In this document: piece after piece, positions 1 through 64,000 of the stretch
How positions within the stretch are numbered: position 1 is the first letter of the stretch
How the letters are laid out: each line of letters starts with the position of its first letter
Made by a program: the position numbers and the translations under genes
NCBI GenBank assembly: GCA_029851415.1
Contig: CM056743.1
Coordinates: 10,656,727-10,720,726 of the forward strand
DNA length: 64,000 nt
From: Eretmocerus hayati
Lineage: Eukaryota; Arthropoda; Insecta; Hymenoptera; Aphelinidae
Reading direction: 5' to 3'
Notes under the pieces: model-generated
Told to the model about the DNA's origin: nothing
The model's database searches: none
What the model saw: only the letters and a program-made list of their open reading frames with translations

Positions 1-387
1 AGCAACGCTTGCGGCGAGTTCTTCACGCGTGAATATCTTGAAAACTGCTGCGACTAGATTGCAGTTGCAACTCATGTACTATAAATTCACCAAATATCAG
101 GATCAGTACATTACGTTTGGTTCAGAAATTAGAAATGAGCAAGCAAGTATTCTGTTTCCTATGTCTCAGTCCAAGAAAGCTTTGAAATACGTCAAAATAA
201 ATGACTTTACGTACTCCCCTGGTACATGTATTGTGACCGAAATTGATGACTGTGAGACGGAATTCGGGGAAATTGAAACTTTTTTCATGTTGATGGCCAC
301 ATCTATTTCAAGTATGTTCCTCATAAAACGATTGGATTCAATAGGCACTATTTTGCCTTCGCTGTGACAGGTTACCTCGTAGAATAA
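1..387 (+). pseudogene. 3' end of a frameshifted protein-coding gene, cut by the window edge
   Basis: The frame is open from the first bases to a stop at 365-367 and reads like protein, with segments such as YITFGSEIRNEQ, KINDFTYSPGTCIV and EFGEIETFFMLM. Near 343-346 the protein-like reading moves to another frame, where HYFAFAVTGYLVE follows and ends at TAA 385-387, so a single-base loss is likely. The style recalls the C-terminal half of a large group of uncharacterised, often zinc-finger-containing proteins that expand in insects and cnidarians together with transposons; that likeness is from memory and weak. The start lies outside the window. A splice event instead of a frameshift is possible, but no good GT-AG pair is visible at the junction. 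Confidence 0.4.
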
Positions 388-1255
388 GCTATAATTGTAC
401 TTATCGACCAATTTCAATAAATCTCGTGTTTAGTGACATTTCAAAAGTATCTTCTTGCTATCCAAAGGTATCTCCTATTCCATGACACTTTGTATAGTTA
501 TGTTCGTTTCGACATAATTGGTGTACAACGATCAAGTCAAATTATAAGTGAAAAAATATGTATGTGGTTCATGGAATCATCAACTCTGGAATAAACGTCG
601 CAAGAAGCCAGCTAACTGTATAATGACGACGTACAAACGACACCGTTCCGTCGTTATTGTCGAGTTTATTCATAAAATTTTTCACTCGACTGGCATACAG
701 AGACTGCGATTTTATTCTTATCAGTCTAGGAAAATCTCTTATGCACCTCGAGCGGAAAATGCTCTTATTGACAAACCTCGTGGTAGACATCGGCTCAGCC
801 TTCAAGCATTTTTTTTTTTTTTTTTTCTTTCAAGAAAACGCATTCTCCGCAAATTCGTACTATATATACATAGTCATTATTCTTGCATCAGAAACTAACG
901 AATTGTTACTCTAACATTTATTGGAAGTATACCAACTTTTAGACGAACAATTTTTCCCAATATACAAACTTATTGGCCAAAAAAATTTCAGACTTCAGCT
1001 CACGAGGTGAGGGTTATACCTTTCAGCCACAGACTTAGTGACAGAAGTGAAAAATAGGTTCTACTTGATCATTATTCACATATTATCAATCTCATTCAGT
1101 CAACGGAAGTGCCCTGCCATATCATCAAGACCTTTTCAATCAGCGGTACAAATCAATAATGTTAGTGAATTGATAGAAGTGACGGAAGCTGCGAAGCATA
1201 TGTCTCTTCACAGATCATACGGTCAGAATGCTTCTGGACACCAATCAGTAAAATA
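388..1255. other. intergenic, no gene seen
   Basis: No credible coding frame. The only marked feature is a poly-T run of about 19 bases at 809-828. Confidence 0.5.
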
Positions 1256-2085
1256 AGGTAAGTGTACCCAACTTGCCTCTATACCCAACTTGATCTCATA
1301 TGCCTTTATCAGAAATGGTCTCTCGTTGACCTTCCTGCATATTCTTTCACGTTTGTTCTATTGAAATATGAAAGAATAAATTATTTGGACCGACTCCAGA
1401 TGGTTGCTGTGACTCCCCGGAAATTTAAAGTGATTTTCTCTTTTTTTCGTGTTTGCTAGGCGAAGAAATCTCCGAGGAACTTGAGTTTACTGAAATCGGT
1501 GCAAATTCATTTTCATTCGGCCAATCTCTACGTACCTAAACGCATCGATTCCTTGTCTCACGACCTTTAGAATCTGCTCTTCAGCGTTGCAAGACTCTGA
1601 TTTTGATCGATTTTATGTACAAAACACGGAGATGATTTGATAATCGAAGGCCGACATAGGAGTGTACCCCACATGCCCCCATATGGTTATCTCGGACAGG
1701 GCAGTATGGCTTTTTTTACCACTCAGAACGTGTTTATTGCATCAAAATACGTCGGAAACAGTATCTCAAGCCAGTTAGAAGCGTCAAATTCCACTGCACG
1801 GCAATGAAAACGGATCAAAGCGATTTTATGCACTTTATCGCTGGTTCAAATCGTTTTAATTGTTGGGGGCAAGTTGGGTACACACTTTAGTGAATTCTCA
1901 AAGATCATCTTTTGGGAAAATTGGAATAGTTTGGCTCCAGTCAGTCCGAATAGAATGCGCTCTAAGTCATTGAGAGAGTATTGAGACAAGCCTCAAAATT
2001 AGCTAATGTACGTTGGAAAATATCGAGATGGGCTAGAGTGATTGAGGAAATGGCTTAATAAGGGGCAAGTTGGATACATTGACCT
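1256..2085. mobile_element. non-autonomous terminal-inverted-repeat element, copy 1
   Basis: About 830 bp. It begins AGGTAAGTGTACCCAACTTG and its far end is the inverted counterpart (GGGGCAAGTTGGATACATTG followed by ACCT). TA stands immediately outside both ends, as in TA-targeting (Tc1/mariner-like) elements. Related copies lie at 19682-20516 and 59953-60911. All three also carry an internal inverted pair of the same motif (GTGTACCC-ACATGCCCCCATATG near 1662 and GGGGGCAAGTTGGGTACACA near 1864), so the ends are repeated inside the element. No transposase frame is present; short open frames are not conserved between copies. Confidence 0.7.
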
Positions 2086-2290
2086 TATTTCACAAAAATA
2101 TCTCTATTCATAAGCTCGCACAACGCTGATACGAATAAAATGATCTCATCAAATAATACTCGTATTTCATCTAATTTTTTATCGATTGTCATTGCATATT
2201 GTTTTTACAAAAAAGATATACGATAATTGCAATGAAAAAGAAAAGTAATTGGGATCGACTCTCCAAAAAAAAAAATTATTGAAAAAAAAA

Positions 2291-2362
2291 GTACATGGGA
2301 TCGACCCGCAGCCTATCGGGTACGAGTTCGACTTGATGACCGCTTGGCTATAGAAACTGACC
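2291..2362 (-). repeat. tRNA-derived (SINE-like) sequence with A and B boxes
   Basis: On the minus strand a perfect-looking RNA polymerase III A box (TAGCCAAGCGG, complement of 2340-2350) is followed about 45 bases later by a B box (GGGTCGATCCC, complement of 2297-2307) and then by a run of T that could terminate transcription. The acceptor stem does not close convincingly, so this is more likely the head of a tRNA-derived SINE or a decayed tRNA than a working tRNA gene. Confidence 0.5.
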
Positions 2363-2501
2363 TATTATAATGCATACAAGATGTGTATATTAGCAGCGCG
2401 CCCACAGATGCTTGAGATCTGGAAAATCAATTTTCTCATGATGATTTCTGACAATTGAACTTTCACATGTACGCATCACCTCAATCATCATGATTATAAA
2501 G

Positions 2502-2540
2502 CGATTTGTTTACGCCCGACCGTGATACGTAAACAAATCG
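2502..2540. repeat. short perfect hairpin
   Basis: CGATTTGTTTACG (2502-2514) is matched exactly by its reverse complement at 2528-2540, leaving a 13-base loop. A second 9-bp stem (AACATAGCG / CGCTATGTT) lies near 2702-2743. The surrounding 2540-2780 is more GC-rich than its neighbours. No gene is evident. Confidence 0.5.
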
Positions 2541-3470
2541 TCTATATCTATGCTGACTCGTTCCTCGCTCCTGAATCATGTATTACCGTCGCCGCACGAA
2601 CGAGGCGGCGATCCGCAGCAAAGACGAAGTCGGAACACAAATCGTGTTCTCGCCCCACGAATATCGAGGAGGCCGGCGTCGATTGTGCGCGGGGGAGCAG
2701 ATAACATAGCGCGACGGCGCCACCTGTGATCTGACGCTATGTTTCACAGCAGACCGCTTTTGTCGTGTAGGGGTGACATTCAAGGCAATGGCGCCAAATG
2801 CGAGAGTGGAAATGCTTAAGTCGAGGACTATCTTGAATACGTTGAAAGCGACTTTTGACCTCTAAACTGACTCCTAAGACGGCCATTGGATATGGTAACT
2901 TCATTCTCCCACGCATTTCCAATCATCTAACTCACTCACAACCTCCCGCGCTTCGAAAAATTTGCCCAAACGCATACGCGCCTCGATACGCACAATCATC
3001 CTCGAAAAACACGGACAGGCGATCGGTCGACCGGTTTTAGATGGGATTTAGCATTGTCCAAATTCGCCCCCAGCAATTCGTCCAAAAATGTCCCCAGGCG
3101 TTTTTTTCGCAGAACTGTGATCATTTGGGCCCAAGTGGAACGCGACGGTTCAAAATTTTGGTTTCGTGACCTAGTTTCTGACCCTCAAATGGCGATTAAG
3201 CCAGTGCACTTTGGTAGAAGCAGCGTGTAATCTTGCATTTGGAAAATGAACCGCGTGAGGCCCTCGAAAAGCACCCCTATGTCAGCGTGGACTCCCAGTA
3301 TCGTTTTGGCAGATCTAACCACGATGAAAATATTGTCTGTGATGGTATTAGAAGAGAATTCACGCGGTGAAAGCCTAGACTCACCCCCGACCGAGCTATC
3401 TCACTTATCCAATTTTGCCCCTGTCCAATTTTGCCCCAGTCTCCCCTATAACCTTAACCAGTTCATCACC
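2541..3470. other. no gene seen
   Basis: Short open frames only, overlapping in several phases, with no recognisable protein. The motif TCCAATTTTGCCCC is repeated in tandem near 3408-3434. Confidence 0.4.
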
Positions 3471-3478
3471 GGCCAAAA

Positions 3479-3678
3479 CATGGACATAGCAAGATATAGA
3501 CTGCGGGTCGGGATCTCGATAGTTGGACCTCGAGATCGCATGAGTGCGAGTGAGAGAGCATGACGTAAGAGTCACGCCGCTCCATAAGAGAGCATTACCT
3601 CTTTTGCATCTGTCTCACTCGCACGCAGTCCCACGGCGATAGCCCGCGACTCGCAGTCTATACCTTCCTATGTCTATG
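3479..3678. mobile_element. 200-bp inverted-repeat element with 8-bp target duplication
   Basis: The element starts CATGGACATAG and ends CTATGTCTATG, and the inverted similarity runs inward for about 90 bp on each side (AGACTGCGGGTCGGG against the complement of CCCGCGACTCGCAGTCT; GTGCGAGTGAGA against TCTCACTCGCAC). GGCCAAAA stands directly before it (3471-3478) and again directly after it (3679-3686), a clean 8-bp target-site duplication. Eight-base duplications are typical of hAT and P-type elements and occur in some Mutator-like ones. It has no coding capacity, so it is a MITE. Confidence 0.7.
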
Positions 3679-3686
3679 GGCCAAAA

Positions 3687-4481
3687 CCTTAACGGCACGC
3701 GGATATGTTATACCACGATTTTCATCAATTACATTTCTATAACCGACTGAAAAGGACTCTCTGGAGGCCGACGATGGATAACTCTTCTTTGCGTGCCTCG
3801 AATTCTTACGCACATTACCATGAACCTTCCCAATCCAAGTACAAGGCTTCCCCTGCACATGCAATTGCCTCCTCTCTCATACACCAAGTTACTCCTGCCT
3901 TCCCAACACTGTCCATGAAATGACCGAAGCAACGTACTTTTACAGTGAAGATAACGCTATACATTCTAAGCCCGACGAGTTCTCTCAATCACAGGAAGAA
4001 CACAAATTACAAACAAGCATAAGACTTACACCATTTCAAACATCATGGACCTTACAATACGTGGTTTCCCCTTCTTGGGTTCAAAAACTGCTGTGTCTCC
4101 AGCACTTCCAAGTCACAAAGACGCAGTCATACCCTGTGTGATTCTTTTCACGATGATGAATGGTAGTTTGCCTTATCGCTAATAAGGACCGTTTCATATT
4201 TATTATCTGTGTCTACCAATAAGAATCATCAAATATTAGATATCTCACATACCTATCATTCATTATAAAACGCCACTACCCTACCGTTCGGTCAAATTAC
4301 TCGAACCTACTAATCCATGTTACCCAAATCTTACCAATGTGATGACAAACTAATTACAGTCGATGTTTTATAAATCGCAACGTATCGAGCCCGCCTTCGA
4401 ATCGAGTCGTGACAGTTACATTGACCGGGCTCATGCGCGCCGGCAAAACTTCGTCCTTTCTGGTCTCTCATTCTGGAACTC
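3687..4481. other. no gene supported
   Basis: Plus-strand open stretches at 3705-3923 and 3920-4141 are protein-like in places (for example TEATYFYSEDNAIHSKPDEF), but they have no recognisable domain, no clear splice partners and compete with open minus-strand frames, so they are not called as genes. Confidence 0.3.
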
Positions 4482-4965
4482 ATAGACCGGGAGCTGGTGA
4501 ACTTTTTTTGTGCCATATTCCATAAAGGCTGGAAAGGGACTTAGAATATAGTCCTTGATGTACCTAACCTAAACCCACCCCCTCTCAGCCCCTGGACGTT
4601 TCTGTAAAATTAAATTTTCAAATAATTTTTTCGACCAACTCATGTGCTGAATGACTTAAAATCTGAATCTTTCAGGGATGATGGATCATGATCCAAAATG
4701 ATCAAAATCAACCGTCAGCCCCTCCGCAGACTGGGCGTTTTGCGTCAGCCCTTCGTTCAATATTTAATTTTGACAAGTTGTTGTGCTATATTTATCAAAA
4801 TCTGAAACTTTCAGGGATAATAGATCATGATCCAAAATGATCGAAATCGACCGTCAGCCCCTCTCGAGACTGGGCGTTTCCGGGACTGACAATTTTTACT
4901 AATGTAAACAAAGCCTCGCTTCGAGGCCGCGATTTATATATGAGCTCACTTCCACTCATATATGT

Positions 4966-5038
4966 CGTCTCCGTGGTCTAGTGGATACGGTTCTAGTCTA
5001 GTGTCTGGGGGGATCAGGTTAGTAGCCCGGCAAGTTCA
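4966..5038 (+). repeat. tRNA-like sequence inside the fold-back left arm, degraded
   Basis: This is the inverted partner of 5638-5716. The A box (TGGTCTAGTGG, 4974-4984) is intact, but the B box position reads GGTTAGTAGCC and has lost its consensus. The two copies have therefore drifted separately. Confidence 0.45.
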
Positions 5039-5637
5039 ATATTTTTTTTTTCATTCTTCTTCCGATGTTATTTCAACGCGAGGAAACCATCATCCTCTGA
5101 TTAGGGAACTTTTTTTATCTTAGTACCATTTATTCGAGAGCGCATTTAATTCAAGGTTTTAACTGCGAACTCCCACAAAATGAAATGAATTCGAGGTCCC
5201 TCGCCATCAGGCTTGAATTCATAAGTGATATTCAAAAATCAAGTATTCGTGCTATGAACGAATATTTGATTCATGTTCACGAATGTTTTGGAAATACAAC
5301 TAGGAATAAAAAGCAGTGTTAGCTGTAAAAAATGAATATATAACTCGTCAAAATCGAAGATTGTATTGATACTTATATGGTTTCTGAAAAGTACAGGGTG
5401 TGATGGAGGAAATGATGTATAAATATTGGGAGACTATCAACATGAATGAGTGTTGCACATGGATCAAATTAAACAATACAGTCTCTTCATTGGACGTTTT
5501 GTGTATACTCCCTTGCTATTATCATAACACTGAATGAATGAACGGTACTGAGATAAAAAAAGTTCCGTAATCAGAGGATGATGGTTTTCTCGAGTAGAAA
5601 TAACATCGGTAGAAGAATGAAGAAAAAATGAATTGGA

Positions 5638-5716
5638 ATTGCCGGGATACGAACCCGAACCTCCCCCCCTCCCCCCAGGCGCTAGGATAGAACCGTATCC
5701 ACTGGACCACGGAGAC
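5638..5716 (-). repeat. tRNA-like sequence inside the fold-back right arm
   Basis: The minus strand reads CCGTGGTCCAGTGGATACGG, containing an A box (TGGTCCAGTGG, complement of 5699-5709), and later a B box GGTTCGTATCC (complement of 5645-5655) inside a T-arm-like GGGTTCGTATCCC. A G-rich stretch replaces the expected anticodon and variable region, so it is probably a tRNA-derived SINE head and not a functional tRNA. Confidence 0.5.
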
Positions 5717-6206
5717 AATGTGTATGAGTGAGACGAAGCTTATGTATAAATCGCGGCCTCGAAGCGGGGCTTTGTTTACAACGGGAAAAATCGCCAGTCT
5801 CGGAAACGGCCAGTCTAAAGAGGGGCTGACGGTCGATTTCGATCATTTTGGATCATGATCTATCATCCTTGAAAGTTTCAGATTTCAATAAATATAGCAC
5901 ACCAACTTGCCAACATTGAATATTGAACGGAGGGCTGACGCTAAACGCCCAGTCTGTGGAGGGGCTGACGGTTCATTTCGATAATTCTGGATCATGATCT
6001 ATCACCCCTGGAAGATTCAGATTTTAAGTTATATAGCACATGAGTTGGTCGAGAGAATTATTTGAAAATTTAATTCTACAAAAACGCTCAGGCGCTGAGA
6101 GGGCTGACGGTGGATTTAGGTTAGGTACATCAAGGACAACATTTTAAGTACCTTTCCAGCCTTTATGAAATATGGCACAAGAAAGTTCACGAGCTCCCGG
6201 TCTATC

Positions 6207-7907
6207 AGAGACAATCAGGATGTCTACCGCCTTGCATCCACGGGTAACATCATGAATCAAAGAATCATGGATAAGTATTCTCAGGAATGGCGGGACTGAA
6301 TCCACATCCGGTATCCTGCCCTCCTTGTAGTATTTTTTCAGAATCTTCCTATCTTGCCCTGGTAGAAAATCCCACGCATTTGAATCTTTATACTTCTCGA
6401 TAATAGTGCATGATAGCGACTACACGTCGGATGCTCTTGAGTTGCGTTGTTGACGCTGAAACACCTCGGGCGCCATGTATGCGTGTGTCCCTCTTCTCGC
6501 AACCTGCCATGCTGTGTCGTTTTTCTTCAATTCGTTGATATCCTCTTGATGCTGAGCCAAACCGAAATCGCACAGTTTCGGGGTCTTTGTTACACGCTCA
6601 TTCATCACGTTGGACGGCTTGATATCATTATGAATGATGTTAACAGCAAGATTGTGCAGATACGCAACAGCTTGCGTCAATCCCTTGCATATTGCGTTCT
6701 TATCACTATTCTACAGTGTCATATCTTCTTCCGCTACAGAGTCATTCAGGATATCCCATAGATTGAACCCATCCACGAATTCCAATGCCAAGCTGATGTT
6801 ACTGGCATCATCAATGGTAACACCCATCAAACCCACAATGTTGGGATGCTTAGTCTTCCTCAAAGTTGATAATTCCCCTCTCAGAAATTCAAAAGGTAAG
6901 TCCTTGCTGATTGTCTTCACTGCAACTGCGTGTGATCCCGCGAAGTAAGTAGCTGAAATGCAGAATTATTGGATCAAGTTACCTATACCAAGTAACGAGC
7001 TCATCGTGCTTCTATTGTGATCCACTCATACTGGTCTGAATTCCAGGAACACAATTAAACTCCATGCACATGGCTATCATGACCCTCACTCCTAGCCAAA
7101 GGAACGATGATTTGTTTCATCAACTTGGAAGATTTTTATATAATCCAATCCAATATAACAATCGTAGGAACAGTTGTAATCAGTTACTCTGAGTATCCTC
7201 GTTCCAATGCAAGGTTATATCATCTCCTGTCCAAGTACTACCCATAGAGCCTCGTTTCCAGTCTCTTGCCAAAAAGCAGGACCAAATTATCTTTCCAGAA
7301 TATCAACTCATCCGGCTAAGCAAAGAAAGAATGAACATTTTGTCATGATGATGATCAATAAAATTTACAAATGCGCCTTCCTCAATCCTCTAGGGAAGTC
7401 ACTTTGATTAGTGATTTTAATGATTGAGGTTTTTTCAAGCATTAGACTCCCAGTTACACATTGCAAACGGTGAAGGAGTGTTTTCTCAAACTCTCTGTGA
7501 TAAGCCGATGATAAATTTGCCACTACCCATATGATGAACATCAAGAAAGGGCTTTTTCCAACAAACTCAGCTCTCACCATACCCTTCCACCTTATCTCAT
7601 CGAAATTCCAATGCCGATTTCCCCAAAGTATTTTCGAGTAATTGTATTCAGCAGCAACATCCACCTTTCCATATCCGTCCCAATGGTTGTCGCGCGTTAT
7701 ACATAGAAGAGCTTCCTTCGTGAATCCACGTATTGAATAAGAACCCTCACCTTTTCGGACTATCCCGAAAGCACCTCTCCCTAATTCTTGTAGCAATGAG
7801 AACTGGTTCAATCTGATGGTCCTCGCCAATGGGCCTCTGAGTCTCTTGATCCCATCAAGCGCGCCTGATTCGGACGCCCCACCTTCCAGCTTCCTCGCGG
7901 CAGCCAT
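6207..7907 (-). pseudogene. protein kinase (tyrosine-kinase-like group) gene with two in-frame TAG codons
   Basis: Two exons give a nearly complete kinase domain. Exon 1 (7907-7751, ATG in MAAARKLEGG) ends in the glycine loop GRGAFGIVRK at a GTGAGG donor. Exon 2 (6952-6207) follows a TTTCAG acceptor in matching phase, giving RKATYFAGSHAVAVK with the ATP-binding lysine. Exon 2 also shows HPNIVGLMGV, the catalytic loop IIHNDIKPSN, the metal-binding DFG in LCDFGLAQ, an APE motif and a terminal HDVTRGCKAVDIL. Two in-frame TAG codons break it: one just after EEDMTL (about 6706-6708) and one at 6420-6422, where SDVWSL would be expected and the Trp codon reads TAG. Kinases of this type phosphorylate Ser/Thr in signalling cascades. 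The 3' end abuts a fold-back element. It is most likely a recent pseudogene; TAG recoding or RNA editing are less likely alternatives. Confidence 0.75.
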
Positions 7908-9131
7908 CTTGCTCGGTGAAAAGCCGTGTAATACAACTACGTTCAGTGCAACCCTGACAGCCTGAAACAATAGAAGAGAGCTTTTTCAATACTCACAATT
8001 CTCCCAAGTCAACTTAGACTAATAGATCTTTTATGTTCGCGAGGCTTTACTCACTTCACAAACACAGATTCTTGAATCATTTCATGCAATCTTCATAACC
8101 AGAACAAAGATGAATCATTGCGGAGGAAAATGCTATCTTTTTAGAATTCAGATTTCCATATTAATATAATACTAGGACGTACTCTCCGCGTGCGGGACAT
8201 AACATTTCCTTTTTAATTTCATTCAAGATGAAAATCGTATCCGATTTTTCATGGCAGAACGAATGAAATATTCTATGCATATCCTCAATGGAGCGCATCT
8301 TTTCCCAAGCCAACTTTTCGTGCTGAAAACTGGATATGTCCGTCAAAATGACACTATACTGCATTACGGCACATACTTTCATAGCCTCAATGGATGAGAA
8401 ACGTCCTATTGGTCAGCATAAAAACAATCAGAGACCAGGAATAACTGTTCTAAAGCATTGATCGTTATGACGAATTCACTCAAGAATCAGTGTGACAATT
8501 ATCGATACACGTCAGGAATGAATTTGAAGCTTCTCAAGAAGAGTTTTTAATGTGCGCGCTCGAAACGGAGTTGAAGTGGGCGTTTCCACATGAGCGCGCA
8601 CGCTGATCCACTTCTTTGCGCGTCGATTAACCCTTTCGGGAGGGGCCATCCATCTATTACGTCCACAATTTTTAGCCTACACTTGGACCTTTCATAACTC
8701 CCTCACTCAACGAGGGTGATTTTCATTTGCCGTCACGGAATTTCAATAATGTATCACAGTGACCTTGATTGTGAACTTCCACATCTATCATTTCTTCTAC
8801 AATACCGAAACGATCTCGTGAACGAGCCCAAAAAACGTCCTTGTCGAACGATGTGAAGACAGCCACGAACACGATACGAGACAACAGCTGATCGCGTTCG
8901 ACTTCGATTCGATACATGAGACTGGTGGAGATCGAGATACGAGAAATTCACGAGAGTGTCTTATTGTCCCAAAACCACCCAAAACAGTACCGGAATTTTA
9001 CAATCACTTTTATAAACTTAGACATGACGAGTAAATCATTCCTCCTTCATTATTCCATTCAATAACATTGTACCCAAGCCATATTGTCATTTATGACCTC
9101 ATGATAATGCCACACCAATATTTGCTGATGC
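7908..9131. other. no gene supported
   Basis: The kinase frame stays open upstream of its likely ATG to 7970, so a longer N-terminus (starting MFQAVRVALN) is possible. A 73-codon minus-strand frame at 8161-8382 has no recognisable features. Nothing else is supported. Confidence 0.3.
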
Positions 9132-9545
9132 ATGATAAAACGTCCAAACCATAGGATAGACTTTGACCATTGTACTCACATGAGACTTCGTGAAATTGTT
9201 GAATATTCAGCCTGCGGTGATGTTGTTAGAAGCTTAGACCAATTGGGAAGAACTTTGATGTCATCTATGTCCTATGTGATGAAACATACAAGTAATGAGT
9301 ATTTTGGACACGTCTACAATTATGATTTATAACAGCACAACATATTGCAGGGTCATGCAGGTTTCACAGTCCAATACTATCATCTCCTGAAAACAGACGA
9401 AGATGCTTCATACATCACAACTGATCCATTCCATGTTCACCCAGAAGATGAGCTCAGGTTATTGCGAATGCTGATACAACCCCTCATCCCTGCAACTGTG
9501 TCGCATTATCAAAAATTATCTCAATCTCAACAAGATGAAGCATGA
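9132..9545 (+). CDS. possible two-exon gene, unknown protein
   Basis: Two adjacent plus-strand open stretches look protein-like: one from ATG 9132 (MIKRPNHRIDFDHCTHMRLR and REIVEYSACGDVV) and one after a TATTGCAG acceptor at about 9352 (GHAGFTVQYYHLLKTDED to a stop at 9543-9545). The best donor after the first stretch (A|GTAATG near 9292) does not agree in phase with the second, so the join is unresolved; a weaker donor at CAC|GTC would agree. No family is recognised. This could be a decayed gene. Confidence 0.25.
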
Positions 9546-12500
9546 TACAGCAACACAACAATGTGTTGGCAGTGATTCATTCATGTACAGCTCAGTATTG
9601 TCGCAGGGTTAATCAAGCTAAGGAACTTGAGGAGTATCGCGATTAAACAATAAAAATACGCCGCCTGATTGTCAACTACCCCGGAATGTAATGTTGACAC
9701 CCCTTTTGCTCAGATGTGCATCTCTGTGCGAAGGGCCATGTTGTATTGATATTATTCCTTCATTACAGTTTGGAGTTACCCCGTGTTGCAATGCAATGAA
9801 CATCTAGGTTTTTGAAACTCCACACATCAATCTTGACTTCCCTCTGTCCACCTTGACACGCTTCACCCGGCTATATTATGCCAGCGATACCCACCATTCG
9901 ATCACTAGGCCTACTTCATGTATCTTATTCTTTGAGTTGGATCAGGTCTTGCGCAGGATATTGGAGCCAAGAACTCCAAATCATCTGATCGACATTTATC
10001 AAGTATCATCACCCGTAGACAAGACTATCATTCTCACACGAATCATAAGCCAAGCTCGTTGATCTTGTGTCAATGAACCCTAGAGTGCCCGGCTCCAAAT
10101 ATATTCGACAAATTTCAAATGGACTAGTTGTTTCATGATCACCGTAAACAATTACTTGAACAGATCAGCATGCACTAGTTTGTACGTCGTCAAATTAGCA
10201 TCCACTCAAAGCATTAGAGCAAGGAATCGTGGTCGTCTCGAGAATTTCAGCAATTCTGTTAATAGATATAGTCGGATCATTAATACATTACTTTTAATTT
10301 GAACCAGACCAGGAAGGTAGGCTGGAGCAGTGAGTTGGTTGAGTAGGTTGTCGAATCATCGTCGATGCAATCGGTCAACTCTGGTGGTACATTGTTATTT
10401 CAACGACATCAGTACATTGCTCCTAGCCAAGAGGGTGATCAAAGAATCCCTAATGCAGTCTCTATAAAGAATGTACCACGATACGGGTCATGCATAATCG
10501 CCTAGACACGATAAGAAACTCTCAACTTCCTGCTCACCGTTTAGGTATGGATCCTCAGTGCTTCGAGAGCTGCGAATTTCGAACAATCCGCGTCCACCGA
10601 AGAGTCCCGTCGTGGTGTGAATAACACTTCTCGTAGATGGTGCGCGTCACGAGATCTACACGAATGTGTTCAGCAAAGAAGGGCATCCAGATCTACAGCA
10701 ATCGATAGATGCGGTCCATTGATTTCTCTCTACTGCATCTCCCAAAATGGTGTCCTATGATAGAGTTTGCATATATAGACCACGCAAGCTCACTGCTCTC
10801 CACACCGTAGAATTCCGACGGCTAGACATGTGCCCAACCGCTATCTTGGTCGCCATTTTGCGGCTATCGACGACCGTTGGCCTTTGTGACGCAACTGTTT
10901 TTACCAACATTTGTTGATCAGCAACGCTGCAGCAAACACGATAGCAAAAATTCAGTGACGTGCGTCCCTTACGAGAAGCGATACCCAGATCAGGATCAGC
11001 AGACGGTCTAGGCAAATCATTGTGCAGATCATCAATTGGTTTATAGTGGATACGTCCAGGGTGAGCGCATTTCCGATTATATCTTATGTCTTCAAATCTG
11101 TCTCCCTCATAATGTATCAGGACAGATGTATTTGCACATTTATATGACGTATCTTGTTACTCGACAATCTGAAAACTCGAATAATGACAAATCCCTTCAA
11201 GACCCTTTACACTCACGAGTCGACCCGCATAATTTGTCTCTCTGATTATGGTTTATCTAATAAACCAGCATGGCTATTTCTAATCAAGTCCACGAATTCT
11301 TACCCTATCAACAAGTCACCAAAACCGTTTGGATTGTCCCACTTAAGTCAATTATCCCAAAAATACGCGTGACAATCTTGTAGTATTCTCAAATCAAATG
11401 AGCCACCGTTCTCTAACTGGAATAGGCCTCATACAATCCAAGTGGAGTCATTCATTGCTGTTTATCATTAAGGGCATGTGGAAGCTGTACCCTTACCGAC
11501 CGAGCGGGTACTCGTTGGGGGGAGTAGTTTGTAGGCAGCTCTACAGAGGCGCCACATTGAACTACTCCGACATATATAGTCACTATCAGAGGTCAGGCTG
11601 GAAAAACGCGTAGTTTCTACGAGTTGTGAAGAAACGCGTTTCTACAACAAAACATTTACACTATTTTATAAAATCAAGGGAAAATAGCACGCCATGACAA
11701 AACTGCATTCTAAAAAATTTCAGCTATCTCACTCTCACTGCTCCTCTTCACTTCACTAAAATACATAACACTTTCTTCAGTTTACTCACACACAACCGAT
11801 CACTGGCTTCAGTTTCCCAACTGGTGAAATGGTGACTCAGAAATTCTCATTGCAGTATCTGCTTGAATTCCTGTTATCGACACTCACTTCATATTCTAGC
11901 TGGGAAATTCTGAGCATAGAAAACTGCTTGAATATCTCATCTGAAATTCAACTTCCCATCCTTGACTCAGTTATTTCCATTGCAGAAATCTGCTTGAACT
12001 CCTGTTATTGTCACTTGCGACTAGGGAATTCTCAATGTATCAAAATTTCCATGTATAGAGAAAATGACAATCATACTATAAATTCCTTCTGAACCTATAC
12101 CTGGAAAAAAAGAGATACATTACCAATATGATTTATCAGTAATAAATCATCATTAGTCATGAGAATATAGAACAAGTGAATCAGCAAGTTACCTGTACTA
12201 CGAATGAGAAACGATAAAGTATCTTCGTCCATGAAGTTTTGCATGAGAAACTGGTGGCGTTGCAGTATTTCGCTGGCTCTTAGAATCTAATACAGTATCG
12301 AGTGTATGCCACATGCCCCTCGCTAGATTTTAATGGATGTGTTGAAACTAGAGCAAGCAAAGTTTTTGAAGTTCCACCTGTAAAGATTAGTACAATTAGT
12401 TTTCAATAATTGACCGGTGAACCATCAGATTCGACAGAGTCAGATAGATATCACTTCTGTAACTTGGAAGAATAACGTGAGGATGAATTTCTGAACTCTT

Positions 12501-13764
12501 TCTGAGCAAAAGTAGAAGACCATGAAGCTTATCACCATGACAATCAGAAAGATCTCACCATACAGAGGAAGTTCAGATCAATAACAGTGCAGTCTACTCA
12601 CTCTTCTTTATCAAATTTTACAGTCAGAGATCCGCACTTGGTCAAACTAGACCACCTCACCATGAATACCTGGACACCCTTCCGATTTCTTAATTAGCTA
12701 CCCAAAAGTAGTTGCTGGGGGTCTGCATGAGTATTCGGAGTGAGTAATCGGCTTTTGAGATACTCTGGGTATGTTTCGGACCAGAAGATATACCTCTGTC
12801 TCAAAGTGCGAGATTCTGAAGATAGGAAAAAATAAAGAAAACTCTCTAATTCCGATCTCTCATGAATTATATAGGGAGATCACAATCTTCGCAATCATTT
12901 GGATACAAAAACTTTGAGTTGAGGTAGAATTTATAGGAAATATCTGTGCAACCAGAGTTGTTGACATCTAGCCCCATTGAGCAGCATAGCAAAAGCAGAC
13001 AAGTTATAACCTCGCGGGTAGAAGAACTATATTTTACAGCGAGTTGACTTCAAACATCGTCGATTGCTACTGAATTCAAGTACCTCCGACGTCTGATGAT
13101 TTTCACGGAAAACTCAATCTCGTTTCTATACTCACGTACAAAGAATCGGCTTGAAAGCAGTCGACAAGTTCTTGTTGCTGCGAAAAGATGCGAGACTGTT
13201 GCCAGATGTAAGCACCCACATCCCACATTCTACTTTTTCATCAGCACTACGATTTTCACCCACAGCCGGGGCACTCCCGTCTACTCGAGCACTCGAGGAT
13301 GACGAGTCGGGCAGGCGCGACGGCACCGGGAAGCCCGAAATCGGTGACAAGGTGATATTTGATACCGGAGCAAGGCCGTAATAAGGACATGTATGAAATT
13401 TTTTGTTGAAAGTCTATCTTTTCTCGTCCGGATACATACAGCTAGGAGTAAGTTATATGTATTATATATATAACTATAAAAATACAAAAATATTAAAATG
13501 CCGAGATACAAAAAAGGGACCGGAAGGATTTGAGCTGCGTACTAAGAGAAGGTAGGTGCAACTGGGCAGTCCGCCCATACGACTGTTTCTGACGAACTTA
13601 AATATATTCATAATCCCGAGCCCTCCGCGCGGGACGTAAAAAAATAGTGCCGAGAAGGAAATCGTTTGGTTAACGCTGCAAGATATTTTAGATATGACAT
13701 CGCTCACGGTTTTGAAGCATGTAAAGATACGATTTTTATCTTTGTATGAGACTGTTCTCCGCAC
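9546..13764. other. 4.2 kb without a supported gene
   Basis: Short open frames occur on both strands but none has recognisable domains or convincing splice signals. Imperfect short direct repeats of the type TCTGCTTGAA-TCCTGTTAT occur at about 11859-12010. No transposon ends were recognised. Confidence 0.35.
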
Positions 13765-15219
13765 ATTGTGACGATGGGAACCCCTAACAATCTTTTTTGA
13801 GCATGAGTCCTCGCTTCTACCCAAAAAGCGCAGCACGAAAATCAAAAGTATCCCTGAACAGATTTGTGATGCGTTACACGATCCGTTCACTTACGCATCG
13901 TTTCTCTTTTTGGAAAAGGCTCTCGGCACGATGAACATCGTCAATGTGAGACTGCAAAGTGGGTCACCTGTTGTTCCAGAGGGAATGAATGTTATGACCC
14001 AGTTATATCGAGACCTCATCCTCATGTACATGGAAAAAGAACATGTTCGCGAAACGAAAATTGAAGACATTGATCCCGAGAATGAGAGTGAGTTCGTGCG
14101 AACTAAAGATATTTACATTGGCGAGAACGCTGAGGAGTACTTGAAATTTTGACCCCTGGTTGAGGGCCCTCCTAAGTTAGTCTCGGAGGGGTCTACTAAT
14201 CCCGACGATTCCGGCTAATGTGTAGACGATTCTTGATAACAGCTTGTTTGAGATTGAGAAACATGTGTGATTTCACTCCAGACATTAGAATGCTTCTCCA
14301 CCCCAATAACGCTTCAAAGACTAATGTGCATCAACAACACCCGACCCTCAACAGTCTCTTCACAGCATATCCTCAGTTTGAGAGTTGCAAAATCCCATCC
14401 GTTATGGAATCCATCAACGAGGAATGGATGGAACTGGCCCAGTACGAGTTTTCTGAAATAATGAAAGACAAGCTTTCGAAGTCAGAAGGATTTGATGAAT
14501 TTTGGGATCTTCTCCGGAGTTCGCAAGATCCAGTATCAAATCAATTACCATTCAAAAACCTTTCCAAGTTTGCGCACACAATTTTGGCGATCCCAAATTC
14601 TAATGCGAGTCCAGAGAGACTATTCAGTAAGCTGAAAGATGAAAGAACTCTCAAGAGACTGCGATTAAGCTTTGAATCTACCCGGACAGTACTGCTTCCA
14701 TCTCAATGTACTGCAGATAATGGAGGCCTTGAATTTGAACCAAATCAAGCTATGATTGATCGCATGAGAACTTTGAAAGTCCACAAACGACCCTTGAAGC
14801 GTCGTATCGCAGAGCAAGGTCAAAGCAAAGTGTTTGGCAAAATCACCCTAAGCGATGAAGTTTCGCAAAAATGTCACTCTCAAGATGAATTATTCAAGTC
14901 CAAATTTTCTCATAAACGTGTTAGAGCCGAGCCCGAGATTCCCGCTTCTGTGTACGAAGTTTTATTCGACGACGAGCTGGATGCATCTTGGGATGCATTG
15001 GATCATCATGATGATAGGGCTCCTCAGTCTCAACTTTGCAACGATGACTTCTGCTCAGATCCAGAGGATGAAGATGCACAAGATGATTTTCAAAGCAAGA
15101 TGCCGAAAATGAGTCCGCCCGTCCCTATAGACAGCATTGAATTGAGCGATGATGAATCTACGTTGGGAAATGTGACTCCCGAGCCTCAAACACCCGTAGA
15201 CTGGGGCCGGCGGTTTTGA
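13765..15219 (+). pseudogene. hAT-family transposase remnant with acidic C-terminal tail
   Basis: hAT transposases cut and paste DNA and carry a C-terminal dimerisation region. An open stretch from about 13765 to 14152 reads CDALHDPFTYASFLFLEKAL, LQSGSPVVPEGMNVMTQLYR and so on, which fits the segment between the catalytic core and the C-terminus in this family. A second frame, 14218-15219 (333 codons), begins RRFLITACLRLRNMCDF and carries the dimerisation signature around residues 92-160: FDEFWDLL, LSKFAHTILAIPNSNASPER, LFSKLKDERTLKRLRL. The two parts are in different frames with a stop between, so there is a frameshift or lost intron, and the N-terminal catalytic part is missing. After residue 160 there is an unusual tail of about 170 residues, basic first, then strongly acidic (CSDPEDEDAQDD, IELSDDES). 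No flanking inverted repeats were identified. Confidence 0.7.
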
Positions 15220-16193
15220 TGGTCCATCTAGCACACCGGGCATTGCTCCTTGCAGGAATCATTGTGCTAGGGTTAGTTAGTTTTTTTATTTCATTCCTTT
15301 CATATTCACTCTCACAGATTCGAGTCCAGGTAATATAGTCATTCGTTGAGCGAGTTTTTTTCACTTAATCAGGTTCTTCCATCGATCCTGAACAGTAAGC
15401 AATACATGATTTCATACAATTTTCCAGTGGTAATAAGCATGTTCAATTGAGAATACATATCACTGAATAATTGAAGGCTATTTTTTTACAACCTAAGAGT
15501 CATTTTCATGAATGAATTGACTCATTTCAATCACTTTCATTCCATAACTAGGATTCATAATTACCCCACCTCTTCACATTCGACGTCATATCCTCTTTAT
15601 ATACATAGTCACAATATAAATTCGAATCAACTGGAAAAAATCATCTGAGGAGATTCAATTTCAGCTATTTTCGCTTCACAGGAGAAATCTGAAACTTCCA
15701 TCGAAGCTGGAGGATTTCTTTGTTTCTTCGGCATTGTCAATTGAAGAGCCATTAATATCCCTACTTTTCTGAGTATGCGCGTGAATTGGTATGAATGTAG
15801 CCAAAAAGTATTCAAAACTGGAAAACTTCGGGAGAGGGGTTGATAAATATTTCGATGTATTCGTGAGCGAAAAAACGAAAGGGGATACTATTCTATAATT
15901 CGTAGAGGACAGTGAGGAACGATCACCTCTGTCTGCAATCACTTTTGCAGACTCGTATATTATTTCACCGTGCCCATTTACCCATGCCACATGACAGAAT
16001 CTCATACTCTCCTCTTCTAATGAGTTTCATTTCCTTTCCGGGTCAAATTTGGTAGCTCCAGTCCCTTCATGTCATCTCCAAACCTTTGACGGTTGGAACA
16101 CTTTATGTTGTCACACAACACAACTTTAAGAGACTTCTTATCGGAGTGATTATCACAGTCACCCATCGCTCCCCTTCGTCCTCCTCACTGCTC
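15220..16193. other. no gene supported
   Basis: AT-rich. Open frames on the minus strand at 15627-16005 overlap in different phases and show no recognisable domain. Confidence 0.35.
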
Positions 16194-16667
16194 TCAACTT
16201 TTATTCCATACCGTGGACAGAATCACGCCCGGAATAAGATATTTGAAGGATAACATCACCATGCATGGTTGTGATGTTGCTGCCACACACTCGAGAAGTA
16301 ATCGCAACTGTTGAGCATCCGAACTCGGTATTTCCACGGAATGTAGACCATTCCCATTGGTATTGCCTCGAGGAGGCCACCTCGTGGTCTGGCTGATAAA
16401 TCGGCTCTCGAAGGATATCGACCCTGAAAACCAGTCGGACAAAAGTTTTGAGGTTATGAAACCGGAGCCCCTCGAAATATCTTCAATCAAATTCAGATTT
16501 CCGGCGTCAGCAATTCCAAGCTGCTCTTTTATGAGCATCATGCATATGGCCGCTCTCTCGTGATCCCTGGATGCTCTGGGGTGCTTCGGAGCACCATTAG
16601 TGATTCCATCGTACATCTGATCGTCCTCTATCGGGCAGAGATCGTGAAATGTTTCTAACAAATACAA
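16194..16667 (-). CDS. hypothetical protein or exon, 150-odd residues
   Basis: The longest open minus-strand frame of this neighbourhood, 157 codons. It has balanced, protein-like composition (for example FHDLCPIEDDQMYDGITNG, ICMMLIKEQLGIADAGNLNL, DAQQLRLLLECVAATS). A likely acceptor (ATTTGTTAG) just inside its 5' end near 16655 suggests it is an exon that begins at ETFHD. The family is not recognised. No phase-compatible donor was found in the next upstream open stretch (16796-17040), so the two are listed apart. Confidence 0.3.
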   Translation of the reverse strand: MYLLETFHDLCPIEDDQMYDGITNGAPKHPRASRDHERAAICMMLIKEQLGIADAGNLNLIEDISRGSGFITSKLLSDWFSGSISFESRFISQTTRWPPRGNTNGNGLHSVEIPSSDAQQLRLLLECVAATSQPCMVMLSFKYLIPGVILSTVWNKS

Positions 16668-16703
16668 TCTATCTCATGGAGAAAATAAGACTATTTCGCG
16701 GCA

Positions 16704-17040
16704 TCACGAATTCAATTTTGAGTAATCGCCAAGAACCCGTGGAACGCCAATACTATCCAAAAAACCGTAAGTACAGTGAAAAATAAACCTACGCGTGATT
16801 TCTGGAGGTTGAAGCCGCAGCTGACGATGGGGAATGCATGCCTCTGCGCTCCCATGATTCATCTTCAATCGTAGTATCTTGGGCCATTTCATTACTGCTA
16901 GTGAATTCTATCAGAACGCCTCTGAAATTGAAGTGTGATGCAGAGAATCGTCCATTCTTCCAAAATTTGCGGGTTTTGATGTTTCTCGTTGTTGCTATTT
17001 TCGGCGTGGCATGATTTTGTGCAGTGGCGATATAGTACAT
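16704..17040 (-). CDS. possible small two-exon gene, unknown protein
   Basis: An open stretch from ATG 17040 (MYYIATAQNHATPKI, later FTSSNEMAQDTTIEDESWER and SPSSAAASTSRNHA) ends at a plausible donor GC|GTAGGT near 16796. A TTTTTTGGATAG acceptor about 40 bases on joins it in phase to a short last exon reading IGVPRVLGDYSKLNS and stop at 16704-16706. It is serine- and charge-rich with no known domain. Phase agreement is the main support. Confidence 0.3.
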
Positions 17041-19681
17041 TAAGCAACATGGGCGAAAAGGAAGATTCCCGCACGAGTGTCTGGGAAGAGTGCGGGAACT
17101 TTCCGCCCGCGTTGCTTATACTATTTTATGCAACCCGTGTGGAAAACTGTCCCTTCGCGATTTTTGAAAAAATTGAAGGTCAGGACTTGAATAAAATAAT
17201 AACAACTATTACCTCATACTGAGTTTCTCATTCAATTACAATAAGCAATACACGTTTCCTGTATGTCATAGTTCCGTCCCATTCGCCACCGACGATGTTT
17301 TCGGCACTGAGTCAGACTGAGCGTGGAACGATGCGTCAGAGCCGCCTGTTCGAAGACCTTTCCGTGGAGATCGGCGGTACGGGGACGAACGTCTGGGGCG
17401 CGGAGCAGGGTCCAGGGGAGGAAGCTCTTGGTGGGGGTGCAGGGGGCTCCGCCCCCCGAATGAAACAAAATTCGGAATAATGTATCGAAAAAAAACCTCT
17501 TGTTCATATCGCGTATTACCTCGTTGCTCAAAAATATCACCAAATTTCAAAAGATTCAATTTTAATTATCCATCCAACTATGTGTAATGATGATCAATCA
17601 TCTAAATATATTTGATAAGATGGTTTTGGGATCCATGAATATCTTTATCTACCAAAAGTATTTTCGTACAATTTTCCTATGTTTAGTACTTACAAAATCG
17701 CATGAAATAGCATTCACGCCTCGATCATGGGGGACACCGCTTCCGAGCAACTATTTCGACCCTCGCCTGCGGCTCGGGTCGAATACCAATCACTCAGGAG
17801 CGAGCTACAACCTCATAATCTTGGTGCGAAATCTACTATTCAGGTAAAGATGAGAATATAATTCATATAAAACGATGAGTAATCGAAGTGTTTGAATCCG
17901 CCTCCTAAAAACACATTGACATGCAAGGTTGACTCATTGAATTTTTTATTCGCTTTTATTGAACTAGGGCGCGTGGAGACAAGATTTCTTGTCGGGGAAC
18001 ATCGTGTGAGCGTGTCATTGACACACTTTGGTATTGTTGTGTTGGTGTCGAGGCTCTGAATGCTCTGATGCGCGATTTTACATTGTGTAAACGCAAACGC
18101 GGCTTTGTGCGCAGATCGAGGGGAGAGCATGTAGAGAACAGTAGAGAAAAAATCTATGAGGTGTCACTAGGGAGGGTAGAGAGAGGTGTCACAACTCACA
18201 GCTGTGAGCAGAGCACATATGAGAGGTTCTACAGAACTTTTGACATTAGGCGTACTGCACGCTATCTCTGAACCTTCGAGAGATTATCAAAGTGTCGGAG
18301 TTGATTTGAATAGGTCCGAGGGCCTCGGAATGTGTACTCTATTCGCTGTTCTGTCAAAAGAATCTGTTTATCCACAGCACGGCCCGCAACCCTCATTCTT
18401 TGGGTATCTCTTAGCGTACTCGCGCCGTTTTTTGATTTCTTCAGCCTGCTGCAAAAATAACATTGCTCGAAAAATTCTGCCAAAATTCAGTGACATTTTA
18501 GGCACCCTATATATTGAGAAAAGACTGGTTTCAGACGCGTGCCTTCAACGTGGCGTTCATAAACAAACGTCGAAGTCGCGTAACCGTGTTTTCACGAAAA
18601 GTTGAGAACTCCCGTACTGAGCTTATGAAAAAAATAACATTTGCGATAGTTACATGATCGAAACGGATTTCGACAGCTTGAAACAACACCAATAATATCC
18701 CGTTTGGTTTGGGTGCGTGCGACCAATTGCGTTTAAATGATAGCATCAAGAAGATGGGTCAGTTCATGCGCCCACTCGACTCAAAATGGTCGAATTTCCA
18801 CGGCACGACGGGGAGAAGGGGGGCACGCTCCTGGAATGTTTTGCCCATTTTTCTCCACCTATTTTTGAACAATATCCCATAGTTCTCATGTCCTGATATG
18901 GAATGTTATTTGAGTGAGAAGCATGACAAGAATTGTATCGAAGGGGTCGATGTGATCGAGCCCGTCTCAGCACTTCTATGAGGTTGCAATCACTCATATC
19001 ATCTTGGAAACAGATCAATCACACCAGAGAACCCATTCTACCTTCAAATGCCACCATAGACTTTATTGAAAAATTTTACGGTCAATTGAAGAATTACGGA
19101 CAAGGCGCCAGATCTTGAGCAGAAGGAATTTCAGAGCTCCGGCTTGTCGTACAGGCTTATCAAACATAGACACAGCATTACGCTGTAGATGTGTATGTTT
19201 GTACTCACCGGTAAACATTGTAGAGAATTTTGGACGACTGTGTACGGCAGGGGGGGGGCTTGTAGTTATTCGCCCAACTAGTTGTTTCCTGATTCTCAGC
19301 TCTACTATCAATATCGGTTTCGGGCATTTGACGACAACGCTGTGCAAATCGACTATTATAACCATTTTGAGAGGATTTTAAAATTAGATACTTGGGAAAT
19401 AGCTTGCGTGGTGCTAGATCGTCGATTGTGACAGGATATTCAATATTATTGATTCATGGAGAATAGTGAAAACAATGCTCGAGTCAAGAGGGAAAAATCG
19501 AGACTTAAACGACAGGAGCAAGAGGAGCAATTGGAGAAGAAAAAAGAAAAAAAATAGCATTTGCCATATCTGCTTAAAATATGGAGCTCTACCTCGTGAT
19601 TATCACTACTCTCGCCATCAGCACCACCCATATACTGTCGATCGAAAAACACTCGGGGACCTTAGTATTCAAATATATATA
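17041..19681. other. 2.6 kb without a supported gene
   Basis: It contains GC-rich hairpin-prone sequence near 17430-17460 (GGGGGCTCCGCCCCCC) and a 9-bp stem near 17755-17785 (TTCGACCC / GGGTCGAA). About 30 bases at 18213-18243 (ATGAGAGGTTCTACAGAACT) recur inverted at 20908-20938, on the far side of the element at 19682. Open frames are short and unremarkable. Confidence 0.35.
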
Positions 19682-20516
19682 AGGTAAGTGCACCCAACTT
19701 GCCTCTGTACCCAACTTGCCCCCATATGCCGATCTCAGAAATGGGCACTCGTGGACCTTCCCGCATATGTTTTTTACGTTTGTTATGTTGAAATATGAGA
19801 AAGTACGTTGTGTGCATCGACCCCGGATCATTTCTACGTTTCCTAGAAAATATAAAGTGATTTTTTCATTTTTCGTGTTTGCCCGGCTAAGAAATCACCG
19901 AGGAAATTCCGTTCACTAGAAGCGGTGCCAATTTAATTTTATTCGACCAATCTTGACGTACCTTAGCGCATTCGATTCCTTGTCTCAAGACCTTCAGAAT
20001 CCGCTCTTCAGGGTTGCAGAACTCTGATTTGGAGCAATTTTATGTACAAAACACGAAGATGGTTTGAGAATCAAGAAGGCCGACATTGGAGTGTACCCAA
20101 CATGCCCCCATATGGTTATCTCAGAAAGGCGTGCAGTATGACTTTTTTTACCACTCAGAACGTGTTTATCACGTCGAAATAGGTCGGAAACGATGTCTTG
20201 GTCCAGCTATAAGCTACAAATGTCGCTGCACGGTGATCAAAATGGATCAAAACGATTTTATTCACTTCATCGCCGATTTACATTGTTCTAAATGATGGGG
20301 GCAAGTTGGGTACACACTTTTGTAAACTCTCAAAAATCACCTTTTGGGAGAATTCAAACAGCTCAGCTCCATTTCATCCAAATTGGACGTATCTTAGCTT
20401 ATTTAAAAGGTCTTGAGACAAGCTTCAAAATGAGTTAAAGTACGTTGGAAAATATTGAGATTAGCCAGAATTATTGAGAAAATGGCTTAATGGGGGCAAG
20501 TTGGGTACCCTGACCT
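19682..20516. mobile_element. non-autonomous terminal-inverted-repeat element, copy 2
   Basis: About 835 bp, same family as 1256-2085. It starts AGGTAAGTGCACCCAACTTG and ends with the inverted GGGGGCAAGTTGGGTACCCT followed by GACCT. TA repeats flank both sides (it sits in a short TATATA tract), which is consistent with TA-targeted insertion. It retains the internal inverted motif pair near 20093 and 20297. Non-coding. Confidence 0.75.
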
Positions 20517-22250
20517 TATATATATATATAAATATTATCACGATCCCGAATCATACAAAGACGCGTTGAAATGATTCTCGTTTCCAGAGCCATTTTCCTT
20601 GAATACCCCTCGTGGTGTAATAACGAGCTGGCGAGGCAGAAAAATCGTTGCTCTTCAGTCAGAATTACTCAAAAATCTGACCGATAACCACATCTAGCAG
20701 TGCGCGAATGATCCGATGGGTTTACATTCGACTGAGAGTATCTAAAAGTCCTTTGGACGTCTGCGAACGTTTTTGGTTGGTACAGAAATAACATTCCCCC
20801 AAATTAGTGGGCACGCACTTTTCCACTCCTTTTTGAGGTTCTAGTTACCACTCAAATTGATTCCAGACGCGTGCCATGAAAAAAAAAATTTCATTCTGCA
20901 GTAACCCAAATGTCAAAAGTTCTGTAGAACCTCTCATATATAGCACCATATAGCACATCAGCCGATCAGCCGGAAATGCTGAGAGATCCTCGCTATCTTT
21001 CTAATTTGCACTAATAAATGATCATCAGTGATTACGGTAAAAAGCAATGCTCTCGCCCGCCGGCCTGGCCGAGCTGCCCGCTTATTGTTGCTGCACGCCG
21101 CGAAAATTACATACCCATAACCTCTACGATTGTTCACCGCGTGATGGATATGATGGTGTTGCAGGTTGCAGCTCAGTGTAGATATTTTGTGTGATGAAGT
21201 GATTTCATTAATGTGTTCCAGTTCTGGATCTATCCTGCGATGACTCTCATCTTCATCCATTTGTAGATGAATTTGTGAACAGTGTCAAAGCAGATGATTG
21301 AGAAGAGTATTAGAAACAAATGTTCAGACCAGTAGAATTACTGACAGGTGATTGATGGTTCTATATTTTTTCATAGCTGTGAGGAGCTAAATTTTCTAGT
21401 ACGCAGTCAAGTTTTGCATACGGTGGAGAAATCAAGTCACAGTTTTGATCAAGCAGTAACAGAGTGATGAATTGTATTTCATAGGACACTGTGTGTCAAT
21501 TGATTAGTAACTGCCATCAATCTCAATGTTAATTAGGTATGCCATTGCTCAGAACTCCAGACTAGTGATGGAATAGAACACTTTTGTTGTGAACATCAGT
21601 TGCAATAGTTCCATGCGTACCAAGTGCTTGTTCGTTTACACTCCTAAGGATGCTTTCTAGCACTGACACATCTATTACAGAAAATTTAGCAGTCATTTTC
21701 AACTAAATTCCACCACTTCAATGGTTTCTGTGTAGATGTTTACAATTCTGCAACACTAATAACAAAGTATTAGTGCGGTATCAGCATAGAGGGCTCAAGG
21801 ATCATTCAGTTTCTTACAAGCACAAAGCATTCTCGACTAATTTGAATTAGCAGATATCCCTATCCATGATTGATCTTCGACTTGTGAACTGTTGTGGAAT
21901 ACTCATTGATAGAGATGTACTCATGTTGTCAATAAGCTATACAGCCTCCCGAAATTGATTTGCCAATAACTTGGCATTCATTACAAAGTTACCGGTTTGC
22001 TATACATGACAAGAGGCATAATTTGGGATCAACCGTGGCTGATTGCTCTACTCCTGACTAATCCATTTGTACTCTACAGCCCTCCTTATCCCAATACTTA
22101 TGCAGAAATAGATACATCTCTCCATTATAATCAGCCAGAGAAATTTCAAAGATTATCCAAAGCTTTAGCCTGATATTAAATTTTTTGAATTATGGTCCAT
22201 TTTAAATTATTAGATATGAACTGGAAATATGAAAATAAAATAATTAAAGA
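20517..22250. other. no gene seen
   Basis: AT-rich; no open frame with gene-like character apart from a 100-codon minus-strand frame at 20958-21260 of unremarkable composition. Confidence 0.4.
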
Positions 22251-22616
22251 AAATAATTTTAAAAATTCGCTTTTATGAACATAATAGCAACGCAAAATGT
22301 GAAAATAATCTTGAATCTCCTTTCTGCATCTAGCATAGATGTTGGCTAAGTTTACTGACTTACATGCTCCAAGATGTTCATGATTTTATGGATAAATATG
22401 ATAAAAGTGTGGGTTACATCAAGAGGACTAATGTTGATGAATCAAGTTTATAACCCACGCTTTTGTCATATTCATTCATAAAATCATGAACATCTTGGAG
22501 CATGTAAGTCAGTAAACTTAGCCAACATCTATGCTAGATGCAGAAAGGAGATTCAAGATTATTTTCACATTTTGCGTTGCTATTATGTTCATAAAAGCGA
22601 ACTTTTAAAATTATTT
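22251..22616. repeat. long near-perfect hairpin (166-bp arms, 34-bp loop)
   Basis: The left arm 22251-22416 and right arm 22451-22616 are inverted copies with only a handful of differences, mostly next to the loop (for example GGATAAATATGATAAAAGTG against GAATGAATATGACAAAAGCG). The transcript would form a long, almost fully paired stem. It may be a young fold-back MITE or a source of hairpin-derived small RNA. No target duplication could be assigned because the flanks are low-complexity A/T. Confidence 0.85.
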
Positions 22617-23621
22617 TTTTTCTAAGTTTTCAATTTCCTATGAGGAATTCGATGAATTCATTTCTGCACAGATTTCACTTTCCCACTATGTTTCGTCAAA
22701 CATAGAGAGAAAGTTACTTTCTCGCACACTTAGCCGTGCGATAATGACTTTACGCATTCCTCTCGGCAAGGGTACCTTGCACTGAAAGTTAACTTCCCGC
22801 ACAGTTTTACGCACAGCGTTGCATAAAATAGTCCGTTGTTCAACACCGCATGCTCGACTAACTCGTTTACGTTAACGGCGTCTCCGTCTCCTTGAAAAAT
22901 GTAATTGCCTCGGTGCCCCACTCATGGAACTTGGCTGGGCTGACCAAAATAGACGCAGGCTTGTGGAATATCTTACATGGATAACAGTTGAGAATCATCG
23001 AAAGTCTCTGGCCGAACTGCTGGGTCTCTCGCAGGAGTAACATCAATCAGAATTTTGGTTTTCCCTTTTTATTCCTATTCTTGCTTGCCAATCCACGATC
23101 TTCGATATGTAAAGGTGTGAAGCTCCTCGGTCTACCTCTATACTTATATCGCCTATTCACACCTGGGAGGGAGGGCACGGTGTTTGAGGGGCATCGATCT
23201 TTCTTAATTTTTTCGAAGACGATAATATCACATCCTTCCATCTTTATGCATTTTTCTCCATGATCTGTAACCTCGATGATGACTGGTCTTCTTCGATTCA
23301 GCAGGGATCAATGATATAATTTAGCCCTGAGAGGACTAATTCTCCTCCTACTAAATTGTGATTGTATTCATGCTCACAAATTCAATCACCCCGATTCCTC
23401 CTGCACTTTTCCCTGCTCGCAGTGGTCGATTTACTGCTCACAGCCAATGGTGTTGACGCTTACTCAGACTGGCTGGAATTCCAAGGACAAATCGTGATTC
23501 ATGGCTGGACATTGCATAAGAGTGAAATTACTAGTATTCCTGCGTTGATTTGGCGACTCTCGTTGGGATACTCACACTGCTGATTGACCTGCAAGAACAA
23601 AGTAATTTCTGGAGGGTTCCG
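22617..23621. other. no gene supported
   Basis: Short frames only; nothing recognisable. Confidence 0.35.
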
Positions 23622-24066
23622 CTAGTTTTGTACACAGAAGTGATCTCCGCAATAAAACTTTGAGTTCCTGACAAATTGCAGTGTAATGATCGGGCTACCT
23701 CCCATCGTCGGAGCAGCTGTGATCGGTCTCTCAAGTACCGGTGCGTTGTCGAACTCTGGTGGCACGTTGCCGGATGCGTCCTCCGGGTCATCATGAAGTT
23801 CTACCCTCCCAGCGTCAGGAACTATCTCTATAGCTACATCATCATTATCGATGTCCAAAAGATTGATAACCGGAGTCACGCGTTCGGGTATACCTACAAC
23901 ATCCTCTCATGCCGGCACTTGATCCTCAGTGATCTGACGATCTTCGTTCCCCAGGATCTGCATTTCGTTATCGTAGTTATTCTGGAAGATCTCGTTGACC
24001 GTGTCCACCCAAATGATGATTCTCGTCAACGAACTGCATCGGGCAATATTGGAACCCAACTCCCAA
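23622..24066 (-). pseudogene. coding remnant with one in-frame TGA, cut by the satellite palindrome
   Basis: Reading the minus strand from the palindrome edge, an open frame gives IIIWVDTVNEIFQNNYDNEM, QILGNEDRQITEDQVPA, then TGA at 23907-23909. It continues in the same frame as EDVVGIPERVTPVINLLDID, DPEDASGNVPPEFDNAP and VLERPITAAPTMGGSP to a stop at 23622. The sequence is acidic and protein-like on both sides of the TGA, which suggests one nonsense change or a tiny missed intron. The reading stops making sense at about 24067, where the palindrome begins, so the upstream part may have been displaced by it. Family not recognised; it could itself be a transposon protein. Confidence 0.35.
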
Positions 24067-24072
24067 CACCAA

Positions 24073-25480
24073 TCGAATGCCAAACTGTGAGAATTTCACC
24101 AAAATCACGGTTTTGAGGTAGTTTGCGGTTCTGCTGCCATGTTGAGAATACTTATGGTGTATTACGTCATTGACTAACAAGATTTTAAGCTCAATCCCAC
24201 GTCTAGGAATTGGTGCTGACAGCTTTGAGATCTATTATTAGCTCGAACTGTCCCTTGGGCACTGCCAACATCGCTATATGACAGTTTCTAGGTAGGATTT
24301 TGATATGCTGCCAAGTCGGAAACGGTTTAGTCATATTCTGGATATGGTAAACAGAAGTTCAAGCCCAACCCCGATGCGAGGAATTGGTGCCAGAAATTTC
24401 TAGATCGATTTTATAAGAAAATTGACCCTATTTCGGTACGAATCTGATTGAAGATGATTCATTTTTGACGAGATTTCGACTTGCTGCCGAATTTGCGAAG
24501 ATTCTATCACATTTTGATTTGGATGAACGAATTTTCTAACTCAATCTCGAGTCTTGGAATACGTGCTGGGATCCTGGACACCAACTTTTGTTCTTAATCG
24601 AATGCCAAACTGTGAGAATTTCACCAAAATCACGGTTTTGAGGTAGTTTGCGGTTCTGCTGCCATGTTGAGAATACTTGTGGTGTATTACGTCATTGAAT
24701 AACAAGATTTTAAGCTCAATCCCATGTCTAGGAATTGGTGCTGACAGCTTTGAGATCTACTATTAGCTTGAACTGTCCTTTGAGCACTGCCAACATCGCT
24801 ATATGGCAGTTTCTAGGTAGGATTTTGATATGCTGCCAAGTCGGAAACGGTTTAGTCACATTCTGGATATGGTTGACAGGAGTTCAAGCCCAACCCCGAT
24901 GCAAGGAATTGGTGCCAGAAATTTCTAGATCGATTTTATGAAAAAATTGACCCTATTTCGGTACGAATCTGATTGAAGATGATTCATTTTTGACGAGATT
25001 TTGACTTGCTGCCGAATTTGCGGAGGTTCTATCACATTTCGATTTGGATGAACAAATTTTCTAACTCAATCCCGAGTCTTGGAATACATGCTGGGATCCT
25101 GGACACCAACTTTTGTTCATAATCGAATGCCAAACTGTGAGAATTTCACCAAAATCACGGTTTTGAGGTAGTTTGCGGCGTCTGCTGCCATGTTGAGAAT
25201 ACTTGTGGTGTATTACGACATTGACTAACAAGATTTTAAGCTCAATCCCACATCTAGGAATTGGCGCTGACAGCTTTGAGATCTATGATTAGCTCGAACT
25301 GTCCCTTGGGCACTGCCAACTTCGCTAAATGACAGTTTCTAGGTAGGATTTTCATATGCTGCCAAGTTGGAAACAGTTTTGTCATATTCTGGAAATTGTT
25401 AGCAGAAGTTTGAGCCCAACCCCGATGCGAGGAATTGGTGCCAGGAATTTCTAGATCAAGTTTAGGCGAGAATTGACACG
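24073..25480. repeat. outer left higher-order repeat: ~525-bp unit (three ~175-bp monomers)
   Basis: AATCGAATGCCAAACTGTGA recurs at about 24071, 24596 and 25121, a period of 525 bp, with high similarity between units. Inside a unit the landmark CTGCC recurs about every 175 bases (near 24306, 24481 and 24657), so the 525-bp unit is a trimer of the same basic monomer. Confidence 0.8.
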
Positions 25481-28400
25481 GGTTCGGTCGAAATTCGATT
25501 GAAAATGCCTGATTCTAGATAAGAATTCCATATGCTGCCAACTTGAAAACTATTCTGAGACCTTCTATAATGAGTGAGCGCCATTTTGACCTGAATCTTG
25601 ATTCTGGGAATCGGTGCCAAGAAATCTAAGATTCATTCTAAGCGGAAATTTACACGAGTTCGGTTGAACTTCCTTTGGAAATGCCCGATTCCAGATGAGA
25701 ATTCGATATGCTGCCAACTTAAAAACTATTACATGACATCCTGGGATGACTAAACTACATTTTGAGCTAAATTCCGATCCTGGATAGCGTTGCCAGGGGA
25801 TCGCGCATGCACTCGATGCAAAATTTGACGCGACTCTGATCGAAAAATTATTGGAGATGCTGGATTCTAAATGAGATCCCGATATGCTGCCAACTTAGGA
25901 ACTATTTCATAACATTCTGGGATGAGTGAGCAACATTTTGAAGTGAATCCCGAATCCGGAATCGAGTGCCAAGAAATCTGAGACGCGATTCATGCAAAAT
26001 TTCACGCGACTTCGATTAAAAAATTATTAGAAATGCTGGATTCTAGATGATATTCCGATATGCTGCCAACTTAGAAACTACTCCATAACATTCTGGGATG
26101 AGTGAGCTATATTTTGAACTGTATGTCCATCTCGGAGTCTGATGCCAAGAAATCTGAGACGCGATTCATGCAAAATTTGACACGATTTTGATTCAAACAT
26201 GATCAAGAATGGTGGATCCTAGATGAGATTCCGATATGCTGCCAAGTGAAAAACTATCCCAGAACATTCTGGGATAAGTAAACTACATTTTAAACTGAAT
26301 CTCTATCACGGAATCTGGTGCCAATAAATTGAAGACGCGATTCATGCCAAAATTTGACACGATTTTGATTCAAATATGATTGAAAATGGTGGATTCTCGA
26401 TGGGATTCCAATATGCTGCCAACTCAGGAACTATTTCATAACACTCTGGGATGAGTGAGCAACATTTTGAAGTGAATCCCGATTCCGGAATCGGGTGCCA
26501 AGAAATCTGAGACGCGATTCGTGCAAAATTTGACACGATTTCGATTTAAATGTGATTGTAAATGGTGGATTCTAGATGAGATTCTGATATGCTGCCAACT
26601 TAGAAACTACTCCATAACATTCTGAGATGAGTGAGCTACATTTTGAACTGAATCTCGATTCCGGAATCGGGTGCCAAGAAATCTGAGCCGCGATTCTCCC
26701 AAAGTTTGACGCGACTTCGATTGAAAAATTTTCGAAAATGCTGGATGCTAGACGAGTATCCGATATGCTGCCAAATTAGAAACTATTCCATAAAATTCTT
26801 GGATGAGTGAGCTACATTTTGAACTGAATCTCTATCACGGCATCTGGTGCCAAGAAATTTGAGACGCGATTTATGCCAAAATTTGACACGATTTCGATTT
26901 AAATATGATTGAAAATGGTGGATTCTAGATGAGATTTTCATATGCTGCCAACTTAGAAACTATTCCATAACATTCTGGGATGAGTGAGCAACATTTTGAA
27001 CTGAATCTCTATCACGGAATCTGGTACCAAGAAATTCGAGACGCGATTTATGCCAAAATTTCACACGATTTCTATCCAAATATCATTGAAAATGGTTGAT
27101 TCTAGATGAGATTTTGATATGCTGCCGACTTAGAAACTGTTCCATAACATTTTGGGATGAGTGAGCAACATTTTGGAGTGAATTCCGATTCCGGAATCGG
27201 GTGCCGAGAAATCTGAGACGCGATTCGTGCAAAATTTGACACGAGTTCGATTTATATATGATTGTAAATGGTGAATTCTAGATGTGATTCCGATATGCTG
27301 CCAACTTAGAAACTATTTCATTTCATGCTGTAATGAGTGAGCGATATTTTGAACCGGGTCTCCATCCCGGAATCTGGTGCCAAGAAATTTAAGACGCGAT
27401 TCATGCAAAATTTGACACAACTTCGATTTAAGAATGATTGAAAATGCTAGATTTTCGATGAGATTCCGATATACTGTCAACTTAGGAACTATTCCATTTA
27501 ATATTGTGATGAGTGAGCAATATCTTGAACTGAATGTCGATTATGGGGATAGGGCTGAAAATTATCACATGTATATTATGAGAAAATTTAGATAAGCTCA
27601 GTCCAAATCCGGTTGGAAACGCTTGATCCAAGATCGATATGCTGCCCAAACTATCATATGACATTCTGTGTGGGGTGAGCTACATTTTTAGCTGGAATCC
27701 CATTCGGAAATTGGTGCCAGATAATCCCGGATTCATCCTTCTTGATGAATGACATGATATCAGTTAAGACATGATCGAGATTGTTCCTCTCTGGATGGAA
27801 ATCAGGTATGCGGACAACTTGGAAACCATCTCATGAGAACCTGGGACAAGTTAGCCCAATTCGGAGCCTAATCTTGATCCTCGGAATCCGTGCAAAAAAA
27901 TTTAAAACCAATTTTTAAGCGAAAAATCACATGAGATCCGTTCGAATCTGATCGAAAATGTTACTGTTAGATTTGTGTTCTATTCGCTGCAAACTAAAAA
28001 ATAGTCCGTTCAGTCTCTCTGATGAATGAACGAGATCAGAATTATGAGGGAACATGCATATTTCACAACTCGGGTTCCTCCTTATTCCCAGTTTCACTTT
28101 AATAAATCCCAGTCCGTGAACAGTTATGTACAAAAGAGATGAGATGCGCCAAGAATGAAGTACTATGTTACAAATGGATGACTATCGTCCGATTTTCTAT
28201 CCTTCGATTCCTAATAGTACTTCATTCTTGGCGCATCTCATCTCTTTTATACATAACTATTCACGGACTGGGATATTTTAAAGTGAAACTGGGAATAAGG
28301 AGGAACCCGAGTTGTGGAATATGCATGTTCCCTCATGATTTTGATCTCTTTTATTCATCAGAGAGACTGAACGGACTATTTTTTAGTTTGCAGCAAATAG

Positions 28401-29221
28401 GACACAAATCTAACAGTAACATTTTCGATCAGATTTGAACGGATCTCATGTGATTTTTCGCTAAAAATTGGTTTTAAATTTTTTTGCACGGATTCCGAGG
28501 ATCAAGATTAGGCTCCGAATTGGGCTAACTTGTCCCAGGTTCTCATGAGATGGTTTCCAAGTTGTCCGCATACCTGATTTCCATCCAGAGAGGAACAATC
28601 TCGATCATGTCTTAACTGATATCATGTCATTCATCAAGAAGGATGAATCCGGGATTATCTGGCACCAATTTCCGAATGGGATTCCAGCTAAAAATGTAGC
28701 TCACCCCACACAGAATGTCATATGACAGTTTGGGCAGCATATCGATCTTGGATCAAGCGTTTCCAACCGGATTCGGACTGAGCTTATCTAAATTCTCTCA
28801 TAATATACATGTGATAATTTTCAGCCCTATCCCCATAATCGACATTCAGTTCGAAATATTGCTCACTCATAACAATATGAAATGGAATAGTCCCTAAGTT
28901 GACAGTATATCGGAATTTCATCCAAAATCTAGCATTTTCAATAATTTTTTAATCGAAGTCGTGTCAAATTTTGCATGTTTCGCGTCTTAAATTTCTTGAC
29001 ACCAGATTCCGGGATGGAGACCCGGTTCAAAATATCGCTCACTCATCACAGCATGAAATGAAATAGTTTCTAAGTTGGCAGCATATCGGAATCACATCTA
29101 GAATCCGACATTTTCAATCAATTTTAATCGAAGTCGCGTCAAATTTTGCATGAATCGCGTCTCAGATTCCTTGGCACCCGATTCCGGGATCGGGATTCAG
29201 TTCAAAATGTAGCTCACTCAT

Positions 29222-31300
29222 CCTAAAATGTTATGGAATAGTTTTTAAGTTGGCAGCATATCTGAATCTCATCTAGAATCCACCATTTTCAATGATATTC
29301 GGATCGAAATCGTGAGAAATTTTGGCATGAACCGCGTCTCAAATTCCTTGGCACTAGATTCCGTGATAGAGATTCAGTTCAAAATGTAACTCACTCATCC
29401 AAGAATGTTATGGAATAGTTCCTAAGTTGGCAGCATATCGGGATCTCATCTAGAATCCGTCATTTTCAATAATTTTTGAATCGAAGCCGCGTCAAATTTT
29501 GCATGAATCGCGTCTCAAATTTCTTGGCACCAGATTCCGTGATAGAGATTCAGTTCAAAATGTTGCTCACTCATCCCAGAATGTTATGAAATAGTTCCTA
29601 AGTTGGCAGCATATCGAAATCTCATCTTGGATCCAGCATTTCCATTAATTTCTTAATCGAAGTCGCGTGGAATTTTGCATGAATGGCGTCTCAGATTTCT
29701 TGGCAACCGATTCCGGAATCGGAATTCAGTTCAAAATGTAGCTCACTCATCCCAGAATGTTATGGAATAGTTTCTAGGTTCGCAACATATCAAAATCTCA
29801 TCTAGAATCCACCATTTTCAATCATATTTAAATCGAAATCGTGTCAAATTTTGGCATAAATCGCGTCTCAAATTTCTTGGCACCAGATTCCGTGATAGAG
29901 ATTCAGTTCAAAATGTAGCTCACTCATCCAAGAATGTTATGGAATAGTCTCTAATTTGGCAGCATATCGGATACTCGTCTAGCATCCAGCATTTTCGAAA
30001 ATTTTTCAATCGAAGTCGCGTCAAACTTTGGAAGAATCGAGGCTCAGATTTCTTGGCACCCGATTCAGGAATCGAGAATCAGTTCAAAATGTAGCTCACT
30101 CATCTCAGAATGTTATGGAATAGTTTCTAAGTTGGCAGCAAATCAAAATCTCATCTAGAATCCACCATTTACAATCACATTTAAATCGAAATCGTGTCAA
30201 ATTTTGCACGAATCGCGTCTCAGATTTCTTGGCACCCGATTCCGGGATCGGGATTCAGTTCAAAATGTAGCTCACTCATCCTGAAATGTTATGGAATAGT
30301 TTTTAAGTTGGCAGCATATCTGAATCTCATCTAGAATCCACCATTTTCAATGACATTCGGATCGAAATCGTGAGAAATTTTGGCATGAACCGCGTCTCAA
30401 ATTCCTTGGCACTAGATTCCGTGATAGAGATTTAGTTCAAAATGTAACTCACTCATCCAAGAATGTTATGGAATAGTTCCTAAGTTGGCAGCATATCGGG
30501 ATCTCATCCAGAATCCGTCATTTTCAATAATTTTTGAATCGAAGCCGCGTCAAATTTTGCATGAATCGCGTCTCAGATTTCTTGGCACCAGATTCCGTGA
30601 TAGAGATTCAGTTCAAAATGTTGCTCACTCATCCCAGAATGTTATGAAATAGTTCCTAAGTTGGCAGCATATCGAAATCTCATCTTGGATCCAGCATTTC
30701 CATTAATTTCTTAATCGAAGTCGCGTGGAATTTCGCATGAATGGCGTCTCAGATTTCTTGGCAACCGATTCCGGAATCGGAATTCAGTTCAAAATGTAGC
30801 TCACTCATCCCAGAATGTTATGGAATAGTTTCTAGGCTCGCAACATATCAAAATCTCATCTAGAATCCACCATTTTCAATCATATTTCAATCGAAATCGT
30901 GTCAAATTTTGGCATAAATCGCGTCTCAAATTTCTTGGCACCAGATTCCGTGATAGAGATTCAGTCCAAAATGTAGCTCACTCATCCAAGAATGTTATGG
31001 AATAGTTTCTAATTTGGCAGCATATCGGATACTCGTCTAGCATCCAGCATTTTCGAAAATTCTTCAATCGAAGTCGCGTCAAACTTTGGAAGAATCGAGG
31101 CTCAGATTTCTTGGCACCCGATTCAGGAATCGAGAATCAGTTCAAAATGTAGCTCACTCATCTCAGAATGTTATGGAATAGTTTCTAAGTTGGCAGCAAA
31201 TCAAAATCTCATCTAGAATCCACCATTTACAATCACATTTAAATCGAAATCGTGTCAAATTTTGCACGAATCGCGTCTCAGATTTCTTGGCAACCGATTC
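29222..31300. repeat. inner right-arm six-monomer duplication (~1059 bp)
   Basis: The block at 29222-30280 is repeated almost exactly from 30281 to about 31300. For example TTGGCATGAACCGCGTCTCA and the rare CATTCGG variant occur at the same offset in both. 1059 bases equals six ~176-bp monomers. A two-monomer duplication (~353 bp) follows at about 31347-32055. These duplications explain part of the extra length of the right arm. Confidence 0.75.
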
Positions 31301-32689
31301 CGGAATCGGGATTCACTTCAAAATGTTGCTCACTCATCCCAGAATGTTATGGAATAGTTCCTAAGTTGGCAGCATATTGGAATATCATCGAGAATCCACC
31401 ATTTTCTATCATATTTGAATCGAAATCGTGTCAAATTTTGGCATGAATCGCGTCTCAAATTCCTTGGCACCAGATTCCGTGATAGAGATTCAGTTTCAAA
31501 TGTAGCTCACTCATTCCAGAATGTTCTGGGATAGTTTTTCAGTTGGCAGCATATCGGAATCTCATCTAGAATCCACCAGTCTTGATCATGTTTGAATCGA
31601 AATCGTGTCAAATTTTGCATGAATCGCGTCTCAGATTTCTTGGCACCAGACTCCGGGATGGAGATACAGTTCAAGATATAGCTCACTTATCCCAAAATGT
31701 TATGGAATAGTTCCTAAGTTGGCAGCATATTGGAATATCATCGAGAATCCACCATTTTCAATCATATTTGAATCGAAATCGTGTCAAATTTTGGCATGAA
31801 TCGCGTCTCAAATTCCTTGGCACCAGATTCCGTGATAGAGATTCAGTTTAAAATGTAGCTCACTCATTCCAGAATGTTCTGGGATAGTTTTTCAGTTGGC
31901 AGCATATCGGAATCTCATCTAGAATCCACCAGTCTTGATCATGTTTGAATCGAAATCGTGTCAAATTTTGCATGAATCGCGTCTCAGATTTCTTGGCACC
32001 AGACTCCGGGATGGAGATACAGTTCAAGATATAGCTCACTCATCCCAGAATGTTATGAAGTAGTTTCTAAGTTCGCAGCATATCGGGATATCATCTAGAA
32101 TCCAGCATTTCCAATAATTTCTTAATCGTAGTCGCGTCAAATTTTGCATGAATCGCGTCTCAGATTTCTTGGCACTCGATTCCGGAATCGGGATTCACTT
32201 CAAAATGTTACTCACTCATCCCAGAAAGTTATGAAATAGTTCCTAAGTTGGCAGCATATCGGAATCTCATTTAGAATCCAGCATCTCCAATAATTTTTCG
32301 ATCAAAGTCGCGTCAAATTTTGCATGGAGTGCATGCGCGATCCCCTGGCAACGATATCCAGGATCGGAATTTAGCTCAAAATGTAGTTTAGTCATCCCAG
32401 GATGTCATGTAATAGTTTTTGAGTTGACAGCATATCGAATTCTCATCTGGAATCGGGCATTTCCAAAAGAATTTCAACCGAACTCGTGTAAATTTCCGCT
32501 TAGAATGAATCTTAGATTTCTTGGCAACATCCCCAGAATCGAGATTCAGGTTAAAATGGAGCTCACTCATTCTAGTAGGTCATAGAATAGTTTTCAAGTT
32601 GGCAGCATATGGAATTCTTATCTAGAATCAGGCATTTTCGATCGAATTTGGACCGAACCCGTGTCAATTCTCGACTAAACTTGATCTAG

Positions 32690-34050
32690 AAATTCCTGGC
32701 ACCAATTCCTTGCATCGGGGTTGGGCTCAAACTTCTGCTAACAATTTCCAGGATATGACGAAACTGTTTCCGACTTGGCAGCATATGAAAATCCTACCTA
32801 GAAACTGTCATTTAGCGAAGTTGGCAGTGCCCAAGGGACAGTTCGAGCTAATCATAGATCTCAAAGCTGTCAGCTCCAATTCCTAGACGTGGGATTGAGC
32901 TTAGAATCTTGTTAGTCAATGTCGTAATACACCACAAGTATTCTCAACATGGCAGCAGAACCGCAAACTACCTCAAAACCGTGATTTTGGTGAAATTCTC
33001 ACAGTTTGGCATTCGATTATGAACAAAAGTTGGTGTCCAGGATCCCAGCATGTATTCCAAGACTCGGGATTGAGTTAGAAAATTCGTTCATCCAAATCGA
33101 AATGTGATAGAATCTTCGCAAATTCTGCAGCAAGTCAAAATCTCGTCAAAAATGAATCATCCTCAATCAGATGCGTACCGAAATAGGGTCAATTTTTTCA
33201 TAAAATCGATCTAGAAATTTCTGGCACCAATTCCTTGCATCGGGGTTGGGCTTGAACTCCTGTCAACCATATCCAGAATATGACTAAACCGTTTCCGACT
33301 AGACGACATATCGAAATCCTACCGAGAAACTGCCATATAGCGATGTTGGCAGTGCTCAAAGGACAGTTCGAGCTAATAGTAGATCTCAAAGCTGTCAACA
33401 CCAATCCCTAGACATGGGATTGAGCTCAAAATCTTGTTAGTCAATGACGTAATACACCACAAGTATTCTCAACATGGCAGCAGAACCGCAAACTACCTCA
33501 AAACCGTGATTTTGGTGAAATTCTCACAGTTTGGTATTCGATTATGAACAAAAGTTGGTGTCCAGGATCCCAGCACGTATTCCAAGACTCGGGATTGAGT
33601 TAGAAAATTCGTTCATCCAAATCAAAATGTGATAGAATCTCCGCAAATTCGGCAGCAAGTCAAAATCTCGTCAAAAATGAATCATCTTCAATCAGATTCG
33701 TACCGAAATAGGGTCAATTTTTTCATAAAATCGATCTAGAAATTTCTGGCACCAATTCCTTGCATCGGGGTTGGGCTTGAACTTCTGTTTACCATATCCA
33801 GAATATGACTAAACCGTTTCCGACTTGGCAGCATATCAAAATCCTACCTAGAAACTGTCATATAGCGATGTTGGCAGTGCCCAAGGGACAGTTCGAGCTA
33901 ATAATAGATCTCAAAGCTGTCAGCACCAATTTCTAGACGTGGGATTGAGCTTAAAATCTTGTTAGTCAATGACGTAATACACCACAAGTATTCTCAACAT
34001 GGCAGCAGAACCGCAAACTACCTCAAAACCGTGATTTTGGTGAAATTCCT
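32690..34050. repeat. outer right higher-order repeat, inverted counterpart
   Basis: Reverse-complement copies of the 525-bp trimer, with CTCACAGTTTGGCATTCGAT or a close variant near 33000 and 33523. The similarity continues in weakened form past 34050 (ATCCCAGCACTTGTTCC, GGGGTTGGGCTGAAACT), which indicates a third, older unit at the edge that has no counterpart on the left. Confidence 0.75.
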
Positions 34051-34312
34051 ACATTTTGGCACTCCATTATGACGAAAATTCATCCTCAGAGATCCCAGCA
34101 CTTGTTCCCGGACCCGGGGTTGGGCTGAAACTCTAGGTATGCGCGCAAAAAATGTCTATCAAGTGTTTCCCAGGTGGCAGTAGGACTCATGCCCCGGACA
34201 CCTCAAGTTCATTTTTCGGTAAAATCCGTGTTAATATTTTTTTTTCCATTCAACTCCTCCCCCCTCCACCCTTCCGCATTTAAGTAAAAAACAGGTAGGC
34301 ACATCTTGTAGC

Positions 34313-34532
34313 TTAGGAAATTACGAAGAAAATCCATTTTGTTTCATCTCGATAGCTCGTGAATTCGAGTGAAGCGGATTTTCCGGCACTCTTGAGTCCC
34401 CACAAGTATAGTGCGACGTGGCTAGCTTGATGCATCATGTTGTGTCCGCGTGGCTGATACGAATGTTCATTGATATCGTGAGCGAGACCTGCTAGAAGTT
34501 CCACTCGCCCACAATTTTGTCGTTCCCACTCT
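34313..34532 (-). CDS. possible exon, unknown protein
   Basis: A TTCCTTCAG acceptor precedes an open frame reading REWERQNCGRVELLAGLAHD, YQPRGHNMMHQASHVALYLW and so on to a stop at 34313-34315. Composition is protein-like, but no upstream exon was joined and no family recognised. It sits just outside the satellite palindrome. Confidence 0.25.
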
Positions 34533-35919
34533 CTGAAGGAATATCATTCAATCAGAACAGATTCGAGTGGGAGAGAGTATATGAAAAGTAGCATCCATTA
34601 CTCAACATAGCGTCAACTTGGTTCAAATCGATGAGATTCCGTTCTCGGCTCAGAATCGGAACGATATTAGCCTCCGTTGCCTGCTACCGGTGCATAGGGA
34701 TTCCCACTCCACAGATTTTCACAACGCAATGACAAAAAACAGTCAAGTTTCATATCTCCAGGGTGAGTGAAGTTGGAGGTCTTCTCGATCCCATCAAGAT
34801 CACTCTGAGAGAATGCCAATAATGCCGCAGAAAAACACATGCTGGCAAGTGATCTTCTCTGGGCGATGTATTAAGCAATAGGACGTCTAAGTAAGATTGA
34901 GCAAGACTGCGGCTGGTCCATCTGCTCTGGTCCATGGATCCTGCTTGCTGCATTTGACTTACATCCAAGGGCATGCCTACCACCTGAGCGTGGTGTCGTC
35001 ATTTGCAGATTTCCCCTAGATTCGGAGAATCTGAAATCCTCATGATTTGGGCTAGCTTGCTTCAAGTCCAGATTCACGTTATTGAGTTTGCTGTTTCATG
35101 AGTGCAGTCGCAGCAGAAGACAATCAGATTGGCCGTTATTGAGTGCAACGTCGAAGAGAGTAACCCTCTGTGCACTCCTGACGTGGCTCATCTCACTCGG
35201 CCGATTTGGTTTTGATGGATATTCCAGATCGACTTAATCGAGCAACAATCTAATGTCTATTGTCTATCATACACCCTAATTCTGCATTCGTCATCCACGG
35301 CTCCATTAGATCTTCAGCGCATAGTGGAGTAACCGAAGGTGAATAGAAACCGATGCCTATTCGCTATGGTCACGAATGTGCTATATACAGAGAAATAGAC
35401 TGTAGGACTGCCAATGGCAGAGAATAATACGCTGTGGTAAGCTAAGCGGGTTGCGCGGCCGCTGCGGGAGGAGAGCGGGGAGGCCGAGATAACACGAAGA
35501 TGGGAACGTTGACTGTCTGTGTAAGGCCCACCACGGCGTCATGCGCGAGCTAGCCACTAGATGTCTCGCGCAAGCAGTTTGGCCACAGCGAATAGCTATC
35601 TGCTCTAAGAGTAGGACTTTTCCTGATTTTCACTCACCCTGACCGGGAGGGGGGAGGTTGAGTAGGGAACTTGTGTTACAGATTCATTGGCTTTTTTCTA
35701 CGCATTTTGGGGCGCTCCGTCGATTGTACGGGCTTGCCAGCCCATGAAGCCCGATTTCTTCATCAACCAATTTGAGTGCAAGGTTCCCCGGTTCCTCGTA
35801 GGAATCTCAGAGAACATGCATTTATATGAAAAATGAGATGGTGAGCTTGTGGTGTTCATTTGAGTATACAATTATACAAAGAATGATTCAGGAGGATTGA
35901 TTCGACAAAAGTTTGAAAA
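34533..35919. other. no gene supported
   Basis: Minus-strand open stretches at 34750-35077 are short and unassigned. GC content is locally higher around 35440-35560. Confidence 0.35.
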
Positions 35920-36240
35920 TCAAAAGGCGCGGTAGCGCCTTGCTGGCGAGTATCTAAAGAAAAAAACTCGCAGCGCTGCCGTGCCTTATATACACCGAGT
36001 TGGGGTATTTTAACCTCTCACTTTTTTTCGATCTTAAATAACTATTAATTTTTGTGAGTACCATGCAAGATGTGCCACAATTATCGCGAGCTTAGTCATA
36101 TTTCTAACTAAATATACTAGCTAATCTCGTCGAGATAGCAAATAATATCATAGTTTTCCCGTTCAGAAATCGGGACCCTTCCAAACAAAATCTGACGAGG
36201 ATTTTCGTCTCCCGTCGTCCGTCCATTCGATTTCATCTCG
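35920..36240 (+). repeat. dispersed ~330-bp repeat, copy A
   Basis: Begins with a strong hairpin at 35926-35985 (GGCGCGGTAGCGC against CAGCGCTGCCGTGCC), followed by CCTTATATACACC and TTTTAACCTCTC, then ATTATCGCGAGCTTA and TTTCGTCT. Copy B at 62311-62650 has the same order of blocks in the same orientation at roughly 70-75 % similarity by eye. It could be a SINE-like or other small element. The two copies lie 10 kb upstream and 6 kb downstream of the giant gene. Confidence 0.55.
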
Positions 36241-36270
36241 AATCGAATCGACATTTTTTGCACTTCAACA

Positions 36271-36330
36271 TAGCCGTGTATATATATATATATACATATA
36301 AAATATATGTTATATATATATATATATTTG
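36271..36330. repeat. (TA)n simple repeat
   Basis: Two runs of TATATA separated by ACATATAAAATATATGT. Simple low-complexity DNA. Confidence 0.8.
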
Positions 36331-37777
36331 TAATAAAAAAAGGCGTCGTCTGCTATGTTTTATTATTATATTTGTTTTGATCGCTGATATTCTAGTGCGT
36401 GCTGGCTGATGTATAATTATCAATTACTGCATAAAAATAAAAAATAAAAAATAAACAATATAATACAAAGAATAACAGCCAAGTCTATTGACGCTGGAAC
36501 CACCCAGAAAGTTGTGGACCTAATGCGTTCTTTATCTATCATTAGTGGTGTTATTCACTGAGCTATGCCAAGAGGAGTTTTTTGTATTGAACTTTAAATT
36601 TAAATACATATATTTTCTTCAGCAAAACCTCAAAAATTATTACTATCAAGGAGAGGAGAATGGTGTACCACATGCGATCACTACTTTTGGGAAATTAGCA
36701 ACTTCCCTCATGAAGTAAGTACCTAGAATAGTGAAGATTCTAGCTTCTGGCAAAGATGAGCTTTCTATACTAGAGGTGAACTAATATATTTATTATCCAC
36801 ACGAATGGAAATAAAATTCTCTCCTTCCTATCTATTCTCTCATTGATTGACAATCATCAATTCAACCCTCTAATACATGCCCCACATTCTTTGTGACTCT
36901 ACAGGCATCTGTAACATAACAACAGGATATTGCTAGACTGTTGCTTGATCATGACGTAAACTCTCATTCTGCCTCCAGCGTAAGAACAAAGGCATTGGCT
37001 GATGTTTTTCCTAAATCTGTATGATATTCTCATGTTGGACCACAATGATTGTTCCAATTATTATTCATGTTACTATAAAAAGGTTTGGATCTTTTCCCAG
37101 CTGATGGGTGCCTCACGATACAACCTCAAGCACTGCAAACCACATTTGATGTATTTTTATAAAAATTGAGTTAGCTGGGGGAATTAGTGATCCATGATGT
37201 GATTCCCTTGATTGCTGCATCAACCTTTTGGATGACAGGATTTGGGTATATTCTACATCATATAAATTGCTTGGTCATAATGGAAGAGATCATCAAGATC
37301 AAAGCGTATACGGATGGTACTGTCATACTGTCTATGTTGAGATTTTGGTAGCAGCTGGGGTTCATCCCAATGTGGTTATTTGAATATGGATTTTATGTGA
37401 CACAAATTTACTCTTCTGCTCCCACATTGTAATGATTCTAACATCATCTTTTTTGGTCTTTGCTAAAGCCTGTTATTTAGTTTTCCTGATTTTTGAATAG
37501 ATAGATTGTGATATCAGTGGCAACGTCAAACCTTCACAGTCCTCAATCAGTGACCGCCCAAGTGAGAACTTCATTTGGAGCTGTTTGATGAGAATGTATA
37601 TTGTCCAAACCTGTGTCAGGTCATATCACTTATTACTTACCCATGCTCACTCTACTTTACCTTCAAGTATTCAAACTTTATTGTTCGAAAAACAATTATG
37701 GATTTATTGTATAGACAGGTAACTTTCTGTTACACTCATGCAGTGTCTTATTGATACATACTCAAGAGTATCTTAGA
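36331..37777. other. no gene seen
   Basis: AT-rich, including an AAATAAA-rich tract at 36430-36460. No credible open frame. Confidence 0.4.
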
Positions 37778-38856
37778 TTAGAATAAGGGAGTTGATTGGA
37801 TACGCTTTGCATATTGTTCATTTTTCAAATATGATAGTATAACTTTCTCAATTGAGACCTGGCCTTGACTGTCTTCACTGATTCTCAGAGCTCTCTTCAC
37901 CATTTTCATAATGCACTGCTGATTAGCCTTTGGTTTGTATGTGGAGTCTGCAAATGTATTGTTCAATCATTCAATATTTGCTTGAAATAATTTGTATAAA
38001 ATTCATCAAGACCGTTCCTTCATTTACCTTGGTCCAGTGCATTGATTCTAGGAAAACTATGTCGGCAATGGCCAGTGCTCTTTGTTATTTCACAATACAG
38101 CAGAGTCTCATGGGTACATTTCTTGGGCAACAAACATCTTAGACACTTTGATGGTGCAGCACACATACCTCCTGGGAATTGTTATGGAAAATGTTACTCG
38201 GTTCAATTTCAGTTTGCAAGTGCATCATGCAAATGTAAGAATCGAGCACTCAATAATATGAATAGGGCAAAGCAATATCACCTCACTTATAAACTCAGCA
38301 AGTTCTGCTGTCATTTGGTTCAGTGTAGGGCTTACTACTTTTTCTGAACAGATGATTCCTTCCGACAACATATTTTCATTTTCTGTGATTGTGATTTGTT
38401 CAAACAAATTCATCAAGGGATACTCAAGAATCATTCTGAAACATGTAGTCTTTAGCAGCTTGCTTATAAGAGGTTCTAACAAGAGCAGAATAACTTGGTT
38501 GTCTTGAGACTTTTCCAATGATTGAGGTTGAGAACTGGGCATCTCCTGTGAATCAAATATAAGGTATGGAATCATGTGCAAAACTGAAAGTGAATTGGAA
38601 GTGTTTTCAAGGTTTGACTGGTTTGACTCACAGAAGAATCACTCAAGTTTAATTGAAGCATGACAGCTGATAATGTTTTCCTACTCTTCAATCAATTAAT
38701 TAAAGGAACTCATGAACTACACAGCCAACGCTTATTCTTTACAGCTGCCTTCTTTCTCCGAATTTTCAGTTTATACAACACAGAGCATATCAACAATGGC
38801 AACAATTTGAAAACCAAAACAGCTGATAGCATCAGTGCGGTACAAATCCGCATCAT
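37778..38856 (-). CDS. candidate small-exon gene for a membrane or secreted protein, ~214 residues
   Basis: Proposed exons on the minus strand: 38856-38721 (136 nt), 38666-38632 (35 nt), 38545-38282 (264 nt), two possible 20-nt microexons (near 38140 and 38045) and 37947-37778. Phases agree at every join. The first exon begins MMRICTALMLSAVLVFKLLP, an N-terminal hydrophobic stretch like a signal peptide or membrane anchor, directly after an in-frame stop. The 264-nt exon has good signals (GATTCACAG acceptor, GTGATA donor) and reads LLLLEPLISKLLKTTCFRMI, EFISE and so on. The last exon reads KMVKRALRISEDSQGQVSIE to a stop. The 35-nt exon, its weak GTAGTT donor and the microexons are the uncertain parts. 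No family recognised; the many-short-exon layout resembles fast-evolving secreted effector genes of some insects, which is only a comparison. Confidence 0.35.
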
Positions 38857-41012
38857 CTAATTGGGCAGAGAGCGCTCCGAACGCTGCGAGGAGTAGAAAC
38901 AGCATAATCGAACAAACTCATGCATATGGTGCAACGGAGTTTTTGCTGAGGGATTTTTGAAGGAAATTGTTGGAAGCATTTTGACTCGCATAACTATTAT
39001 TGAAGATGATGAAGTACTGCTACTACTTCAAAACTCATTTACTTTACTGCTACTACTTCAAAACTCATTTACTTATGAGCTTGTGGACCATGAGAAATTT
39101 TTTGGAATCTGACAATGATTTGATTTATGAACCCTTACCAATTAATTGAGAAAAATATCCTAGAGCTTTTGACAAATACCTTCATCAATTCATGCCATCT
39201 CTAAAGAGTTATACTTTTCAATCGATCAGATATGTCCCTTATTTAACAAACTCCAGAACAACTAAAACCAGAGAATTATGGCCCTCAAAATATTAGGCTT
39301 AAGTGGTGTTACCATGCCAGATATTTTGAAGGAAATGGTAAATAAGGAGTTGTTACAATGCCAAGATTAAAAAAAGCAATGACATAGTCATCATCGGAAT
39401 CTAGCAAATAGTATTACTTTACAGATACATTGGTTGATGAACTAATAATCTTGACAACCATCAACTGCCATTATTAGAATAGAAAAGAATTGGCTAAATC
39501 TATCATGAATATTATTCTACAATTATACGATGACCACTTAGACACGAGTGACTTTCTAGTCTTAGTTTGTACAAATTTGTGAGTGTATATAGTTCTTCAC
39601 CAGATATTATTTAGTTTATGATATTTCTAGCATGATACACTTGTACTATTTCACAATCTTTCTTTCACATTATCAAATGTATATCTGCCCATTCACATGG
39701 ACTGTAGTGCCAAAAGAAACTTCAAATTTGAAGCGAACCATTGCAGTTCAACTTCATCGCCTTTGCCTTTATGAATTTCTTCATTACTCTCACTTCTGCA
39801 GAATTGTTTGAGGTAATGATTTGTACCAGTATTCATTGAGATGCAGTTGCTCTCAAGATCTAGGTAAGCAGTTAAAATGCCCCTTCACCCGTTGAATATA
39901 TAGCATCACTATCCCAATAAGTGAAGCCTGAATCGCTGCAATGATTTTTAGCTTCTTTGGGTGTGCTCATCTACCTCACTTTGTAAATTTTGAGTAAGCT
40001 AAACCTTCTCCAAGTTGCCAAGGGTGACACAATCAATAGCAGCATGCAACTAGAGGCAAAGAATCTGCTTTCGGAGAGAAGTTCAGTCGAGTTATACACA
40101 AGCTTCAAGTACCTGGAAATGGAAACAGACTTTTGACATAAGCCAAGGATTGTACATGCTGGCAGCCACATTATTCAACATTTGAATTTTTCTTAGAACA
40201 ATTTATGCTCTATCATTTTGATCTGATACTGAGACCAAGTAGTGACATCCATGAGTCCTACTTGAGTTGCAGCAACATAATTATGATATCACCCTGTGAT
40301 TTGTGCACATAAAAATTGATGATTGGTCACATTGTGAGAGGGCATCAACCACCCTCAAAGGGAGCAAAGTGGACATATGAGGGATGGGTTGAAGAAGATT
40401 CCTCTCTCAACAGATGCAGATAAAACAGATTTCTAGATAATTTGATCCTACCCACTAGCAGAAAGACAATATTTGGAATAAGAGAATGGAGCAGACAGCT
40501 GCGAGCTCCTTTGCAATACAGTCAAAAACAAAAAATTGATGCTAAGATTCTTGAGTGTCACTGCCAAAATCAAATTGATTTTCCAGCCCAGAGAAGTGAA
40601 AGTTTACAGTTTGTTATTGGAAAATATCTTCACACCTGTTTCAATGAGCTGAGAGTTATTGAATGTCATTTCCATTACCAGTCATCTTTGTCAACAGTTT
40701 TGGCTAGAGATTTTCTTATCAGTGGGAGGGTTTGTTGGATATATTCAAATCAAAATTTTGTTGACGAGTGAGTTCCAATTGATCTTACAGATACCGGTTG
40801 AAAAATTTTGAAGTGGTGTGGGATGTCTGAAATGTAACAAAGGTGTTTACTTTTTTAATCATATTATTAAAAATCCATAATATTCACATCATATCAGTAT
40901 ACAAGCAACAGCTGAGTACTTTCCTGAACCACATACATGCAAAAGTGATATTTTTCATTGTCGTTACTTAATCTCACACAAGATTCTTTTGATAACACAT
41001 CAAGTTGTTCAA
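38857..41012. other. no gene supported; contains a 30-bp tandem duplication
   Basis: TACTGCTACTACTTCAAAAC and its continuation are repeated in tandem at 39015-39073 (30-bp period, two copies). A 109-codon plus-strand frame at 40442-40771 has no recognisable domain. A likely ATTAAA polyadenylation signal for the gene to the right lies at 40854-40859 (minus strand). Confidence 0.35.
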
Positions 41013-42366
41013 CTACTGGTTGTTGTGTCCAGCATCAGGATTGAATCCTGGATCACCATGATTTGCTTGGTTATTATCATCCTGGTTATTGTGCGGGCCA
41101 AAGAACTGTTCGGCCACTGTGTCCATCATCGTAAGAAAATTTCTGAATCTTCTCCTGGCCTGCATAAGCCTTCCAGCTCGGTTTCCTCTATGGTTATTGG
41201 GCTGATGATTCTGGTAAGGCTGATCTGCAAATAGAAATATTATCACTTTTACATGAACATTTCATTATTATAGTTTTATCTTAATCGCAAACTCAGCAGA
41301 ATATCAAAACTTATTATCATGAACACAGGAAAATTTCAGAAATGAATATTTGATATGCAGTAAAAACAAACATTTTGAGCTGGACAAATCAATTTCCAAT
41401 AAGATACTGGAAAGGTGATCAAAAATGGTCATCATCCAAGTAGGAACTTGAGTCAAATAAGAATATTTACATCTATTCTGTCCATGATGGCCTCGTTGAC
41501 CAACAACAGCTTCAGCTCTTGGGACACCTGCAGCACCATTCATATAAGCCACTCGACCAGCATCACCCACAGGAGCTGCTGCAGCTTCATCCCTTGGAGC
41601 AATTGGGGCAGCTCTATTTCCAAAAGCTATTGGAGGAGCTCTGCCTTGGAAAACTGCTGGATCGTCAGCTCTACCCCAAGCTGCAGGAGCCCTATTAGCA
41701 ACTCGAGGAGCAACCTCGACTGGTGGGACAACAGGAGCAGCCCTATCTCCTACAGCTGCTGGTACATCAGGGATAGCATCACCATTTACATGGTTAGCTA
41801 CAGCCTCAACAGGTATTGCTTGCCCAACTGGGGCCTCAAGCTCTCCAAGAGCTTGCCTGGCTGCAACAGCTCCTCCGTCTTCATTGATTTCCATCCTGGC
41901 CACTGCCATGACAAAAATCAGAAGATCAGAACTGAATGTGAAAGAGTCTGTACTTAACACAGTGAGTCTTTACAATCAATAGAGAAAGAAATTAACTTTT
42001 ATTTTCAAAATGTAATCAGTGAATTTTGGTTCCACGATAAGCCCAAAATGTTTTCCATTCACTCGATATAAAGAACAGGTATGTATTGGGACTAGGCATG
42101 TTGTGTTACAGAAATCAAGTGCATTTTTCATAGGCATTGAACCAACTCAAGCTAGAGACCTATTTTGGAAGAGATGGCAGGTTGAGACTCTATTTTGATC
42201 AAAATTTAAATCCATTCAACTATTTTGATTTGGGATAAACTAAGTGACAAAACTGTTCTCAAGGAGCTGAGCTGATGCAAAGTAATGGATGTAGATTGTT
42301 CTCTTTTTACAACTTACATTGATTTTCGTTTAGAAAGTTGTTGATGGCATCTAGGGCATTCTCCAT
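41013..42366 (-). CDS. three-exon gene for an Ala/Pro-rich low-complexity protein, 230 residues
   Basis: Exons 42366-42318, 41902-41471 and 41224-41013 join in phase with good splice sites (T|GTAAGT donor, CATGGCAG acceptor, T|GTAAAT donor, TTTGCAG acceptor). The protein starts MENALDAINNFLNENQLARM, passes through an alanine/proline/valine-rich middle (for example VGDRAAPVVPPVEVAPRVAN) and changes to a glutamine/asparagine/histidine-rich tail with RRFRNFLTMMDTVAEQFFGP, ending at a stop at 41013-41015. An ATTAAA lies about 155 bases beyond the stop. An acceptor-like CTCTTGCAG just upstream of the ATG suggests a further 5' untranslated exon. The middle looks disordered; no signal peptide or enzyme domain is visible. 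Function unknown. The clean phase agreement of three exons is strong evidence that it is a real gene. Confidence 0.65.
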
Positions 42367-44400
42367 AATCAACTGCAAGAGTCGAGGAAACGAGATAGAA
42401 TATTATCGCAACAGCGTGGAATTTAGGAGGAATATTGTTACCACGAGTAGTAATTAAGGATAATTCATTATTATTTATACAGTAATCAACATATTTACCT
42501 GTAAGTACCTCAGATGCTTAGAGATTACAATTAAACACTGTTTTTTGCGCGTAGCTTGCACGAGGCCACGTTCTGCTACACTTCTGCCAATCCATCGAGT
42601 CTAACCCTGCAAGCTTCACTTTAGGGATTTCTACAATCCTGAGTTGTACGTCGATGATTAAATGGGTGTGATTTGGAATTACTTCCGAACAGGATGAATT
42701 CAAAGCGGATTACCCAAATAATACAAGCAATTTATTGATATTTTGGTGACAAACATATTTATATCGAATCCAATAATTATATTTCACGTATGGATCAAGA
42801 ATGGTGAACGCACCCGAAACAGAGCTAGGACGCAAGCAAATCATCTGAATTCAATTCATTGTACAACGACCTTAGGTGTAGAAAGCTATCACAGTCCTCA
42901 TTTTATCTTTTTGATCACACTGTGATTTGTTTGACCGTCTCAAATCTTGTTTGGTGGATCAAGTTGGTCTTGTCCTGACCAATTAACTAACAGTGCCTTT
43001 CATCAATGATTAGACCAGATATCTGGATCCTCGTTGTATCTTAGTGGATGGTGGAGTATTGTTATTTATCAAGTATAAACAGTTACCTAGATCAGCTTGT
43101 TGATCTAACTCGACTACTTATCTTGAGAACTACCTGCAGTCCCACTGTTTGGGAATCAAGTGAGAGTTATTGTACACTCTGTGGAAAACTTGTCTTGATA
43201 TTCAACACTCCAGGTTAGTATTTCTTGTTATGCCCATCATGAAGTTTTTTACCCAACATCAAGTCTAACCCAACAACAAACAATTTTTATTTGAGCATTA
43301 CATGCACATCAACCCAAGACACTGGATTTTTTTCATGTCTGTTATGAGATATCTACCCAGGGTCAAACTTAAGCTCTACATAGGAAAGCTCATGACATGC
43401 ATATTTTTTCAGATAACAAGATTAATCTATAGGACCATTGACCTTCTACCTAATAATTTTCTTGGAGCTCAGATTTAGTGTATCAATCTTTCTCAAATCA
43501 GTTTTTAGTGTCGCATGTCTTGGATTCATAATGGAGTGAAGAAGCATAATAATCTCATTATTGACATCATTTTATTCATGCTGTCACCCTTCATCTAGGG
43601 TGACAACATCATGAGTTCATCATGCAATCATCCTTGATCATTACGCTCCAAGTGAAATATGTGGAAATGAAAATATAAACCATCGAAGGAGGGTGTTGGG
43701 ACCAAACATTTGAAAGGAGAAGGCATTCTAGTTAACTGAATGCAATCCAACAACTATGACTGATCCAGTTTTACATTAAGCTTACTGCAGAGCAAAATCC
43801 GATCCAAGTTCTTCATGTGATTAGTGCATCTGAATATCTTGAGTGGTTGGTTATATTCAGACTAGCATCATCAAGTTCAGTCAGACTTGCATCATCTTAG
43901 GTCTACTTGATCAAGCTCAGTCAGACTTGCATCACTCTGTCTTTTTGACATGCCACTGACTGACACCCAACTTTTGATCCATGAGGAGTACGAGCAGCAA
44001 AATTTTCAAGCGCTATGACCAAACAAGATTTTTAATCTCTTAATGTCCATCCTTGATAGACTGATGCAAACAATTTTATAGTTTTTGTCAGAGGTAAAGC
44101 AGCTGAGGGTGATAACCAATAAGGAGTGATTTCAAAGACTAATGTTTTTTGCATAAATGTGAAATTAGTGTCATTGAATAATTTCATCAAGAGCATGAGA
44201 CTCGCTGGCTTAGAATTCAAGATGACATTATTATTGGAGTGGCATGCCATCATTCGGTACCAAGAAGAAACTACAATTAACGCTTTCAGTTACTTTACTA
44301 TCTACAACCATCAATATTTTATATTGTTTTTATAGTCCAGGCAAGACCAGAAATGATGGATCTTTCCAACTTGACTGCGAAATAATTTCTTTGAATCCAT
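42367..44400. other. no gene seen; contains a short tandem duplication
   Basis: TCAAGTTCAGTCAGACTTGC and a near copy recur at about 43873 and 43912. Otherwise AT-rich DNA without a supported frame. Confidence 0.4.
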
Positions 44401-44484
44401 AATCTGAAGCTTTCGCTTCTTCCTGCTATTCTGATAAATTTTGAATTTTATCAAAATAGCAGGAAGAACCGATAGCTTCAGATT
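44401..44484. ncRNA. pre-miRNA-like hairpin (38-bp arms, 8-base loop)
   Basis: The arm 44401-44438 (AATCTGAAGCTTTCGCTTCT and on) pairs with 44447-44484 with about four mismatches, leaving the loop TTTTGAAT. Flanking GAAATAATTTC motifs at about 44380 and 44525 extend the inverted symmetry. Size, loop and scattered mismatches fit a microRNA precursor; a decayed MITE is the main alternative. The strand cannot be decided from the sequence. Confidence 0.35.
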
Positions 44485-46290
44485 TTTTATTCAACTAGTA
44501 TACTGGTATAGATTCTCTGTAAAAGAAATAATTTCTCGGTGGTTGACTGATATCAATGGCGGTTATCTACATGGAATCATTCAGTGCATGTTTGTCCTTT
44601 ATAAGGGCAGGGAGTTCCACATCTCATAATTCACCGATTTCTATGGATTCCATAGTTACTACTTTCTGAAACTATTTTTCGGATTTTGCAAGTTTATATT
44701 TCGCTGTCATAGCGTAGCTTCATTTTCGATTACCCCACAAATTTTTGCAACTTTGTAATATATTGTTTGTTTTATATATAGTAGAGAAATCTTCCACTTG
44801 AAATTTCATTTTTTGTGTATCCGTGTGATAGTTTGACCGGGGCTTCTCATGACAAATTGCGGTGGTTTTCACGACGCGTTATAACGTTTCACCTGAAGAA
44901 AAATTGCAATCCGAGTCTAAAGTCATGACCGAGCAACCCTGCGCGAAAAATGACAATTGATTATGAATTTTTGCGGACTGATACAAGCGTGGCTAAGCAA
45001 ATCAACATTTGTTCTAGTACCTATTGAACGGTACATGACTGAGAAACTCTTTGTTGAGGTACTCCTGTGAGAAACGCGGCCAGGTTTGAGTAATCAGATT
45101 ATTAACGAGTCGTGGAAATTACCCATATGTGCGGTGGAATACACTTTTGCTAAAGAGCAAGATAACGCTCATCAAAAAATTATCTTATCCGATTTATGTG
45201 ACTCTTCATGTTTGGTAGCAATTTCCTTTCACATGCTTTGCACAGGGGTGCGCTGTTAACAGAAAACTCAGTGCATTTGGTCTTCTACGTTAACTGGGTG
45301 CCTCTGTTGAATTCTACATTTAGAGTGAATTATTTCTCACCGAGCTGGAAGCGAGGGTCGGAACTGTAGGCAAGATTCACATTGTGCATGTCTTTTGCAT
45401 GCTCTATTCGACAAAGTTCCAAAAAAATAGAAAGTCGGTACCAAGACTAAACTTTTGCCCACACTTTGTCTCACTAGTACAATACGCAGGTATCCGGTAA
45501 CCGGATTCACCGCACAATTTGAAACCTAGTGTCTTGTACTACTTGCTATGCTAGGCAATATGTCGGGTGTGCAATCGGTATATCAAATATGTCTCGATCG
45601 TGTGAAATTCCGTGGCGACATATGGATGCTTGTCGATTCATTTTGTCCAAATTTTTCAGTTTTTACACGTGCAGTTAGATTCTTTGTGATATTCTAGGTA
45701 GTCACTTCACTGCATAATTACATGGAGCGTAGTATATTCAGTGCGCAGAGGCTCGGTTCAGTGTGTGAAAACGTACTTGCTGCGCTGTTGGCGGCTTACG
45801 CATTATTAGATCCAGGAGAAATTTTTAATTATCATGATCCCGCGAGCTAATAGCATTTCTTGATAGCACTCATGAGTACACGATTTCGTGAGCGATCTGA
45901 GGATCTCACGGATGTCGCATGCACTTCAGTCTAACTATATTTCCGATAACCTCGGAATCTATTGTCAGAGTCCGAACAATACCACAATTTTACCTTTCAA
46001 TATTACAACCAAGTTTGTTGAGTGCAGGGTGGTAACATGACTTATCAATATTGAAGATCTTTTGTTGACAGATGAGCTATTTTATTTTCAATGGTCTTGT
46101 TGGATGCAGTGCAAACTCTTTAACACATAGAAATGGTGGTTAGTCATTAAACAAAACTAGGAAATGGATATTTGTCATTGATCGATGTTTGAAGTATTCC
46201 ATCCTCAACCTTATTAATTGACTGACTGATCCATCTCCCACATACTTTGGGTGACCAAAATTATTTCTCTATTTGTAGTGTTGGTTAAAA
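44485..46290. other. no gene seen upstream of the giant gene
   Basis: No credible open frame and no recognisable Helitron terminus. Confidence 0.4.
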
Positions 46291-46293
46291 CAC

Positions 46294-46316
46294 TATATAA
46301 TTGATATACCTTCAGT
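46294..46316 (+). promoter_or_regulatory. possible core promoter of the giant gene
   Basis: TATATAA at 46294-46300 is followed by TTCAGT at 46311-46316, which matches the arthropod initiator consensus TCAGT. The spacing (about 20 bases) is shorter than usual. It lies about 135 bases before the proposed first ATG, and a pyrimidine tract (C-rich then CT repeats) follows at 46334-46380. Confidence 0.25.
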
Positions 46317-46333
46317 AAAAAATTTAGTCACAC

Positions 46334-46380
46334 TCCTCTCCCTCCTTCCCCCCCCCCCTTCTCTCTCTTTCTCTCTCTCT
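46334..46380 (+). repeat. C-rich / (CT)n pyrimidine tract
   Basis: Low-complexity pyrimidine run just upstream of the first proposed exon of the giant gene. Confidence 0.7.
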
Positions 46381-46449
46381 GCAACTTGATATTTTTTGTC
46401 TACGGGCGAATAAGAGTAATCAATCAATCAATCTCTCTCTTCCATTTCA

Positions 46450-49400
46450 ATGGTTCTGGACTCAGAGAATATTCCGAACGAGTGAGCCGACCATTCTCTT
46501 TCTTGTCCTAAGTTCCCACATTTTTTTCTAACGGTAGCCATCTTTTCATTGTTATTTGCAGCTGGCGTCGTGATATAGAGGAGCTCTATCGCAACTTGCG
46601 TGAGTATATTTTTGAACATTTTCAATTATTCAAAGAACAACACAGCTGGTAGCAGCTTTAAGCGCTCCAATAGTGGCCGCATTCTGCGCCCGACGCTGCT
46701 CAAAGCGCGTCAACGTTGCTGTGATAATATTTTCTAATTATCTGAAGATTCAAAATCAGATATCTTATTAATTGAAGACTCAAGATCAGTCACAGGGAGA
46801 TCTTTGTTTGTATTCATAGGGTCTTTGAACATTTTTTGGATCGTTTTTTGAAACAGAAATCCAGTAATGAAGGAAGATCTGTTCCGACTAACAAAAACTG
46901 ACAAAGAATTAGTCTCGAAAGGAGAGAAATTGGAGGACCAGCATGTCGATAAATTCCACCATCTAATACAAATTACTACATCTACAATACCTCGCTCTAC
47001 TTTGTATTGCAATAAACTTGAAAGAGTCACGCCAATTTTGCGAGGGACACAGCATGTACAAATCATCCATTGTTGTACTGATGGATGTGAGAAGTGTGAG
47101 GGTGGTCACTGGATATGTTTTTTCTATGATGGGGAATCGTTTTTTATTTATGATTCTTTGAATTTCAAATCATTATATAAAAATGCGGAGATGTTCTTGA
47201 GATCCCTATGCCCGTTCTTCGACGAAATACCTATCTACTATCCACAGGTCCAGTATCAAACTAATGGAAAAGATTGCGGTCCACACGCAATGGCTATGGC
47301 CACGTCAGTCATATTCGATGAAGATCCGTGTACAGTTGATTATAGTATGAAAGATTTGCGTCCCCATATTCTCGGGATGTTTCACAGAAATACTTTACAA
47401 TCTTTTCCGGGACGAAGAAGCGTGTTGAGGCAGAATCAAACCAATTTTTGTCCCAAACCAAAACTAACTTTCAACAAGCTGCCCTGTGGACTCCGGAGTT
47501 TCCCTCCGCTTGCCATCTATGTTTCAACCGAACAACAAAGCAACTCATACTTTGTGAGAGGACTGCCCAATCCTGATGGCGTGTCATGTTACGCAAACGC
47601 ATCGCTGCAGAGTATTGTACATTGTGAAAGTATGCAAAAGCATTGTTTAGTTGGAGCTCAACTGGATCAACTTTTTGAGAATATGAGAGAATACCTTTCG
47701 AACTCATTTGTTAACATTCTGACGTTGAGAAAGTACGCCGATGGAATTTTTTCACTCTCACGACAACAAGATGTGAGTGAATTCATGACATTTTTGTTTG
47801 ATAAATCTGAATATCTCAGGTCAAACTTCAAGCATACTCTCGTGATAAGAAGAACTTGTTTATCCTGTAAACTTGACCAAAAAACGGAGATGGATAATCA
47901 TGTTCTGATTGCCGACCTACCTGCCGATTTCAAAAGTGGCAATCTACAAACGATCATCGATCATAATCTCAACAAGTGGAAGCAAACTGATATAGTTTGT
48001 GGGGGAAAATTACCTACCGAGAAACAACTACAACTGAAGTGTGACGATCAAGGACGATGCTTGGGCAAAAGAGCAGAAAAATTAGATATTGTCTCAGAAA
48101 AAGATATGCTAGTGCTTTCCTTGAATATAATGCGTAGTGACAGTAGTGGTAATATCACGAAGGTACATGATATTTTTCTGCAACATCTTTCTGATAACGT
48201 TGTGAGTATTTATAATGATATGTATCGGATTGAAAGCGTCATCCTACATCATGGGCCAAGCGTCGATGCTGGTCACTATACATGTATACTACGTGGAATA
48301 AATTCTTGGATACGCGCAGATGATAGCGTACTCCATCACAGTACACTATTCAGAAGCCCTAGTGCGAATCCCTATATCGTTTTTCTGAGAAAAATCAATT
48401 GTCCCCGCCAATCATTAACTCCGATGATTTTGGAGCCGCACAAGAATTATGATTTGGATAAATCATGTCATCACCCGGTAGGACAAAACTCTAATTCTGA
48501 ACGAGTCAAACGTGTAAGAATTTCATCACCAATTCCTACCGAAAAATCAACAAAAAATATCAATTCTGAGGAATGTATTGAATCGATCTCAAACCACAGA
48601 AGTTATGCAACCGAGTTCTCACGCTGTCAGTCACGAGAATTTCAGCAAAATAACCTCAAATGTGGGAAGATGAATCAAAATATCGAGGTTTGCAGTAGAA
48701 AATTGATACAAAACTCCAAAGCGGTCGGAATTGTACAGAAAAGTGATGGCTTCATCTACCTCAGTCCAATCCAAGGTGGGACTACGCAAAAATTTTCAGA
48801 CAACCATTCCAGGGTAGGGAAAAATATTTTCACAAACAGTTCGATCCAACCTACTGTTGATCGATTAAGTACTACATCGACTGACTACCCAACACTTCCT
48901 GACGATGGCGCATCTCGATCTGAGAGACAGTCACTTTTGCAGAATTTTCTCTTCCCTCGCGGTAGGCCGAATGTACAGATCAAGGATCAATCAGAAACAA
49001 ATATCGACAGTATTAAGGTTGTCGGGGGCCCATATCGGAATGTCACCAGTCCTTGCGTTGGATTGGTAAATACTCATGTTATACCAACGAAAAGGAAAAG
49101 GGATTCAGACGATGTTCTTGGTAAACGTCATAATTATACTTTTCATGACAGTTGCATGTATGAACAACGATGTCGTGAGCAGGAGACAAAGATTACTGGA
49201 TTGAACTCGTTCACTATTTTGACACCGAGAAATAGTTCGGCCCAAAATGATCAACAGAAAAATTTCGCTTCTTACCGTTCCCCCTTGTCATACGATACTA
49301 CGCGTGAAGCGGGACTAAATTCGCTGGTACTACATCCAATTATGAGTGAGCTACACAATATTGGTGGCTCCTCAAACGGACCTTGCATAGCTATCTCAAA

Positions 49401-52400
49401 AAAGGAGAAGAGAAAACTATCACCAGGCAATATTAGCCTGCTGGAAGGTGAGATAGTCAACAAAATGAAGTTGAAAAAAATGACGTCCATCACGGATTCT
49501 GCATCAATGCGCAAGCGATCCATGGGTGGAAAATGCCGTGTTCCTGATGGAGTCATCCAAAATCAATCGTATGATGGCATCGAAAACTATCGTATTAAAC
49601 GTAAGAGGGAGCGTGATAGAGCTTCATACCTCAGATGCAGGGATAAAATACTTGCAAAGAAGAAGGACTACTATCAACTCAATAAGATGAACATTTCTGC
49701 GAAGAAGCGCTTCGCTTATACATTGAACCGAGAATACTACAAACTCCAATATAAGAAAAACAAAGAAAAAATTCGTATAAGCAGAAATATCAGGAGTCGG
49801 AAAGCTAAGAGAGCCAACAACCGATCAGCAAAACTGAGAGCAGCAAAGAAAATCAGTAAAAAATATAGGAAACTGCGGCGTCGTCTAGCAAAATATCGAA
49901 GCAATTTTCACGAAAAGGATAAAATTTCCAATAAACATCCTTCTGAAATATACCGAGTTGGGTTCAGGAAGAAAACGGATACCTTATTGAGTGACAGGCA
50001 GAAGATAATTGATCGGGTGATGGAGAGGTCCGATTCGCATATGACTCTTGATAAGTTACAAGTCGACCGGGTGGTGACCCGGTGTATACATATCAGAGAC
50101 AGTCATATGAAACAGTTGAAAAAGAATTTAAAAAGTACCCAGAAAAAATGTGAACTTGCGATCTCAAAATTAGGTGATGTTCCCTTATCAGAAAATGTCA
50201 AATTTGCTATCTCCATACTCTGCGGCCGATCTGGCCATCGTTCTTCCACGGAGCCATACTTTCTTGAAACAGTCTACAACACCGACCGTTTCAAACGCTG
50301 GTTAGAAACAGATTTGGACGAAAACGGGCCTGAACCATGTAAAACTGTACCGGAAACCATGTCGCATTCAAGAGTTGTCGATGAAAATCTGATAGAACCA
50401 CTCTCAGAATTACCAAGTGAATCGGTAGATGATGTGTTTATTATCAATGATAGAGGACAAGTTACCAATATCTTACCGCCAATTCCGACGCGTGGTAAAT
50501 CTGATGGATTTTGGGTATGCGATGATTACTGTAGGGAGGTTGATGTCGATGCATTGCAAGACATAAAAGATTTATACTATGAAGTGAGTGTTATATCTTA
50601 TAAAAATTTGGCCGAATTCGTCTCTAATTTGGACGTGTGCGCTGTCCAATCCCGAGCCATGGGTAAGAAAGGCCACCCTGTTACATGCTACGCAGAACCT
50701 TTGTCTTGTAAATCAAAATTCTTGAAACTAGATCTTCTCTCTTATCATTTCCCTTATTTGCGGACTATGAAAAGATCTATTCACCGTATTAAAAACTCTT
50801 ATCAGACTATAATTGATATCGGAAACGCCCTTGAGGAGGGAAGTTTTACTGAATTGAACAAAATCTATGAGGATGGAAAGAACATTTTTGTTACTTCGGA
50901 AGCAAAGCATGCAGAAATATGTTTAGATGAAGATAAGCTTCATGATATGTACTCCGCGGGTATTCAAAAATTCAAAGAAATAGATATGGATCCACCAAGG
51001 ATCCCATGCGTTTCGTGTGAACGTCTCTGTACGAGTAAATACACTACTCCAGTCGTAAAACATTTGGACCCTACAATTTCTGAGTGTCTTCTCCTTGGGG
51101 ATGAGATCCCAGGAAATGCAGAGTTGAGCTATTGGAAACAATTACAAAGCTTGTATGATCCTGAGGAGTTCAATAACTCTTTCATTTGTAATCATTGTAG
51201 TGGTCATCTAAAGAAAAATCGCCTACCATCTTTATGTATTCTGAATAATCTTCGCTCTGACAAAGTTCCGCAAGAGATAAGAACATTGAATAGATTTGAG
51301 AAAATGTTGATTCAACGAGCTAAAGCATTCCAGTGTGTTGTCAAATTGGAAACAGTCCAGAAGAAGAATATCCCACATCATATGAAGCTTGATCAAGTTA
51401 AAGGTCGAACCTTCCATTTACCGCTTCCTTTGGAAGCTACTCTGGACAAACTCTGCAAAGATACGGACCCTATTGACCTTAATCATGAATTATTTGTTCT
51501 GATTCGAAGTAATCCAACCAAGAAAAAAGTTATTTGGGAAGACTATGTCGATATAAAAAAAATTTGGAATGCTCTCAAATGGTTGAAAGCTAACAATCCT
51601 TTGTATGCAAACATTCATCTTCCCGGGACGCCTGATGAACTCCTTACGCATTTAGCACAATCACACTTGGAGTATCCTGAGGATTCGGGAGATGGATCAC
51701 GTTCCAAAGAGCGCACATCGAATGATGGGTCTCACTGTTTTGCTCAAGATGTTAATTGTGAAGCAAGCCGCTCGAATTGTTGCCTAGCTGATGGCGGACC
51801 TATGAACAACCCAACGGACTTCAGTAAAAAGACTCCTGAAATTGCAGTGGACCATCCAGTATCTGCAAATAATCTGCAGTCGGATAATATGAAACCACAA
51901 TTGAGTCCAAGTATCGATCGCTGCAACAATAATTCTGATGTTAAAACGGTTACTGATGCCCATATCAAGCACAACGATAATAATCCAGCCATCCCTCGGG
52001 TAAAAAGCCCAGCGTTGCTCACGCAGAAATCAAAACTCGATATATACTATGAAGATTTTACTATTTATCCATTGCATTCGAAAGTCATTAATGAGAAAGA
52101 TACAACTTTGTATCAAATGTTAGAAGTATACGCTCCTGCTATCGACAGTCGTGCGAAAGATTTGGATCTGAAATGTTTCCCCGAACTATTTCCTCTTGGT
52201 CAATGTGGGCAGTACTGTGAGCGTCTGGTGAATTTGAGAGATAGCGATTATTATAAATCGAGATTAATTTCAAAACATAGTCAATTCAGATTGAATATTC
52301 CTTTCCTCTTTCACGCCCTTCATAATCATAACATGAGGCAGTTGAGCGCTGGAATTTTCCACAAAACCAACGTTTGTCAGCCAGGTGCTGCATTCACGGC

Positions 52401-55400
52401 AAAGTCTTCCATCGAGTCGATGGAGGAAGAAGTATTTGAACAAAATCTACACACAATCTTCTCACGTTTGCGGGGCACCGAAGCTTATTGGTCACAAGTT
52501 AGGAATGAACTCAATTGTATGGTGAGAGAGTACGGGCCAATAACATTCTTCATTACATTCAGTCCGTCTGAATGGATGTGGTCAGGAATAGCTGAATATA
52601 TATGTGAGGTGAATGGGTGGGATCCATCAGGGAAGAATATTAGTGAGTTGATTACTCTAGATCCGACTTCAGCAGCTAGATATATTGAGAATAAATTCAA
52701 GGCTGTTATGGCATACATCAATTCCGATGCTCGTCCAATAGGGAAAGCGCGCCACCATCATTTTTCACGGGAATACCAAGGACGAGGTATTCCACATTTC
52801 CACTGTTTTTTCTGGATCGAAGGTGCACCAATTTACGGATTATCCACCGACGACGAGATACGCGAATTCATTATGAAATATATCACATGTCGTATACCTC
52901 CTCATTCTAGCCCTGAGTTGAGACGGAAGGTTTTAGCGAATCAGTTACACAAGCATAATGATTATTGTATGCGTAAGAAAAAAACTGCTGTCGGATTCAA
53001 ATGCGCGTGTCGTTTCTGCTTCCCTTGTACTGTCACAGATCATTTCATTCTAAGATCTGTTACGCTTGCAATGGCCAATCGTAAGAATTTGAGGAACAAT
53101 AGCAGATTCTACGATCTACCTCGTAGTGAAGATGAGAGAAACATAAACGACTACATTCCCGCGCTGATGTTAGTATGGGAAGGTAATATGGATGCTCAAT
53201 TCATAGGAGAATCTTCGTACCTTTTGACAAAATATGTGACGAGTTATGGAACAAAAGGCGAGAAAAGTCACATCGATTTGAGTGATATAAAGTCTAATAA
53301 GAGTCTGTACAGCAGATTGTGGTCCATAGGAACCCGGAGTTTGCAGTATCGAAGTTGCGGTTCTATCGAGGCTGCCGATACACTACTAGGTCATCCTTTG
53401 CACGGTACAGATCGGGCCACTGTTTTTAGATGGTTGGATGTAAGGGTCATCCGTAGTAGAAAACTCAAGCCTTACAAAACCATTCAAAATCTTGCCCCAG
53501 ATTCGACCGATTTGTTTTTCGACTCATTCATCGATACGCACTATCCAAATCGTCCGGCAGAACTGGAATCTATGTGTCTCTATGACTTTGCCAGATGGTT
53601 CGATATTCACAAAGATAAACCGAAGTGCAAGGAGGAAAAAAGTGGTAAAAAAATGTTTTATGAAATGAAACACGGGCTATATTGCAAGCAAAGATCGAAC
53701 CCTTACTTGATTAATCATTATCGCAACAACCCTGCCAATCAGCCGGAAGAATATTATCATGCTTTATTATTACTATTCCAACCCTGGAGGGACGTCAATG
53801 AGTTGTTAGGGAAGGAACAAACCTACACTGAAGCTTTTCAATCAAAACGCGTTGAGTTAGTGGAAGCTATGAAATACCATGATAAGTTGGAAACCATTGA
53901 AACCGCGAAAAAACATGCTGAAGAACTCATTCAAGCAGAGCTCTTAGCCGCAGATAATGAAAATGAATCTCAAAATATACCGGATGGCTGTGTACCGATC
54001 GAAGCTGAATGCGCTATGAGAGATTTTGATGATAATCTTAAAAAAGTTGTCTTGGATGAAAACCTCTTAGGAAAGTCAATAGAGTCACTTAATTCGGATC
54101 AGAGAAGAGTTTTCGACGATGCTACCTCAACCATAGAAAACGGAGAAAAAATTGTGAGGATGTTTGTTAGTGGATGTGGCGGCACGGGAAAAAGCTTCCT
54201 CATAGATGCATTAGTTTTGTGGATGAAACTCAAGCGCCAGAAAAATACTGCTGTGGCAGCGCCCACCGGCGTGGCGTCACATAAAATCAACGGCCTTACT
54301 CTTCATAGAATATTTCAGTTGCCAGTTGAAATAGGTCGAACTCCCAATTATAAAGAGTTATCAGGTCCCGTATTGAAGAAAATCAGGCAAACATTGGAAG
54401 GTGTAGACTTGGTAGTCATTGACGAAATATCAATGGTTTCTAATATCACACTTCTATTCATTCATCTTCGATTGGCGCAGATTTTTGGGATAGGAGACGA
54501 TCCAGATGGTTGGTTTGGGAAGAAACATATCATCGTTTTTGGTGATCTGTTACAGTTACCTCCGGTCGGTGAACCGTTTGCTATCAAAGAAGTGGAAAGA
54601 AAAGTGCTCGATGATTGCGTAGGTGCTATGGAATCGATTAATTTATGGCATCTATTCACTTACCACGAACTGACTATCAATGAGCGACAAAAGAATGACG
54701 AACAGTATTATAATACTTTGCAACGCGTTCGCATTGGAGCCCCCAATGACTCAGATATTGCAATTCTTGATAAGCGTAGGATTAACTTCAAACATGATCA
54801 TTACCCTGCAACAGTTCAAGAATTATGCGCTTACATTGATACTCTTCCACCTGATACTGTGTGCTTGTTGCCTTCAAGGCAAATGTATTTTATCTTGAAC
54901 GGCGCGATGTTGCAAAGAAACGATACAGACGAAATCAAGTTGGTTGCTCAAGATGATTATCAATGTCCGAAGAACCTAGACAAGGCAATCAGGAAGGTTC
55001 TCGACGATGATGATAAGAATGACTGTGGTATAGAAAGAGTGATTACTCTGAAAATTGGATCCAGGGTCATGGTACGGAGAAATATCAATGTATCTACAGG
55101 GCTGGTCAATGGTGCGATCGCCAAAGTCGTCTCGATTTCGAAGGATAAAAATGATTTGGTCACTCATGTGAATCTTGAGCTAACTTCTGGGTTACAGCAC
55201 GCTCTGGAACGTTATGAGTATAAATTTTTCGTTTCAGACAGAATTTTCATCGTGCGAAGACAGTTCCCCATAACCCTGAGTTATGGTATCACAATTCATA
55301 AGAGTCAAGGTTTGAGTTTGAAAAATGTTGTGATTGATGTGGGATCAACGATATTTTCACCTGGCCAAACGTATGTGGCCCTATCGAGAGTTACTGAATT

Positions 55401-56427
55401 GAAGGGGTTGCATCTCATTAATTTTGATCCAACTAAGATCATGGCATCTGATGAAGCTATTCTTGAATACAATAAGCTGAGGCAACTATATCGTCCGGAA
55501 CTCGGTCTCTATCAAATATGTAAATCTATTGATCCTCTCAAGGCGGTGCGTGATGTCTACTGGGCTCCATCAAAACTCCTCATGTCTATCCACAAGGAAA
55601 GGATCGAGGACAACATCACAAGAGTAATATTCCGGGGACTGCCCGACGATCATTGTATTTCGTGTTACGCGAATACTGTTGTTCATGGTCTTTTCCATTT
55701 AAAAACGATTAAAAGCCTTCTCGTTCAACAGAAGTCATCTGATGCTTTGAGAAGTGCCTTCAATCAATACATTGGCAATACCAGTGTAGATCTGGAAGCT
55801 TTCAAACGGTCAGTTGGACAAGAATTCGCTTCGACCACTCAGCATGATGCTGTACATTTCCTAAAACAGGTTTGTGCTAAGTTCAACATTGTCGACAATG
55901 TTATAGGCTACAGATGGTCATCAGTGGTCAGGTGTAGGAGTGATTCTTGTGAAGGTAGATATGAATCTGGATTGAGACCTGAGAGCATTCTTGAATTGGT
56001 TTTGCCAGAAAATCGTGACACCTTTACCCTACAAGAACTATTAAACAGTTTTGTCGATAAATGGCGTGAAACCACAGAGATTTGCCAATGCCAACGTAAA
56101 AAAATTGAAACAATTACTCTAGAACTACCAAAACCGATTCTTGTATTGAAAGTACCTGTTATAGAAATAAATAATGGGCAAGTTAACAAGACAAGGGAAA
56201 TAAGAATCAACGGAGTGCCACAAGGCAAAGTATCGATTTTGGGGAAGCATTACCAGGTTATGAGTGGTATATTTCTCCACCACAATCAGAAATATCCTTC
56301 AGGTCATTACCTCAATTTTCTCCGTGACAATAAAAATTGGTTCGAGGTTTCTGGCAGCGTTGCTCGGAAAAGACAATGGCCAAAGAGCGCTCGAGATATA
56401 TATTTGATCTTCCTTGAGAGGATTTGA
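46450..56427 (+). CDS. giant Helitron-type replicase-helicase with Ulp1 and two USP-like domains
   Basis: A single exon (46865-56427) encodes 3186 residues from ATG 46867 without interruption. Two short upstream exons fit in phase: 46450-46481 and 46562-46599, with GTGAGC and GTGAGTAT donors and a TTATTTGCAG acceptor. They give MVLDSENIPNDWRRDIEELY joined to the main frame for 3210 residues in total. Domains, numbered from ATG 46867: Ulp1-type protease (about 40-170), USP-type peptidase (232-512), Lys/Arg-rich stretch (908-1022), zinc-binding DUF6570-like region (1370-1530), Helitron-like N domain and HUH nuclease (1760-2135), PIF1/RecD-type helicase (2405-2860), second USP-like domain (2915-3186). 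HUH nuclease plus helicase is the hallmark of Helitron rolling-circle transposons. Intact length implies recent activity or host selection. No canonical polyadenylation signal lies within 200 bases of the stop. If the upstream exons are not used, translation starts at 46867, after an in-frame stop at 46849. Confidence 0.9.
46984..47376 (+). other. Ulp1/SENP (C48) cysteine-protease domain of the giant protein
   Basis: Residues about 40-170. The catalytic arrangement His-Asp-Gln-Cys is visible: H81 in EGGHWICFFYDG, D96 in FFIYDSLN, Q131 and C137 in QTNGKDCGPHAMAMA. Ulp1 enzymes remove SUMO or related modifiers from proteins or mature them, and related domains occur in several DNA transposons. 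All four positions are intact. Confidence 0.8.
47560..48402 (+). other. first USP (C19) deubiquitinase domain of the giant protein
   Basis: Residues about 232-512. The Cys box reads GVSCYANASLQ with C241, followed by QQDVSEFMTFLFD, a CLSC zinc-finger half and later C pairs, and the His box VDAGHYTCILRG with H470. The third catalytic position is kept in WIRADDSVL (D485/D486). USP enzymes cleave ubiquitin from substrates. The domain is about 280 residues, close to the minimum for the family. Confidence 0.8.
49588..49932 (+). other. Lys/Arg-rich repetitive stretch of the giant protein
   Basis: Residues about 908-1022 are dominated by Lys and Arg with recurring Tyr, in a loose repeat of the type KKKDYYQLNK, REYYKLQYKKNKEK and KKYRKLRRRLAKYR. 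It is probably helical and nucleic-acid binding, and may act as a nuclear-localisation region; similar basic arrays occur in other transposon proteins. Confidence 0.55.
50974..51456 (+). other. zinc-binding DUF6570-like region of the giant protein
   Basis: Residues about 1370-1530. Cysteine pairs in PCVSCERLC (C1381, C1384) and FICNHCSGHL (C1441, C1444) are followed by NRFEKMLIQRAKAFQCVVKL. This layout precedes the Helitron-like N domain in many animal Helitron proteins. The family name is from memory. Confidence 0.55.
52144..53271 (+). other. Helitron-like N domain and HUH endonuclease of the giant protein
   Basis: Residues about 1760-2135. The metal-binding HUH motif is in GRGIPHFHCFFWIEG (H1977, H1979). 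The tyrosine region YLLTKYVTSYGTKGE (Y2118, Y2123, Y2127) supplies the candidate nicking tyrosines. In Helitrons this nuclease nicks and rejoins single-stranded DNA during rolling-circle transposition. Confidence 0.85.
54079..55446 (+). other. PIF1/RecD-type helicase domain of the giant protein
   Basis: Residues about 2405-2860. Walker A is GCGGTGKS (2436-2443), Walker B is VVIDEISMVS (D2519, E2520), followed by FGDLLQLPPV, and the C-terminal motif is TYVALSRVTELKGLHLI (about 2835-2851). It is a 5'-3' superfamily 1 helicase expected to unwind DNA at the nicked transposon end. Confidence 0.9.
55609..56424 (+). other. C-terminal second USP-like domain, altered active site
   Basis: Residues about 2915-3186. 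The Cys box HCISCYANTVVHGLF (C2933) and His box YPSGHYLNFLRD (H3147) are present, as is the ending DIYLIFLER, matching the end of the first USP (PYIVFLRK). Where the first domain has WIRADDSV, this one has WFEVSGSVA, so the Asp/Asn that completes the triad is absent. It may bind ubiquitin without cutting, or work as a dyad. The sequence is clearly diverged from the N-terminal USP. Confidence 0.7.
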
Positions 56428-56625
56428 AAGCATCAATTTTTAATGGATCGTGGCAAATAACAGCTACTACCACAATGATACGTAACTCGTCGATTTTCTA
56501 CATAAAATGCCGTATAGGGAAAACTTGGAATCATCTAATATATGGTTCAGTTTTACTCTACTAAGCACGCATCTGCCCTACTTCATAACATCAGCATACC
56601 TTAGTCACATTATCTTACTGCTAAG

Positions 56626-59600
56626 TTACTGACTATAAGCGCATGGTACAGCAATTTGATATGAATTGTTAGCCACTGTAGAGGATCGATATTTGTCGTG
56701 GACTAGTTGAATAAGTGAGATCGGGTCTCGGGCGCCACTCGAAACCCCAACTATAGCTAAACCCGAAACATGATCATTCCATAATGAATCACTATAATTA
56801 GATATCTCAACATCATTCCAGTTGAGATCATGACCATCCGCTCTTGAATGATATGACCATTTCCGCATACAAGTAGTGAAATCTCCCCCCCCCCCCGCTA
56901 CTTTTTCCAAAAGTACTGCTTGGCGAGTATGAGAATGTTCCACTTACATCACATTGTTTAGATGTGTATCCTTGTGTGGTACAAGTGTCTCAAGCCCGTG
57001 GATATTTACATTACCTACAGAATCACAGCGGTGTCACATGCTTTTTATTGATGAGTTGAGACTAATGATTCTCACCCTCCCCGATATTACTGATTCCAAC
57101 ATTCCATCCCATACTATACGTTCCTTCGCGTCTGTTGCTGTCAAAACTACGCTTGGAGACTGACGCTACTGACAATAAATTACTTACAATGTCAAATCGA
57201 AAAGAATCTTTGCTGGTGTAGTTTAAACTCTTGACAATCATGAAATCACATGCGAATCAGCTGACGAGTGCCAGAATCATCGCAATCCGATGATACAAGG
57301 AAGGGTCTGAGTTTCGAAAAAAGATAACTTTATTGGAAGGGAAGATACAATGTCAAATCAAAAAGATTCTTTACTGTTACAATTTAAACTCTTGAAAGGC
57401 ATGAAATCACATGCTAATCAGCTGACGAGTACCAGAATCGTCGCAATTCGATGATAAAAGGAACAGCCTGAGTCTCGAATAAAGATATCTTCCTTGGAAT
57501 GTGAAGATACAATATCCAATCGGAAAGAGTCTTTACTGGTGTAATTTAAACTCTTGGCGGGAATGAAATCACATGCAAATCAGTTGACGAGTGCCAGAAA
57601 CGTCGCATTCCAATGATGATGAAAGGAATAGTCTGAGTTTCGAGAAAAAATAACTGTCTTGGGATAGGAAGATTTGAAACCTCTCTGATTGGTCCAAATC
57701 ATTTGCACAATAATTTGAGTCCTGGCTGAAAAACCCGGAGAATAATAAGAGGAGAAAGCAGTTGGTGATGATCGATCCGTCATGATTACATCTTTACAAT
57801 CATCTGCCTATGTCACGTCTTAAAAGGAGAGTATCATGTCTCACTCATTGGTGGAAAAATACCACTTCTACATACATTTAGATTCTATACTATGGTTATA
57901 TTATGCCATAGAAGTTTGGATTTTGGTTTCTCTTAAGAGTCAAAAACAAAATGGAGATGTATCGACTTATTGCTTGACACACCTGATTTTTCACCATCGG
58001 CCACCGGTATTCTCACATACTTGCCGAAATCTCCACAAATCGCGAGATGACGACCTTTCGTATTATTAGAGATAGTGCGTTCTTACTCTCTTCCAATCCC
58101 GTCTGCTACGATCTGTAGTTCCTTCCATTGGAGAACCGGTGTTTGCTTCCGAACACCTTCATATTTTACTGCTTAACACGAGGCCGTAGTCGGTCGCCAT
58201 GTTGAACATATGATGAGATAGACAGCAATTTGTTCTGTGGAAATCTCGAATTTGATCTAATTGAATCACACGGTATTTTCGTATGCATCGATACAATAGA
58301 TGTCAGAATTGCACTATGGAGAGTAAATCCATCAAAATCAGAATAGAAAATTCAGAACGGCGGCGGACTGCAGCCTCACCTTAAACTACTTTTGTTTGTT
58401 CGTTGTCTTTATAGGCTCTCAGAATAAGGAATGTTCCAATCTTGACCGCCCCTTACAGCATTATTTTTGAATTACATGAGTGAGTTTCCAAAGTATGGCT
58501 ATAGGATTTTAACTGCAGAATCCATGAGTGCTTGTTGTACAACTATAGCGATTTCTTCGGAGCGAGCTAAGTAATATCACACTTGTCAATGATCACATGA
58601 CGCTGCATATCCAGAGCTCTTGCATGGGACTTGATTGTCTGCAGAAAGTTGAAAGAATTTTCATCATCTTTCGATCAACAAAGCTGACAAGGACAGAAAC
58701 TCGAGTGATTTGTGGAGATTTCGGCAAGTATGTGAGAATACCGGTGGCCGATGGTGAAAAATCAGGTGTGTCAAGCAATAAGTCGATACATCTCCATTTT
58801 GTTTTTGACTCTTAAGAGAAACCAAAATCCAAACTTCTATGGCATAATATAACCATAGTATAGAATCGGAATGTATGTAGAAGTGGTATTTTTCCACCAA
58901 TGAGTGAGAAATGATACTCTCCTTTTAAGACGTGACATAGGCAGATGATTGTAAAGATGTAATCATGACGGATCGATCATCACCAACTGCTTTCTCCTCT
59001 TATTATTCTCCGGGTTTTTCAGCCAGGACTCAAATTATTGTGCAAATGATTTGGACCAATCAGAGAGGTTTCAAATCTTCCTATTCCAAGACAGTTATTT
59101 TTTCTCGAAACTCAGACTATTCCTTTCATCATCATTGGAATGCGACGTTTCTGGCACTCGTCAACTGATTTGCATGTGATTTCATTCCCGCCAAGAGTTT
59201 AAATTACACCAGTAAAGACTCTTTCCGATTGGATATTGTATCTTCACATTCCAAGGAAGATATCTTTATTCGAGACTCAGTCTGTTCCTTTTATCATCGA
59301 ATTGCGACGATTCTGGTACTCGTCAGCTGATTAGCATGTGATTTCATGCCTTTCAAGAGTTTAAATTGTAACAGTAAAGAATCTTTTTGATTTGACATTG
59401 TATCTTCCCTTCCAATAAAGTTATCTTTTGATGACGAAGTCATCTTCTCGCGCGTTGAGTTTTGTCTAACATGTGGACACGAATATTCGTAACGCGTGGA
59501 TGCGCGCGCAACTCCCCATGCGTCGTGCGTGTTATAGTGCAGCTATGTGTGAGTAGGAGTATTACGAAGTAGTGAGATGATATGCAAGCATTGGCAAGCA

Positions 59601-62237
59601 TTGGCATGATGGTATTGCAAGTCAAAGTGCAGATCAAAAAGCTAGTAGTGCCCTATTGTATCGCAACTCCTGCTGTGGTGCTTGCGATTTTCAATATAAG
59701 CACAGCAAAAATTGTCAGGAATTGGATTCAATTCATTGTGTAATTCAGCACACCTCTGTTAGGATTTCTGATTATGATTCTGGTTCTAGAGGTGGCTCAT
59801 TTAGTATAATCTAGGAAAAATGTGGTACGGTTAGCCCGTTCACCGAGCCGTTCACTGCAAGTCAACTTTTCGTAATTTTATTTGAGCCATGAACCGAACT
59901 ATACCGTATTCCGGAAAAATGTCTGTACGGTTGTAAATTCTTCTTTCATATAAGGTAAGTGTATCCAATTTGCCTCTGTACCTGACTTGCCCCCCAATGC
60001 CGATCTCGGGGATGGGCACTCCTTGGACCCCCGGGAATTTTTTTTCACGTTTGCTATGTTAAAATATGAGAAAGTAAATAGTTTGCGTCGACCTCGAATC
60101 ATTCCTGCGTTCTCCAGAAAATTTGAAATGATTTTTCTATTTTTCGTGATTGCTTAGCTAAGAAAGCATCGAAGGAATTGCGTTCAGTAAAATTATTGCC
60201 AAATTTTTTGAGTTCAACCAACCTTAACATACCTTAGCGCATTTGATTCCTTGTTTCAGAACCTGTAAAATCTGTTTTTCAAGGTTGCAAAATTCGGGTC
60301 TAAGCTAATTTATGTGCAAAACACGGAGACGATTTGTAAACAAGGATGCTAACATCGGAGTGTACTCAACATGCCCCCATATGTTTATCTCGAGAGGGTG
60401 TGCAATACGACTTTTTTACCACTCAGAATGTGTTTATCACGTCAAAATAGGTCGGAAAAGGTGTTTTGGACCGGCGATTAGCTCCAAATGTGCGTGCACG
60501 GCGATAAAAACACTCTATCGCCGATTTCCATCATTTATTTTGGAAGAATTGAGACAGTTCGGCTCCAATCCATCAAAATTAGACGTAACTTAGTGCATTT
60601 TGAAGGTCCTAAAACAAGCTCCAAAATGAGCTAAACCACTACGTTGAATATCGTTGAAGTAGACCAAAGTTATTGAGAAAATGGCTTAATGAGGGCAAGT
60701 TGTGTACACCATTTTGTAAACTCTAATAAATCACTTGAAAAAATTAAGACAGCTCGGATCCAGATGATTGACTTTGGACGTAGGTATTTGAATTCATTTT
60801 GAAGGTCTCAAAATAAGCTTTAAAATGAGCTAAAGCACATTGAAAATTGTTGAGGTAGACCAAAGTTATTAAGAAAATGGCCTTATGGGGGCAAGTTGGG
60901 TACCCTGACCTTATCATCTATATTGTTGGAGAAGTAATCGTCACGAAAGATGAGAAAATCATCGGAAATATTTTTGAAGCAAATATGAGCCGGCGAAAGA
61001 TTGAAATTTGGGAAATTGTTGGTCTCACTAAATTCTGAGTGACTCAGCCATCTAACCCCATAATTAACGGAAATAAATATTACGTAGCAAAGAAAATTGA
61101 AAAATTGAGCTACATATAGCAAATTTATTGAACAAACTCCTATGACTTCGTCATCAACCGCGCGTTCTCTGGACACACCATTTTTTTTTCGAAACTCAGA
61201 CCCTTCCTTGTATCATCGGATTGCGATGATTCTGGCACTCGTCAGCTGATTCGCATGTGATTTCATGATTGTCAAGAGTTTAAACTACACCAGCAAAGAT
61301 TCTTTTCGATTTGACATTGTAAGTAATTTATTGTCAGTAGCGTCAGTCTCCAAGCGTAGTTTTGACAGCAACAGACGCGAAGGAACGTATAGTATGGGAT
61401 GGAATGTTGGAATCAGTAATATCGGAGAGGGTGAGAATCATTAGTCTCAACTCATTAATAAAAAGCATGTGACACCGCTGTGATTCTGTAGGTAATGTAA
61501 ATATCCACGGGCTTGAGACACTTGTACCACACAAGGATACACATCTAAACAATGTGATGTAAGTGGAACATTCTCATACTCGCCAAGCAGTACTTTTGGA
61601 AAAAGTAGCGGGGGGGGGGGGGAGATAGCCAATTACCTGAAATGTGAGGACAATCCAATGACGATGTTTGCAGTTCGCTTCCAATGCCTATAAGTTCTCC
61701 TTGGAGTTCACTCTTGGACCTATTCCAGAGTTCATGCCCATACAGCATTGCATCAAAAGCCCCTCTAACTGAATGGTCACAGATATAACTCTGGGGACAT
61801 CTGAGTACATACCCATATTCTTCTCGCAACTCCTGATTGCTTCTTTTTATCTGAACACATTTGCATTCAATCTGAGAGTTGTGATTCTTCCGCTGTTCTA
61901 CTTGGGCTTGCGAAGCCCCCAACATCCTTCTGAATGATTCGAAGCTGATCCGAACAAGCAGTATATTCCTTTTCAACCAGAATCAACTTTCCACAATATT
62001 CTGCTCACTACTTCTTGAAACTGCTGAGGTTGACTCACTCATCAATGAGCATGTCAGTTATCATTACAGACCCTACTTGGGATTCCTTGTAATTGTTTGT
62101 GTACTCGGATCCCTCAACCGATTTGAGTCTATATCTAAGGTCACTGTTATGACTCGATTGGATCACATCCCCAAAATTGAAAATCCTGTTCTCCAATCTG
62201 TCCAGCATCTCATCGTTGATAAAAGTTTCAAGGTAAC
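56626..62237 (-). CDS. spliced gene of unknown function with a 4.75-kb intron formed by a fold-back element
   Basis: Exon a (62237-62039) reads YLETFINDEMLDRLENRIFN and ends MITDMLID plus GA at a GTGAGT donor. Exon b (61929-61637) follows an ATTCAG acceptor and completes the split codon: ERMLGASQAQVEQRKNHNSQ, later ELREEYGYVLRCPQSYICDH, to SSLDCPHIS at a CAG|GTAATT donor. Exon c (56882-56626) matches in phase: DFTTCMRKWSYHSRADGHDL through AIVGVSSGARDPISLIQLVH to a stop at 56626-56628. Exon b is polar and partly coiled-coil-like. Family unknown; upstream exons lie to the right of 62237 and are unresolved (a possible one at 63374-63223). The a-b join is strong. The b-c join rests on phase alone, because the acceptor follows a run of G instead of pyrimidines. 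The gene converges with the giant gene, ending 200 bases from it. Confidence 0.5.
57187..57660. repeat. three ~161-bp tandem subrepeats in arm A (mirrored in arm B)
   Basis: Units start near 57187, 57349 and 57509 and share GATACAAT-TC-AATC, TTTAAACTCTTG, ATGAAATCACATGC, GACGAGT-CCAGAA and CTGAGT-TCGA. The mirrored set lies at about 59060-59429 and 61185-61330. Confidence 0.75.
59430..61180. mobile_element. ~1.75-kb insertion inside fold-back arm B
   Basis: The arm is continuous at the equivalent place in arm A (near 57320), so this block was inserted later. It starts GATGACGAAGTCATCTTCTC followed by GCGCGTTG, and near its end has TATGACTTCGTCATCAACCG followed by CGCGTT, so similar short motifs lie at both ends; each also contains the small palindrome GATGAC-GTCATC. 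It contains copy 3 of the TA-flanked element, making three layers of nesting. No transposase is encoded. Confidence 0.7.
59953..60911. mobile_element. non-autonomous terminal-inverted-repeat element, copy 3
   Basis: Same family as 1256-2085 and 19682-20516. It starts AGGTAAGTGTATCCAATTTG and ends GGGGGCAAGTTGGGTACCCT followed by GACCT, with TA on both sides. At 959 bp it is longer than the others because part of the 3' half, including TTAATG-GGGCAAGTTG-GTAC, is duplicated (near 60690 and 60885). Confidence 0.75.
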
Positions 62238-62310
62238 CTGCTTGAGTTATCGACCATAAGCCAGATACATTGTCACTTTGATTGACATGATGAGTGTTTC
62301 TTGAGTCAAT

Positions 62311-62650
62311 CAAAGGGCGCGGTAGCGCCTTGCCAGCGAGTACATATGGAAGGAAAACTCGTAGCGCTCCTGTGGCCTTATATACACCAAGTTGAGGTTT
62401 TTTAACCTCTCCTTCTGCCTCGGTCATAGAATATTATGGATTCTTGCGCTTATCAGCCACGATGTGGCCCAATAATCGCGAGCTTGATGATTTCTCTATC
62501 GAAATACTATCTTGTTTCGTCGATCTATAAACTAATGGCATCGTTCCACGACCGATGAATTTGAGACCCCCCCCCCCCACCTCCCCGACGAAATTCATCG
62601 TGGAATTTCGTCTTCAGCCACTTTCGAGATTCGACTCATCTCGAAGTCGG
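62311..62650 (+). repeat. dispersed ~330-bp repeat, copy B
   Basis: Same block order and orientation as 35920-36240, starting with GGGCGCGGTAGCGCCTTGC. A stem is again possible with GTAGCGCTCCTGTGGCC. It includes a C run at about 62567-62578. It lies upstream of exon a of the minus-strand gene, probably in an intron. Confidence 0.55.
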
Positions 62651-64000
62651 CACTGCGTCAGTGTGACACAATCGGCCTTGTGTGCGTGAATGAGCGACTG
62701 AAAAAGCAAGCTAGCAGACCATATTCACCATTCAGGTTCTGTTCCAGATGAGTGTTTACTCTCTGCACGTGTATATCGAAGTACAGTGAAGATTTAATTA
62801 ATACAAATCGATTGATGCCAATCGTAATTGTTGGTCTGCTAGTAAAAGAAGCCACCTGTATGCTCTCTTGTTAGCAGCGATTAAGAGATGATGACCTCAT
62901 GGCCAAAATGTGTGACATCCTTGCTGTTGTGCCGCAGTGCAAGGTGAAGTGTCAAGAATAATCTTGAAATATATTTGGAGAGTTTATGATGCATCGGTGC
63001 TATTAAGCATCAATGTACATTTTATCACTGAATTGATTTTTACTTCCTATCTGATACTTGAGATAGACCTAACTCTGAAGCTATAAATTGTGTATCTCAA
63101 GTTCATAATCTATACTGTATAGTAAGAGGATTACATTGCAACCAATGTATTATCATTCAAGCTACTCCTCATATCTCACCAAAATCTTATTCGGGTCCAA
63201 CACAAGAGGGATCGTCTCTCACATTTGGATGTTGTGGGACTGGTCGGCCCTATTGGTGACTGTCCATGGAATAGTTGTTGTGATATGTGTAGTGATCTCT
63301 GACGTTGCTCTAATCAATTTTATATACTTTAATTGCATATTACTGTACATCTTAGTCTTGGCTACACTTTTACTCTTGACATATGGGTCTGAGCTGTTTT
63401 GACGTGCCACTTACATTCATGCTAAAGACTTCAGCAAAAGCTGGTGGGCATATGTCAATTCCTAAATAAGTCTAATTGAGAGTTGTTCAGGGTTCATCTG
63501 ATTCATTATAATTATCATTGAGAAAGAGTAGCACATTTACGCTCTCAGAGAAAACTGGTAACTTCGACTTGGAAAAATGTAGTGCGGAGAAGTCAATTAA
63601 CATAGAAAATGAATCCATACATTCATCTGGATGTACTTCGAGGATCATTTTGTCTGGCATCAAAGCACTCCTCACATAACGCTATTGAATCTTCATTCTC
63701 AAATTGAGTTCCCACGCAGCACTTGAACTTCTTAATGTGTCACAGATAATCAATGTCCTAGTTGAAACTCGCTCAAGTTTTTGGTTTTCAAATAGTGTTG
63801 AGAAACAGATGTATTGTCATAATTCCATGTTTCATTTGATAGTCATCCATTAGTTGGTCATGTTGGTGGTTGGGATCCTCTCTTCTTGAAGAGCCAATGA
63901 CCCAACTCGTGTAAGGAATTTTCACAATCCAGAAGTTTTTCATCAACTGAAAACCTTATACTATTGAAAGTAGGGTTGAGAGTCTTTGCATCAACTCAAG
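62651..64000. other. no firm gene; one possible minus-strand exon at 63223-63374
   Basis: An acceptor-like GTCAAG and a donor AT|GTGAGA bound an open minus-strand stretch (SKSVAKTKMYSNMQLKYIKL, later TTTIPWTVTNRADQSHNIQ). It could be an upstream exon of the gene ending at 56626, but phase continuity to 62237 is not shown. The plus strand of the same region is open and hydrophobic, which is a competing reading. Nothing else is supported. Confidence 0.25.

Follow-up and report, generated by a model that had tools for sequence, protein, structure and literature searches.

A complete Helitron of Eretmocerus hayati that joins Ulp1- and USP-like peptidase domains to a Rep-helicase

Deubiquitinases recur in transposons and herpesviruses. 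In Eretmocerus hayati, a 64,000-nucleotide stretch of DNA (hereafter the window) contains a single uninterrupted frame of 3186 codons. The product, in order along the chain, carries an Ulp1/C48-like domain, a USP (C19) domain, DUF6570, an HUH Rep domain, a PIF1-type helicase and a second USP fold. An earlier note on this DNA had proposed both the frame and this domain order, without DUF6570, and Pfam, profile and fold matches confirm them. The same note was right to call the chain a Helitron protein: the hallmark fusion of an HUH Rep (two histidines and tyrosines) to a PIF1-type helicase is seen both by Pfam and in the residues, the two histidines and two tyrosines of the Rep domain show no variation across 8 aligned copies, and the element ends described below agree. 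It had also named the correct peptidase families, Ulp1/C48 and USP/C19, as judged by the Pfam UCH match of the N-terminal USP, by the Pfam and fold matches of the C-terminal one and by the Ulp1 tetrad. No Pfam family for an AP endonuclease, a C-terminal trait of Helentrons, was found in the 3186-aa chain at E values up to 10. The coordinates of all features are collected in Table 1.

Table 1. Features of the Helitron and its coding regions, in positions of the window
Feature	Positions	Strand	Basis
Whole Helitron, 25,706 bp (25.7 kb), host flanks AGTTTGAAAA^TAGCCAATTA	35920..61625	+	comparison of copies
5' terminus: TC, hairpin AAGGCGC-GGTA-GCGCCTT, then TGGCGAGTAT	35920..35953	+	copy comparison
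Second gene, two exons, about 41909-41471 and 41224-41013, ~216 aa	41013..41909	-	borders by eye
RepHel-peptidase frame, 3186 aa	46867..56427	+	open reading frame
Ulp1/C48-like domain, residues 1-185; H81, D96, Q131, C137	46867..47421	+	profile matches, copy alignment
N-terminal USP (C19), residues about 225-510; C241, H470, D485	47539..48396	+	Pfam UCH 3.5e-18
DUF6570, residues 1450-1585	51214..51621	+	Pfam 8.2e-18
Rep (HUH) domain; H1977, H1979, Y2123, Y2127	52408..53247	+	Pfam Helitron_like_N 6.9e-18
PIF1-type helicase, residues about 2408-2870	54088..55476	+	Pfam 3.4e-25
C-terminal USP fold, residues about 2920-3186; C2933, H3147, S3162	55624..56424	+	Pfam 6.8e-6; model and fold matches
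Palindrome left arm	56881..58041	+	99.3% inverted match to right arm in two pieces
Palindrome right arm, inner piece	58707..59429	+	inverted match to left arm
Later insertion interrupting right arm	59430..61183	.	missing from left arm
Palindrome right arm, outer piece, closing with the element 3' terminus	61184..61625	+	inverted match, copies

The 34 bases of the 5' end are identical to the ends set by pairwise comparison among other copies, and this terminus has 1296 matches in the genome at three or fewer mismatches, while the reversed control has 0. The 5' TC is present as TCAAAAGG in the window and in copies c4, c6, c7 and c8. The 3' terminus consists of ATACTCGCCA, a hairpin, a G-run and AGA, an arrangement that is conserved across ten copies; the canonical CTRR end is absent, and the tail is a G-run followed by AGA or a variant of it. 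Both ends carry hairpins, together with a 10-bp inverted repeat (TGGCGAGTAT and ATACTCGCCA), the 5' member of which sits after the 5' hairpin and takes no part in it. Insertion between A and T without a target-site duplication is seen for c4, whose empty site, preserved in c6, reads as precise between these two bases. The base that precedes the element is A in four of the five copies with both ends and G for c8. A T follows the 3' tail in 10/10 copies when read by eye, and the scripted rule for the 3' end itself required a following T. The last base at the 3' end is uncertain by about one base, since the element end (GGAAGAT) resembles the target (GGAATAT) and the junction could be off by one. 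A 5' end lying 2.7 kb ahead of the frame, derived from c2 and c3, was considered and rejected, as the ends obtained from c4/c6 and c7/c8 lie much further out. The match between c2 and c3 begins at an internal TC, and both copies may be 5' truncated.

Downstream of the frame lies a large palindrome. It was considered as an insert unrelated to the element, but this was rejected because it is found in 10/10 copies and forms their 3' end. The arms of c2 and c3 contain 14 variable columns, eight of which lie at the outer end and were discounted as products of the arm cut position and the G-run; of the remaining six internal columns, five are common to both arms of one copy. The arms of c4/c6 and c7/c8 are too similar between copies to test for such sharing. 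The window also contains a second gene, whose product is Ala/Pro-rich and then basic. Its second exon matches c7 by tblastx, and similar-looking frames in c4 and c7 as well as splice sites also support it; the first-exon frame has no Pfam match.

The architecture is not a one-off. It is found in all ten copies examined, which fall into six groups and are the best 10 of at least 41 matching stretches (32 of 897 candidates were scored). Annotated E. hayati proteins contain the N-terminal pair of Ulp1 and USP, and relatives bear other peptidase sets. Copies c4 and c6 are 99.84% identical end to end and c7 and c8 99.93%, each at different genomic places, and identities of 99.8-99.9% within copy pairs point to recent movement. 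The junction of c4 and c5 at first gave the impression of a head-to-tail rolling-circle tandem, a reading that was rejected because the upstream sequence represents c4 inserted inside c5; the uninterrupted sequence exists in c6.

The Ulp1 domain retains an intact His-Asp-Gln-Cys tetrad in 10/10 copies. A C48 profile is matched by 4/9 rows, the window's own row not among them, and the window's domain searched alone scored no Pfam family. The nearest solved relative of the Ulp1 domain by profile is SENP8, with a modest match (3e-4), and SENP8 is a NEDD8 protease. For this reason the label 'SUMO protease', as used in the earlier note, stands as a family name, and it does not fix the modifier: SUMO specificity is unsupported. 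A search of the PDB by single sequence gave one chance-level match in one run and none in another, and residues 1-520 had no match to proteins of 1752-5575 aa. Since the AlphaFold2 model of residues 1-520 is poor (pLDDT 40), the N-terminal folds rest on profiles.

The C-terminal domain has the USP fold, and the two USP domains are not equivalent. The Cys-His-Asp/Asn triad of the N-terminal USP is retained in 10/10 copies, whereas the C-terminal USP has both Cys and His in 4/10 copies and has lost one or the other in 6/10, representing 3/6 groups. The window itself retains the Cys and His of this domain, with Ser3162 as the third residue, and the domain could therefore be active here. Certain USPs, USP30 among them, have serine as the third catalytic residue. 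Across the copies, the C-terminal USP is probably losing activity and becoming a pseudo-enzyme.

Between the window and c2, dN/dS is 0.16 for the Ulp1 domain, 0.16 for the N-terminal USP (where dS is 1.5, near saturation), 0.15 for the C-terminal USP, 0.03 for Rep and 0.12 for the helicase; these values come from this one pair, as most pairs between groups are saturated and those within groups are too alike. The value for the C-terminal USP shows apparent purifying selection on that domain despite its lost catalytic residues. The domains are set apart by a long, poorly conserved linker (residues 520-1000, at 0.46), which speaks for a reading in which the peptidases cleave the polyprotein to release the Rep-helicase and accessory parts. 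We judge this improbable: the substrates of USP and Ulp1 peptidases are folded proteins of the ubiquitin-like kind, none of the Pfam families of the 3186-aa chain is a ubiquitin-like domain, and several relatives of 2700-3800 aa list zero peptidase families. That the domains are captured host passengers without a function for the element is more improbable still. Helitrons do capture host sequence, as described in PMC6431247, but the catalytic residues of the Ulp1 domain and N-terminal USP persist in 10/10 copies of six groups at a dN/dS of about 0.16, and relatives again carry Ulp1- or USP-like domains at these ends of the chain. On such sequence evidence the passenger reading appears already disfavoured.

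In a tree of USP domains, the four N-terminal domains form a single clade (100/100), which joins three C-terminal Helitron USPs (88/94). We infer that the C-terminal USP is the ancestral one, that the N-terminal USP arose as its copy, and that the loss of catalytic residues from the original set in afterwards. The direction of this duplication is not proven, because the tree has no host USP outgroup, 5/10 of its inner branches are undecided and several terminal branches are long.

What, then, might the peptidases do? We think it fairly probable that this is a complete Helitron whose N-terminal Ulp1 and USP domains strip ubiquitin and a ubiquitin-like tag from the transposase and from nearby repair proteins during rolling-circle transposition. 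The HUH Rep would nick at the 5' TC and one strand would be peeled away by the helicase, both steps being familiar from studied Helitrons. The N-terminal USP would spare the transposase, 3186 residues long, breakdown by the proteasome; at the same positions the Ulp1 domain would take off SUMO or NEDD8; and the C-terminal USP, with its catalytic residues decaying, would by now have a binding or structural role. For these peptidases, self-protection or an effect on host repair would be plausible. A mainly host-directed role, in which ubiquitin, SUMO or NEDD8 is removed from chromatin or repair factors at donor and target sites so as to lift silencing or steer repair, seems to us rather unlikely. 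The presence of three modifier-directed domains within one DNA-handling protein speaks for it, as does the suggestion, in the discussion of PMC2836005, that DNA-repair factors may be targets of the Ulp1 and OTU domains of transposons; however, the sequence points to no host target, and the fusion to the Rep-helicase makes action in cis the likelier mode.

Beyond protection of the transposase, we offer a more tentative picture, possible but somewhat doubtful, of a lineage with exchangeable ubiquitin-family proteases. Here a C-terminal deubiquitinase would have been copied beside the N-terminal Ulp1 domain and the original would now be a binding-only pseudo-deubiquitinase, leaving the transposase armed against two modifier systems, with a self-copying 3' palindrome that would renew its arms whenever the element moves. 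Recent mobility of the system is suggested by the near-identical copies. At least six copy groups in one genome carry the same three peptidases, with the Ulp1 and N-terminal USP sites kept and the C-terminal one dispensable. Because evolution has in this way marked essential and dispensable active sites, the role of the peptidases is testable with ordinary constructs.

Relatives of the element bear other peptidase sets at the same ends of the chain. P0003, P0004, P0006 and the Mnemiopsis proteins P0011 and P0020 have, like the window, a Helitron Rep-helicase with terminal peptidases, and P0003, P0004 and P0011 share DUF6570 as well. P0003 has two Ulp1 domains and a USP-like end (by the local model only), P0004 a C-terminal USP, P0006 USP-like and OTU domains, and P0011 and P0020 a C-terminal C48 domain. 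The N-terminal USP is present in none of these five, of which P0004 and P0006 look N-terminally cut. Pfam UCH is found in P0004 and P0005 and is absent from P0003 at E values up to 0.01; the local USP model was made from the window, P0001, P0003, P0004 and P0005, so that those rows match it by construction. A viral origin was rejected: three scans of viral contigs gave no confirmed relative, and in one of them none of eighteen pattern-matching stretches passed tblastn. The earlier note knew of no described element with Ulp1 and two USP-like domains in one chain, and likewise we found no description of a Helitron with Ulp1 and USP in the open-access literature, which omits most subscription papers. 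The word 'Helitron' is absent from the main texts of the two E. hayati genome papers.

A 5' TC and insertion between A and T are traits that the element has in common with canonical Helitrons, and it differs from them in its 3' end. As described in PMC3627910, the Helitron2 group has, as here, hairpins at each end and asymmetric short inverted repeats, but its 5' repeat lies within the 5' hairpin, while in the window the repeat is just inside of it. In the available sections of PMC2836005, Ginger1, Mutator-like and T. vaginalis transposases, which are of other classes, carry Ulp1, OTU or C19 in the chain as the window does; Ginger1 has OTU or Ulp1 but never both, and no Helitron with C19 or Ulp1 is named in those sections. 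OTU and tegument-like deubiquitinases are already known in Helitrons, and PMC9741609 reports that the tegument-like domains of zebrafish Helitrons cleave ubiquitin in vitro, its authors suggesting that deubiquitinases spare proteins required for transposition from proteasomal degradation. According to PMC9741609, the zebrafish Helentrons DrT1 and DrT2 have a C-terminal AP endonuclease, which Pfam did not find in the 3186-aa chain, and resemble the present element in joining a Rep-helicase to one or two deubiquitinase domains, of two different classes in DrT2; their folds are VTD and OTU, whereas those of the present element are USP and Ulp1.

Eretmocerus hayati is an aphelinid wasp deployed against whiteflies (PMC10482854). 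We searched its genome (692,130,109 bases in 17 contigs) for copies of the element, and at least 41 stretches match residues 1712-3186 of the encoded protein. The window and nine fetched copies (c2-c10) were compared, ten in all, falling into six groups. Copies c2 and c3 are 99.0% identical across 15.1 kb, c4 and c6 99.84% across 21.6 kb, and c7 and c8 99.93% across 18.8 kb. All domains lie in a single frame in seven copies (the window, c2, c4, c6, c7, c8 and c10), and the frame is broken in c3, c5 and c9. Between the window and c2, identity is 94-96% in the helicase region but only 56-82% over the first 1050 codons, a contrast that we take as a sign of recombination between copies.

The Ulp1 tetrad (H81, D96, Q131 and C137) is intact in all ten copies, and the N-terminal USP triad is likewise kept in all ten, with Asn for Asp in c10. 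Both the Cys and the His of the C-terminal USP are kept in 4 of 10 (the window, c2, c3 and c10); the Cys is changed to Ser in c4, c5, c6 and c9, and the His to Arg in c7 and c8. The third position is Ser in eight copies and Ile in c7 and c8. When the window is compared with c2, dN/dS is 0.16 for both Ulp1 and the N-terminal USP and 0.15 for the C-terminal USP, with values of 0.46 for the linker (residues 520-1000), 0.03 for Rep and 0.12 for the helicase. Because both of these copies retain the C-terminal USP Cys and His, the low ratio alone is no proof of selection on the inactive forms. Since the inactive forms lie in frame, and that of c5 is 61% identical to the window's domain, a conserved pseudo-enzyme would fit.

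Using the second half of the protein as the query, we found 27 relatives. A local model places a C-terminal USP-like domain in 9 of the 32 proteins gathered by this search and a second one (P0001-P0007, P0010 and P0032), four of the nine having helped to build it. P0003 carries a pair of Ulp1 domains at its N-terminus; its USP-like C-terminus lacks an aligned catalytic Cys and is not listed by Pfam. P0006 combines a USP-like domain with an OTU, and two proteins of the ctenophore Mnemiopsis (P0011 and P0020) carry C48 at the C-terminus. The N-terminal USP was found only in the window and four E. hayati proteins, several relatives being fragments without the N-terminus. The N-terminal Ulp1 and USP pair occurs in E. 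hayati proteins found by sequence; P0028-P0031 are distinct from all ten copies read, and P0028 (686 aa) aligns over its entire length to residues 1-520 at 53%. We built a tree from 13 USP domains; it includes no host USP as outgroup, and half of its ten inner branches are open. The N-terminal USPs form one clade there (100/100), which joins three C-terminal USPs (88/94). This grouping favours duplication within the element as the origin of the N-terminal USP.

The 5' end, fixed by comparing the pairs c4/c6 and c7/c8, reads TC, a perfect hairpin (AAGGCGC-GGTA-GCGCCTT) and then TGGCGAGTAT; the window has the identical 34 bases at 35920. The 3' end contains ATACTCGCCA as the reverse complement, together with another hairpin and a G-run that finishes in AGA or a variant. 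Copy c4 sits within c5, and the uninterrupted sequence GGAATATAAGAA is present in c6; judging from its junctions, c4 entered between A and T with no duplication. Since the final bases of the element are similar to the target, the 3' junction could shift by one base. The preceding base is A in four of the five copies with both ends known and G in the other. The rule used to call the 3' end required a T after it; on inspection by eye, the tail of each of the ten copies has a T next to it. The 34-base 5' end has 1296 genomic matches at up to three mismatches (reversed control, 0), which makes it probable that many short derivatives carry this end. Just past the element there is a diverged version of such a 5' end.

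A long inverted repeat follows the stop codon in every copy read (10 of 10) and forms the 3' end. Uninterrupted arms measure 676-978 bp and are 99.0-99.9% identical; those of the window total about 1.17 kb, the right arm being interrupted. Similarity between the arms of the window and those of c2 is 77-78%, and among c2, c4, c7, c9 and c10 matches are confined to the last ~50 bp and short patches, with no match for some pairs at the threshold used. Between c2 and c3, both arms of a copy share five of six internal variable sites; these few sites suggest that the arms evolve together, through conversion or the copying of one arm from the other. A literature search found no description of such a palindromic 3' end.

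A second gene inside the element has counterparts in c4 and c7, and its first-exon frame matched no Pfam family. Upstream of the long frame, a partly conserved block (five groups aligned) contains a splice-donor-like GTRAGTAYA, which suggests a 5' leader intron.

Features of the window and their positions
Feature	Position	Strand	Remarks
Open stretch, 339 codons	14200-15219	+	presumably resembles the C-terminal part of hAT transposase
Whole element	35920-61625		25,706 bp; flanked by AGTTTGAAAA and TAGCCAATTA
Second gene	41013-41909	-	two exons, divergently transcribed; Ala/Pro-rich, then basic
Block upstream of frame	46540-46750		
Helicase-region stretch compared with c2	54067-55416		
3' palindrome	56881-61625		
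Insert in right arm	59430-61183		~1.75 kb; 14-bp inverted repeat at or near its ends
Diverged 5' end	62310		~0.7 kb past element

Helitron movement involves nicking and strand peeling. Helitrons replicate as rolling circles via Rep-helicase and enter between A and T without duplication (PMC6431247, PMC4067079). In zebrafish, Helitron deubiquitinases belonging to another class act on ubiquitin in vitro, and the suggestion is that they stop degradation of proteins required for transposition (PMC9741609). The N-terminal USP probably has the same role here, and the Ulp1 domain would take off a second tag. This tag could be SUMO and equally NEDD8, because the closest solved relative of the domain is SENP8.

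Helitrons carrying deubiquitinases are already known (PMC9741609); the literature searched did not yield a Ulp1 and USP module accompanied by a second, probably decaying USP. Like canonical Helitrons, the element has a 5' TC and A^T insertion, but it lacks their CTRR end. It also lacks the Helentron endonuclease. Two hairpins and short inverted repeats are shared with Helitron2 (PMC3627910). The ends are thus a mix of canonical Helitron and Helitron2 features.
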